In this document: piece after piece, positions 1 to 42,324 of the stretch | Numbering within the stretch: the first letter of the stretch is position 1 | How the letters are laid out: each line of letters opens with the position of its first letter | Source of the DNA: a virus | Strand: one strand, 5' to 3' | IMG/VR virus record: IMGVR_UViG_3300018481_000035 | Coordinates: 1 to 42,324 of that record | DNA: 42,324 nucleotides | Notes under the pieces: model-generated | Database searches by the model: none | Told to the model about the DNA's origin: nothing | The model's input: the letters and a program-made list of their open reading frames with translations, nothing else | Program-made: the position numbers and the translations under genes

Positions 1-17
1 GGGTGAACGGCCGATGA
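1..17 (+). CDS. 3' end of an upstream CDS (partial)
   Basis: An open frame enters from outside the window and ends with codons for V-N-G-R and a TGA at 15-17. It overlaps the next ATG in the ATGA pattern used throughout this operon. That pattern is the only support for it being the tail of a real gene; nothing can be said about its function. Confidence 0.4.
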
Positions 18-283
18 GCGCCGTCATCCTCGCTGTCGGATTCGCCGACGGATCGCCGTGCCCGCACGCCAACCACTGGCTGCAACACTTCGATCATGAA
101 GCGGACAATGGACAGGGGCACGGCGTGTTCACGTTGGACCCGGATTACGCCATGCGATTCCCGAGTGCGGCCGAAGCGATGCAGTTCTGGAACAGGCAGT
201 CGAAGGTGCGACCGCGCCGCCCGGACGGCAGACCGAACAAACCCATGACGGCGCTGACCGTCGTTATCGAAACACTGGTGTGA
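14..283 (+). CDS. hypothetical protein, 89 aa
   Basis: Small soluble protein that I do not recognise. It has a His/Cys-containing N-terminal half (residues 16-30, including CPHANHW) and a basic patch RPRRPDGRP near residue 66. There is no signal peptide or membrane segment. The ATG at 14 overlaps the preceding stop (ATGA), and its own stop overlaps the helicase start (GTGA), so it is translationally coupled on both sides. Its place before a helicase suggests early DNA metabolism or takeover, but this is context only. Confidence 0.6.
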   Translation: MSAVILAVGFADGSPCPHANHWLQHFDHEADNGQGHGVFTLDPDYAMRFPSAAEAMQFWNRQSKVRPRRPDGRPNKPMTALTVVIETLV

Positions 284-1737
284 CCATGCTGAGTAAGATG
301 CCGATCTACCAACCCAAAATGTCGCGCTGGAAGCACCAGAACGAGGCGCTTGATGCTCTCAACAGTTCGGATGCGTTCGCGTTGTTCATGGAGATGCGCA
401 CCGGCAAGACCAAGACTATCCTCGACGAGTTCGGGGAGGATGAGCACGCCGGCATCATCCGTAACCTTCTGGTGATCGCGCCGGGCGGCGTTTACCGGAC
501 GTGGGAGGCCGATGCCATCAAGCATCTGAGCGCCGATCTGGAGAGCCGCACCATGATCATCTGCTGGGAGTCCGGCCCGACCGCGGCGCAGGAACGCGAG
601 ATGAAGGCGTTCATGGCCTACCGTGGACCGCGCATTCTTCTGGTCAATGTCGAGGCGCTGTCCACCAAGACCGGCGCGTCGGAGCAGTGCGCGTTTTTTC
701 TGGCGCACGGACAGACCACCATCGTGATCGACGAATCGACTGTCATCAAGAACCCGACGGCGAAGCGCACCAAGTGTGTTTTGAAGCTGGGCGAACTGGC
801 GACCAAGCGGCGCATCCTTTCGGGATTGCCTTCTCCGCAATCGCCGCTCGACGTCTATGCGCAGTTCAAATTCCTTGGCGCACCGTTCCCAGAGGAGTTC
901 GAAGCGTTCCAGTCGCGCTACGCCGTTATCCAGCGCAAGCCTTTCGGCCCCGGCGGCAGGTTGATTCCGGTTGTCGTCGGCTACCAGAACCTCGACGAAT
1001 TGCAGCAGCGCATCCAGCCCTACTCGTTCCGGGTCCGTCTGGCCGACTGCTACGACCTGCCCGAGAAGATGTACATCCGGCGCGAGGTCGAGATGACCGA
1101 GGAACAAGAAATCGCCTATGAGAGCATGCTGGATTTCGCGGTCGCCGAACTGGAGAACGCGGAGCGCGTCACTGCGACCATCGTGCTGACGCAAATGCTT
1201 CGTTTGCACCAGATCCTGTGCGGCGTCACCATGTCGGATGACGATGTCGAGGTAGACATCCCAGAAAATCGCACCACCGAGATGATGGACATTCTGGAGA
1301 ATGTCGACGGCAAGGCGATCATCTGGGCGGCCTACGGTGCCAATGTGCGGCGCATCACCGCGACGATCCAGAAAAAGTACGGCCCGGATTCGGTCGCACG
1401 GTTCTGGGGCGGCAATGCTGACACCCGCGAAGCGGAAGAGAAGGCGTTCAAGACCGATCCGAACTGCCGTTTCATGGTGGCGACCGCCGCCGCCGGCGGT
1501 CGTGGCCGAACGTGGGATGTCGCCGACACCATCATCTACTACTCCAACACGTTCTCGCTGGAGCACCGGATGCAGTCAGAGGAACGCGCGCAGGCGGTCG
1601 GCAAGAAGTCTAGCGTTGGCGTGTTCGATCTGGTGACGCCCGGCACGGTCGAGGACAAGATCATCGACACGCTGCGTTCGAAGATGGAATTGAGCAACGC
1701 CATCACCGGCGACTCATGGCGGGAGTGGATCGTGTGA
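280..1737 (+). CDS. SNF2-type DEAD/DEAH-box helicase
   Basis: ATP-dependent DNA helicase/translocase of superfamily 2, probably for phage DNA replication, recombination or repair. Visible motifs are Walker A with G42-K43-T44 inside MRTGKTK, a DEST box (residues 151-154) in place of DEAH, and motif III SGLPSPQSP (about 181-189). The C-terminal RecA lobe carries ATAAAGGRGRTWD (motif V) and QSEERAQAVGKK (motif VI, from about 432). The usual second motif VI arginine (RAHRIGQ in the family) is Ala439. At 485 residues it is a minimal core with no accessory domain. The GTG at 280 overlaps the previous stop; ATG 286 is an alternative start. Confidence 0.9.
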   Translation: MTMLSKMPIYQPKMSRWKHQNEALDALNSSDAFALFMEMRTGKTKTILDEFGEDEHAGIIRNLLVIAPGGVYRTWEADAIKHLSADLESRTMIICWESGPTAAQEREMKAFMAYRGPRILLVNVEALSTKTGASEQCAFFLAHGQTTIVIDESTVIKNPTAKRTKCVLKLGELATKRRILSGLPSPQSPLDVYAQFKFLGAPFPEEFEAFQSRYAVIQRKPFGPGGRLIPVVVGYQNLDELQQRIQPYSFRVRLADCYDLPEKMYIRREVEMTEEQEIAYESMLDFAVAELENAERVTATIVLTQMLRLHQILCGVTMSDDDVEVDIPENRTTEMMDILENVDGKAIIWAAYGANVRRITATIQKKYGPDSVARFWGGNADTREAEEKAFKTDPNCRFMVATAAAGGRGRTWDVADTIIYYSNTFSLEHRMQSEERAQAVGKKSSVGVFDLVTPGTVEDKIIDTLRSKMELSNAITGDSWREWIV

Positions 1738-2186
1738 GTGTTCCCTACGCCGGCGCTACGAGCGGCATGAAAGCGCGAGACGAGATCACGAAGATGCTGC
1801 AACGATTCGGTTGTGAGTCCGTGGGGTTCATGGACGACTTCGCCGAGAAGTCGGTCATGCTGGCGTTTCGCCACCGTGGCCGGCCGGTGCAGCTTAACGC
1901 ATCGGCCAAGGGCTGGGCAGCGATGTATCTGCGAGAGCACCCGTATTCGCATCGGATGCGATCAAGCAAAACTGCGCATGAGCAGGCTGCGTTGCAGCAA
2001 GGTCTGGTGGCGATCAATTCGATCCTGCGGGACTGGGTGAAGGGCCAGATCACTGCCGTCGAGTGCGGCATGCTCTCGTTCGAAGCCGTGTTCATGCCGC
2101 ACATGTTGACGAACAACGGGCAAACGGTGGTCGAGCGAATCCAGACGATGGACTTGCTGCCGCCGCCCAGTGTGGAGGCACAGTGA
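1734..2186 (+). CDS. hypothetical protein, 150 aa
   Basis: Unrecognised soluble protein. Its middle contains a helical stretch (about residues 75-110, LQQGLVAINSILRDW) and it ends in a Pro-rich tail. An ATG 18 bases upstream is possible, but the GTG at 1734 overlaps the helicase stop (GTGA) and has GGGAG about 9 bases upstream, matching the start style of this operon. Coupling to the helicase suggests a related DNA-processing or accessory role; no fold is assigned. Confidence 0.7.
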   Translation: MSVPYAGATSGMKARDEITKMLQRFGCESVGFMDDFAEKSVMLAFRHRGRPVQLNASAKGWAAMYLREHPYSHRMRSSKTAHEQAALQQGLVAINSILRDWVKGQITAVECGMLSFEAVFMPHMLTNNGQTVVERIQTMDLLPPPSVEAQ

Positions 2187-2434
2187 ACAAAGATTACAAT
2201 GACGCCCGCCGCATGCTGGTTGCGCTGTTGCAGCATCCTGACGATGGTCCGGTTGTTGGCATCGACACGTTTTCCGTAGCTGAGCAAGATTTCATGATCA
2301 CGACCTGCGCTGCGACGGTCATGCTGCACGCCATCTGCTACGTCGCCAACGGTGATGCTGAGAAGGCAATCGAAGGACTGGCTTCGCTGACGTTGGACAA
2401 AAAACTTGAACAGATTTGCGAGGACGGCCCGTGA
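2183..2434 (+). CDS. hypothetical protein, 83 aa
   Basis: Small, probably all-helical protein of unknown function. The open frame extends further upstream, but GTG 2183 lies in a GTGA overlap with the preceding stop and has an excellent GGAGG at 2174-2178, which decides the start. There are two cysteines around residues 38-45 and no membrane segment. Confidence 0.7.
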   Translation: MNKDYNDARRMLVALLQHPDDGPVVGIDTFSVAEQDFMITTCAATVMLHAICYVANGDAEKAIEGLASLTLDKKLEQICEDGP

Positions 2435-2763
2435 GAACAACCCTTCGCGATGTTCTGCCGCAACGCCGGCGCTGCGAGACGTTCAACATGCGCTTCGGTG
2501 ACCAGAGCGGGGAATTCACTGTCACGGTCGGTTACTACGACGACGGCCGGGTCGGCGAAGTGTTCATCGACGGAGCCAAGCCGGGCAGCACGATGGCGGA
2601 TGTCACCCGCGACGGTGCCGTTCTGATCTCGCTGGCGCTTCAACACGGCGTGCCGCTGTTCACCATGAAGCACGCCGTCAGCCGGGACCGCGCCAACAAT
2701 GCGGCGACCATCATCGGCGCGGTGATCGACAGGATACTGGAGCAAGAGAATGCGAACCCGTGA
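2431..2763 (+). CDS. hypothetical protein, 110 aa
   Basis: Unrecognised protein with a beta-rich N-terminal half (FTVTVGYYDDGRVGEVFI) followed by helices. The pattern resembles the ribonucleotide-reductase-like or TSCPD-type small domains often written as VGEVFI-DG...GST, but I cannot assign it. GTG 2431 overlaps the previous stop (GTGA), with GAGG a few bases upstream; a TTG at 2416 also opens the frame. The stop at 2763 overlaps the next start by 14 bases. Confidence 0.7.
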   Translation: MRTTLRDVLPQRRRCETFNMRFGDQSGEFTVTVGYYDDGRVGEVFIDGAKPGSTMADVTRDGAVLISLALQHGVPLFTMKHAVSRDRANNAATIIGAVIDRILEQENANP

Positions 2764-3073
2764 CAAGCTTGCGGCCGAACTGCGCAAGATCGGCGGCAAC
2801 CATGCCGACAAGTATGAAGCCTTCGCCAAGCGCGCAGAGACCGGCGAGTTCGATGATTTTGCCGACACCTACGATTGCCCGATCACGCAACTCCACAACG
2901 AGCTACTGGCAGCCGGATTGAACAAGTTTGCAGCGCGCGTTGCGAACGGCGAGTTCGATGCAACCAAGGAGGAAAGCGACGAGTGGATGCGAAGCCCATC
3001 CGGGCAGGAGATCGCAAAGAGCCTCTCGCCAGAAATGCGCAAAGTACTCGGAATGAAGGTTTTGGATTCGTGA
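2750..3073 (+). CDS. hypothetical protein, 107 aa
   Basis: Charged helical protein of unknown function. Two segments look alike, residues about 27-37 (KRAETGEFDDF) and about 62-73 (RVANGEFDATKE), suggesting a small internal repeat. ATG 2750 lies inside the end of the previous gene, with GGAG about 9 bases upstream. No domain is recognised. Confidence 0.7.
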   Translation: MRTRDKLAAELRKIGGNHADKYEAFAKRAETGEFDDFADTYDCPITQLHNELLAAGLNKFAARVANGEFDATKEESDEWMRSPSGQEIAKSLSPEMRKVLGMKVLDS

Positions 3074-3267
3074 GTGACATCCTCGACGATCTTGAAGACC
3101 TGTACAAACAGGCGACGACCGAACGCAGTCACAACTATGTGGCTTCGTGTACCCAGCGCGCTATCGCAGAGATCAGGAAACTGCGCGGCGCATTGGATAC
3201 CTGCCGGGAACTGCGTGACTACGACCGCGCAGAAATACTGAACCTTAAAAAAGGAAAACGAGAATGA
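3070..3267 (+). CDS. hypothetical protein, 65 aa
   Basis: Short, highly charged, probably coiled-coil protein. Codons continue upstream in frame, but GTG 3070 overlaps the previous stop as GTGA and gives a protein starting V-S-D-I-L-D-D-L, which suits the compact operon. It ends in a lysine-rich tail (NLKKGKRE). Function unknown. Confidence 0.65.
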   Translation: MSDILDDLEDLYKQATTERSHNYVASCTQRAIAEIRKLRGALDTCRELRDYDRAEILNLKKGKRE

Positions 3268-3668
3268 CAGCAGACGAGAACAAGCGGATCGCGCACCTCA
3301 CCACGGGAGCGATCAAGACGACGACGGATAACGCCATTAAGGCAATGGTCGCTGCCGTGGAGGCGGCGGAAGCGAAGACCGCGGAGATGCGCTCTGCGCT
3401 TCAGGAGTACGTCGAGGAATTCGAGAAGGTCACCAGCCTGCTCGCCGACAACGTCAGTGCGCATGTTGCGTCCTGTCAGGAGGCAATCGATTCCTTTCAG
3501 GCGCATCACCTGAAAATTCTCAACGGAGACGCACAGATTCCTGCTCCGCAAACAGCGAAGCAAGAACTGGAGGAACGTGCCGGACGTCCGTTGTCTTCCG
3601 TGAATCTCGATGACGAGCTTGGCAAGCTACGCGCCATGGCACCATCGCCGGTTGACGGCAGGCGCTGA
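3264..3668 (+). CDS. hypothetical helical protein, 134 aa
   Basis: Ala/Glu-rich, almost entirely helical protein. Residues about 15-80 form a likely coiled coil, followed by a Pro-containing linker and a short acidic segment. The ATG overlaps the previous stop (ATGA), and AAGGA lies about 8 bases upstream. It could be a structural adaptor or a host-interaction protein; the sequence does not tell. Confidence 0.7.
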   Translation: MTADENKRIAHLTTGAIKTTTDNAIKAMVAAVEAAEAKTAEMRSALQEYVEEFEKVTSLLADNVSAHVASCQEAIDSFQAHHLKILNGDAQIPAPQTAKQELEERAGRPLSSVNLDDELGKLRAMAPSPVDGRR

Positions 3669-3673
3669 CGCTC

Positions 3674-4222
3674 ATGATGGTGGAAGAAGAAATCGCTTGG
3701 GTGGTGCGAGAGTTCGTCAATGGCCGGATGCAAACCGACATTGCCAAAGAACTCGGCTACACCGCCCCCACCATCTGCGTTCACATCAAGAACTTTTGCG
3801 ACGAGTGGTCCGGGGCTGATGTGTCAGGGATTACGGCCTACGGCGACAAGCGGCGACACTACGCACGCATTGCGGTGGTCAACTACAGCAAGCAACGTAC
3901 CAAGATAAAAAGACCGGCGATGTACACGTCGGCCTACTTCGATCAGCCCCGCGCTGCGGCGTGGGACGAGCATGCGTGGATGCTGCGAGCGGAAGGGTTG
4001 ACGATGGCAGACATCGGCGACCGGCTTGGAGTGTCGCGCGAACGCGCCAAACAGCGCGTTCATAAATTCGGTAAGCGCATGGCCAAGGCCATGCGTCGTA
4101 CAAAAGTGTCCATCTATGCCAAGGGCGAAGAGCCACCAGTAAGAGACTGGCTCGACGTCAAAACAAAGGAGAGTAAAAGTGTTCAGAGTAAATTTCTTTT
4201 GCGAGGACAAGAAACTCGCTGA
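3674..4222 (+). CDS. putative regulator with two helix-turn-helix segments
   Basis: 182-residue basic protein with two HTH-like segments. The first is at about residues 17-40 (GRMQTDIAKELGYTAPTICVHIK). The second is at about 108-132, with key stretch LTMADIGDRLGVSRERAKQR, which looks like sigma region 4.2 or LuxR-type DNA recognition. The central part is Tyr/Arg-rich. It may be a transcription regulator that moves expression from the early to the late block; that role is inferred. Starts at 3674 and 3677 are both possible. The end overlaps the next gene by 44 bases. Confidence 0.75.
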   Translation: MMVEEEIAWVVREFVNGRMQTDIAKELGYTAPTICVHIKNFCDEWSGADVSGITAYGDKRRHYARIAVVNYSKQRTKIKRPAMYTSAYFDQPRAAAWDEHAWMLRAEGLTMADIGDRLGVSRERAKQRVHKFGKRMAKAMRRTKVSIYAKGEEPPVRDWLDVKTKESKSVQSKFLLRGQETR

Positions 4223-4520
4223 TGCACTGCGAGGACTTGCTGGCCTAGCGGCCGGCAGCCCGGAAGTGCAGCCGGTCGTCAACGCCGTGCACAAGAACGG
4301 CAAGATCGCAGCGGCAAGCGGCTCTCTTGAAGAGCAGTTTCACCGCTACGCCAAGTCGCACAAGATCGAGAAATTCAAATCGGTCGATCTCGCCGAGTTC
4401 TGCAAGCTCACCGGCATGGCACCGGCGAGCCGTGGGTATCTCATCAAGCAGTTGCAGAAGGCGGGTGCCGTCAAGAAGCACGGCGTCGGCACAAAAACTC
4501 ACTACACGGTGACGGCATGA
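4179..4520 (+). CDS. putative winged-helix DNA-binding protein, 113 aa
   Basis: The C-terminal half (about residues 62-113) reads as a winged helix. Helices fall around DLAEFCKLTGM and SRGYLIKQLQKAGAV, followed by a basic wing KKHGVGTKTHYTV. The N-terminal 45 residues are an unrelated helical segment. GTG 4179 is preceded by AAGGAG with good spacing, so it is preferred even though it lies inside the previous gene. Position between two other HTH proteins suggests transcriptional control. Confidence 0.7.
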   Translation: MFRVNFFCEDKKLADALRGLAGLAAGSPEVQPVVNAVHKNGKIAAASGSLEEQFHRYAKSHKIEKFKSVDLAEFCKLTGMAPASRGYLIKQLQKAGAVKKHGVGTKTHYTVTA

Positions 4521-4780
4521 AGACATACAGCGCGTACAGATTCCGCGAGAAAGATCCGGTGATCGATGAAGTCAGAACGCTGGTTGAGGAGCACTTCGGT
4601 CGTCGTGTTAACGGCAAGGACTTTGGCGCAGTCAAGGAGTCCGGTGGACCCGCGGCCGGCACAATGGCTTCGTGGTTTTTTGGAAAAACAAGGCGGCCAC
4701 AAAGCGCCACCATCGAAGCTGCCGGCCGTGCCATCGGTTACCGGCGAACGTGGGTCAAGCTGAACGGTAAAGCAAAATGA
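4517..4780 (+). CDS. XRE-like helix-turn-helix protein, 87 aa
   Basis: Small probable DNA-binding protein. Residues about 33-72 follow the XRE/Cro layout: a VKESGGPAAGTMASW recognition region, the conserved GKTRRPQ hinge and a final helix ATIEAAGRAIGYR. The protein is basic and lacks any oligomerisation or effector domain, like a Cro-type repressor. The ATG overlaps the previous stop (ATGA). It is the third consecutive HTH gene. Confidence 0.75.
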   Translation: MKTYSAYRFREKDPVIDEVRTLVEEHFGRRVNGKDFGAVKESGGPAAGTMASWFFGKTRRPQSATIEAAGRAIGYRRTWVKLNGKAK

Positions 4781-4983
4781 AAATTCCAAAGGTCGAGCAA
4801 CCGCCTGATCTGGAACACATGTTGCGGCGGGCGCAGGATCGACTGCGCCCGCCAGCGCCGCCACCAACACGAACAATCCGCGACCATATTGGACTGACGG
4901 GCGCGGCGCTGATCGGCCTCGTCCTGATGCTTGGCGTGTTGATCGGAATGATTCTGACAAAACTGCTGGAGTGGACACTATGA
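4777..4983 (+). CDS. small single-pass membrane protein, 68 aa
   Basis: A basic, Pro-rich N-terminal half (residues 1-37, with PPAPPPTRT) is followed by one hydrophobic helix at about 39-61 and a short C-terminal tail. By the positive-inside rule the N-terminus is cytoplasmic. The ATGA overlap with the previous gene gives the start. Function unknown; an early-operon membrane protein might act on host physiology or superinfection, but there is no direct evidence. Confidence 0.7.
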   Translation: MKIPKVEQPPDLEHMLRRAQDRLRPPAPPPTRTIRDHIGLTGAALIGLVLMLGVLIGMILTKLLEWTL

Positions 4984-5324
4984 GGCGGGTGATTCTGGAA
5001 AGCCCCTACGCCGGCGACGTCGATGCGAACACCACCTACGCCCGTGAATGCATGCGCGACTGCCTGATGCGTGGCGAGGCACCATTGGCTTCACATCTGC
5101 TCTACACCCAGCCGGGTGTGTTGCGCGACAAGAACGACAAGGAACGCCAGCTTGGCATCGAAGCCGGGCTGGCGTGGGGTCCAGTGGCGGACGCGACCGT
5201 GGTCTACATCGACCACGGGATATCGGCTGGCATGCGTCAAGGCATTGAGCGAGCCGAAATGGAAGGCCGTCCGGTCGAACGCCGGCGGATAAAAACAGGA
5301 GAGAAGAACGATGGCGAAAAGTAG
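4980..5324 (+). CDS. DUF7768 / nucleoside 2-deoxyribosyltransferase-like protein
   Basis: 114 residues in a pattern I associate with the DUF7768/DUF4406 group of nucleoside 2-deoxyribosyltransferase-like phage proteins. The N-terminal strand is followed by a SPYAGDVDANTTYAREC loop, then a PLASHLLYTQPGVL segment, the RQLGIEAGLAW helix and a C-terminal DHGISAGMRQGIERA motif. In that family the fold binds nucleosides, and roles in nucleotide salvage or base-modified DNA are suspected. The ATG at 4980 overlaps the previous stop (ATGA); a GTG at 4971 is less likely. Confidence 0.75.
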   Translation: MRRVILESPYAGDVDANTTYARECMRDCLMRGEAPLASHLLYTQPGVLRDKNDKERQLGIEAGLAWGPVADATVVYIDHGISAGMRQGIERAEMEGRPVERRRIKTGEKNDGEK

Positions 5325-5625
5325 CAAGCGTGGTGTGATCATGACGTCTAACGAGAAACCCGATCTAGCCCAGCGACAGGTTCACGATGAGCATTTGCAC
5401 TTGTCGGACGTGATCACGTCGCTGACCTACGCAGAACTGCTCACCGGCAAGATGACCATGGATCATGAGATGATCGCCGCCGTTGTCGATATGGCGCGGC
5501 AGGGTCACCCGGAAGCACGGCGACAACTGCTCCACGCCATTGTCGGTGCGATGGAACGGGACTGCTTTCAAGAACTGCCATTGGCAGTGCGTGCCTACGC
5601 AATTCACTTGATCGCATTCAAATAA
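5311..5625 (+). CDS. hypothetical protein, 104 aa
   Basis: Unrecognised, mostly helical soluble protein. The middle holds two helices (DHEMIAAVVDMARQGHPEARRQLLHA), giving the look of a small all-alpha bundle. ATG 5311 has GGAGAG about 8 bases upstream and overlaps the previous gene by 14 bases; ATG 5341 is an alternative start. It is the last gene before the 5630 hairpin. Confidence 0.7.
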   Translation: MAKSSKRGVIMTSNEKPDLAQRQVHDEHLHLSDVITSLTYAELLTGKMTMDHEMIAAVVDMARQGHPEARRQLLHAIVGAMERDCFQELPLAVRAYAIHLIAFK

Positions 5626-5629
5626 GAAA

Positions 5630-5653
5630 AACCGGACCTGTGAAGGTCCGGTT
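5630..5653 (-). terminator. intrinsic terminator for - strand transcription
   Basis: Perfect 10-bp stem AACCGGACCT / AGGTCCGGTT with a 4-base loop. On the - strand the stem is followed by TTTTTCTTATT, a proper T-tract. On the + strand it is followed by CAAGTTG, so it would work poorly in the direction of the flanking genes. The likely job is to stop late transcripts that leak through the 6573 terminator. A weak pause or mRNA-stabilising role in the + direction is also possible. Confidence 0.7.
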
Positions 5654-5692
5654 CAAGTTGGGCGTTAACAGTAACGAGAAAGGAAAATATCT

Positions 5693-5884
5693 ATGAGAAT
5701 CGCAATCCTGTCTACGATTATCACGGCGTTGCTCACATCGGCAGCGTTGGCTGGGACGTCCTGCACGACCCGCAAGAGCGGATCGGAGACCATCACGTCG
5801 TGCAGCAGCAGCGGCCACGGCAACACGTCAACCAAGTGCCGGAGCTACAAGTCAGGCAGCGTGGTCAAAACGAGTTGCTCATGA
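5693..5884 (+). CDS. small secreted Cys/Ser-rich repeat peptide, 63 aa
   Basis: A Sec-type signal peptide covers residues 1-20 (basic MRI start, hydrophobic core, cleavage likely after ALA-GTS). The mature part is about 43 residues and contains two tandem copies of C-x3-KSGS-x3-TSCS. The four repeat cysteines could form disulfides in the periplasm. AAAGGAAA lies upstream of the ATG. This is an exported accessory peptide with no known function; such peptides are often seen in phages and genomes of Rhizobiales, which is from memory. Confidence 0.7.
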   Translation: MRIAILSTIITALLTSAALAGTSCTTRKSGSETITSCSSSGHGNTSTKCRSYKSGSVVKTSCS

Positions 5885-6312
5885 GTAATTCGTTCTTTTA
5901 TCCGGGGCGGCGACGGCGGCCAACACCGCCGCCGCCTTCTCCGCCGCGCGGCCCGCGACTGTTGATCCCGCCGCCGGAATACAGCACGCCAAAGTACCTC
6001 AAGAACTACAACGAATGGGTCGTGTACCTCGACAAGAACCCGCGCGTGTACCAGCTGATCTGCGAGTACGCCGACGAGGCCATGCGGGCCGGGCACACGT
6101 TCTACGCCATAGCCACGATCTGGGAGTTGATCCGCTGGGACCACACGGTGCGGACGGAGGACATTAATTTCAAGATGCCGCACAACCACCGCGCCTTCTA
6201 TTCGCGGATGTGGATGCTGAACAACCCGGCGTTCGCTGGCTTCTTCCGCACCGCCATCCAGCGCAGTGGCGGCCACAACGGGCCGATGGACGAGTACGGG
6301 AGAGACATATGA
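5881..6312 (+). CDS. conserved phage hypothetical protein, 143 aa
   Basis: An Arg/Pro-rich N-terminal tail (GRRRRPTPPPPSPPRGP) precedes a globular domain of about 100 residues rich in Trp, Tyr and His. Key stretches are NPRVYQLICEYADEAM, FYAIATIWELIRWD and NHRAFYSRMWMLNNP. I recognise this as a recurrent hypothetical of proteobacterial phages without an established role. The ATG at 5881 overlaps the previous stop (ATGA). The basic tail would suit nucleic-acid binding, which is inference. Confidence 0.7.
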   Translation: MSNSFFYPGRRRRPTPPPPSPPRGPRLLIPPPEYSTPKYLKNYNEWVVYLDKNPRVYQLICEYADEAMRAGHTFYAIATIWELIRWDHTVRTEDINFKMPHNHRAFYSRMWMLNNPAFAGFFRTAIQRSGGHNGPMDEYGRDI

Positions 6313-6566
6313 AAATCCGGCTGGCGTTGCGGCAGGAAGGCGACTGGTGGAACGCCTATCTGGCGCTCGCCGACACCATGGAAGGGGCCAAGCTGATCGG
6401 CACGATCAAGATCGGCGCGGTCGCCAACGATCCGAAGATCAAGAAAGACTTCATGAAGCTGATGCAGCGGGTGCTGGCCAACGCCATCAAGGACACCACC
6501 GGCACGAAGCCAAAGGACTGGGACATCGGCCCGGCACCGGAAGCCGAACGCTCCGGGCACTCCTAA
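6309..6566 (+). CDS. conserved hypothetical protein, 85 aa
   Basis: Last gene of the + block. Residues 1-40 form a beta-rich part (KIRLALRQEGDWWNAYLA), then a helix with FMKLMQRVLANAI and a disordered Pro-containing tail. The start overlaps the previous stop (ATGA). Function unknown. It ends just before the convergent bidirectional terminator. Confidence 0.7.
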   Translation: MKIRLALRQEGDWWNAYLALADTMEGAKLIGTIKIGAVANDPKIKKDFMKLMQRVLANAIKDTTGTKPKDWDIGPAPEAERSGHS

Positions 6567-6572
6567 CGAAAA

Positions 6573-6611
6573 CGGCCCGCGGGGTATGGCCGCGGGCCGC
6601 TTCCTGTTTTT
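6573..6611. terminator. bidirectional intrinsic terminator between convergent operons
   Basis: A 10-bp GC stem CGGCCCGCGG / CCGCGGGCCG (6573-6582 and 6590-6599) with a 7-base loop. On the + strand a run of five Ts follows after a short gap (6607-6611). On the - strand the stem is followed by TTTTCGTT. It separates the early + block from the late - block. Confidence 0.8.
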
Positions 6612-6708
6612 CCATCACTGCCAAGCAAAAGAGAAACGAGTCGAGTATACGCCGGTCAGCAGCCCTTGCAAATAGGCGGCGGCCCCGGCGGTATTGGCGG
6701 CAAGGGGT

Positions 6709-6957
6709 CTATTTGACTCTCGCTATGGCGAAAGGGGGTCCGACACTCCCGAAGATACCGCGCGCCGGGATCGCCCCGGCAAACCAGCTGACGATCAGGA
6801 TGATCACAATCAGTGCGACGATCACCTGACACAGCTTGAGCACCCACGGGTCCATCGGCAGACCCATCCAACGCCAGAACCACCAAATGATCGCCGCGAC
6901 CAACAGGACGACGGCGATGTTCAGCAGCAGATACAGGACGCTGACTAGCAGTCCCAT
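6709..6957 (-). CDS. two-TM membrane protein, possible holin
   Basis: 82 residues with two hydrophobic helices (about 5-29 and 43-63), joined by a short Trp/Pro loop (WWFWRWMGLPMDPW), and a short C-terminal tail. It resembles small two-TM proteins such as the Thivi_2564 family (from memory). Two-TM topology and position at the end of the late operon allow a holin role, but the amidase is 4 kb away and there is no direct proof. AGGAGG lies just upstream of the ATG at 6957. Confidence 0.75.
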   Translation of the reverse strand: MGLLVSVLYLLLNIAVVLLVAAIIWWFWRWMGLPMDPWVLKLCQVIVALIVIILIVSWFAGAIPARGIFGSVGPPFAIARVK

Positions 6958-6966
6958 GGCGACCTC

Positions 6967-7131
6967 CTAGCTGGCTGCGGGAGGCGCTGGCGGCGACTCC
7001 GCGGGTTTCTCGCCGGGCGGCGGCGGTGATGCAGGCTCCGTGTCCGGCGGCTGCTTCGGTGGCACATCCACGGGCAGCGGCGGTGCCGGTACCAGCTGTT
7101 GGTCAGCCGGAGTCGGTGTCGGGTTTGTCAT
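6967..7131 (-). CDS. proline-rich microprotein, 54 aa
   Basis: Short frame starting ATG 7131, with AGGAG about 8 bases upstream, ending TAG. About four in ten residues are proline (for example PAPPLPVDVPPKQPP and SPPPPGEKP), so it is surely unfolded or a polyproline helix. It sits 9 bases upstream of the membrane gene, in the same direction. It may be a structural linker or membrane-associated partner. The case rests on the clean ribosome site and tight spacing. Confidence 0.55.
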   Translation of the reverse strand: MTNPTPTPADQQLVPAPPLPVDVPPKQPPDTEPASPPPPGEKPAESPPAPPAAS

Positions 7132-7140
7132 TACACTCTC

Positions 7141-7266
7141 CTACTTTTTGCCGGAGGACGTACTGGCTGCCGCTGGGGCCGGCGGCACCCAGACAGGCGG
7201 ATAGGGTGGCAACGGCACAGCAGCCGCGTTGCCGCATGGTGGGATACAATTCGTCACAATAGCCAT
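7141..7266 (-). CDS. Pro/Cys microprotein, 41 aa
   Basis: ATG 7266 has a strong AGGAGGA with 7-base spacing; an earlier ATG only 1 base after the ribosome site is unusable. The peptide begins with C-x3-C (CIPPC), followed by GNAAAVPLPPYPPVWVPPAP and a basic end. It resembles the 32-residue peptide at 36537-36635 (both have C-x3-C, then N-A-A-V-P-L and a Pro-rich stretch), which supports both as real. Function unknown; no membrane segment. Confidence 0.55.
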   Translation of the reverse strand: MAIVTNCIPPCGNAAAVPLPPYPPVWVPPAPAAASTSSGKK

Positions 7267-7283
7267 GGTTCATTCCTCCTCTG

Positions 7284-8141
7284 TTATCCCAGTGTGCCAC
7301 TAAACCCGCACCCGCCGCTCGCGTTGCCTGACGTGATGTTGGCAAACAAGGTCAGGTTAGCGATGCCTTCAGTCAGATGCAGCGACAGGATCGCCGTGCA
7401 GTTCTCGTAGGCCGCCGTGGTGCCGGGCGTGCTGGTGTTGCCGCCCGCGCCGCCCCACGCCGCGTTAACCTGAAACGATATGCCGACGTTGGCCCAGACG
7501 TTGGCGGTGCCAAACCAAGTGCCGGTGACGTTCAACGGCTCGTCTTGGAATGCGATGTAGCCACCGGCGGTTTGCGCGACCCACGCTGCCGCAGCGAAGA
7601 CGCCGCCGCCTGCCACCATGACGCTGACCGGACGACGGTTGAACCATGAGCGTGTGTATCGATATTGCGGGTTGTCGTAAAACGAATTGCTTGCTGGCGC
7701 TGTGCCGGACGTCTGCACAATGCCGACCAGAGTTCTGGTGTCGTCACCAGATTTGATTTCGGTGCCGATGTTGCCGGGCGTTGTCGAGGTGGCGTGCGCG
7801 GTCGCGGAGAAATCCAGTTGCATGCCAAGCGTCGGATGGATGAAGGCATAGACACGGTACACGCCGACAGCAACAGACGAACCGGCAACGCCGTTGACAA
7901 AGCAGTTGGACGGACCTGTGGTGACCCCGGCGGCCGGGATGTGATAGTTGAGACCGTTGATGCGGATCAAGTCGCCGTTCCGTGGCAAGAACACCAGCGA
8001 CTGACTGGGTGATGCGCCGACGATCTGAAGGTAGCCGCAGCACGGCGACGACATCACCGGCGTCGGTGCCCATTTGACGCCGTCCCACGTCCACGTCTGG
8101 AATTGCTGTCCGACGGCAGGCGAGGCCGGGAACGTGATCAT
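7284..8141 (-). CDS. tail-fibre-like protein (paralogue A), 285 aa
   Basis: The N-terminus (FPASPAVGQQF, then WTWDGVKWAPT) is the short cassette shared with other fibres here. A beta-rich body follows with the conserved ATSTTPGNIGTEIKSGDD segment and YTRSWFNRR, then a divergent C-terminal half that is Gly/Thr/Asn-rich. It is a clear paralogue of 8138-9016 over roughly the first 180 residues. Probably a distal fibre or tip subunit. The ATG at 8141 overlaps the preceding stop (ATGA), which rejects longer starts. Confidence 0.8.
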   Translation of the reverse strand: MITFPASPAVGQQFQTWTWDGVKWAPTPVMSSPCCGYLQIVGASPSQSLVFLPRNGDLIRINGLNYHIPAAGVTTGPSNCFVNGVAGSSVAVGVYRVYAFIHPTLGMQLDFSATAHATSTTPGNIGTEIKSGDDTRTLVGIVQTSGTAPASNSFYDNPQYRYTRSWFNRRPVSVMVAGGGVFAAAAWVAQTAGGYIAFQDEPLNVTGTWFGTANVWANVGISFQVNAAWGGAGGNTSTPGTTAAYENCTAILSLHLTEGIANLTLFANITSGNASGGCGFSGTLG

Positions 8142-9016
8142 AGTGTTGGGCCTGTCAGTGTTGCGAAGACACTGGCGGAGCCGCCGCCAGTAGGCCCGTA
8201 ATCGACCCACATGGTGAAATCCACCCGACTTCTTCCGTCTATCGACTGTACGACTGCGTGCGATTTTGCAGTAACATATTGCCCACCAGCGTTCGGAGTT
8301 GAGGTTGAGCAATTGATCCCAACATACGTCGCAGAGTTGATCAGTATATTAGGATTGAAATTCCCGTTGGCGGTCGCAGTGAAAACGAACTGCCCTTGAA
8401 TGGCGATGACGTCGTCAGCAAACCCAACCACGAACACGGCGACCAGAGGCGTATGTGCAGCGACAGAAGCGTTAACGGTACCGACAGCAAACGCCGCGCT
8501 GTGCCGACGATTGAACCATGAGCGCGTGTGCCGATAGGTGTAGTCGTCGTGGAACGACGGATTGTTCGGCGCTGCGCCGGACGCTTCGATGATGCCGACC
8601 AGTGTTTGCGTGTTATCGCCGGAACGGATCTCGGTGCCGATATTGCCGGGTGTAGTCGATGTGGCGCGTCCGGTTCGCGAGAAGCTCAGTTGCAAGCCAG
8701 CGGTCGCGTGCACGAAAGCATAGACAAACCACTGACCGGGGCTTAGCGCGCCCATGACCTTGTCGATGTAGCAAGCGGTAGCGACCGCGGAGATCCCGGC
8801 AGCCGGTATCTTGTAGATCAGCCCGGCGATCTTGATCTGGTCGCCATTGCACGGGACCAGCATCATGGTATTCGAATTCGACTGACCGGCTGGCAGCTGC
8901 ATCCGCCCGCAACGAGGACTGCGATCCGCTTTGGTTGGCGTCCACTTGACGCCGTCCCATGTCCACGTCTTGAACTGTTGGCCTGCAACAGGGGTGGTTG
9001 GAAGCCCTAGTGCCAT
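8138..9016 (-). CDS. tail-fibre-like protein (paralogue B), 292 aa
   Basis: Paralogue of 7284-8141. It shares the TPVAGQQF / WTWDGVKWTPT N-terminus, the NGDQIKIAGLIYKIPAAG region, ATSTTPGNIGTEIRSGDN and HTRSWFNRR. The last 120 residues differ, as expected if the C-terminal part contacts the receptor. ATG 9016 overlaps the upstream stop by one base (TGATG). Role as fibre or receptor-binding subunit is inferred from location and the shared cassette. Confidence 0.8.
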   Translation of the reverse strand: MALGLPTTPVAGQQFKTWTWDGVKWTPTKADRSPRCGRMQLPAGQSNSNTMMLVPCNGDQIKIAGLIYKIPAAGISAVATACYIDKVMGALSPGQWFVYAFVHATAGLQLSFSRTGRATSTTPGNIGTEIRSGDNTQTLVGIIEASGAAPNNPSFHDDYTYRHTRSWFNRRHSAAFAVGTVNASVAAHTPLVAVFVVGFADDVIAIQGQFVFTATANGNFNPNILINSATYVGINCSTSTPNAGGQYVTAKSHAVVQSIDGRSRVDFTMWVDYGPTGGGSASVFATLTGPTL

Positions 9017-9273
9017 CAGGCCTTCATCGCATCGGCCAGCCGCGCCTCCAGCGCACCGATCTGTGTCTGCATCACCGCTACAATGCTGTCGATGACCTCT
9101 TGTGGAAACACCAGATCGGCGCTGTTGATCGTGACCTCCGACATCGGCATCACGTCCGCGCCGGTGGCGACATGCATGCGAGTGATCCGGCCGTAGTTGG
9201 TCAACAACTCGACGGCTTGATTCAATCCTCGCAATTCCATTTGCGCCATGATCGCGGCGTCGAGGTTGGACAT
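9016..9273 (-). CDS. small helical protein, 85 aa
   Basis: N-terminal helix (AAIMAQMELRGLNQAVELL), a short beta-like middle and a C-terminal coiled coil (IVAVMQTQIGALEARLADAM). ATG 9273 has AGGAG about 6 bases upstream. Lying between the collagen-like fibre and the paralogue pair, it may be a fibre connector, oligomerisation partner or assembly chaperone; this is context only. Confidence 0.65.
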   Translation of the reverse strand: MSNLDAAIMAQMELRGLNQAVELLTNYGRITRMHVATGADVMPMSEVTINSADLVFPQEVIDSIVAVMQTQIGALEARLADAMKA

Positions 9274-9282
9274 CAAAAACTC

Positions 9283-11040
9283 CTAGCCACTGTTGGCGGC
9301 GACCCATGTGGTGCCGACGAAGACATAAAGCTGACCACCCACCGTGTCGAACCACAGCGACTGCGCGGTCGGGCCGGGCGGCGGGGTGTCGCTCTGGATC
9401 ACGCTGACGCCGGCCGGGCCTTGCGCGCCAGCCGGACCCTGAATGCCTTGTGGTCCCTGCGCACCGGCAGGCCCCGGCACAGTCGAGGCCGGGCCTACCG
9501 GACCCTGAATGCCTTGTGCGCCGGTCGCGCCGGGGTCGCCAGTGTCGCCCTTTGGGCCTTCTGGTCCGGCCGGACCCGGCACCACTGAGTCCGCGCCTGC
9601 CGGGCCTTGCGATCCGGTGGCACCGACCGGACCTTGGATACCCTGCGGGCCGGCATCGCCAGTGTCGCCCTTCGGACCCTCCGGGCCTGCCGGTCCCGGC
9701 ACCGTGCTATCAGCGCCGGGCGGGCCTGTCGGACCCGGCACCGTGCTGTCGGCACCGGCCGGTCCCACCGGACCTTGTGGGCCGGGCACCGTGCTATCAG
9801 CGCCGGTCGCGCCCTGCGGGCCGGTATCGCCGACCGGGCCTTGTACGCCCTGCAAGCCCTGCGGACCCTGTGCGCCAGTCTCGCCGGTGTCGCCCTTCAG
9901 TCCCTGCGGCCCCTGCGGACCGATCTCGCCCTGCGGCCCTTCCGGCCCCGGTACTGTCGAATCAGCGCCGGTAAGACCTATCGGACCCTGCGGGCCGATA
10001 TCGCCGGTGTCGCCCTTGAGACCTTGTGGTCCCTGCGGGCCGACGTCGCCCTGCGGGCCTTCCGGTCCCGGCACCGTGCTGTCAGCGCCCGTCGCGCCGA
10101 CCGGGCCTTGAATGCCTTGAATGCCCTGCGGGCCGGGATCGCCGGTGTCGCCCTTCGGACCCTCTGGCCCCGGCACCGTTGAGTCCGCGCCGGTCGCGCC
10201 GACCGGACCTTGCTCACCCTGTACGCCCTGCGGACCCGTGTCGCCGGTGTCACCCTTGACGCCCTGCGGGCCGATGTCGCCCTGCGGGCCGGTCGGTCCC
10301 GCCGGGCCGATTGGCCCCTGAATGCCCTGCGGGCCGGTGGGACCGGCCGGACCTTGGATCGGACCGGCGTTGATCCAAGTCCCAGTCTCGGCGTCCCAAA
10401 TCCACATGTCGCCGGTGGCTTCGATGATCCAAGCATCGCCATCGGCGTTGCCGGTCGGTGGTAGATCGCCGACGGTCGGCACCTGTCCCTTGACGTTGAT
10501 GCCGGTGCCGGCTGCGCCCTGCGGGCCTTCCGGGCCGGTCGGTCCTGCCGGGCCGGGCACGCCCTGCGGACCCGCCGGGCCGGGCACGGTCGACGCCGGG
10601 CCGGTCGCGCCGGTGTCGCCCTTGGCACCCTGTGGACCGGCCGGGCCGGGCACCGTAGAGGCCGCGCCGACGTCACCCTTGGGTCCAGCGGGACCGGCCG
10701 GGCCTGCGGGACCAGCCGGACCCGGAACGGTGCTGCCGGGGCCTGCGGGGCCTGCTGGGCCGGGCGGCCCTTGCGGGCCAGTTGGGCCGGGCGGACCCGG
10801 TTCACCGCTTCCGGGGAGCGCGTCAGTGCCCAGAATGCCGTTCCGCAGCCACAGCGGGGTCTGCACCGCGATGGCTTCGGCCGCGCCGCGGTCGTGGGTG
10901 CTCTTGCCGACCAGCGTCCGGCCGTCGGTGACGATGGCCATCTGGTCGTTGTAGTTGGTGAAGATCGACCGCTGGATCGGCTCGCCGGTCTCCGGGTTCT
11001 TCGTCGCCCGGTCGAGCGGGTAGACTTCCGGGGCAGCCAT
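9283..11040 (-). CDS. collagen-like tail fibre protein
   Basis: 585 residues. Residues 1-75 are a non-collagen N-terminal head, probably the attachment part. Gly-X-Y repeats run at about 77-179 and 225-541. They are interrupted by a 45-residue module with [15 protein letters not shown] and by about eleven breaks of the form (A/D)STVPGP. The C-terminus has an S-L-W-F-D / Q-L-Y-V-F module also seen in neighbouring fibres. Such repeats form trimeric collagen-like shafts in phage fibres. ATG 11040 overlaps the upstream stop (TGATG). Confidence 0.88.
9420..10812 (-). repeat. Gly-X-Y coding repeats
   Basis: Long imperfect repetition of 9-base units encoding G-P-X / G-X-Q triplets, with recurrent longer units encoding DSTVPGP. 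It lies inside the collagen-like fibre and is prone to expansion and contraction by slippage or recombination, so assemblies may differ in length here. On the opposite strand it gives spurious Pro-rich open frames. Confidence 0.85.
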
Positions 11041-11225
11041 CAAGCTTCCTTGTCGCGGATCATCTTGGCCACGGCCGCCTCGACTTCGGCAAGGTGGTGC
11101 AGTCCGTTCTTGAAGCGTTCCAGTGCCTGCTCCGGCGCGGTGACTTCCTTCACCAGCACGCTGAACAGGTGAATGAATTGCGCACTAACCGCTTCATTCA
11201 AAACGTCTTCCAGATTTCGGTTCAC
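11040..11225 (-). CDS. small helical protein, 61 aa
   Basis: All-helical acidic protein ([21 protein letters not shown], then [24 protein letters not shown]), likely dimeric. The start overlaps the amidase stop (ATGA) and the stop overlaps the collagen-fibre ATG (TGATG). Unknown role between lysis enzyme and fibre. Confidence 0.65.
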
Positions 11226-12307
11226 CCTTTGGTCCCGACCTGCTCGCCATTGACATAGATCAAAACCTCGCCGGACACCTCGATGTCGACACGCGGAATC
11301 GGCCGTGGGCGCGGCGGGCGTGGCGGCCGCGGCGGGCGCTCTTCGCCCTCCCCTACTTCGCCTTCGACGTCCTCGATGCCGCTCAGTTCAATCGCCAGCG
11401 CCTCGATGATGCCTTCGAAGTTGACTTTGTAAGCATCAGCGTCGGCCTGTGAATCCACGAAGCAGACCTCCAGCAGCACGCTGGGCATGTCGGTTGCGTT
11501 CAAAAAATGCAGGTCGCTGCGGTACTTGCCACCGCGGTCGATGAAATCACCGCCTTCCGAGATGGCGGCCGACAGCCACCCGGCCAGATCCGCCTGCGTG
11601 ACGTAGAGCACCTCCGTGCCCATCGGCTTATCGACCTGTTCGTAGGCGTTGAAGTGCACGCTGATATCAAGCTGGCGGTCCTGATCGTTGTGAAAATCCG
11701 TAATGCAGTGCAAGTTCTCGGACTGGGATTCGGAGGTGTCGTCGTGGAATGTGACCACCTCGACGCCGCGTTTTCGCAGCGCATCGGCCAGCGCCTCCGT
11801 GACTTTGCGGGCCTCGTCGACCTCGTCGAGAATGCCTGACGCGCCGCGGACATGCAGCCCGTGGCCGGAAGAGATCACGATTCGTTCGTATGGCATGGTA
11901 ACCTCATCTGGTTGATAGAATGGGTAGATCACTTCGACTTCGTCGTCGGTGGTGACTCCCAGCGCCTCCATCAAGCCGGGGCTGATATCAGCGATCCGGT
12001 CGGTGTCTTCATGCGGTCCCCAATCTGCCGGATGTGCGAGGTACCGCTTCCCGGTCTTCGGTGCCCAGACCAGCGCCACATGCTCCAGCAGCGACGGCTT
12101 GGGATAGAGATTGTAGTCCCAGCGGCAGGCCACATAGAATTCGTCTGGATCGAGGCGGCGCGCGAGTCCCGAAGTGCCAGACGGCTGCACCGGCAAGAAC
12201 AGATGCGGCGCGTCCTCGACATCGTAGATGAAGGCCAGCCCTTCGTCTGGGCCGACGCCGGTGTCGTCGGGGCCGCCAAACCATGAGACCTTACCGCGGA
12301 GGCGCAT
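11222..12307 (-). CDS. endolysin: N-acetylmuramoyl-L-alanine amidase with N-terminal DPBB-like domain
   Basis: Zinc amidase (Amidase_3 type) that cuts the MurNAc-L-Ala bond of peptidoglycan. Key residues are His149 in VISSGHGLH, Glu162 or Glu165, His218 in ISVHFNA and the catalytic Glu280 in LLEVCF. Residues about 60-130 (WAPKTGKRYLAHPADWGP, ISPGLMEALG) look like a double-psi beta-barrel/barwin-type domain. A Pro/Arg linker (PPRPPRPPRPRP) and a short beta tail end the protein. No signal peptide, so a holin is needed. ATG 12307 has AAGGAG upstream and is chosen over GTG 12334. Confidence 0.88.
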   Translation of the reverse strand: MRLRGKVSWFGGPDDTGVGPDEGLAFIYDVEDAPHLFLPVQPSGTSGLARRLDPDEFYVACRWDYNLYPKPSLLEHVALVWAPKTGKRYLAHPADWGPHEDTDRIADISPGLMEALGVTTDDEVEVIYPFYQPDEVTMPYERIVISSGHGLHVRGASGILDEVDEARKVTEALADALRKRGVEVVTFHDDTSESQSENLHCITDFHNDQDRQLDISVHFNAYEQVDKPMGTEVLYVTQADLAGWLSAAISEGGDFIDRGGKYRSDLHFLNATDMPSVLLEVCFVDSQADADAYKVNFEGIIEALAIELSGIEDVEGEVGEGEERPPRPPRPPRPRPIPRVDIEVSGEVLIYVNGEQVGTKG

Positions 12308-12719
12308 TGGCTTTCTCCTTGGCTTCCTTTTCACGGAATTCTTTGATCTCGTCCGCCAGCACCACGACCCGCTTGCACAGGTCGGTCAACTCGTCACTGT
12401 CCAAAGAACCCGGCGCACGCAATCCCAGCAGTTTCTCGTTGCGACCGTCCAGCCCGTACACGATGAAAACGCTGTGACGAGCTTGGCTACCGTAGCGGTG
12501 ACCCTCCAGCACGACGCACGGCGCGTGGATATCTAGAATCACCGCCGACGACATGAACTCGCGCCGGAACGAGACGTCGCTCAGAAATTTGTAGGCGAAG
12601 TAGGACGGCACCGCGAGAAGGATGAGCAGCGCCGTAATCAGGATGTTCGTAAGGCTGAGCGTGCGAACGACGCCGAACGCACGCTCAAGCATGCCGCCGC
12701 GCGGCTCTTCCGGTGCCAT
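12291..12719 (-). CDS. membrane protein with C-terminal coiled coil, lysis candidate
   Basis: 142 residues. There is one TM helix at about 24-44 (ILITALLILLAVPSYFAY), then a soluble domain of about 70 residues, and a charged C-terminal helix (EIKEFREKEAKEKA). Lying directly upstream of, and overlapping, the amidase gene suggests a lysis function: pinholin, regulator or inner-membrane spanin. The long soluble domain is not typical for a holin. The ribosome site is weak. Confidence 0.65.
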   Translation of the reverse strand: MAPEEPRGGMLERAFGVVRTLSLTNILITALLILLAVPSYFAYKFLSDVSFRREFMSSAVILDIHAPCVVLEGHRYGSQARHSVFIVYGLDGRNEKLLGLRAPGSLDSDELTDLCKRVVVLADEIKEFREKEAKEKANAPPR

Positions 12720-12724
12720 TTCAT

Positions 12725-12934
12725 TTACGCAATCGGCTTGACGTCAGTCGGGCTGCTAGCGCCTTCAGGCCACGGGTGCGCCGATCCCAGACGCGGAGCC
12801 GTAACCATGCCGAGGTTAAACGGCGCATGGCCTTCGACCACCGGCTTCACGTATTCACGCAGCGCCTCGATGTCCGCCTGCACTTGAGCAAGTTGCGTCT
12901 GCACTTGCACAAGCTGTTCTTCCACGGTTGCCAT
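12725..12934 (-). CDS. small coiled-coil protein, 69 aa
   Basis: Residues 3-33 form a heptad coiled coil (VEEQLVQVQTQLAQVQADIEA); the rest is Pro/Gly-rich and probably extended. AGGAGAG lies upstream of ATG 12934; an in-frame upstream extension is possible but lacks a site. It may be an oligomerisation or attachment piece of the fibre/lysis region. Function unknown. Confidence 0.65.
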   Translation of the reverse strand: MATVEEQLVQVQTQLAQVQADIEALREYVKPVVEGHAPFNLGMVTAPRLGSAHPWPEGASSPTDVKPIA

Positions 12935-12950
12935 TTCACGTCTCTCCTGT

Positions 12951-14267
12951 TTAGCCGATGAACTGACCACCGGAACTGATCGTACCCGGCAGGTTGCCGG
13001 GGATGGTTGAGCCAGCGGCGTATATCACGGAATTGCTGGTGCAGTTATATTGCACTCCGCTGACGTTGGAGTTGATCGACGGTGACCACACGACAGTCGA
13101 CAGGAACTGCGCGACAATTGTCGCCGACGTGAAGTTGACGTTTTGCACCGTCCACTGGTGCGGCGTCATCGCACCTTCGTCGACTACGACACCATTACCG
13201 GAGGCGATGAGAGCGCCGGCTTGTCCGATTCCGGCAAACGTCAGACGGCCGCCCATGTAGATGCGGCCCGACGTTTCGATGCCCCAGATCTCCGGCCCGG
13301 TAGCCAGCTGCTGGAGAATCGAATGCCTGATCTGAACCAGCGAGTTTTCGTTGCCGAGAGCGGCGTTGAACCCACCCTGATCGATCAGCAATGTGACGCC
13401 CTGCACCATCACCTTCGCGCAGTCGGTGATGTAGCAGGCATAGGACTTGCCATTGAGATAGCGCGTGCCCGCGATCCGGTAGGCTGACGGGTTGTTGACG
13501 TCTCCGGTGATGATCATGGTGATCGACGAATACGCCAGCCGCGCCGTCTCGTAGGTGCCCGGAATACCAAGCCTGAAGTGAATGGCGAAGCTTGGCGTCT
13601 GGGCGTAACGAGAGCCGATGGCAGCGAACGCGCCGTTGATGGTGCGGAACGCTTTGGCTGCCGAATTCTCGGTGCCGTCTCCGGTGGAGTCGTTGCCGTC
13701 GGTGCGCACCCACGCATCGATGGTGCCATTGGCTACGATGGGCACCTGAGATGCGACGAGACCAACAACGTAGAATGCGCCCTGCCAGTAGCTGATGATC
13801 AGCGGCTTTCCAGCACGCATGTCCAAGAACTGCAAGTTTGCGCCGTCGTTGCGAAGGATCGGCACCCAGCCCTTGTTGTCGATGTTGATGCGCGACACAC
13901 CTTGGTTGTTCACCGCAGGGATGACGACCAGCGTGAGGTGATCGTTGTAGCGCGTCAGCGTCGGGTTCATCGCCATGATGTAGTCGAACGGACCACCGCT
14001 GGCGTAGCTGCCAACCGGAATGCCGCGCTGGACGATGTAGCGAACTGCACGTTCGACATTGTCCAGATTGACGCACTGATACTGAACCTCACCTTTCATG
14101 ATGAGATTCATCTGCTCCGCCAGCATTGCGTTGGCGGCGGCAGGGTCAAACCGTGGCTGACAGCGAGAGGTCGAGTACCACAGTTCATTGCACCCCGCGG
14201 TGTCGACGTCGGGGAGCGAGTTTTTGGCTTCCCCCGGAGGGACGCCTGAATCAGGGAACATTGCCAT
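12951..14267 (-). CDS. putative beta-helix tail spike / fibre protein
   Basis: 438 residues. The N-terminal 120 residues are a mixed domain that differs from the neighbouring fibres. Then VRTDGNDSTGDGTENS and AKAFRTINGAF appear, the usual lead-in of right-handed beta-helix (pectin-lyase-like) tail proteins, followed by about 220 residues of short beta repeats with Asn/Gly turns. It may bind or degrade a surface polysaccharide; no catalytic residues can be named. AGGAAG precedes the ATG. Confidence 0.75.
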   Translation of the reverse strand: MAMFPDSGVPPGEAKNSLPDVDTAGCNELWYSTSRCQPRFDPAAANAMLAEQMNLIMKGEVQYQCVNLDNVERAVRYIVQRGIPVGSYASGGPFDYIMAMNPTLTRYNDHLTLVVIPAVNNQGVSRINIDNKGWVPILRNDGANLQFLDMRAGKPLIISYWQGAFYVVGLVASQVPIVANGTIDAWVRTDGNDSTGDGTENSAAKAFRTINGAFAAIGSRYAQTPSFAIHFRLGIPGTYETARLAYSSITMIITGDVNNPSAYRIAGTRYLNGKSYACYITDCAKVMVQGVTLLIDQGGFNAALGNENSLVQIRHSILQQLATGPEIWGIETSGRIYMGGRLTFAGIGQAGALIASGNGVVVDEGAMTPHQWTVQNVNFTSATIVAQFLSTVVWSPSINSNVSGVQYNCTSNSVIYAAGSTIPGNLPGTISSGGQFIG

Positions 14268-14271
14268 TTGG

Positions 14272-15771
14272 TTACTTCCTCTTCACGACTGTACCACCTT
14301 CAAGTGATTCTACCCTCGCCGCCAATTCCTTGACGGCGTTAACGAGTGCGTAAATCAACGGGTCCATTCCGAAAACGCGCAGATCATCGACAGCTTGGCC
14401 GTCGATATACCCATCACGTCTGCTCACCAACTCAGGCATCGCAGCTTCGATGTCCTGCGCCACCAGTCCAACGAACTCTTTGCCGCCAACCGCCACGTTG
14501 CGGTTGACCGAATTGGAGTACGGCACCGTCTGCGGCGGCGGCTCGCCCGCGCCGCGCCAATTTATGTCGGCAGGCTCACCGATGGAATCATTGCCCTTCA
14601 GCTTGTAGCGAATCGGGTTCAGCGTCTTGATCTGCGCAAGCCCGGCGGTGTACGCGCCCAGCACCGTTTTGATGCGTGCGTCGGAATAGATGTACCAAGT
14701 CGTCGTCGCCGATTTGAGCGCGCTGTCGCTGTAGTAATAATACCCGGCACCGCTGTCCCACATGCTGTGGTTCGTGATGCCGTTGGTGCCGCACTGAAGG
14801 TGCACATTGCCGCCGGTGTCCGCAATCATCGCGGCCAAATTGGTGCCGCTCATATGGTAGAGAAAAAAGTACGTCTGGATCGACATCTGGAAATTGCATG
14901 ACGGTCCGGTGACCAGATTTCCGTTGTTGACGGATGCTCCGGTATTGAAAAGTGTCGGACCAGACACGCTGATGCCGCCGCTGATAGCCGTATTACCAGC
15001 TATGACAACATTGCCGCTGGTGACATTCAGCCCGGCGGCGATGTTGGCCCCGCCAGTGGTGACGTTCAGCGACTGCGCTGTCAGCGCGTTGGAGATGTTG
15101 ACTACGCCGGTGAAGTTCGCCGCGCCCATCGTTATCAGGCCGGTCGAACGAGTGATCTGGAACGGAGCGCCAAGAGACTCCCCGGCATCGTTAAAGCGGT
15201 AGAGAAAGAGATCGCCGCCGACGTTACTGCCGGTTTCCAAAGCACCGCCAGCCACAAGACTCCAGCGCAGCAAGCCGCTTTTGGTGAAAGAGAAATTGTT
15301 ATTGTACCCGGCAGTACTGCCGTCGTAATCCAGCACCAACGAAGATTCTTTGAGGGAGCTTATCCACACCCGACCGCGAAATTTGCTCTCGCCAGTGGCG
15401 CGGTTGATGCGCAACGGCTCGTCCACATACACGCCAGCATCGTCATGACGCTGGATCGCGAAGTTGCTGCCGGTGTTGCCGCCGCCTTCCGGGTCGGTAC
15501 CGCCGAGCACGACACGCCATCGTGTGGCGGCTCCGTTGGCACCGGCAATCATGCTTGGCGCAGCACCGATCTTGCTGATCACCAGATTGCCCGTCATCAC
15601 GTCGCCGGTGATGTTCACATAGCGGTCGTCGCTTTCGACTTTGTTGTATGAATCGACCGTGCTGTCCGCCGTCAGCGGCTTCACGGTCCAGCCTTGGCCG
15701 TTCCACACATAAGTAAAGCCGACGGCGTCGAACTCCTGACCGATGGTCGGAGCGGCGGGGAAATCAATCAC
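14272..15771 (-). CDS. tail fibre with S74 intramolecular chaperone (1)
   Basis: 499 residues. Residues 1-35 are the shared cassette (DFPAAPTIGQEF, then YVWNGQGW), followed by a SYNKVESDDRYVNITGDVMTG module typical of fibre necks. A beta-rich shaft contains an N-V-T-S-G-N-V-V-I-A-G stretch. The C-terminal chaperone begins at about residue 363 (SDARIK) and continues with GLAQIKTLNPIRYKLKG, FVGLVAQDIEAAMPELV and a terminal coiled coil. In this family the chaperone cuts itself off before the SD motif after trimerisation. The start overlaps the upstream stop (ATGA). Confidence 0.9.
   Translation of the reverse strand: MIDFPAAPTIGQEFDAVGFTYVWNGQGWTVKPLTADSTVDSYNKVESDDRYVNITGDVMTGNLVISKIGAAPSMIAGANGAATRWRVVLGGTDPEGGGNTGSNFAIQRHDDAGVYVDEPLRINRATGESKFRGRVWISSLKESSLVLDYDGSTAGYNNNFSFTKSGLLRWSLVAGGALETGSNVGGDLFLYRFNDAGESLGAPFQITRSTGLITMGAANFTGVVNISNALTAQSLNVTTGGANIAAGLNVTSGNVVIAGNTAISGGISVSGPTLFNTGASVNNGNLVTGPSCNFQMSIQTYFFLYHMSGTNLAAMIADTGGNVHLQCGTNGITNHSMWDSGAGYYYYSDSALKSATTTWYIYSDARIKTVLGAYTAGLAQIKTLNPIRYKLKGNDSIGEPADINWRGAGEPPPQTVPYSNSVNRNVAVGGKEFVGLVAQDIEAAMPELVSRRDGYIDGQAVDDLRVFGMDPLIYALVNAVKELAARVESLEGGTVVKRK
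15580..15771 (-). repeat. fibre N-terminal cassette, copy 1
   Basis: Encodes residues 1-64 of the S74 fibre and matches 16883-17074 almost throughout at protein level. The DNA differs mainly at third codon positions, so the duplication is old and the protein sequence has been kept. Likely the common docking and neck module. Confidence 0.75.
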
Positions 15772-16073
15772 GGCGCGGTTTCCTTCAGCGCATTCTGGAA
15801 TTCTTCCTGCGTCATCGGCGGTAGCCCTTCCAGTGTGCGCAAACGATTTTCATGCGCGAACATCAGCGATGTGCCGGGTGGCGGCTTCAGTGGTGCCATC
15901 ACTGGTCCCGGCAGTCGCGTCGGTTCGCTGAACACGCCGTTGACGTAAAGCCAGCCGATCTGCGCCTCGTCATTCTGCACCCACGTATTGAAGTTGGGCC
16001 AGTCCGGCGTCATTGGCGTGTTGAACGTCGCACGATTGACGACCACACCGTTTTCGATCTGGCAGTAGATCAT
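15768..16073 (-). CDS. tail-fibre-assembly-like protein, 101 aa
   Basis: Short protein starting MIYCQIENGVVVNRATF, with W and G positions (WVQNDEAQIGWLYVNGVF) as in small tail-fibre assembly proteins. It ends with ENRLRTLEGLPPMTQEEFQ. It sits between two fibre genes, coupled to both by ATGA overlaps. It may chaperone one of them or cap a fibre; the family link is by look only. The longer open frame upstream is a shadow of the neighbouring gene. Confidence 0.65.
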   Translation of the reverse strand: MIYCQIENGVVVNRATFNTPMTPDWPNFNTWVQNDEAQIGWLYVNGVFSEPTRLPGPVMAPLKPPPGTSLMFAHENRLRTLEGLPPMTQEEFQNALKETAP

Positions 16074-17074
16074 GGGGCGCAAAACTCCGTAATCATCACA
16101 AGTCCACCGGCACCGTGGCCGCCTTGAAGGTTGGCGGCATAGTGATACGTCGAAGCGCCGCTGCCGCCGCCGCCCCATCCGATAGAACTGTTGCCGTGGT
16201 ATCCCTGACCACCGTTGGTTTGCGGGGCCACAGCACCGCTACCACCAAGCGGACCCGGCGCACCGGACCCACTCCAAGAGGTAATCGCGTTTGTTGTCAC
16301 ACTAGGGTTGGAATAGCCCGCCTCACCCGGCTGCCCGGCGTAGGTCAGATCGCCTATTGCGCCGGTCACACCGGCTCCCGGCCCAGCCGACGCAAAATGC
16401 GGCGAGCCGCCACCACCATTGGCTTTGCAAAGAGTGCCGACGCTCGTAGCCCCGCCGGTGCCGCCGTAGTACCCGGCAGCGCCGAGGCCGGCAGCGCCTA
16501 TGGTGACAGGCTGCGATGCGCCGATCTCAGCCTTGGTCGCCAGCTTACGCGAGTAACCGCCGCCGCCGCCTCCGCCGCCTTGAACCAGCGCCTCTGCCGC
16601 GCCGATTGATCCTCCACCAGCGCCGCCCGCGCCGATGGCTTCGATCATCGCGAAGAGCATCTTAGGGTCCGGCGTGTACGTGCCGGACGCGGCGATCATC
16701 TTGAAACGGATAATGACGCCGCCCCTGAGATCGGCGTACTGCTTGGTGACGGCGTGCATTGCCGCGGTCGGATCGGCATGCAGCGACAGGAAGCCGGTCA
16801 GCAGGCCGCCCGCGAACGACAGCTTGGTGTCGGCGTATTGCTTCGTCGCGGCTTGCAGTGACGAAGCCGGGTCAGCCGGCAGCACCAGCGGACCAGTCAT
16901 CGTGTCGCCAGCGACGTCTACATAACGAGCGTCACTCTCGATCTTGTTGTAGGAGTCGGCCCCGCTGTCCACCGACAGCGGCTTTACGGTCCAACCTTGG
17001 CCGTTCCAGACGTAGGTGAAGCCAACAGCATCGAACTCTTGGCCGATGACCGGAGCGGCGGGAAAGTCGATCAA
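16070..17074 (-). CDS. glycine-rich tail fibre / adhesin-like protein
   Basis: 334 residues. Residues 1-64 repeat the cassette and neck of 14272-15771. Two further neck-like segments follow with A-A-T-K-Q-Y-A-D and A-V-T-K-Q-Y-A-D. After IIRFKMIAASGTYTP (about 128) the C-terminal 190 residues are extremely Gly-rich with runs of four to eight glycines, as in phage Gly_rich_2 / polyglycine adhesin tips. Such tips carry receptor loops between glycine sheets. The start overlaps the upstream stop (ATGA). Confidence 0.85.
   Translation of the reverse strand: MIDFPAAPVIGQEFDAVGFTYVWNGQGWTVKPLSVDSGADSYNKIESDARYVDVAGDTMTGPLVLPADPASSLQAATKQYADTKLSFAGGLLTGFLSLHADPTAAMHAVTKQYADLRGGVIIRFKMIAASGTYTPDPKMLFAMIEAIGAGGAGGGSIGAAEALVQGGGGGGGGYSRKLATKAEIGASQPVTIGAAGLGAAGYYGGTGGATSVGTLCKANGGGGSPHFASAGPGAGVTGAIGDLTYAGQPGEAGYSNPSVTTNAITSWSGSGAPGPLGGSGAVAPQTNGGQGYHGNSSIGWGGGGSGASTYHYAANLQGGHGAGGLVMITEFCAP
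16883..17074 (-). repeat. fibre N-terminal cassette, copy 2
   Basis: Second copy of the cassette at 15580-15771, encoding residues 1-64 of the glycine-rich fibre. Same direction, 1.3 kb apart, with the small assembly-like gene and the first fibre's upstream edge between them. Confidence 0.75.
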
Positions 17075-18777
17075 GGCGCACCCTCCAGCGCAGCGACACG
17101 CGCCAGCAACGCATCATTTTGCGCTGACAATTCCTTGACGGCGTTGATCAGCGCATAGGTCAGCGCGTTGGTATCCATCATGCGCAGGTCGGTGACATTA
17201 GTGCCGTCAATGGTGGCAGCGCGCGTGGTCACCATTTCCGGCATAGGTATCTCGGCGGCTTGCGCGACCAGACCGATGTACTCGCTACCCGCCAGCGCCG
17301 CCTGATAGTGCTGGCTGTCCGGGTTCGGCGTACCAATCTGGTGCGGCGTTTCCCGCGTTTTCGAGGGCTGCACCGTGACCTCGTTGGCCTTGTAGACGTA
17401 CTTCACCGGCGACAGCTGCTTGATCGCTTCCAGCCCCCGCGTGTAGTCGCCGGTCACGGTCTTGATGCGCGCGTCCGACTCCACACCCCACGGTCCGCCG
17501 CCGGGCTTGTACGCAGCACCGGCCCAGTGCATGTCCCATAAGCCAGCAACCAGAACCATGATGGACGAAGCACCGTGCAGCCAGCGCATCGTGCCGGTGT
17601 GACCGTCGACCGACCACGACGAGCCGCCAGTGAAACGGATCGACGTCATTGCATCCGAATCGAACGTATTCCAAAGACCGAAATCTTCACGAACACGAAG
17701 GCCGCGCGGCGCACGGGGGATGGCGTCTTGCGCGCTGAGCCACAGCGCAGGGATGTGCACACCGGCGTTACCGACACGGAACCACATGTGGCCGCCGGTA
17801 TCCGTGCCGATGCCTGCCCAGTTGTTGCCGCTGCCGTAGAGCAGGATGTTGGCGTCTGTGGTGTAAACACCGCCGGATGCCGGGTTGCCGTCGGCATTGC
17901 CGAAATTGTTGCCGTTCTTGAACGTAGTGAACGTGCCACCGATCACGACATTGCCAGAAGCCGTGACGCTGCGGATGTTGCCGAAATCGCCAGACGGGTT
18001 CAGCGAACCGATTGTTTTCTGATTAGCGCCGCCGATCTTCCCGGTGTCGGTGACGATCCAGAAAAAGCCGCTGCCACCAGCTTTGATAAAGCTGTTGAAT
18101 TGACGACTGGTGCACTCAAGCGTGCCGGACCCGTTGGCGTCGAACGTCGTGTTGACGCTGTCCACGCCGTTGCTGACCGTGAACGGAATTTTGGTGTTCA
18201 GCCCGGCGGTGAAGTTGCCCGACCTAGTCTGCGAGTTGAGATAGAACGTCGGTGCAAGCCCGCCGGCGGTGCCAACACGGAACCACATGCTCCCAGCGGT
18301 GTCCGCACCAATACCCGCCCAGTTATCCGCGCCAGCATCGTAGAGACGGATGTTGGCGTCTGCCTGCGCCACTGGCAGAACGGCTGAAGGCCCAGAAGCG
18401 TTGCCGAACATCGATCCGTTCGGCGTCACAATGAGCGGTCCGCTCATCGTATCGCCGGTGAGATTTACGTAGAGATTGTCGGCCGTGGCTTGATCGAGAC
18501 CGCCGGTGCCTTCGCCGGTGCTGCTCGAATATCCGTTGACCTGCACCCACTGCGAGGTATTGCCGTCGTTGTACCAGATCCAGAGGATTCCAATGTCGGA
18601 TTCAAACCAGAGATCGCCCTGCGAAGGACCGACTGGCGGATCATCGGAAATAGTGTGCAAGCCGTGTGTGACACTCGACTGTACGGCCCAGCCCTGTCCA
18701 TTCCAGACGTAGGTGATACCGCTCGCAGTGTAGGTGTCGTCGACAGCTGGCGCGGTCGGAAAATCAAATACAGCCAT
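17071..18777 (-). CDS. tail fibre with S74 intramolecular chaperone (2)
   Basis: 568 residues. Residues 4-32 form the FP-x-AP / YVWNGQGW cassette. About 54-80 is a GDLWFESDIGILWIWYNDG module, about 93-118 a LDQATADNLYVNLTGD neck. The body has an internal repeat: residues 139-180 and 308-347 share NWAGIG-x-DT-x-G-x-MWFRVG. The chaperone starts at about 434 (SDARIK), with YIGLVAQAAEIPMPEMV and a C-terminal coiled coil. It is expected to self-cleave and yield a trimeric fibre. One base separates it from the upstream gene. Confidence 0.9.
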   Translation of the reverse strand: MAVFDFPTAPAVDDTYTASGITYVWNGQGWAVQSSVTHGLHTISDDPPVGPSQGDLWFESDIGILWIWYNDGNTSQWVQVNGYSSSTGEGTGGLDQATADNLYVNLTGDTMSGPLIVTPNGSMFGNASGPSAVLPVAQADANIRLYDAGADNWAGIGADTAGSMWFRVGTAGGLAPTFYLNSQTRSGNFTAGLNTKIPFTVSNGVDSVNTTFDANGSGTLECTSRQFNSFIKAGGSGFFWIVTDTGKIGGANQKTIGSLNPSGDFGNIRSVTASGNVVIGGTFTTFKNGNNFGNADGNPASGGVYTTDANILLYGSGNNWAGIGTDTGGHMWFRVGNAGVHIPALWLSAQDAIPRAPRGLRVREDFGLWNTFDSDAMTSIRFTGGSSWSVDGHTGTMRWLHGASSIMVLVAGLWDMHWAGAAYKPGGGPWGVESDARIKTVTGDYTRGLEAIKQLSPVKYVYKANEVTVQPSKTRETPHQIGTPNPDSQHYQAALAGSEYIGLVAQAAEIPMPEMVTTRAATIDGTNVTDLRMMDTNALTYALINAVKELSAQNDALLARVAALEGAP

Positions 18778-18778
18778 G

Positions 18779-20128
18779 TCAGCTGCTCCCCGACTCTATC
18801 GGCATTCCGATGTATGTTTTCATTTTGTTGATCTCGGCGTGCAATTCCTTGACGGCGTTGATCAATGCGTAAGTCAGCGCATTGCTGTCGAGCACGCGCA
18901 AGTCAGTGACCGCTTGGTTGTTGATGAAGCCCGGCCGCTTCTTCACCAGTTCAGGCATGGCGGCTTCAACTTCCTGCGCGATGAGGCCGACGAATTCCCT
19001 GCTGTTTTTAGCAGCCAGATGGTTCACCGAACTTGGGTACGGCACCGTGACTGTGCCGTCGCGAACAACCGGATCGTATGGCTTGTCGAACGTGTCATTG
19101 CCCTTGAGCGTGTAGCGCACCGGGTTGAGCGTCAGGATTTGCGCAAGCCCGTGGTCGTAAACGCCAGTGACATTCTTGATGCGTTCGTCGGACGGTGCGA
19201 CCCAAGGCCCGCCGCCGGGCTTGTAAGCCTCGCCAGTCGCTTCAATGTTGTGGTCGGTCTGGATTTTGAGCGCCAGCGCCGTGCCAACGGAACCGTTGAC
19301 AAAAAGTATCGAGCCGCCTGAATCGGTGGTGATGGCGGCGTGGTTCGTGCCGTTCATGAAGTAGAGGAAGATCTGCGACTGCAAATCTACGATGATGGAA
19401 CCAGCGTTCGCCGGAGAATGAATGGTCAACGGGCCGGTCATCGTATCCCCGGCCTTGTTTACTTTCAGATCGGAGTACTGCTTGGTAGCGACCCCCAGCG
19501 GCAGTGTCGGATCATGCGACACTGTCACATCGCCGTTCGCGCGACTAATAGTAAGCGGTGCATCGACCACGGCACCCATGTCGTTGTGCCGCACGATGGT
19601 GAAATCTGACCCGGCACCAGTGTTGCCGACGACGACATCCCAGTGCGCAATGCCGCTCTGCATTCCGGTGAGCTTCGCCGAACTGTTCAGCGGCTTGTTC
19701 AGGATAAGATTCGGTTCCAGCTTGCTGATCGCAAGATTGCCGCTCATCTGATCGCCGACGAGATTGACGTAGAGCAAATCGGCGCTGGGCTGGTCGAGAC
19801 CGCCGCCGCCGCCGCCACCGCTGCTGCCTCCGCTGCTGCCTGCGGCCTGCACCCACTGCGCAGACGTGGCATCGACGTAGTACATCCAGAGTGTGCCGCT
19901 ATCGGTTTCCCACCAAAGCAAACCTTGCGTCGGAAACAGCGGTGCCTGCTCAGAGACCAACGCCGTGTGCGTGATCTGCTTCATGCCCATCGGGTCGAGC
20001 GCCGTCGGCACACCGACCCACATGCGGAACGGGCTAGCCATCTCCACAGACAGTTCACCCGGCTCAAGCGAAGCCGGTGGCAGGTTCGGCTGTGCCGTTC
20101 GCTTGATCTTAACTTTTGGGTCGGCCAT
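18779..20128 (-). CDS. tail fibre with S74 intramolecular chaperone (3)
   Basis: 449 residues with a different N-terminus (VKIKRTAQPNLPPASLEPGELSVEM), a widespread phage fibre head. Then come GLLWWETDSGTLWMYYVDA (about 69-87), a Ser/Gly hinge at 98-110 and LDQPSADLLYVNLVGDQMSG. The chaperone begins at about residue 313 (SDERIK), with GLAQILTLNPVRYTLKG, FVGLIAQEVEAAMPELV and a terminal helix. The distinct head suggests it docks on the baseplate, while others may dock on it. Confidence 0.9.
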   Translation of the reverse strand: MADPKVKIKRTAQPNLPPASLEPGELSVEMASPFRMWVGVPTALDPMGMKQITHTALVSEQAPLFPTQGLLWWETDSGTLWMYYVDATSAQWVQAAGSSGGSSGGGGGGGLDQPSADLLYVNLVGDQMSGNLAISKLEPNLILNKPLNSSAKLTGMQSGIAHWDVVVGNTGAGSDFTIVRHNDMGAVVDAPLTISRANGDVTVSHDPTLPLGVATKQYSDLKVNKAGDTMTGPLTIHSPANAGSIIVDLQSQIFLYFMNGTNHAAITTDSGGSILFVNGSVGTALALKIQTDHNIEATGEAYKPGGGPWVAPSDERIKNVTGVYDHGLAQILTLNPVRYTLKGNDTFDKPYDPVVRDGTVTVPYPSSVNHLAAKNSREFVGLIAQEVEAAMPELVKKRPGFINNQAVTDLRVLDSNALTYALINAVKELHAEINKMKTYIGMPIESGSS

Positions 20129-20141
20129 GTATCCGGTCCTC

Positions 20142-20408
20142 TTAAGGCGTCAGCCCGGCGATCTGCGCGTCGACATACTCTTTGGTGGCGGCATGCTGCG
20201 GATCGAGTGGATCGCCGGACAGCGTCAAATATCCCGTCATGACATCACCAGCTTTCAGCACGTAGTCGTCGAGCACACTGCCGCCGACACCGGGCGATGC
20301 GCCGCCACCCATCATCCATGCGTAGCCGTTCCACACATACACCGTCGTTCCGTCGCTGGAGGTGAAGACGGTGTCCGGTGCCGGGTTGGAAGGAAAATCG
20401 AAAGCCAT
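20142..20408 (-). CDS. head-only short fibre protein, 88 aa
   Basis: Contains just the cassette (FDFPSNPAPDTVF, then VYVWNGYAW) and a neck (DDYVLKAGDVMTGYLTLSG, AATKEYVDAQIAGL), and ends there without shaft or tip. Either a remnant of a lost fibre or a dedicated adaptor. The reading frame is intact and spacing to its neighbours is tight (1 and 13 bases), which argues for a functional gene. The longer open frame upstream is rejected because ATG 20408 directly follows the previous stop. Confidence 0.75.
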   Translation of the reverse strand: MAFDFPSNPAPDTVFTSSDGTTVYVWNGYAWMMGGGASPGVGGSVLDDYVLKAGDVMTGYLTLSGDPLDPQHAATKEYVDAQIAGLTP

Positions 20409-20409
20409 G

Positions 20410-20940
20410 TCAGTACACTCCGCAATCGATGACGCCCACCTTGAATGGGTTGCCGGGAAGCCCAGCGCCGACGATGGAGACGTTGTCCACCACCGTCTTG
20501 CTGGTGATTTGAACCCACTGCACGGTGTTGCCGTCGTTGTAATGCAGGAACAGGAATCCAGTATCCGATTCCCACCAAAGTTGGTTGTCCGCTGGCGTAG
20601 CCGGCGGCTCGTCACCGACCAGCACGCCAGCGATGTGAATCTCCATCCACGCCGTGAACGATGCGCACAGGTTCTTCAACGAATCGCAATTCCACGTCCC
20701 TTCCGGGTCGAGGCATTCGGCGAAGCTCAGCAGTTCCGAGACTATGGCGTTGACCTGCCGCGGCTCGATCCGCGCATCGCAGTCCGACGGCAGTGCCGCG
20801 GCATCGCACGGTGTGATGATGAACGGCGGCAGCGGCGAGTAGGCGTTCTGGACGTTCGGCGGGTCAAGCGGCGTGCCGGTGGCATCGCGGTAGATGACGC
20901 CGCCTGCGGAGACCAGATCGGGAAAAATGGTGTTTGCCAT
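20410..20940 (-). CDS. proximal fibre / baseplate-associated protein, 176 aa
   Basis: The N-terminal part (IFPDLVSAGGVIYRDATGTPL) is unlike the fibre cassettes. The middle is helical (IEPRQVNAIVSELLSFAECL). The C-terminal part has the module N-Q-L-W-W-E-S-D-T-G-F-L-F-L-H-Y-N-D-G shared with the downstream fibres, and five cysteines are present. Position right after the gp48-like gene suggests a connector between baseplate and fibres. ATG 20940 overlaps the upstream stop (TGATG). Confidence 0.7.
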   Translation of the reverse strand: MANTIFPDLVSAGGVIYRDATGTPLDPPNVQNAYSPLPPFIITPCDAAALPSDCDARIEPRQVNAIVSELLSFAECLDPEGTWNCDSLKNLCASFTAWMEIHIAGVLVGDEPPATPADNQLWWESDTGFLFLHYNDGNTVQWVQITSKTVVDNVSIVGAGLPGNPFKVGVIDCGVY

Positions 20941-21893
20941 CAGCAGCACCGCACGATGTTAGAGGGACAGGCCGGTAGCATCATCGACCTCACAATACAT
21001 TCAGCAGCGAGCACGCCCGGCCACACACGGTCAGGCAGGCCAGCAGGTCGATCACAGCCGCGGTCCCAATACGCGGGAATTTTTGGAAGCGGCATCTGCG
21101 TCTCGCAGATGTCGCCGGAGCCGCAGCCCTCGATCCAGTCCTGCTTGTTGCAGATTTCGAATTGCGGATTGTCCGTGCACAACAACGCGCACGGATTGTC
21201 CGAAGTGTAGACGTAGATCGGCTTGAGTTCGGCACCGAGAGATTCGATCACCCAGTTCAAGCCGCACAGTGTCTTGATCACGCCCATGTTGGCGCGATTG
21301 AGCGCAATGGCAATGCCGCGTTTTATCGCGCACTCCAGTTCGGGCGGATAGTTCGGCGGGCAGAACACCGGCCCGCAATCCGACCAGACTTCCAGCGGCG
21401 TCAGTTCGCCAAGCAGAACGGAACGGCAGTGCTGGTTGTAGCAATCCTCCCATCGCAATCGCGACAGGTGGTTATCCAGCGTCGTTACCGACGTCCACGG
21501 ATTGCTCTCGCGCAGCGCCGGCCATAGCGCACCGTGCACCACCTTGCGTAGCTTCAGCACCGTGTAGATCGCATGCAGCACCAGCGACGGGCAGCGCGGG
21601 TCTTGCAGCAGCGGGCACAACTCCGGGTGCTCCGGGTTGCTTTCGAAGTAGCTGATCGCCTCCGCTTTCCAGTAGTCCCAGAGCGGTCCTGAAGGCAGCA
21701 AGTTCATAAACGCCACGAAGGTGCAGCAGAGATCGTTGCCGCACAATGGTGGCGGACAGCACCCGGTTTCTTCTAACTCCGTGCATGGCTGGCACCCATC
21801 GGCGGTAAGACACTCACCCGGCGCTGGTTGTGGCACCGGCGCAATCGGATGCATAGGTGCATCGATCAGGCAATTGTCGGAATAATCTAGCAT
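20940..21893 (-). CDS. Mu gp48-like (DUF2313-type) baseplate protein, Cys-rich
   Basis: 317 residues, placed after baseplate J like Mu gp48. The likely core includes FVAFMNLLPSGPLWD (about 58-72), the usual GP-x-W near the start of this family, and LCGLNWVIESLGAELKP. It is longer than typical members and holds 27 cysteines, clustered in residues 28-58 (CQPC, CCPPPLC, CC) and in the C-terminal third. Disulfide or metal binding is possible. It overlaps baseplate J by 7 bases. Confidence 0.75.
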   Translation of the reverse strand: MLDYSDNCLIDAPMHPIAPVPQPAPGECLTADGCQPCTELEETGCCPPPLCGNDLCCTFVAFMNLLPSGPLWDYWKAEAISYFESNPEHPELCPLLQDPRCPSLVLHAIYTVLKLRKVVHGALWPALRESNPWTSVTTLDNHLSRLRWEDCYNQHCRSVLLGELTPLEVWSDCGPVFCPPNYPPELECAIKRGIAIALNRANMGVIKTLCGLNWVIESLGAELKPIYVYTSDNPCALLCTDNPQFEICNKQDWIEGCGSGDICETQMPLPKIPAYWDRGCDRPAGLPDRVWPGVLAAECIVRSMMLPACPSNIVRCC

Positions 21894-23107
21894 TGCTGGA
21901 ACACCGACTCAGGTCCGGTGAAGAAGATGCTTTCAAGACACGGCAGCACATCGCACTCCGGCTCAAGCGCACAGTCTGTCATGTAGACCAGCGTGCGCGG
22001 GTACGGCGGCGATGCCGTCTCGTAGCCGATGACTTCGAACCGAACCGATGCGTTGACATTGGCCCCGACAACATTGGCGACGATTAACTCCAGTTGCTTG
22101 GTCGTCAGTGGCATCGATGGGCAGATCGTCTTGAACAATTCACGAATGTAGGTCTCGATCATCTGCTTCTGCGCCGTGCTCGGACAGCCTGCAATGTCGA
22201 CGTAGACGTTGATCGGCAACGGGATCGGCCGGACCACGCCGCCGCACACACCGATCTCGACTTGCCCCTCGCCGTAACCTTGGTGCGTGCCGAACATCCA
22301 CTCGGTCAAATCATCAACAATGTTCTGCGGTGGGATTCCGCACGGGAAGCTGTCATCGAACAGCACGTAGAAATACATGCCCGTGCCGCAGTTCTTGCAG
22401 CCACAGTCGCCGCAGTCCGGGTCGCAGCGGCAGCACGAACCTTCACGAACGCAGACCCGTGTGGCGCACGGGAATTCCAGAAACTTCTGCTTGATCCACG
22501 CCATCGTGGCGCGCGGCTGGTACGCCAGCCGTTCAAGGTATCGCTTGCGAAACTCTTCACAGGTCTCTTCCGCCGAACCGCCGCAGAACGCGCCGCCGCA
22601 GATCGTCACTTCGGCGTCGATGCCCGGTGCCGGCGTAACCAGCGTACCTTCGGTCACCGCGCCGTCAGAGTTCATCTCCGGTCCCGGTGCCAGCGCGCGG
22701 ATGCGCACGATGATCGAACCCGAGTCCGGCATCTCCAACGGTATGGTGCCAACCGACACGAAGGTGCCCGAGTCTGTCTGTATTTCAAACGTCGCCGGAA
22801 TCGGCGACCCCGGCACGCCGGTTAGTTTGGCGTAGCCTTCAGCATGTGACGCCGGATGGGGAAACACGCCATTGCGCGCCGCCATCTTGTACAGGTTCTC
22901 GCAGCACGCCGTCTCCGGGTTGGTCTCGCGCCACATCTGGTCGGCGATAGCGTAGAACTGTTCGGCCGCGGCGTAGTCGTTTGTGACGACGTACCACTCG
23001 TTCGATTCTGGATAGATCTTGCCCCCGCCCAACACCGTGGACGAGAACATGTTCTTCAGGTGATCGAACAGTTCCTGCGGATCTGGTCGTGGAATTGTGC
23101 ATGACAT
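21887..23107 (-). CDS. baseplate J-like protein, Cys-rich
   Basis: Baseplate wedge protein of the Mu gp47 / P2 gpJ family, 406 residues. The N-terminal helical part is followed by the GVPGSPIPATFEIQTDSG region (about 98-115), GTLVTPAPGIDAEV and the ETCEEFRKRYLERL-x-YQPRA segment, which are the J hallmarks. A unique insertion follows CATRVC (about residues 215-240), with ten closely spaced cysteines. In total there are 23 cysteines. It follows the gp46-like gene with a 6-base gap. Confidence 0.88.
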   Translation of the reverse strand: MSCTIPRPDPQELFDHLKNMFSSTVLGGGKIYPESNEWYVVTNDYAAAEQFYAIADQMWRETNPETACCENLYKMAARNGVFPHPASHAEGYAKLTGVPGSPIPATFEIQTDSGTFVSVGTIPLEMPDSGSIIVRIRALAPGPEMNSDGAVTEGTLVTPAPGIDAEVTICGGAFCGGSAEETCEEFRKRYLERLAYQPRATMAWIKQKFLEFPCATRVCVREGSCCRCDPDCGDCGCKNCGTGMYFYVLFDDSFPCGIPPQNIVDDLTEWMFGTHQGYGEGQVEIGVCGGVVRPIPLPINVYVDIAGCPSTAQKQMIETYIRELFKTICPSMPLTTKQLELIVANVVGANVNASVRFEVIGYETASPPYPRTLVYMTDCALEPECDVLPCLESIFFTGPESVFQQC

Positions 23108-23113
23108 GGTGCG

Positions 23114-23716
23114 TCAGTGCCAGACCCAAGTCTCGGAGACGAAGCTGCCTGACAGATTGATGCGACTTTGCCCGGTAGCCGTAGTCACAACGACAACAAC
23201 GGCTACGTTACTGGACCCACGATATGTCGCTTCAACGTCGACAGTTTCGGCAATGCCGAGAGCTATCAGTTTCCCCATGTCCGCACGAACAGCGTTAGCG
23301 ATAGCCTTCACTGCATCGGCGGTGCGAACGTATGATTTCTCTGCCGCGTTCCACATCGTCGAGCCGATGTACAGGCCGTCGTCACGATACGACTCCGACC
23401 AATGGCCATACGTTGCAGCTGGCGTTGGGCACCGCATGTCGGTGCGCGCCCGCGTGTTCAGGATGTTGAGGATGTAGCCTTGCAGCCACCCCTCTGTCTT
23501 GATTGTGCGGTACTCGCCTTCGTGGTGGTCAGGCGGGTTTATCGGGTGTGACGGATACGGGTCCGGGTTCTCGATGTCTTCGTATTCAAGCCCCGGAATG
23601 GCGCAGTCGACACCACACAGCGTGTAGGTGCCGCACGCCTCCGCCCGAGTCGTCCAGAACATCCGGCGATGGCCGGTGCTCGGCTCAAGACAAGGGTCGA
23701 TCTTCTCAAAGTGCAT
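23114..23716 (-). CDS. gp46-like baseplate wedge protein
   Basis: 200 residues; Mu gp46 / P2 gpW-type baseplate protein. Typical features are GWLQGYILNILNTRARTD-like and SESYRDDGLYIGSTMW segments, the AAEKSYVRTADAVKAIANAVRADM helix and the C-terminal beta part with V-E-A-T-Y-R-G-S-S-N-V-A-V. The N-terminal 60 residues are longer than usual and include a Cys patch. ATG 23716 overlaps the gp45-like gene by 11 bases. Confidence 0.82.
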   Translation of the reverse strand: MHFEKIDPCLEPSTGHRRMFWTTRAEACGTYTLCGVDCAIPGLEYEDIENPDPYPSHPINPPDHHEGEYRTIKTEGWLQGYILNILNTRARTDMRCPTPAATYGHWSESYRDDGLYIGSTMWNAAEKSYVRTADAVKAIANAVRADMGKLIALGIAETVDVEATYRGSSNVAVVVVVTTATGQSRINLSGSFVSETWVWH

Positions 23717-24320
23717 CGCCGAGATCCAGTTCGAACTGCGCCGGCTGACTGCCGCCACCGCTGCTACCGGATTTCTTTTTCTCCTCCTGCTTATTGCCTT
23801 GGAAACTCGGCGGCTTCTGACTGCCGCGCACCACTTCCGGCGTTCGGATCAGTCTGTTGACGATAAGCTCGCCGTCAATGATCAGTTTCTTGACGCGGAA
23901 CACACCTTCCTCGCCCTTGATCTCGAATTCGCCCTTCTCACCGACCGCAAACTTGTTCTTGGTGACGTGCGCCAGTTTGTCGGAAAAGTGCAGCGAGAAT
24001 TCGTCATCGGTCGGATGCTGAACACCGCCTTCGCCTTCCGGCCAGCGGCGCTGCTTATCGTGCGGCGTCGTCAGCACCGCCACCTTCAGCTGTGTGTCAC
24101 TCGACGACGACAGCAGGAACACTTCAGCGTCATGATCTTTCTTCAGTTTGAATCCGGCCCCGCCGATGACGAGCACGGTGGCTTCCTCGTCCTTGGTGTC
24201 GGTACCGTTGACCTTGATGGTCGCGCCCTGTTCCTCATAAGTCAGTTCGTGCCAGACGTGGCGTTCGACTCCGTCCTGAACATCTCTCGACCGCGCGTTG
24301 TAGGGAACGAATGTCGTCAT
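23706..24320 (-). CDS. gp45-like baseplate assembly protein (spike/gpV type)
   Basis: 204 residues matching the Mu gp45 plan. A helical start (PYNARSRDVQDGVERHVWHELTY in part), an OB-like beta domain with H-D-A-E-V-F-L-L-S-S-S-S-D and a beta C-terminal domain (FAVGEKGEFEIKGEEGVFRV) form the central spike base. A Gly/Ser/Lys-rich linker and a short acidic C-terminus follow. The start overlaps the gp44-like stop (ATGA). Confidence 0.8.
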   Translation of the reverse strand: MTTFVPYNARSRDVQDGVERHVWHELTYEEQGATIKVNGTDTKDEEATVLVIGGAGFKLKKDHDAEVFLLSSSSDTQLKVAVLTTPHDKQRRWPEGEGGVQHPTDDEFSLHFSDKLAHVTKNKFAVGEKGEFEIKGEEGVFRVKKLIIDGELIVNRLIRTPEVVRGSQKPPSFQGNKQEEKKKSGSSGGGSQPAQFELDLGDAL

Positions 24321-25678
24321 GAGGTCTCTCCGAACCACGGGGGAAGGGTTAACGGCGGGGTCTTGCGCATCTCTTCTTGCTCTTTTTTCTGTTCGTCGGT
24401 CAGCGGCTTAGCAGCCAGTTCGACCAGCGACATCAACGGCAATTCGCTCAGCATAGGCGGCCCCCACGCATCGGGATACTGCCCGTCTACTATTGGTATG
24501 CCGGCCTGCCCGCGGCGGGCCATGCCGATACCCATGTTGAGGAGGGACAATCCAAAACCGCCGCCACCACCACTGCCGCCACCCGCGCCGCCCGATGGCG
24601 GCGGTGACAGCGTCAGCGTGGTCTTCAGTTCCTTCTCGGCGTTGACGTGGTAAGTCAGTTCCGTGCATTCGAACATGTCGAAGATGCCTTCCGGCGGCAC
24701 CTCGACGTAGTGGCAGTTGCCAATGTCCCACGGTCCGCCGGATGACATCACATGGAACACCTCGATGGTGATCTTCTGGCTCGCGCTGTTGCGCTTGTTC
24801 ATTTCGAACCGCGCACGACGTTCCAGTTCCTTGTCGGTGGCATCACCGTAGTGCGGGATCGTCAGCAGGTTTTTGCTTTTGACCTTGCTGTTCTTCACCG
24901 TCTTATGGGTCTTCTCCAGCGCCTTCTTGCCCCGGATATCCTTCTTGGTGCGCTGGCCCTTCACCTTCACTTCCGACTTGGCCTTGTCCTCAGACTGCTC
25001 AGCCGAGAACGTCAGGATGTTCTGGCCCAAGATGAGCGGCTCGCCGCCGCTGGTCATGCCGGCCACACCGTCACAGACCACCAGATTGCCTTCACGGCTC
25101 TCGTACATGAAGTAGCAGTACTCGGTCGCGATCCGTTGCAATTCGTCGAGCACCAGCGCGCCGTCACGAAAGCGCACCTTGTCTAGCTTGATGACCTCAC
25201 CCTTCCAGTCGGCACGTATCTGCCACGGCTCGATCAGCTTCTCGACGACTTCCTTTGTGGTGGGCTGCATCATGTTGGTGGTCGGGTGCTGATGCGAACT
25301 GTCGATCAACCGCTTGGTCTTGCCGCGCGCCGTAAGCTTGATGGTGTACTCGTTCGGGCCGATGCTGACGCTGGTTGACGCTTTGCCCTCCGCACCCTTG
25401 TCAGCCTTCTGGTTCTCCTCGTCGGCACCCTTCTTGCCTTTCTTGGTGCCGCTGCCTTCGCGCTTATCGACCGAACCACAGAACGCCAGCTGGCCGCCGA
25501 TGTATACGTTGATCGGAGCGCCACACTTGGCAGCCCCTATCATCGGAGCGGACGCCATCGCACCGGCGAAGATGGTGACGCTGAGCGATCCGGTCATCTC
25601 ATCCTTGGACCGTTGCAGTGTCATCTCAGTCCAAGTATCGAGCGCCGATCCACCGATGGTGATAACGACCGGCGTCAT
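24317..25678 (-). CDS. gp44-like baseplate hub protein with C-terminal extension
   Basis: 453 residues, Mu gp44 (P)/gpD-type hub. The opening VVITIGGSALDTWTEM-like strand set, VYIGGQLAFCGSVDKRE, and the helical domain with LVLDELQRIATEYCYFM and EGNLVVCDG are the family core. There are a Lys/Glu-rich insertion (about 74-98) and an unusual tail of about 85 residues after a Gly linker (about 365-378), ending in PPWFGETS. The start overlaps the upstream stop (ATGA). Confidence 0.82.
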   Translation of the reverse strand: MTPVVITIGGSALDTWTEMTLQRSKDEMTGSLSVTIFAGAMASAPMIGAAKCGAPINVYIGGQLAFCGSVDKREGSGTKKGKKGADEENQKADKGAEGKASTSVSIGPNEYTIKLTARGKTKRLIDSSHQHPTTNMMQPTTKEVVEKLIEPWQIRADWKGEVIKLDKVRFRDGALVLDELQRIATEYCYFMYESREGNLVVCDGVAGMTSGGEPLILGQNILTFSAEQSEDKAKSEVKVKGQRTKKDIRGKKALEKTHKTVKNSKVKSKNLLTIPHYGDATDKELERRARFEMNKRNSASQKITIEVFHVMSSGGPWDIGNCHYVEVPPEGIFDMFECTELTYHVNAEKELKTTLTLSPPPSGGAGGGSGGGGGFGLSLLNMGIGMARRGQAGIPIVDGQYPDAWGPPMLSELPLMSLVELAAKPLTDEQKKEQEEMRKTPPLTLPPWFGETS

Positions 25679-26868
25679 GTCGGCGAGATACCAGACACAA
25701 TCATGCCGAAGCGTCCGTTTGCATCGACAATGTTGCGCTCCTCAAGCTCGCGGTGCCGCTTGGCATCCTTGTAGATTGTGTAGGCTGCGACCAGCGGATG
25801 AACACCGCCAGAAAAATTGACCAGTATCTGACCGGGCAGACGGTACGACAGGTCGTACATCATCTTGCTGAACTGGGTTGCGTACTTCTCGATCTCGATG
25901 AACAGCGCGTTGTCACATTGGACGTAAGCTGCGTGGGCCTCGTCCTCCAACACCGCCATCACACTTGCCCGCGCGGCCAGCGCCTCTTCAACGGTCGGGT
26001 ACTTCCGCCCCATCGCCGCTTCGGCCATGCCGACGCCGGCGAGAAGTCTGAACCTGCTGACGACCGCTTCGTCGCTGATAACGGCCGGGCCGGGCGGCAG
26101 ATTTGGCGTCGTGGTCGCTGTGTTGGCGAACCGGCGGAAGATATCGAACTTGCTCTTGAGATCGGTGACGTTGCGCTTGATAAGCTCGAAACCCTGAACC
26201 AGCGCGTCATCGACGACCGGCGCGGACAGCGCCAGCGCGTCATCCTTGGCGACTTCCCACATGCGGAAGACCGCGCGCCAATCGTTGGCCGGTGAGCCGG
26301 AAACGACAACGTGTTCGGCGACCGTCGCAACAGACCAGATCAGGCCTTGCGCCTTGTCGACGACCTGCTCCTTCCACGGCAACGGCACTATGGTCGGCGT
26401 GTAGTCCCGGTAGAAGGACGTTTGTGACGCCGCAAACAATCCAGTGGAGATGATCCCAAAGATCGATCCCAGTATCCCGCTGAAGCCGATGTTCGCCTCG
26501 ACGAACTCCAGATCAGCAGTCGTCTCGCCCGCCGCGTCCTCCAGCTTGTCTGAAACCTTAACAGAGCGGCACGCAACCATGACGGAGCCGCGTGTAGGAT
26601 GGACAAGAATACCCGGCCCCGGAGATTCGCAAGCCGTGAACAGCGCATGACTATCCCAGACGTGGTTGTCTTCACGGAAAACTGCGGTGAGAGAGTAGAC
26701 GCGGATCTTGCGCCCAAGGTCCGCGTAAGCCGTGTGCTCGCCGAAGGGGAATTCCCCTTCGGCACCACGGCGACCGCCCTGAACGTCGGCTTCAGTACAC
26801 CAGAACGCGACCCCCTTGAAGGAGGCCTGAACGACGTCTTTGCCGATGGCGCAGGCGGAACGAGACAT
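25675..26868 (-). CDS. DNA circularisation / gp43-like tail protein
   Basis: 397 residues. The N-terminal domain (ASFKGVAFWCTEADVQGGRR, then FPFGEHTAYADLGRKIRVYSLTAVF, and HPTRGSVMVACRS) matches DNA_circ_N, the Mu gpN / gp43 family. That family lies between tape measure and hub genes and forms part of the tail tip despite its name. The C-terminal part is helical. ATG 26868 directly follows the stop of the 37-residue peptide. Confidence 0.88.
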   Translation of the reverse strand: MSRSACAIGKDVVQASFKGVAFWCTEADVQGGRRGAEGEFPFGEHTAYADLGRKIRVYSLTAVFREDNHVWDSHALFTACESPGPGILVHPTRGSVMVACRSVKVSDKLEDAAGETTADLEFVEANIGFSGILGSIFGIISTGLFAASQTSFYRDYTPTIVPLPWKEQVVDKAQGLIWSVATVAEHVVVSGSPANDWRAVFRMWEVAKDDALALSAPVVDDALVQGFELIKRNVTDLKSKFDIFRRFANTATTTPNLPPGPAVISDEAVVSRFRLLAGVGMAEAAMGRKYPTVEEALAARASVMAVLEDEAHAAYVQCDNALFIEIEKYATQFSKMMYDLSYRLPGQILVNFSGGVHPLVAAYTIYKDAKRHRELEERNIVDANGRFGMIVSGISPT

Positions 26869-26982
26869 TTAGCGACCGCGCCCGCTCTTGCGCACGGCCG
26901 ACTGCTTCTTCGGTGCGGCAGCCCGCGCGGCGGAAGATTTGATTGGCTTGGCGGCAGGCTTCTTGGCTTTTTTAACTGACAT
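26869..26982 (-). CDS. Lys/Ala/Arg-rich basic microprotein, 37 aa
   Basis: ATG 26982 has AGGAG with 7-base spacing. The frame encodes a histone-H1-tail-like peptide (KKAKKPAAKP, AAPKKQSAVRKSGRGR) with no acidic residue at all. It lies 10 bases after the tape-measure gene and abuts the gp43-like gene. Such a peptide would bind DNA or RNA; it might be packaged in the tail lumen or act on host nucleic acid. No family known. Confidence 0.6.
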   Translation of the reverse strand: MSVKKAKKPAAKPIKSSAARAAAPKKQSAVRKSGRGR

Positions 26983-26992
26983 GCAGTAACTC

Positions 26993-29902
26993 CTATTGTG
27001 CTTTTGAGCCGCCCGTGTTGGGGGCCTCAGATTTCTGGTTCACGTTTATACTCACTTGAGCCGTGGCCGCGCTAATGGCCGCGGCCGCTGCTTTACCAAT
27101 GGCCGCACCGATTGAAGGTGCGGCATTGGTAAGGGTGGACGCTGCGGTCTGACCAGCGGTACTGATAGCGGTCGCACCGTTGGTGAACACCGTAGAGAAA
27201 GTAGTGCCGGCAGTGGTCAGGCTTGACACTGCAAGCGTAATTGATTCCGAACTCTTAGCCAGCTGCGGGATCAACACCGCCAGACTGTCGGCCGGCGGCG
27301 CGACAGCCGCAGCGCCGGCTGCTGTTGTCGGCGTCGGTGTCGGCGTTGGCACCAGCCCCGGAACGCCGCCGGCTTTGGCTGCTTCTATCGCCTTCAGCGC
27401 CGCGGCAGTTGCTATCGTTGCCTGCTCTGTCTCAGTCTTCGGCTTTTCTTCCGGCGGTTTAGCTTCCGGCGGTTTAACTTCTGGTTCAGCAGGCTTTGCC
27501 TCACGACGTTCTATTTCTTCCGTCAGTGCCTTGATCTGATCCCGTGCCTGCTGAAGTGCGCGTGCGTTGTATTCACCACTTCCGCCCTCAAGAATCTTTT
27601 CCAGCGTCTTGGTGTTTTGCAGCTGACGTTTGGCATCCTTCAGCCGTTCGTCATTTTCCAGTTTTTCCCGCGCAGCCTTGGGATCGTCCGGCAGATTGAC
27701 GATCACCTCGTAGGCGATGCCAGCCGCAATGCCCGCGCCCGTAGCCTTACCCGGATTCCGCAAAACCCATTTGCCGGTAGCTATCGCTCCCATGACAGCC
27801 GCCGCGCCGTAGTCCTTGATCAACTGCCCGATGGTGCGCTTGCCGCCCGGCATCGGCGTGCCGGGTTTGCCGCCGCCGGGGCCGCCGGGCACACCGCCAC
27901 CAAGTGCATCTATGCCAGCTGCCCGCATCAACGCCGCAGCCGCGGCCTGCAATTCGACACCGGCCGCAGTCAGCGACGTGAACGGCGCGACGAGAAGCGT
28001 CGACACCGCAGCCGCCAACCCGACCGCCGCCAACCCACCGAACGCGGCGATAGCCGTGGTCATGCCGGGATTCTCAGCCATCTTGGTGGTGAGGTTTTGC
28101 AGGATGGTGTTGAGATCGATCTTGTCGGCGACCTTCTGACCAACATCACCGAACGCCTGCAAAAGCGCGGTCATGAAATTATCGGCGGACGCTGCGACGT
28201 TCTTCGATATCAGTTCGTTGATCGTTTTCGGATCGGCGGCTGAGTCCGCTTGCCCGAACTGCGATGCCAAAATGTTCTTACCAAGAATAGCGTCGATGAC
28301 GCCTTGTATGCCTGACCGATTAGCGCCGGAGAGCTTGGTTTGCAGATACTCGGCGATCTGCGGTTCGGTCGGAACCGCCCTCAGAGCAGCGTCACCGGCC
28401 GCTTTTACAGCCGCAGCACTGCCGCCTTCACGCTTGGTCTTGGCCTTGGCCTGTTCGGCGTTTCGTTTCTGGACCGCCTGCTTGATGCCGCCTTCGGCTT
28501 CATAGGCCGCTCGCCACAGTTCGGCCGGGCGTGTTCCGATATCGATAGGCTGGCCGTCTGCATCGTAGAACGTCTTCGGTATAAGCTCGTTGGCCTTGAT
28601 CGAGCCTTTCGGGAATCCGGGGCTTGGCTTGTTGCGCTTGACGCTGTCCGGTTCGAACAGGCCGAGTTCGTTCAGTACCTCGTTGACCTTCTTGACGTCG
28701 ACCGCGCCGGTGCCAAGCAGATAACCACGGTAAGCTTCGTTGGCGGCGCGAATTCCCTTGGTGCCCATGTTGACGAGCACTTCGGTGATCGCATCCGGCG
28801 ACATCGTGATGCCCAACGATTTGACGTTGGCCATCGCCGTCCTGATCATGCCGGCGTTGATGCTTGGATCGATCTGCTGGGCTTTCCTGAAGCCCTGCAT
28901 GGCATCAAGAGCGTCTTTCGATAGCTCCGGCGCTTTGCCGGCTGCGCGCTCTGCGGCGGTCTGATTCTTGAACATCTCCGTGGTGGAGATGCCCATTGCC
29001 TGCACGAACTTGCGCTGGTTCTCCAGCGACTCTTCCGGCGACATGTTGGGGTCGCGCGCGTAAAGCCCCGGCGCTACGTTCTCAAACAACTCACGGGCCA
29101 GCACATCAGCGCGTCTTGCCCGTTCGGCCTGCGCTTCTGGCTGCGACAGGATTTTCTTGTTGCCGGGCTTGTTTACTGCGTCGAGCAGATCCTGACTGTT
29201 GCCAACGTCACCGGCGAAGGAAGCCCGCGCAAAATCGAACTCCCACTTCCGGTGCTTGAGCATGCCGGGGGGAGCGCCCTTCTGCTTATCCATCTCCTGA
29301 AACAGCTTCTGCTGCAACGGCGACGTAAGCGACTTCACAGCTAGATCAGCACGCTCTGCCTTGTAGGTCTCACCGGCTATCGACTTCAGCGCGCGAGCCG
29401 CGAGATAGGCTGCGGCAGCAAGTGCACCGAAGCTTTCGTTCAGCCGGCCAAGACCCGCCCCGAGACCGCCGGCGAAGCCGCCAATCGCCGCTTGCATGGG
29501 GGTTCGTGTGTTGCTGTAAGCGCGAGGAACGGCACCGCGCGGCGGACGAGGCGGTTGCTGCGCGCCTCCGCCGCCGGTGTGCGTTGTCCTGATGACGATA
29601 GGCCGGGAAGCCTGCGCACGAAGTTTGGCCAGCTGGGCACTGGCTGCGGAAACTCCGCCGGCATTCACGCTCAGTTTTACGCTGCGCGTGGCAGCCTTGA
29701 GCTTGTTGATCTCGGCGTTGAGCTTGCGCAGTTCGGCAGTGGCTTTCGCCGCGCCGGTGGCGTTGACGCCGATCTTGATATTGACGTTCTTGAGCGACTT
29801 CGCAGTCGCGAAAAGCTTCTTTAGCTCCGCATTTATTTTGCGGAGCTTTGCCGAAGACTGATCAACAACCTTAAGGGTTGCCTGTTCGGTAAATGAAGCC
29901 AC
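26993..29902 (-). CDS. tape measure protein
   Basis: 969 residues; the longest gene and in the tape-measure position. The N-terminal 100 residues are Lys/Ala-rich coiled coil (LRKINAELKKLFATAKSLK). A hydrophobic GGFAGGLGAGLGRLNESFG segment follows at about 140-160. Around 620-680 are long Ala/Gly/Leu hydrophobic stretches that could insert in the host membrane on ejection, and the end is low-complexity Ala/Thr. At about 0.15 nm per residue a tail near 145 nm is predicted. The start is GTG, one base after the previous stop codon. Confidence 0.9.
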   Translation of the reverse strand: MASFTEQATLKVVDQSSAKLRKINAELKKLFATAKSLKNVNIKIGVNATGAAKATAELRKLNAEINKLKAATRSVKLSVNAGGVSAASAQLAKLRAQASRPIVIRTTHTGGGGAQQPPRPPRGAVPRAYSNTRTPMQAAIGGFAGGLGAGLGRLNESFGALAAAAYLAARALKSIAGETYKAERADLAVKSLTSPLQQKLFQEMDKQKGAPPGMLKHRKWEFDFARASFAGDVGNSQDLLDAVNKPGNKKILSQPEAQAERARRADVLARELFENVAPGLYARDPNMSPEESLENQRKFVQAMGISTTEMFKNQTAAERAAGKAPELSKDALDAMQGFRKAQQIDPSINAGMIRTAMANVKSLGITMSPDAITEVLVNMGTKGIRAANEAYRGYLLGTGAVDVKKVNEVLNELGLFEPDSVKRNKPSPGFPKGSIKANELIPKTFYDADGQPIDIGTRPAELWRAAYEAEGGIKQAVQKRNAEQAKAKTKREGGSAAAVKAAGDAALRAVPTEPQIAEYLQTKLSGANRSGIQGVIDAILGKNILASQFGQADSAADPKTINELISKNVAASADNFMTALLQAFGDVGQKVADKIDLNTILQNLTTKMAENPGMTTAIAAFGGLAAVGLAAAVSTLLVAPFTSLTAAGVELQAAAAALMRAAGIDALGGGVPGGPGGGKPGTPMPGGKRTIGQLIKDYGAAAVMGAIATGKWVLRNPGKATGAGIAAGIAYEVIVNLPDDPKAAREKLENDERLKDAKRQLQNTKTLEKILEGGSGEYNARALQQARDQIKALTEEIERREAKPAEPEVKPPEAKPPEEKPKTETEQATIATAAALKAIEAAKAGGVPGLVPTPTPTPTTAAGAAAVAPPADSLAVLIPQLAKSSESITLAVSSLTTAGTTFSTVFTNGATAISTAGQTAASTLTNAAPSIGAAIGKAAAAAISAATAQVSINVNQKSEAPNTGGSKAQ

Positions 29903-30148
29903 TTACTTCGGCTTCCCACCGGCAAGAATGATGCGGTTCTTCATCTCGCGGTTGTGCACCTTGATGAAATGGCTGATGCGCAGCGTCAGCTGCTTGACAG
30001 TGAGCATTCGTATGTCGCCAGCCGAGGCGGAGTAGTAGCGATACTCCTCCACCCGCTCGGCTACTCGTCCGGCGACCCTAGAAAACGCGGAAGAACGTCG
30101 CGCGAGATCATGACGCCGTCGGTGATGGTGATGGCGTTGACCGCCCAT
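29903..30148 (-). CDS. tail assembly chaperone extension, probably by -1 frameshift
   Basis: Open frame in the -1 phase relative to 30061-30699, overlapping its last 88 bases and ending immediately before the tape measure. This is the standard layout of the frameshifted tail chaperone (gpE/E', Mu gp41 region). The frame upstream of position 30085 is low-quality (His/Arg runs) and internal ATGs at 30148 and 30007 lack a ribosome site, so independent translation is doubtful. The extension proper is about 60 residues, with VKQLTLRISHFIKVHNREMKNRI. Confidence 0.7.
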   Translation of the reverse strand: MGGQRHHHHRRRHDLARRSSAFSRVAGRVAERVEEYRYYSASAGDIRMLTVKQLTLRISHFIKVHNREMKNRIILAGGKPK

Positions 30149-30699
30149 GAGGGCAGCAACGACAGTGTCGTGCCGAGTGGCTTGGCAATTGTGCTGATCA
30201 ACGCAAAAGTCTGCTGGACGGCTGCGTCGAACGCCAGCACGTCCTCAATGTCGCCGTAAGTCGACGCCTGAAATTCCAGTTCCTTGATCGACGGCTTGTC
30301 CTTGCCCAGATTGATCGGCGTACCAAGCTGGTAGACGATTGCCTTGTCGATGCCGTCGCCGTCACGAATGACCTTGCCCGGCGCACCTTCATCGTCATCA
30401 AGGTGCTCGATGATCGTGCGTGATGCCGGGATCGGCAGCGTCAATACATCTGCTGCTGTCATAGCCACCGGCGAATTACCAGCGTAGTAGGTAACCTGAC
30501 GCAGCAGCCGTAGCCGTCGAAGCCGGGCTTCCATCGTCTTCGGTTCCGCCATGCCCTGCGCGGCGGTAACGACTTCCGTGAAAACAGTGAACGTCAGCGG
30601 CTTGACGATGACACTGTCTATCATCGTATCGCCGAGTTGAAATTTGATCGGGATTTTTACCGGCGCAGCCGGCAACTTGGTCACATTGGCGTCACTCAC
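30061..30699 (-). CDS. tail assembly chaperone (Mu gp41-like, duplicated domain)
   Basis: 212 residues in the gap between tube and tape-measure genes. The second half (about 120-205) has the PF10109-type pattern: VYQLGTPINLGKDKPSIKELEF, then GDIEDVLAF and a D-G-V-M-I-S-R-D-V-L-P-R-F-L end. The first half repeats it more loosely (IKFQLGDTMIDSVIVKPLTF, then AADVLTLPIPASRTIIEHL), so the usual ~100-residue domain seems duplicated. It likely binds the tape measure during tail assembly. GTG start with AAGGA about 9 bases upstream. Confidence 0.8.
   Translation of the reverse strand: MSDANVTKLPAAPVKIPIKFQLGDTMIDSVIVKPLTFTVFTEVVTAAQGMAEPKTMEARLRRLRLLRQVTYYAGNSPVAMTAADVLTLPIPASRTIIEHLDDDEGAPGKVIRDGDGIDKAIVYQLGTPINLGKDKPSIKELEFQASTYGDIEDVLAFDAAVQQTFALISTIAKPLGTTLSLLPSWAVNAITITDGVMISRDVLPRFLGSPDE
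30082..30085 (-). other. candidate -1 frameshift site
   Basis: On the - strand the 0-frame reads CGT-TTT-CTA. A tRNA-Phe on TTT can slip one base back onto TTT, after which the -1 frame continues as TCT-AGG to the end of the extension. The site lies 7 codons before the chaperone stop at 30061. It is not a perfect X-XXY-YYZ heptamer, so the exact slip point is provisional. Confidence 0.45.
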
Positions 30700-30730
30700 A
30701 ATCGGAATCCTTGCTGACGTGCGACACGAA

Positions 30731-30759
30731 CGGAAGAGCGTTTTTACATAGCTCTTCCG
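30731..30759 (-). terminator. hairpin between tail tube and chaperone genes
   Basis: A 9-bp stem CGGAAGAGC / GCTCTTCCG with an 11-base loop, in the 82-base gap between the tube gene and the chaperone gene. No good T-tract follows on the - strand, so it may be a weak terminator or attenuator, or protect the abundant tube mRNA, rather than stop transcription fully. Confidence 0.5.
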
Positions 30760-30781
30760 CCGTGGTCGTTCGTCTTTCGTG

Positions 30782-31228
30782 TTACGCCGCTGTGGCGAAT
30801 GTCGGCTGGATGACCTGCTCGGTGGATTCGAGTGTGCCAGCCGGCAGCAGTTCGTCGATGAACTTGAACGAGATAGTCAACGTCACCTCATGGGTGTCCG
30901 ACTTCTCGTCGCCTGTGCCGGTGCCTTTGGCCGCCGAATAGACCAGCCCATTGTAGTACTCGACCTGTAGCGTGACGTCGCTACAGCCTTGGTACATGGC
31001 AAGGGGAATCCGCAGATCGCGGATCACCTTGATCTCGACCTCCGGGTTGGTCGGCTGGCGCTTAACGTAGCCTTCCGGCAACGGCTCGTTGTTGAACGCG
31101 CAAAGCCGCCACGTCGGCAAATCCTCACTCGACAGCTTGTGAGCAATCGGTCCGTAGATCGCTCCCGTATCGCAGTCGAGGAACGTCATGAGGATGTTCT
31201 TGACGCCAACTTGATTTTCGCAAGTCAT
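30782..31228 (-). CDS. tail tube protein
   Basis: 148 residues directly after the sheath gene, in the position of Mu gpM. The sequence is beta-rich with a late helix (FKFIDELLPAG). The end matches the usual tube fold order of strands, helix and strands (VTLQVEYYNGLVYSA, then EVTLTISFKF). AAAGGAG lies upstream of ATG 31228, fitting a highly expressed structural gene. Three cysteines (two near the N-terminus). Confidence 0.8.
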   Translation of the reverse strand: MTCENQVGVKNILMTFLDCDTGAIYGPIAHKLSSEDLPTWRLCAFNNEPLPEGYVKRQPTNPEVEIKVIRDLRIPLAMYQGCSDVTLQVEYYNGLVYSAAKGTGTGDEKSDTHEVTLTISFKFIDELLPAGTLESTEQVIQPTFATAA

Positions 31229-31252
31229 GTGACTTCTCCTTTCTCGTCAGCG

Positions 31253-32770
31253 TCAGCAGTTGCTGAGCATTGCCGGTTTTGCGTTGATGGTGATGGTGGA
31301 GATGCGGACCGGCGGACGGTACGTGAAGTCGATCCACAGTTTGCCGGGGATGCCCTGACACTTCGGGGCAACCTCAAAGTCGGTCTTCAGGATGATGTCC
31401 TGATCGATGTTCTCGAATTCGGAGAACAGGTAACCGACCTGCGACTTGGCCCAAGCACGGAACTGGCCAAGGATCATGCGCGGATTGGTGCCCCGCACGC
31501 CGGCAGGCACCGTGGTGTTCTTGGTGAACAGGCCAAGCCCCACCACCTGACCAAGCGCAATCGCGGCCTGATCCGCAGTCGCAGCAGCAAGCCGCCGCGA
31601 GTTCACGTTCCACCACGTCGCGTTCAGACGACCGTTATCGTCGTAACGGTTGTTGGTGGAGTCGTTGACAACCATCGGCTGAGTCATCGCGCCGGTGCCG
31701 CCTTGCAGCGGAACGGTGACGACGAAGCCAGTGGCTTGCAGCAACTGCTGCTCGTCGAACGTGAAGCACTGGAAGCAGGCTTCCGGCTGACGCAGACACG
31801 CAAGGATTCCGAAGTTCGGACCCTGCACCGACATCTCCGGGTGGTCGATGGTGATGCAGCAGGAGTGCGCCGCATAAGCCGCCGCCTTCAGCCAGCCAAC
31901 AATCGGATCGGACCAGCAATGGGCGATACGGGAGACCTCCGCCGAATTGGTGTCGGAGGCGAGGATCTGGCCGAACGAGCCATAGTTGTAGGTGTAGCCG
32001 TGACCGAAGCACTGCGGCTTGTCGCACGACCATGCGGAAGCGATGTAAGCGATCATCGCATCCTGCCAGTTGTCATTGGCGTACAGCATGCCGATGCAGC
32101 AGTAGCAGCACTCGCCGAGAATGGCGTCGTAGTTCGGCGTGGCGAAGTCGATGTGCGTGCCTTGCACGGTCTGCGCGAATGCCATCTCGACACCGGCCGG
32201 AGCGTAATCACGGCGCTCATGCCAGTTGTAGATGACGTTCATGGCGTTGCCGACGGTGCCCTTATTCTTGGCCGTCAGCGTGATCACGCCGGTTGCCGCA
32301 ACAGCGGTGTAAGGCAAGCCCGCTTCGGCGTTGAGCGCCAACGCCACGTTGGTCGCGATCTCTTCAGCGGTGTCACCTTCGTGCACGCGCGTCGAGGTGT
32401 TGTAGCGACCGTCGACCATGAACAGATCGACGCGACCGTCACTGAGCGCCTCGCCAGTGAAGGTCAGCGTGTACGCCGCTGCCTGATCGGCACCAACGTC
32501 AGCGTCTTTCCACGGCAGGGCGTAGAACTCCATGGCGTGGTTCGGGCAGCACAGGAAGGCGGTCTTGAGACCTTCCGCGATGATGCTGCCCTCTCCGAAG
32601 AGAACATCGGCATCGCGCAGCGACGGAATCTTCAGCAGTGCGCCGGATTCCGCAGTGCCGGCATCAAGCATCTGACCCTCGATCAGAATGCGGCACTTGT
32701 TCTTGTATGCGTTGAGGGAAGGGTCAAAGCAGATGCGGATCGCGCCGGACCGCAGGCTGTCGATTGACAT
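31253..32770 (-). CDS. contractile tail sheath protein
   Basis: 505 residues, close to Mu gpL length. Hallmarks are the beta-rich N-terminus, the central YTLTFTGEALSDGRVDLFMV and GDTAEEIATNVALALNAEAGLPYTA domain, and the C-terminal R-M-I-L-G-Q-F-R-A-W / FENIDQDI / KLWIDFTYRPPVRISTITI end, which is typical for sheath subunits. There are 18 cysteines, including the dense ECCYCC (about residue 220), unusual for a sheath. AAGGAG upstream. It proves a contractile tail. Confidence 0.92.
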   Translation of the reverse strand: MSIDSLRSGAIRICFDPSLNAYKNKCRILIEGQMLDAGTAESGALLKIPSLRDADVLFGEGSIIAEGLKTAFLCCPNHAMEFYALPWKDADVGADQAAAYTLTFTGEALSDGRVDLFMVDGRYNTSTRVHEGDTAEEIATNVALALNAEAGLPYTAVAATGVITLTAKNKGTVGNAMNVIYNWHERRDYAPAGVEMAFAQTVQGTHIDFATPNYDAILGECCYCCIGMLYANDNWQDAMIAYIASAWSCDKPQCFGHGYTYNYGSFGQILASDTNSAEVSRIAHCWSDPIVGWLKAAAYAAHSCCITIDHPEMSVQGPNFGILACLRQPEACFQCFTFDEQQLLQATGFVVTVPLQGGTGAMTQPMVVNDSTNNRYDDNGRLNATWWNVNSRRLAAATADQAAIALGQVVGLGLFTKNTTVPAGVRGTNPRMILGQFRAWAKSQVGYLFSEFENIDQDIILKTDFEVAPKCQGIPGKLWIDFTYRPPVRISTITINAKPAMLSNC

Positions 32771-32809
32771 GAGGTCGCTCCTTCTCGCCGGGTCGGCGTG
32801 TTAAAGGTT

Positions 32810-33034
32810 TCAGTTATCTTTGGAGTAGGACGGTGCAGCAGGCTTCGGAGCCGCGGGAGCGGGCTTGGCCTTGGCTTTCTTCTCGCCGCCCTGCTCTTCA
32901 AGATCGCCCCAGTGATCAATCAAACGACGAATAAACGGATCATCGTTCACTGGGATGAAACTGTCCAACGGGATCGGCTTGCCTTCGTAGAAAAGCTTAC
33001 GACCGGGCTTGGTCTTAACGTAGATCATGGGCAT
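32810..33034 (-). CDS. DUF2635 protein (Mu gp38-like), 74 aa
   Basis: Small protein with IYVKTKPGRKLFYEGKPIP and a helix containing PFIRRLIDHWGDL, followed by a Lys/Ala/Pro tail. The first part fits DUF2635, the small gene directly before the sheath in Mu-like phages. AGGAGG upstream of ATG 33034 fixes the start. Role unknown, probably sheath or tail assembly. Confidence 0.8.
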   Translation of the reverse strand: MPMIYVKTKPGRKLFYEGKPIPLDSFIPVNDDPFIRRLIDHWGDLEEQGGEKKAKAKPAPAAPKPAAPSYSKDN

Positions 33035-33072
33035 GTCAGCCCTCCTGCTCTTTGGAGTTGAGAACTTGGACT

Positions 33073-33636
33073 TCACAGACACGGATCGACTGGCTCCGGG
33101 CACGGGTCGGGGATACAGGCCGGCGGCGTGCACAGGTTGAAGCCAACCGTGAACGGTTCGCCGAAGTCCGTGTTGGTCGGACACCAGCGGAACGTCGCCA
33201 TGAAGGTGAACGTCAGTGTCACCGCCAGTGGCTCAGCTTCAATCGTCAATCCACGATAAGCAACCCGCTCACCGCCCGGCGGCTCCCAGCGCACCATGTT
33301 GGACAGCAGCGTATCTCGGATCGCCTCGTAATCGTAATAGCTCCAGAACGGCGTCTCGGTGCCGTTGGCCTTCTTGTAGCGCGCCGGCTCAAGCCAGAAG
33401 TCGACAATGAAGGTGTCGACGACTTCGAACATCTCAGCGTTGCTGTGGGAAGGTGGACTGGCCGTCGAGCGGATGAACGCCGCCATGGCCAAGGGGAGGG
33501 TCGGGACGTTGTCTTTGGTGATCGATACTTCTGAAACTGCCAGCGCCCGTCCGTTCAACTCAGGAAACCAAAGGGCGAGTTGCTCGGCGAGTGCTGGCAG
33601 GAATTTTTGCTTTGCGGGTGTTACCCGTGCATCCAT
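33073..33636 (-). CDS. gp37-like tail terminator/completion protein
   Basis: 187 residues in the position of Mu gp37, just before DUF2635 and sheath. Features are a helical start (KFLPALAEQLALWFPEL), a beta core with ALAVSEVSITKDNVPTLPLAM and VVDTFIVDFWLEPAR, and an aromatic middle. The C-terminal end is a Pro/Cys tail (about 168-187, PPACIPDPCPEPVDPC) with four cysteines after a Cys at about 152. The ATG directly follows the preceding stop. Confidence 0.65.
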   Translation of the reverse strand: MDARVTPAKQKFLPALAEQLALWFPELNGRALAVSEVSITKDNVPTLPLAMAAFIRSTASPPSHSNAEMFEVVDTFIVDFWLEPARYKKANGTETPFWSYYDYEAIRDTLLSNMVRWEPPGGERVAYRGLTIEAEPLAVTLTFTFMATFRWCPTNTDFGEPFTVGFNLCTPPACIPDPCPEPVDPCL

Positions 33637-33909
33637 TTACTTATCGTCTTCCTTGTTCTGGTCGAGGATCGCGGTCACGTCCGCAACCGTCATCTGATGC
33701 TTCGAACTCAGCTGCTGAGCAATCTGCTGCTTGTTGAAGCCTTGGCCGGTTAAAGCCTTGGACTCCGACAGGAGACGCTCGTTTTGCTGCTTCTTGGCAT
33801 CGTCCTTGGTCTTGTCTTCGGTCTTGTCTGTCACGTTGGTCACTCCTTGGGTTACGGAACTCCGGGGTTCCGCCGACCCAACGCTTGAGACCGACTGACG
33901 TTCACTCAC
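33637..33909 (-). CDS. hypothetical protein, 90 aa
   Basis: Low-complexity charged first half (Thr/Lys/Asp), then a compact helical end (about 45-85) with ERLLSESKALTGQGFNKQQ and V-A-D-V-T-A-I-L-D, which resembles a small UBA-like or HTH-like bundle. The GTG at 33909 overlaps the previous stop (GTGA) and is preferred to GTG 33921. It may be a tail or neck accessory. Confidence 0.6.
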   Translation of the reverse strand: MSERQSVSSVGSAEPRSSVTQGVTNVTDKTEDKTKDDAKKQQNERLLSESKALTGQGFNKQQIAQQLSSKHQMTVADVTAILDQNKEDDK

Positions 33910-34271
33910 GTCCTTGACCACTCGACCCAGTGCTTGAGTTTACCGGCCTTCATGCCCTCTTCCAGCGCATTATCGCTCATCTTGCGGCGGGCCATCTTGC
34001 TGGTGCCTTTTCGCAGGAAACCCGAGTAGGGCATGCTGGTGCCAATAGTCACAGAACTTGAGGTGACCACCGAACGCACCGAAGCTCGCAATCGGCCAGA
34101 CCGACGGTTCGGCCATGCCCCCGGCGCTGACGCCGGCGGGTATTCGCCCATCCCGCTCTTGAACGCATCGACCCCGGCGTCCCCTATCGATTGCAACCAT
34201 CGCCGAATCTCCTCCGGCTTCTTGCGCGCCCGAAACTTGCCCCATGGCGAAAACTCGATGGTGAAGCTCAT
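33906..34271 (-). CDS. HK97 gp10-like head-tail joining protein
   Basis: 121 residues, basic, with the layout of gp10/minor tail joining proteins: a helix (IRRWLQSIGDAGVDAFKSGM), then TGxL-like NRRSGRLRASVRS, SVTIGTSMPYSGFLRKGTSKM and a C-terminal helix. The YS-x-FL-x-KGT stretch corresponds to the Y-A-x-x-x-E-xGT motif of the family. ATG 34271 overlaps the stop of the 26-residue peptide (ATGA), which rejects GTG 34277. Confidence 0.72.
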   Translation of the reverse strand: MSFTIEFSPWGKFRARKKPEEIRRWLQSIGDAGVDAFKSGMGEYPPASAPGAWPNRRSGRLRASVRSVVTSSSVTIGTSMPYSGFLRKGTSKMARRKMSDNALEEGMKAGKLKHWVEWSRT

Positions 34272-34348
34272 GGCCACGTCACAATCAGTACGACCAAGGC
34301 CAACAGCCCGGCACTAAAGAACGCTAGCGATATGCGCCCAGCCGTCAC
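34268..34348 (-). CDS. single-TM microprotein, 26 aa
   Basis: GTG 34348 overlaps the preceding stop (GTGA), has GAGG 8 bases upstream, and the frame ends in an ATGA overlap with the next gene. It encodes V-T-A-G-R-I-S-L-A-F-F followed by a hydrophobic helix to the end (SAGLLALVVLIVTWP). Precise coupling at both ends in an otherwise unexplained gap is the evidence. A membrane peptide among connector genes is unexpected; function unknown. Confidence 0.55.
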   Translation of the reverse strand: MTAGRISLAFFSAGLLALVVLIVTWP

Positions 34349-34773
34349 AGATCGACCCTCGTCTGCTGTGGTGCCAGCGCGCCTTGCGGCGGGATCGCCA
34401 GATCGGAAATTTCTATCATGCGGCAGGTCAGCACCAGAAACCGTTCCGGTTCAGACACGGCCAGCACCCGGTACCAGCGCGGCGCGCTCTTGCGGAATTC
34501 CTCGTAGACGTAAGCCGTGTCGGTGACGTTATCGACCAAACCGTTGCGGACCGTAATGGCGTGGGTCGCCTTGGTGACCGGGTCCAGCACCGTGTAGGCC
34601 GACTGGCCAATCGTGAACGGCAGCCCGTAATGCGACTTGACGCGCGCCCACGCCCAGACCACGGCGGAACGGTGCAGCAGCATTGTCTTGGAATCGATGA
34701 TGACGTCGTGCTGGGTGCAGAGCGCCACCCGGTGGTTCAGTTCGTGCAGTTTTGGTGCGCCGGGGTCTTTCAC
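34345..34773 (-). CDS. head-tail connector / head closure-like protein, 142 aa
   Basis: Beta-rich protein in the connector cluster. The N-terminus (LHELNHRVALCTQHDVIID) and the middle (VKSHYGLPFTIGQSAYTVLDPVTKATHAITVRNG, in part) resemble the head-completion proteins of siphoviruses and Mu-like phages (SPP1 gp16 class). Identification by position and strand pattern only. GTG 34773 is the first start in frame; its ribosome site is weak. Confidence 0.6.
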   Translation of the reverse strand: MKDPGAPKLHELNHRVALCTQHDVIIDSKTMLLHRSAVVWAWARVKSHYGLPFTIGQSAYTVLDPVTKATHAITVRNGLVDNVTDTAYVYEEFRKSAPRWYRVLAVSEPERFLVLTCRMIEISDLAIPPQGALAPQQTRVDL

Positions 34774-34785
34774 TGGGAAACCGTA

Positions 34786-35043
34786 TCAAACCCGACGGCG
34801 GGGCTGGGCATAGTTAAAGCGATCAGCACAACTCCCAAGTTGTCCGGGGCGCGGATTCGGACCAACGCTAAAGACATGGAAGCCACAGAGAATATACGAC
34901 AGCACGTAGTCTACTGCGTAGGGGTGCGAAACTATCGGGCGCTGCACGGGACGCACGGTTATGCGATCCCGCGTACTCGACCTCGCGGCCTGCGCTTCGG
35001 CAGTCACAACGAACAGCATCAACAGTGCGATTAGGATTTTCAT
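34786..35043 (-). CDS. small secreted protein inserted in connector genes, 85 aa
   Basis: A clear Sec signal peptide (MKILIALLMLFVVTAEAQA-A, cleavage after about residue 19) and a basic mature part of about 65 residues with two cysteines and an Arg-rich end. AGGAGG with 7-base spacing precedes ATG 35043. An exported protein inside the head-tail connector cluster is unexpected, and its codons look AT-richer than those of its neighbours, so it may be a moron. The function could be periplasmic, such as superinfection exclusion; this is speculation. Confidence 0.65.
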   Translation of the reverse strand: MKILIALLMLFVVTAEAQAARSSTRDRITVRPVQRPIVSHPYAVDYVLSYILCGFHVFSVGPNPRPGQLGSCADRFNYAQPRRRV

Positions 35044-35078
35044 GACAAACCCTCCTGTTAAGCTCTCTCGCGCGGCAT

Positions 35079-35783
35079 CTAGAACGCCTCTGGGTCTATG
35101 ACCCGCCAAGTCTCCAACGCCCCGGAGATCATGGCGATGTTGTTCGATCCTTGCAGACCGGCGAGGCCAGCGCGGGTCTCCACCCGGTTGCGTTGAGTGA
35201 GCAGTTCGTCGCCGGGGTGCTCAATACACCACGTAATAAACTGTAACATTCCGAGAATGACCGTCGTCGGCACCTCATTGGCTGATTTGTAGCCGGCCCG
35301 GTACGACGCCAGCATGCCGCCGTTGAGCGCCCACGGCTTCGAACATGGATCGCAGCAATTCGACAGGTCGATCAGATCCTTGCGGATCGGCACCTTCACC
35401 CTGCGCGTGCCCGGCGGCACCTGAAAAACGGTGTTGTCGTTAACGTGGCTACCTCCATAGAGGTACACGTAGCCGTCGGCGACCGGGTACTTGAGCTTGT
35501 GGGTGTAGTAGCTCGCATTCGGCCGCGGCCGCGACGGACCCTCGACGGCTTCCGACACCGTGCGCTGACCGGACAGTAACAAACCCGTGTACTGCTCCGC
35601 GGCTTCCATTGCTGCGCCGCGGTACAGCCGCAGCTGATCGTCCATTACCGACGGCACGTCGTCGATTTTGGCATGGCTGCGGATGAACTCGATCCCCAGC
35701 CGCGCCTCCCAGTCCAGCGGCGTCTCTACGCCAATGGGAAAGGGCGGCTGGTCGAGCGGTCGGTTCGGAACGTGTCTCAGCAC
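35079..35783 (-). CDS. head-tail connector (gp6-like) protein, 234 aa
   Basis: The N-terminal half is helical with the phage connector look: ARLGIEFIRSHAKIDD, DDQLRLYRGAAMEAAEQYTG and LLSGQRTVSEAV. A beta/aromatic insertion and a C-terminal helix (VILGMLQFITWCIEHPGD) follow. This order fits the HK97 gp6 / DNA-packaging connector family, with an insertion. The start is GTG 35783, inside the end of the previous gene (7-base overlap). Confidence 0.65.
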   Translation of the reverse strand: MLRHVPNRPLDQPPFPIGVETPLDWEARLGIEFIRSHAKIDDVPSVMDDQLRLYRGAAMEAAEQYTGLLLSGQRTVSEAVEGPSRPRPNASYYTHKLKYPVADGYVYLYGGSHVNDNTVFQVPPGTRRVKVPIRKDLIDLSNCCDPCSKPWALNGGMLASYRAGYKSANEVPTTVILGMLQFITWCIEHPGDELLTQRNRVETRAGLAGLQGSNNIAMISGALETWRVIDPEAF

Positions 35784-36475
35784 TTCGCGATCCCGATGTC
35801 GAAGCAGTCACTGCGGGTGTAGCACTGGCAATCGCAGTCCAGCGCCGCCTGAAGCACCGTCAGCCGCCAAATCTCGCATTCGTTGGCCGCCGGCGACACC
35901 GTCACCGGAAAGTAGACCGTGAAGTAGCGGTTATCGACCACGGCAGCCCCGATGCTAATGTGCGGGGTCGCGACCATGTTGGCGGCATCAACGCCTATTG
36001 CAACCATGACCTCGAAAATGGTGGTGTTGGTGCCGTCACTGGCCGACACGTAGAACCGATCCTCACCTTTGTAGTTCGACGCCGGCATGTAGGAGAACGC
36101 ACCGTCCTCCAGCAGATCGAGCTTGCCGTGCTTGGCGCTGTACAGCGGCAGCGCCTTGAACTTCAGCGGCACCGCCTCCGGGTCCGTGATCATGCTGGTG
36201 AGAGTGTTCTGGAGCAGCGTATTGACCGCTGTCGAGAACTTCGGCTCCGCGGTCGCCTGCGGCGGCGCGTTGCTACCGACCGGGACCGGACAGGTGTCCA
36301 TCAGTTCAAGCTGGAATTGCGGTGCACAATGCAGCTGGCCAATCGGCACCGCCCACGGCGCATAGCCAACCGAAACCTTGTTGGTCGTGCCGGGCTTGAG
36401 GCTGAGCTTCTCGCAGCAGCACTTCACGCACTGGGCAGTCACTGCGTTGTAGTCTTCGACCGTGAAATGCAACAT
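35777..36475 (-). CDS. Cys-rich structural protein with cadherin/Ig-like domain, 232 aa
   Basis: Residues about 108-165 contain G-A-F-S-Y-M-P-A-S-N-Y-K-G-E-D-R-F and V-S-A-S-D-G-T-N, the pattern of bacterial cadherin-like/Big_9 domains, which often decorate phage capsids and tails. Twelve cysteines gather at the N-terminus (QCVKCCCEK) and the C-terminus (DCDCQC, SDC, KC). Position between head and connector genes suggests a head decoration or neck protein. GGAG upstream of the ATG. Confidence 0.65.
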   Translation of the reverse strand: MLHFTVEDYNAVTAQCVKCCCEKLSLKPGTTNKVSVGYAPWAVPIGQLHCAPQFQLELMDTCPVPVGSNAPPQATAEPKFSTAVNTLLQNTLTSMITDPEAVPLKFKALPLYSAKHGKLDLLEDGAFSYMPASNYKGEDRFYVSASDGTNTTIFEVMVAIGVDAANMVATPHISIGAAVVDNRYFTVYFPVTVSPAANECEIWRLTVLQAALDCDCQCYTRSDCFDIGIAKC

Positions 36476-36498
36476 GGCTGCGCTCCGTTGTTGGAATT

Positions 36499-36519
36499 CC
36501 GGGGGCGCGAGGCCCCCGG
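36499..36519 (-). terminator. GC-rich hairpin downstream of the microprotein gene
   Basis: An 8-bp stem CCGGGGGC / GCCCCCGG with a 5-base loop in the 61-base gap between 36475 and 36537. No T-tract follows on the - strand, so it is more likely an mRNA-processing or attenuating hairpin than a full terminator. The rest of this gap holds only the next ribosome site. Confidence 0.45.
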
Positions 36520-36536
36520 TATTTCAGTTCACGTTG

Positions 36537-36635
36537 TTACGGAACGACTGGCGCTGCGCAGGTATAGCAAGGCGGCGGTGCGAGCGGCACAGCAGCATTC
36601 GGTTTGCAGCCGTTGTTACAGGTTGCTCGAATCAT
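36537..36635 (-). CDS. Pro/Cys microprotein, 32 aa
   Basis: ATG 36635 with AGGAG about 8 bases upstream; the start lies in the end of the previous gene (20-base overlap). The peptide has C-N-N-G-C, then KPNAAVPLAPPPCYTC: two C-x-x-(x)-C pairs. It shares the C-x3-C, N-A-A-V-P-L and Pro-rich order with the 41-residue peptide at 7141-7266. Could bind a metal or form disulfides; unknown function. Confidence 0.5.
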   Translation of the reverse strand: MIRATCNNGCKPNAAVPLAPPPCYTCAAPVVP

Positions 36636-36897
36636 CGGTGGTCTCCTTTTCCCGCTTGCGGGGCTTGGGTGCCGGAGGCGGTTCCGGCGTTTTCGCCGGG
36701 GCAGTATACGCCTCGACCTCCGCTTCCGTCATCGGTCGGGCGTAACCACGGGTCAACAAAAACCCGGCCGTATCGGCCGGCAGGGCGGCGAACATGGTGT
36801 CCTTGTCCCACTCGACCCGAACAGGTGCGCTGAAATAGGACGGACGATATTCAAACCACTGCGAGTCCGTGCCCTGCCCGGACACGACCTGCATCAC
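36616..36897 (-). CDS. head-region hypothetical protein, about 93 aa
   Basis: Beta-rich first half (SQWFEYRPSYFSAPVRVEWD) and a helix (MTEAEVEAYTAPA), then a Pro/Lys/Arg disordered tail. The GTG at 36897 overlaps the previous stop (GTGA); an ATG follows at once at 36894, and GTG 36921 or TTG 36945 would lengthen it. No ribosome site is clear. It resembles small head or connector accessory proteins; not identified. Confidence 0.55.
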   Translation of the reverse strand: MMQVVSGQGTDSQWFEYRPSYFSAPVRVEWDKDTMFAALPADTAGFLLTRGYARPMTEAEVEAYTAPAKTPEPPPAPKPRKREKETTDDSSNL

Positions 36898-37301
36898 AAC
36901 AAATGTTTCGGTGTCTGCCACGGTGTAAACTTTCGCTTGGCCCAATCGATCCAGCCCAGATCAGGATTGATCGTGCGGCTCAGCTTCACCTTGGCGCGGA
37001 GATCGTCTTTGTCGTCGACCTCCTGCATCACACTGATGAAGCCGTCGATATCGGCTTTGAATTTCAACTGACGATCCGACCGCTCGCCGATTAACCGCAT
37101 CGACAACGGCGACAGCATGGTCGGACGACCGTCGGTGACAAGAACATCCGCGACATTCGGCACGTAAGGACTGAACTTCGCGCCGTTCTCGGACGCGAAC
37201 ACGAACAGCCGGCCAAGCTTGCCGGTAGGAGGAAGCTGGCCGCGGATGACGACTTCGTCCCCGCGGCCAACCTTTAGCATGTTGCCAACCGGCACTCTCA
37301 T
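36894..37301 (-). CDS. head-region hypothetical protein, 135 aa
   Basis: Mostly beta protein (KLGRLFVFASENGAKF, VPNVADVLVTDG) with a basic C-terminal segment. ATG 37301 overlaps the previous stop (ATGA); the in-frame extension upstream is a shadow of the decoration-like gene. Located between the decoration-like pair and the connectors, probably a head component. No family recognised. Confidence 0.65.
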   Translation of the reverse strand: MRVPVGNMLKVGRGDEVVIRGQLPPTGKLGRLFVFASENGAKFSPYVPNVADVLVTDGRPTMLSPLSMRLIGERSDRQLKFKADIDGFISVMQEVDDKDDLRAKVKLSRTINPDLGWIDWAKRKFTPWQTPKHLL

Positions 37302-37714
37302 CGAGGACCGGACAGCACGACAATGACGCGGATCATGCCGACATCGCCGCTTTTTGGTTGGACGTTGATGAAGGCATCCGGCTTGCACGGCAACGTCGCC
37401 GTGCAATGTGAACCCGCCTTGGTCCCTGCCGGGATCACGATCTGGGTCCGCTCCGGTACGTAGCCCCACGACGCCGAACACATCACCACGTCGTTGACTG
37501 CGACGAACAATGGGTCGGGTACGCAAGGGTCGTCGGCACTTGGTGGGGCTGATCCGAACTCGAAAACAGCCTCGTTGACGACGTCTTCAAACACTTCGAA
37601 AGTGAAGGAGAAGTGAGCATGACGCCGAAGGTCGACCTCCGGTTGGACGTTGGCCGCAGACGCTACGCCCCACGCCAACACGGCTTGGTGTTGTGCAGAT
37701 GTGTTGAGATTCAT
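37298..37714 (-). CDS. head decoration-like protein (paralogue 2), 138 aa
   Basis: Paralogue of 37736-38134. Shared stretches are MNLN-x-x-x-QHQ, RRHxHxSFTFEV, SAPPS-x-x-DPC-x-P-x-P, IV-x-PAGxKxGSxCTAxLPCKPDAF and the LSGP end. Position right after the major capsid gene suggests a decoration or stabilisation protein made in large amount, consistent with AAGGAG upstream. Four conserved cysteines may form disulfides. Confidence 0.65.
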   Translation of the reverse strand: MNLNTSAQHQAVLAWGVASAANVQPEVDLRRHAHFSFTFEVFEDVVNEAVFEFGSAPPSADDPCVPDPLFVAVNDVVMCSASWGYVPERTQIVIPAGTKAGSHCTATLPCKPDAFINVQPKSGDVGMIRVIVVLSGPR

Positions 37715-37735
37715 GCCCGCTTCTCCTTCAGCCGT

Positions 37736-38134
37736 TTACTTGGGGCCGGACAGGATCGCCACGGCACGAACATTGGCCGCCCCGACCCCAACCAGCTGGA
37801 CAAAAGCGTCCGGCTTGCACGGCAATGCCGCCGTACAAATCGACCCTTTCTTGGCACCAGCAGGCAGCACGATGGTTGCCTGCGGCAGCGGCTGGACGCC
37901 CCAACCTGCCGTGCAGGTCAGGACTTCAGCCACCGGCACGAAGGGGCCGGGCAGGCACGGGTCCGCTTCACTGGGCGGAGCCGACTGCACGTTGAACACA
38001 GCGTCCGCTACGAGGTCAGCCGTGACCTCGAAAGTGAAACTGTAATGAACGTGCCGGCGGATATCGATTGGCGCGGCAGCAGTGCCGGACCAAGCGACGA
38101 TTCCCTGATGTTGGGAAGCACCATTGAGGTTCAT
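37736..38134 (-). CDS. head decoration-like protein (paralogue 1), 132 aa
   Basis: Beta-rich, Pro/Ala-rich protein beginning MNLNGASQHQGIVAW, immediately after the capsid gene. Its tandem paralogue follows 21 bases downstream; about half the positions look identical. Contains DPCLPGP and the pair around TAALPCKPDAF. Such tandem copies may occupy different surface sites of the capsid. AGGAG about 9 bases before the ATG. Confidence 0.65.
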   Translation of the reverse strand: MNLNGASQHQGIVAWSGTAAAPIDIRRHVHYSFTFEVTADLVADAVFNVQSAPPSEADPCLPGPFVPVAEVLTCTAGWGVQPLPQATIVLPAGAKKGSICTAALPCKPDAFVQLVGVGAANVRAVAILSGPK

Positions 38135-38170
38135 AGTTCAATACTCCTGATGAGGATGTTGCGATTGCCG

Positions 38171-39619
38171 TTACGGGCCGACCGTGAGGATCGACGCCGC
38201 CGGGCAGCACGCAACGAAGCCGCCATCTTCGGCACCGAACGAGTAGGCAACGCACCACGCAGTGCTCTTGCCTTCCCACTGCTCGATCCAGAGCGGGCGC
38301 TTGCTGACGACATAGTACGCCTGTTTCCAAGCGCCTGCCGCTGCAATGAACGATCCGGTGACGAACGGAGCCGCCGCGGTTCCCAGCGTCTGACCCTGCG
38401 TTGGGTCGGGCAGACAGTTGGAAATACGGATGCTCTCGCGCACATCGTTCGGGGAGTAGGTCATCAGACCGTCGCCGAAGATGAAACGCCCGGTGTTGTC
38501 GACCATGGCGGCCAGATACGCGAACGTATTCTGGTGCATGACCGTGGTGATCGCGCCGTACTCCGCCGGGACACCGCCGTGGAAGTAGCGGAAGTCGATG
38601 TGGGTGAGGCCTGCCGCCGGCGTTGCCCTTGTCGGGAAGCAGCCGTTGGTCAGCCAGCCGAGAGGCTCGTTGACACCGTCGCCAATCATGGTGGCGCGAT
38701 TGCGGTTGATCCGGTAGGACCGCGCCGCCGCGTTGTACATGAAGTTGAGAAGGTCGTAGTTGGCTTCGGCAAGCACCTTGCGCTGGAAGCAGAACACGCC
38801 GCGGAAATCGGACACGTTACCCGACTTGAAGGTGATGTTGCCTTCCGGGCCGTATTCAGCATCGCACTTGGCATCGCAATCGTACTGGCCGATTGCGCCG
38901 TAGTCGTTGACCTGCGGATACATGAAGGTCGACTTGCCGACGCTGACCGAGTTGTACAGATCGAGAAGCTCGGCGCACTCGACGATACAGTTCAGTTCGA
39001 TGCCCAGCATTTCCGGTGAGAACATCGCGCTGTCGAGACTGGCCGCATCGAACGCCTTGCGCTCGATATCGGTGAGCGAGCGAACGATCTTCTCCTTGGA
39101 CTCGATGCCGACCTGCATCATCTTGCGCACCGCAGAACGATAGTCCGCAGCGACGACAAGGTTGTTGAGGTCGGGCTTGAAGTCCCAGTCCGATCCGCCC
39201 TTGAACAGGAACGCACGGCGCTGAAGCTCAATCGCCGCTTCGCGATCCGAAGTCTCCAGATCCTTGCCGCCCCTGACGATGGGTGCGTCGAGTTCCTTCT
39301 TCACCTGATCCAGCGCCTGCGCCAGCATTTGCTGCTTGGTGATCATCTCGGCGTATTCTGCCGTGTGCTTGAGCACCGTCGCCTTCAACTCTTCGGTCGT
39401 CGCCTTGACGCCGCCGAAGTGGTTGTTGAGTTCGGTGTACTGCACTTCCGAATCCTTCTTGGATTTCTCCAAGGCGGACACGATGGTTGACATCTCGGTC
39501 GTGAGACCGGCGAGCAGGGCTTCGGCAGTCTTGGTATCGGCAGGCGCTTCCTTGGTGAGGAACGCCCCCTTGAACACGCCAGCCTTGGCGCGTTCGATAT
39601 CACGCTTGAGGGTATTCAT
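38171..39619 (-). CDS. major capsid protein (HK97 fold)
   Basis: 482 residues. Residues 1-115 form a long charged coiled coil (LEKSKKDSEVQYTELN, then LAQALDQVKKELDA), the delta/scaffold domain that the prohead protease removes in HK97-type phages. The mature part has the SLDSAMFSPEMLG region, the RSYRINRNRATMIGDGVNEPLGWL loop with G-D-G typical for this fold, and FGDGLMTYSP. Ten cysteines lie in the mature part, more than usual. Confidence 0.9.
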   Translation of the reverse strand: MNTLKRDIERAKAGVFKGAFLTKEAPADTKTAEALLAGLTTEMSTIVSALEKSKKDSEVQYTELNNHFGGVKATTEELKATVLKHTAEYAEMITKQQMLAQALDQVKKELDAPIVRGGKDLETSDREAAIELQRRAFLFKGGSDWDFKPDLNNLVVAADYRSAVRKMMQVGIESKEKIVRSLTDIERKAFDAASLDSAMFSPEMLGIELNCIVECAELLDLYNSVSVGKSTFMYPQVNDYGAIGQYDCDAKCDAEYGPEGNITFKSGNVSDFRGVFCFQRKVLAEANYDLLNFMYNAAARSYRINRNRATMIGDGVNEPLGWLTNGCFPTRATPAAGLTHIDFRYFHGGVPAEYGAITTVMHQNTFAYLAAMVDNTGRFIFGDGLMTYSPNDVRESIRISNCLPDPTQGQTLGTAAAPFVTGSFIAAAGAWKQAYYVVSKRPLWIEQWEGKSTAWCVAYSFGAEDGGFVACCPAASILTVGP

Positions 39620-39656
39620 TTGCGATAATCCTTGTTTGGGGGATCGCGCGTGTCAC

Positions 39657-40412
39657 TCACCGGGAGCTTAACGTCGCTTTTGCCTTTGCAATCAGATCTT
39701 GCATCGGCTTGAGGATGGAAGCATCCAACATGGGATGCTCAGGTTCTTCAGCAGGCTTCACCAACGGTGCTGCCTTGCCCTGAAGCAAGTGCGCGTGTGG
39801 CCTGATCGCACGGATCAGACGCTGCGCCTCGCTCCGACTCCGGCAAGTCCCGTCAGCCGCAAGGGCTTTTTCGAGTTCTGCCAGAGTGTTCGGTGGTGCG
39901 ACCTTGATGAAGGTCATCTCGGCTTCCTGCTGTGCAGGAAACACGACGACGGACACTTCCATCAGGTCGCCCTTCTTGATGACGAGCCAAGGATCATCCT
40001 CGTTCTCCATCTCGTCATCGACAAATTCGAATTCCTCCAAGGCGAAGCCGACCGAGAACGACAGACCGCCGTTCTGCTTGGCCACTTCGTGCAAATCCTT
40101 CACGTAGCTGACATTCAAGTTCAGCTGCGCCCCGATGGTCAGGTTCTCGCCGTGAGTTTCCAGCCGCTTGATGATGCCAGCCGGTTTCTGCCAGTCATGC
40201 CCGGCCAGCAACTTGACGCCGCGCGGCCCGGTGAGGCCCTTGCGCTTGATGCTTTCATCGAACGCCTTGGCGAGCACCTTGTGACCGTACAGATCGGTGC
40301 TCGGCGTGCTGGCAATGCCTTCGATGTAACCTTCCGGTGCATCCTGCATCGCGTTGGCGACGAACATCAAACTGCACTCGACGCGATCACCCGCTTGCCA
40401 TTGCGTTTTCAT
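39657..40412 (-). CDS. HK97-family prohead protease (S78)
   Basis: 251 residues. Catalytic pattern: His72 in LLAGHDWQKPAG, Ser120 in LSFSVGF and Glu152 in LMEVSVVVFPA, matching the His-Ser-Glu arrangement of HK97 gp4. The start of the fold is EGYIEGIASTPSTDLYGH. The C-terminal ~80 residues are a variable tail, expected to be self-cleaved. It cuts the capsid delta domain during maturation. The start overlaps the portal stop (ATGA). Confidence 0.92.
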   Translation of the reverse strand: MKTQWQAGDRVECSLMFVANAMQDAPEGYIEGIASTPSTDLYGHKVLAKAFDESIKRKGLTGPRGVKLLAGHDWQKPAGIIKRLETHGENLTIGAQLNLNVSYVKDLHEVAKQNGGLSFSVGFALEEFEFVDDEMENEDDPWLVIKKGDLMEVSVVVFPAQQEAEMTFIKVAPPNTLAELEKALAADGTCRSRSEAQRLIRAIRPHAHLLQGKAAPLVKPAEEPEHPMLDASILKPMQDLIAKAKATLSSR

Positions 40413-41746
40413 TGCAACGCTCTCCCACCGTTGTCCGCCGGTTCATTTTCAGGGTCGAGACCACCGTCACGCCCCGGCAACTGCGGCAGCTTGGCGTCAA
40501 GCGGCGGCAGCCTGTCATTTTCATCCGTGGTCTCGGCCTCTGTCTTCGGTTCGAAGCCGAGAATATCGCGCTTCTCGTTGTTCGACATGAAGGTGACCTG
40601 CGACAGCGTCTTGCCGAGATTGGCGCGGCCTTCCCACAGCGCAGGCACCTGATCGAGATCGAACGAGATGCGTGCGCCATAGGGGCAAAGCGCCTGTGTC
40701 ATGCCGGCTGCAATCGGAACGAGGTAGCAGGGAACGACAGTGTCCTGCCAGTATGACAATCTGGACTCAACGTAGTTTGAGGCATACTTGGCTGCGTCAG
40801 CCGATCCCAGTCCGAGAAGCGCGACGGGGACACCAAACACGCCAGCAATCTGACGGGTCATATCGTCGAGCGGAAGCTTGGCGTGGATGTCGCCCAGCTG
40901 GTTGTCGAGCGTGTGCACCTTCACGTCGGTGTTGTACAGAAACAGAATCTCGCCGGAGTGCTCGCCGCCGCTGCCGGCCTCTTCCAGATGCTTGGTGAGA
41001 GCTTCCTTCTGCTGGCGAGTGATCGTCTTCTCAGCCGTGATCACGTACTTGACGTTCGGATGGCCGGAGGCGGTATCCAAGGCTCGCTGCATCAACGCCT
41101 TGATGATCTGAAGCGGGATGTGGAGGCTTTCGATGGCCGCTGGCGCTTTGTTGTATTCGACCAATCCTGTGAGCGAAGGGAACGCAATTTCACCAGCGTA
41201 GGACTCATTGGTGGCACGCTTCTCGGCTGTGCGCCGGCTGGGGAGAGTGGTCATGTTTTCCCCAACGCCATATTCGTACTTGTCCACAACGCCACGGCTG
41301 TTGAGAACTCCGCGAACATGTTTGGCAGCCAGCGGGTAGATGCCGTTCGGGTTGCCGTTGGTGCCCATGCCGACTTTGAAGTGCGCGCGGGCGTAAAGCA
41401 TCAGATTCAAGGCAACCCAGTACTGAAGCTGCTGACTGGTGTAGGTGTCGTTGGGGGATTTCAGAAGATCGTTGATCGCTTTGATCTTGGAATTGCCGAC
41501 GCGCTCCGAGGTGTTGATATCCGGGTCGGGTTCGCAGAACCACGGCACGCTTTGCACAGAGGACGCGATGAAATTGGTGATTCTGTATAACTGCGGGGAT
41601 TCCCGCTGTGCGATGTCGGCAGTCGCAATCGCCTTGGCCGACAGGAAACGGACCGACTGCCCGCCCATGATGTAGATCGGGCTTTGCGGCTCGTCCACCG
41701 CTTCGCGGTCGGGCTTCTTCTTGATGAACCAGTCGGCAAAAGCCAT
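40409..41746 (-). CDS. portal protein (HK97 family)
   Basis: 445 residues forming the dodecameric DNA gate at one capsid vertex. Hallmarks are YRITNFIASSVQSVPW (about 55-70), DLLKSPNDTYTSQQLQYW, LMLYARAHFKV, the HIP-like ESLHIPLQII, GVFGVPVALLGLGSADAAKYASNYVES and the C-terminal FMSNNEKRDILGFEP. ATG 41746 overlaps the previous stop (TGATG), which rejects the longer upstream frame. Confidence 0.93.
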   Translation of the reverse strand: MAFADWFIKKKPDREAVDEPQSPIYIMGGQSVRFLSAKAIATADIAQRESPQLYRITNFIASSVQSVPWFCEPDPDINTSERVGNSKIKAINDLLKSPNDTYTSQQLQYWVALNLMLYARAHFKVGMGTNGNPNGIYPLAAKHVRGVLNSRGVVDKYEYGVGENMTTLPSRRTAEKRATNESYAGEIAFPSLTGLVEYNKAPAAIESLHIPLQIIKALMQRALDTASGHPNVKYVITAEKTITRQQKEALTKHLEEAGSGGEHSGEILFLYNTDVKVHTLDNQLGDIHAKLPLDDMTRQIAGVFGVPVALLGLGSADAAKYASNYVESRLSYWQDTVVPCYLVPIAAGMTQALCPYGARISFDLDQVPALWEGRANLGKTLSQVTFMSNNEKRDILGFEPKTEAETTDENDRLPPLDAKLPQLPGRDGGLDPENEPADNGGRALQ

Positions 41747-41922
41747 CAGTGCAATCGCTTCTGAATGATCGGTTGCGCCTTGATCTGGTTGTCGAGCATC
41801 GACGCCAGCGCGGCCATGGCACGATAGATATCGACCACCGTCTCCGGCCCGGCAGGGTTCTCGCAATAGTGCTCGGCCGCCTTGTTACAGGCGGCCGCGA
41901 GACGCTGAAGGTCGGTTTCCAT
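41746..41922 (-). CDS. small helical protein, 58 aa
   Basis: All-helical (DLQRLAAACNKAAEHYC, VVDIYRAMAALASMLDNQI). ATG 41922 follows the preceding TAG by 5 bases, with AGGA inside that gap. An in-frame extension to 42126 exists but is rejected because the frame there runs against the better-supported 63-residue gene. Unknown head-operon protein, coupled to the portal. Confidence 0.6.
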   Translation of the reverse strand: METDLQRLAAACNKAAEHYCENPAGPETVVDIYRAMAALASMLDNQIKAQPIIQKRLH

Positions 41923-41927
41923 CGTTC

Positions 41928-42119
41928 CTATACTTGTCGCCGGACCACAGCGCCGTTGCGGCGCGCGGCGAGAGCCGAGGCCTGCACCACCTTCGGCGCT
42001 GTACTCGGCGCGTGATTCTGCCGCGGCGTCATCGGGCGTGAGATGGGCGCGTGCTGGCTGCCCGTTCGCATTGCAGTCGGCCGCGAGTATGTTCTTCCAC
42101 CACCGCATCCGCATCCCAT
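41928..42119 (-). CDS. small Cys/Gly-start protein, 63 aa
   Basis: Begins MGCGCGGGRTYSRP and ends RRNGAVVRRQV; basic, disordered. Small proteins starting M-G-C-G-C or alike are common next to phage portal genes (from memory). AGGAG with 7-base spacing selects ATG 42119 over ATG 42126, which begins one base after the site. The C-G-C-G start might be lipid- or metal-associated; not known. Confidence 0.65.
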   Translation of the reverse strand: MGCGCGGGRTYSRPTAMRTGSQHAPISRPMTPRQNHAPSTAPKVVQASALAARRNGAVVRRQV

Positions 42120-42129
42120 TACTCATCTC

Positions 42130-42324
42130 CTACCAGAGTTTCAGTTTGAGAACGCCGCCGCTTTCGTCGCCGTCCAGTGCAGTCTCGATTGCAACATCCT
42201 CGACTGCGTAGCGCGTTGCGTCCCAGCCGTGATTGAAAGCGTCCACCGGAGTGGACAGCGATTGGTTGGTCAACCTGTCGGTCATCCACGAATACAGATG
42301 CGCCTCTTCCTGCATCTTCTCGCA
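42130..42324 (-). CDS. terminase large subunit, C-terminal end (partial)
   Basis: The open frame continues beyond the right edge; only the last 64 residues are present. YSWMTDRLTNQSLSTPVDAFNHGWDATRYAVED is the usual end of the nuclease domain (the PVDAFNHxxDAxRYA motif). Placement directly before portal genes supports this. The downstream gene starts 11 bases later. Confidence 0.82.
   Translation of the reverse strand, partial: CEKMQEEAHLYSWMTDRLTNQSLSTPVDAFNHGWDATRYAVEDVAIETALDGDESGGVLKLKLW

Follow-up and report, generated by a model that had tools for sequence, protein, structure and literature searches.

Paired cysteines in the baseplate wedges of an uncultivated phage point to an extended Milano-type disulfide network

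The window, by which we mean the whole stretch of DNA analysed here (42,324 nucleotides; positions 1 to 42,324 of IMG/VR virus record IMGVR_UViG_3300018481_000035), carries structural genes in the order portal, capsid, collar, sheath, tube, tape measure, hub and wedges 1–3. This order is collinear with that of Agrobacterium phage Milano and of Synechococcus phage Yong-L2-223. The features that concern us are the following.

12951–14267, minus strand: second fibre protein, with the same N-terminal Cys anchor as the short tail-fibre anchor protein
20410–20949, minus strand: short tail-fibre anchor protein; Cys at the positions of Milano gp31 Cys29, Cys38 and Cys67
20940–21893, minus strand: baseplate wedge 3 at the gp48/gpI position, Milano gp30 homologue (phmmer); 317 aa, 27 Cys
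21887–23107, minus strand: baseplate wedge 2, J family, Milano gp29 homologue (Pfam, phmmer and AF2 fold); 406 aa, 23 Cys
22388–22468, minus strand: Cys-dense loop of wedge 2, residues 214–240 (alignments); 9 Cys
23114–23758, minus strand: baseplate wedge 1, GP46 family, Milano gp28 homologue (Pfam GP46)
25675–26868, minus strand: baseplate centrepiece, Milano gp25 homologue (homology)
30782–31228, minus strand: tail tube, Milano gp21 homologue; Cys 3, 19, 43 and 82 all conserved
31253–32770, minus strand: tail sheath, Milano gp20 homologue; 18 Cys
33073–33636, minus strand: tube terminator, Milano gp18 homologue; Milano Cys156 equivalent present
35079–35783, minus strand: neck 1, Milano gp14 homologue; Cys117 and Cys120 equivalents present, Cys136 replaced by Ser
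35777–36475, minus strand: collar, Milano gp13 homologue; 12 Cys in 232 residues
37736–38134, minus strand: minor capsid/decoration protein, Milano gp10 homologue; 4 of 4 Milano Cys conserved
38171–39619, minus strand: major capsid protein, Milano gp9 homologue; 9 of 9 checked Milano Cys conserved

The true start of wedge 1 is probably internal, near 23716, and the protein holds Cys equivalent to Milano Cys3, 22, 32 and 74. In the collar, all 7 Cys of the Milano protein are conserved and five are added. The decoration gene lies next to a paralogue of the same Milano gp10 family (37298–37714), each with 4 Cys, where Milano has a single copy. Three fibre-like genes (14272–18777) share the N-terminal motif DFPxAPxxxxxxxxxGxTYVWNGQGW, and together with an S74-chaperone fibre (18779–20128) they form an expanded fibre cassette.

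An earlier, sequence-only reading of this DNA counted 27 Cys in 317 residues of a gp48-like protein and 23 in 406 residues of the J protein, and judged this far above the usual level. The open reading frame translations bear out both counts. The Cys share is 8.5% in wedge 3 and 5.7% in wedge 2, and at a background of 1–1.4% Cys the binomial chance is 6e-17 to 2e-13 and 5e-11 to 3e-8, respectively. For comparison, J has 4 Cys in Mu, 3 in P2 and 0 in Bordetella phage PBb002, and the gp48/I-like proteins of these phages have 2, 3 and 2. The refuting case named by the same reading, that common homologues share the Cys count, holds within the Milano-like lineage only and fails for J proteins generally. 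Nor is the Cys richness limited to the baseplate pair: Cys are plentiful in the collar, sheath, tube, capsid and decoration proteins as well. The earlier reading had overlooked that the trait extends through the whole virion and is already described.

The two proteins had been linked to the baseplate J and DUF2313 families, and the first of these links stands. The Baseplate_J profile (PF04865) matches wedge 2 (E=6.6e-16, 58.8 bits vs a curated cut-off of 21.1). A phmmer search with wedge 2 found chain F1 of 8FQC (E=4e-107) and also 9RKU, and wedge 2 is 44% identical to Milano gp29. An AF2 model built from 11 close relatives, with a poor mean pLDDT of 61, was superseded by one built from 39 relatives (mean pLDDT 83), whose top fold matches were 9RKU and 8FQC, with chain Ao of 9RKU the best. 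In contrast, the DUF2313/Mu gp48 profile did not match the 317-aa protein, for which no Pfam or PHROG family was found at E≤0.1. It was assigned to wedge 3 because it is homologous to Milano gp30 (38% identity), with phmmer matches to chain Ai of 9RKU (E=8e-54) and chain J1 of 8FQC (E=4e-53). Wedge 3 also has an N-terminal extension bearing Cys at residues 8, 28 and 37, a feature of just 3 of 45 genomes, the window and those closest to it.

In Milano, solved by cryo-EM, disulfides crosslink all tail components, and the inter-subunit bonds have been tabulated (Sonani et al. 2024, PMC10811340). A disulfide network also runs through the neck and capsid of Milano, where the trait was linked to the Agrobacterium host (PMC10491603), and the capsid of phage 7-7-1 has a similar network (PMC12796354). 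We mapped 18 tube, sheath, hub and wedge pairs and 13 neck and capsid pairs of Milano onto the window, leaving out the LP1/LP2 and tailspike gp124 pairs. Both Cys are present for 28 of these 31 pairs. Among the tube, sheath, hub and wedge inter-subunit pairs 16 of 18 are complete, the missing ones being sheath 47–182 and wedge-1 29–sheath 501; among the neck and capsid pairs 12 of 13 are complete, the missing one involving neck Cys136. The centrepiece preserves its links to wedge 2 and the tube through C318 and the N-terminal C6. In wedge 2, the Cys bonded to the short fibre in Milano (302, 224 and 367) are conserved, as is the fibre anchor Cys38, which bonds wedge 2, in two fibre proteins of the window. 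A three-sequence alignment placed Y229 of the window in the Milano pair BW2 282–BW3 206 (wedge 2 to wedge 3) and so suggested its loss; we regard this as a misalignment, since a larger alignment puts window C235 there.

Wedges 2 and 3 very probably belong to a Milano-like contractile phage in which baseplate disulfides block contraction until they are reduced at the host. The wedge Cys would form disulfides within and between subunits, joining wedge to wedge, sheath, hub and tail fibres, and the conserved part of this network would be the one solved in Milano. The baseplate would stay shut, and the sheath uncontracted, until the bonds are reduced. For the window virion, a phage known here from its genes alone, we infer bond formation, locking and the identity of the reductant. 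Alternatively, the Cys might serve only as armour against heat and shear, with no part in the gating of contraction. Milano particles, once reduced, lose resistance to heat and sonication (PMC10491603), and most of the pairs conserved in the window lie where no opening is needed, as in the capsid, tube and collar. However, the window also conserves wedge–wedge, wedge–sheath and hub–wedge pairs, and the Milano authors argued that the baseplate network must open almost wholly before contraction (PMC10811340). Moreover, the Milano tail does not contract in denaturant alone but does so in denaturant with DTT (PMC10811340). A purely protective role seems rather unlikely to us.

The Cys that are added in this lineage allow a second line of evidence, from a tree of 45 genomes built from alignment columns without any Cys. 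On this tree, wedge 3 C188 and C257 shared all 12 of their 12 changes and were discordant in 0 of 45 genomes. Wedge 3 C248 and C316 shared 9 changes among their 9 and 10, and C34/C210 of the same protein is also a covarying pair. In wedge 2, C219/C329 and C256/C390 shared 3 of 3 changes each. The residues that replace these pairs are diverse (A/V, Q/V, N/V, E/V, R/V, D/W). The best Cys pair reached p=4.9e-15 vs 1.5e-7 for the best pair of the 19 other residue types, where the p-values assume exchangeable branches and thus give a ranking, not exact probabilities. Perfect pairs with at least 3 shared changes made up 3 of 703 eligible Cys pairs vs ~20 of several hundred thousand non-Cys pairs. 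Both members of the Milano pair BW2 282–BW3 206 were lost in the same four genomes. For the known pair BW2 234–BW2 282 no covariation was seen, which is due in part to the two partners of Cys234.

Change by exact pairs is what disulfides predict, whereas metal binding would call for groups of three or four Cys. The joint gain and loss of the extra Cys points to new disulfides, proposed here from sequence alone, and most of the extra Cys would be additional pairs inside or between the wedge proteins. More generally, Cys that appear and vanish together allow disulfides to be proposed for virions without a structure. Compositional drift, or a functionless codon or amino-acid bias of the host, has virtually no chance of explaining the Cys richness. 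It is refuted by the paired change of the variable Cys; many Cys columns are invariant among wedge-2 homologues that are just 39–50% identical to the window; and there are 0–2 Cys in the tape measure, chaperone and spike and in many fibre proteins that this operon encodes.

The sequence-only reading also noted a Cys-dense insertion of about 25 residues in J, with Cys-x2-Cys-like spacing, that typical J proteins lack. Alignment confirmed it: residues 214–240 of wedge 2 have no counterpart in Mu gp47 or PBb002 J, and the insertion is common to ~40 relatives. Its Cys lie at positions 214, 219, 225, 226, 228, 232, 235, 237 and 240. The number of loop Cys is 8–10 in the ~40 relatives, 6 in the Synechococcus phage and 4 in Milano. 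C226 is the equivalent of Milano Cys224, which bonds the tail fibre, and C240 that of Milano Cys234, which bonds the neighbouring wedge 2. Because it holds these two Cys, the insertion sits on a known crosslinking site. C228, C232, C235 and C237 have no Milano equivalent. C232 and C235 each vary independently, and a search for their partners by cross-protein covariation gave no clear one.

The same reading had offered zinc or Fe-S binding as well as disulfide locking, and the loop could hold a metal knuckle (CxxC...CxxCG) made of C225-x2-C228 and C237-x2-C240-G, with the remaining Cys in disulfides. The spacing is zinc-ribbon-like with a variable linker between the halves, and the loop lacks a confident AF2 model (residues 229–239 at pLDDT<50). 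C228 and C237 always occur together or not at all, yet they share just two changes on the tree. Against a knuckle, both C240 and C226 match Milano Cys that are in inter-subunit disulfides (PMC10811340), and the window retains C288 and C406, the partners of the Cys234 equivalent. C225 does not vary, even in Milano, where C228 and C237 are absent, and elsewhere in wedges 2 and 3 the changes involve two Cys at once, not four. We consider a knuckle improbable. The disulfide part of the earlier proposal draws strong support from the homology with Milano and 7-7-1, in whose solved structures the bonds are seen, and from the pairwise gain and loss of Cys, whereas the metal part received no positive support.

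In the contracted Milano sheath Cys47–Cys182 is the one bond that is broken, while Cys14–Cys244 and Cys216–Cys327 persist (PMC10811340). The sheath of the window has the pairs 14–244, 216–327 and 467–501, but K47 and R186 stand in place of 47–182. The latter is Cys/Cys in only 3 of 31 full sheaths, namely those of Milano, 7-7-1 and OLIVR4, and mostly Lys and Arg in the other 28; the Cys at Milano positions 14, 216, 244, 327, 467 and 501 are invariant in 31 of 31. Since the Cys at 47 and 182 are confined to three Agrobacterium phages, the bond broken by contraction is the unshared one. With that bond absent and the contraction-surviving bonds kept, the redox lock of the lineage would lie in the baseplate alone, provided that no replacement sheath bond exists. 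Two sheath pairs of the window lineage, 225/304 and 285/335, do covary. They could lie within or between subunits, and new inter-subunit bonds could replace 47–182. The bonds common to all members can now be separated from sheath 47–182, found in Agrobacterium phages only, and what is reduced, and where, at tail firing becomes testable by comparing the two types of phage.

How widely does this network occur? Among isolated phages, only three that infect Agrobacterium, with four records between them, and two Synechococcus phages were found to carry close homologues of both wedges. In IMG/VR, two scans turned up 61 loci, of which one is phage 7-7-1 and several are near-duplicates, and nearly all loci keep the Milano Cys. 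Bacterial genomes yielded nothing when searched with a single protein and two finds when searched with an alignment: a Bradyrhizobium lablabi prophage and, in a Bartonella MAG, a less closely related copy. The former occupies ~60.7–88 kb of a 303-kb scaffold (NZ_LLYB01000081.1) and runs from terminase to fibre genes, followed by bacterial genes. It is apparently an integrated relative of the window phage, a hint that one branch is temperate and that rhizobia serve as hosts; phage 7-7-1 is reportedly lytic. The prophage is rare, present in 1 of 266 genomes of the genus Bradyrhizobium, and 397 genomes of the order added only the same prophage. The contig of the uncultured Bartonella MAG (CAMLBF010000001.1) encodes a wedge 3 with 14 Cys, a wedge 2 with 17 and a tube with 3, possibly an intermediate with a thinner network.

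As the loci outside Agrobacterium keep the Milano Cys, the disulfide network is not tied to that genus. The occurrence of network Cys, as read from the genes, in ~60 uncultivated phages, the Synechococcus phages and the Bradyrhizobium prophage is new, and it calls for an explanation other than an Agrobacterium host. A phage-encoded redox enzyme of the thioredoxin (PF00085) or glutaredoxin (PF00462) family as trigger or oxidant was rejected: neither of these two families was found in Milano, 7-7-1, OLIVR4, Yong or the scanned uncultivated genomes. The oxidant and reductant are thus presumably environmental or host-derived. It is about an even bet that redox-gated contractile tails extend throughout the lineage in phages of Hyphomicrobiales and cyanobacteria, with a baseplate-only gate outside Agrobacterium, sheaths that retain just the contraction-surviving disulfides, and wedges that add paired disulfides. 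On this reading, local reduction at the baseplate would trigger firing.

Virus particles of this lineage appear to be stitched together by disulfides, and the window appears to represent a variant with a denser baseplate network and no contraction-broken sheath bond. Its predicted virion is of a known kind, the Milano-type disulfide-crosslinked particle, in a distinct variant, and the host range of the lineage, judging by its members, is wider than described. With Milano (8FQC; PMC10811340, PMC10491603) the window has gene set and order in common, and the fibre-anchor Cys are conserved. It differs from Milano in lacking sheath Cys47–Cys182, wedge-1 Cys29 and neck Cys136, in having more Cys in wedge 3 (27 vs 14), wedge 2 (23 vs 17) and the loop (9 vs 4), and in adding several new covarying Cys pairs. 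The likenesses and differences are the same for 7-7-1 and OLIVR4 (Schmittlotzvirus; 9RKU for 7-7-1; PMC12796354), both of which have sheath 47–182.

For the Synechococcus phages Yong-L2-223 and Ssp-JY38, a literature search gave no structure or disulfide study. Their sheath is closer to that of the window (60% identity). Like the window, Yong-L2-223 lacks sheath 47–182, and it has 21 Cys in wedge 2 and 25 in wedge 3; unlike the window, the Synechococcus phages have a 6-Cys loop without C228 and C237. Mu gp47/gp48 and P2 J/I, in contrast, have 2–4 Cys per protein and no Cys-dense loop, while they share fold family and gene position with the wedges of the window.
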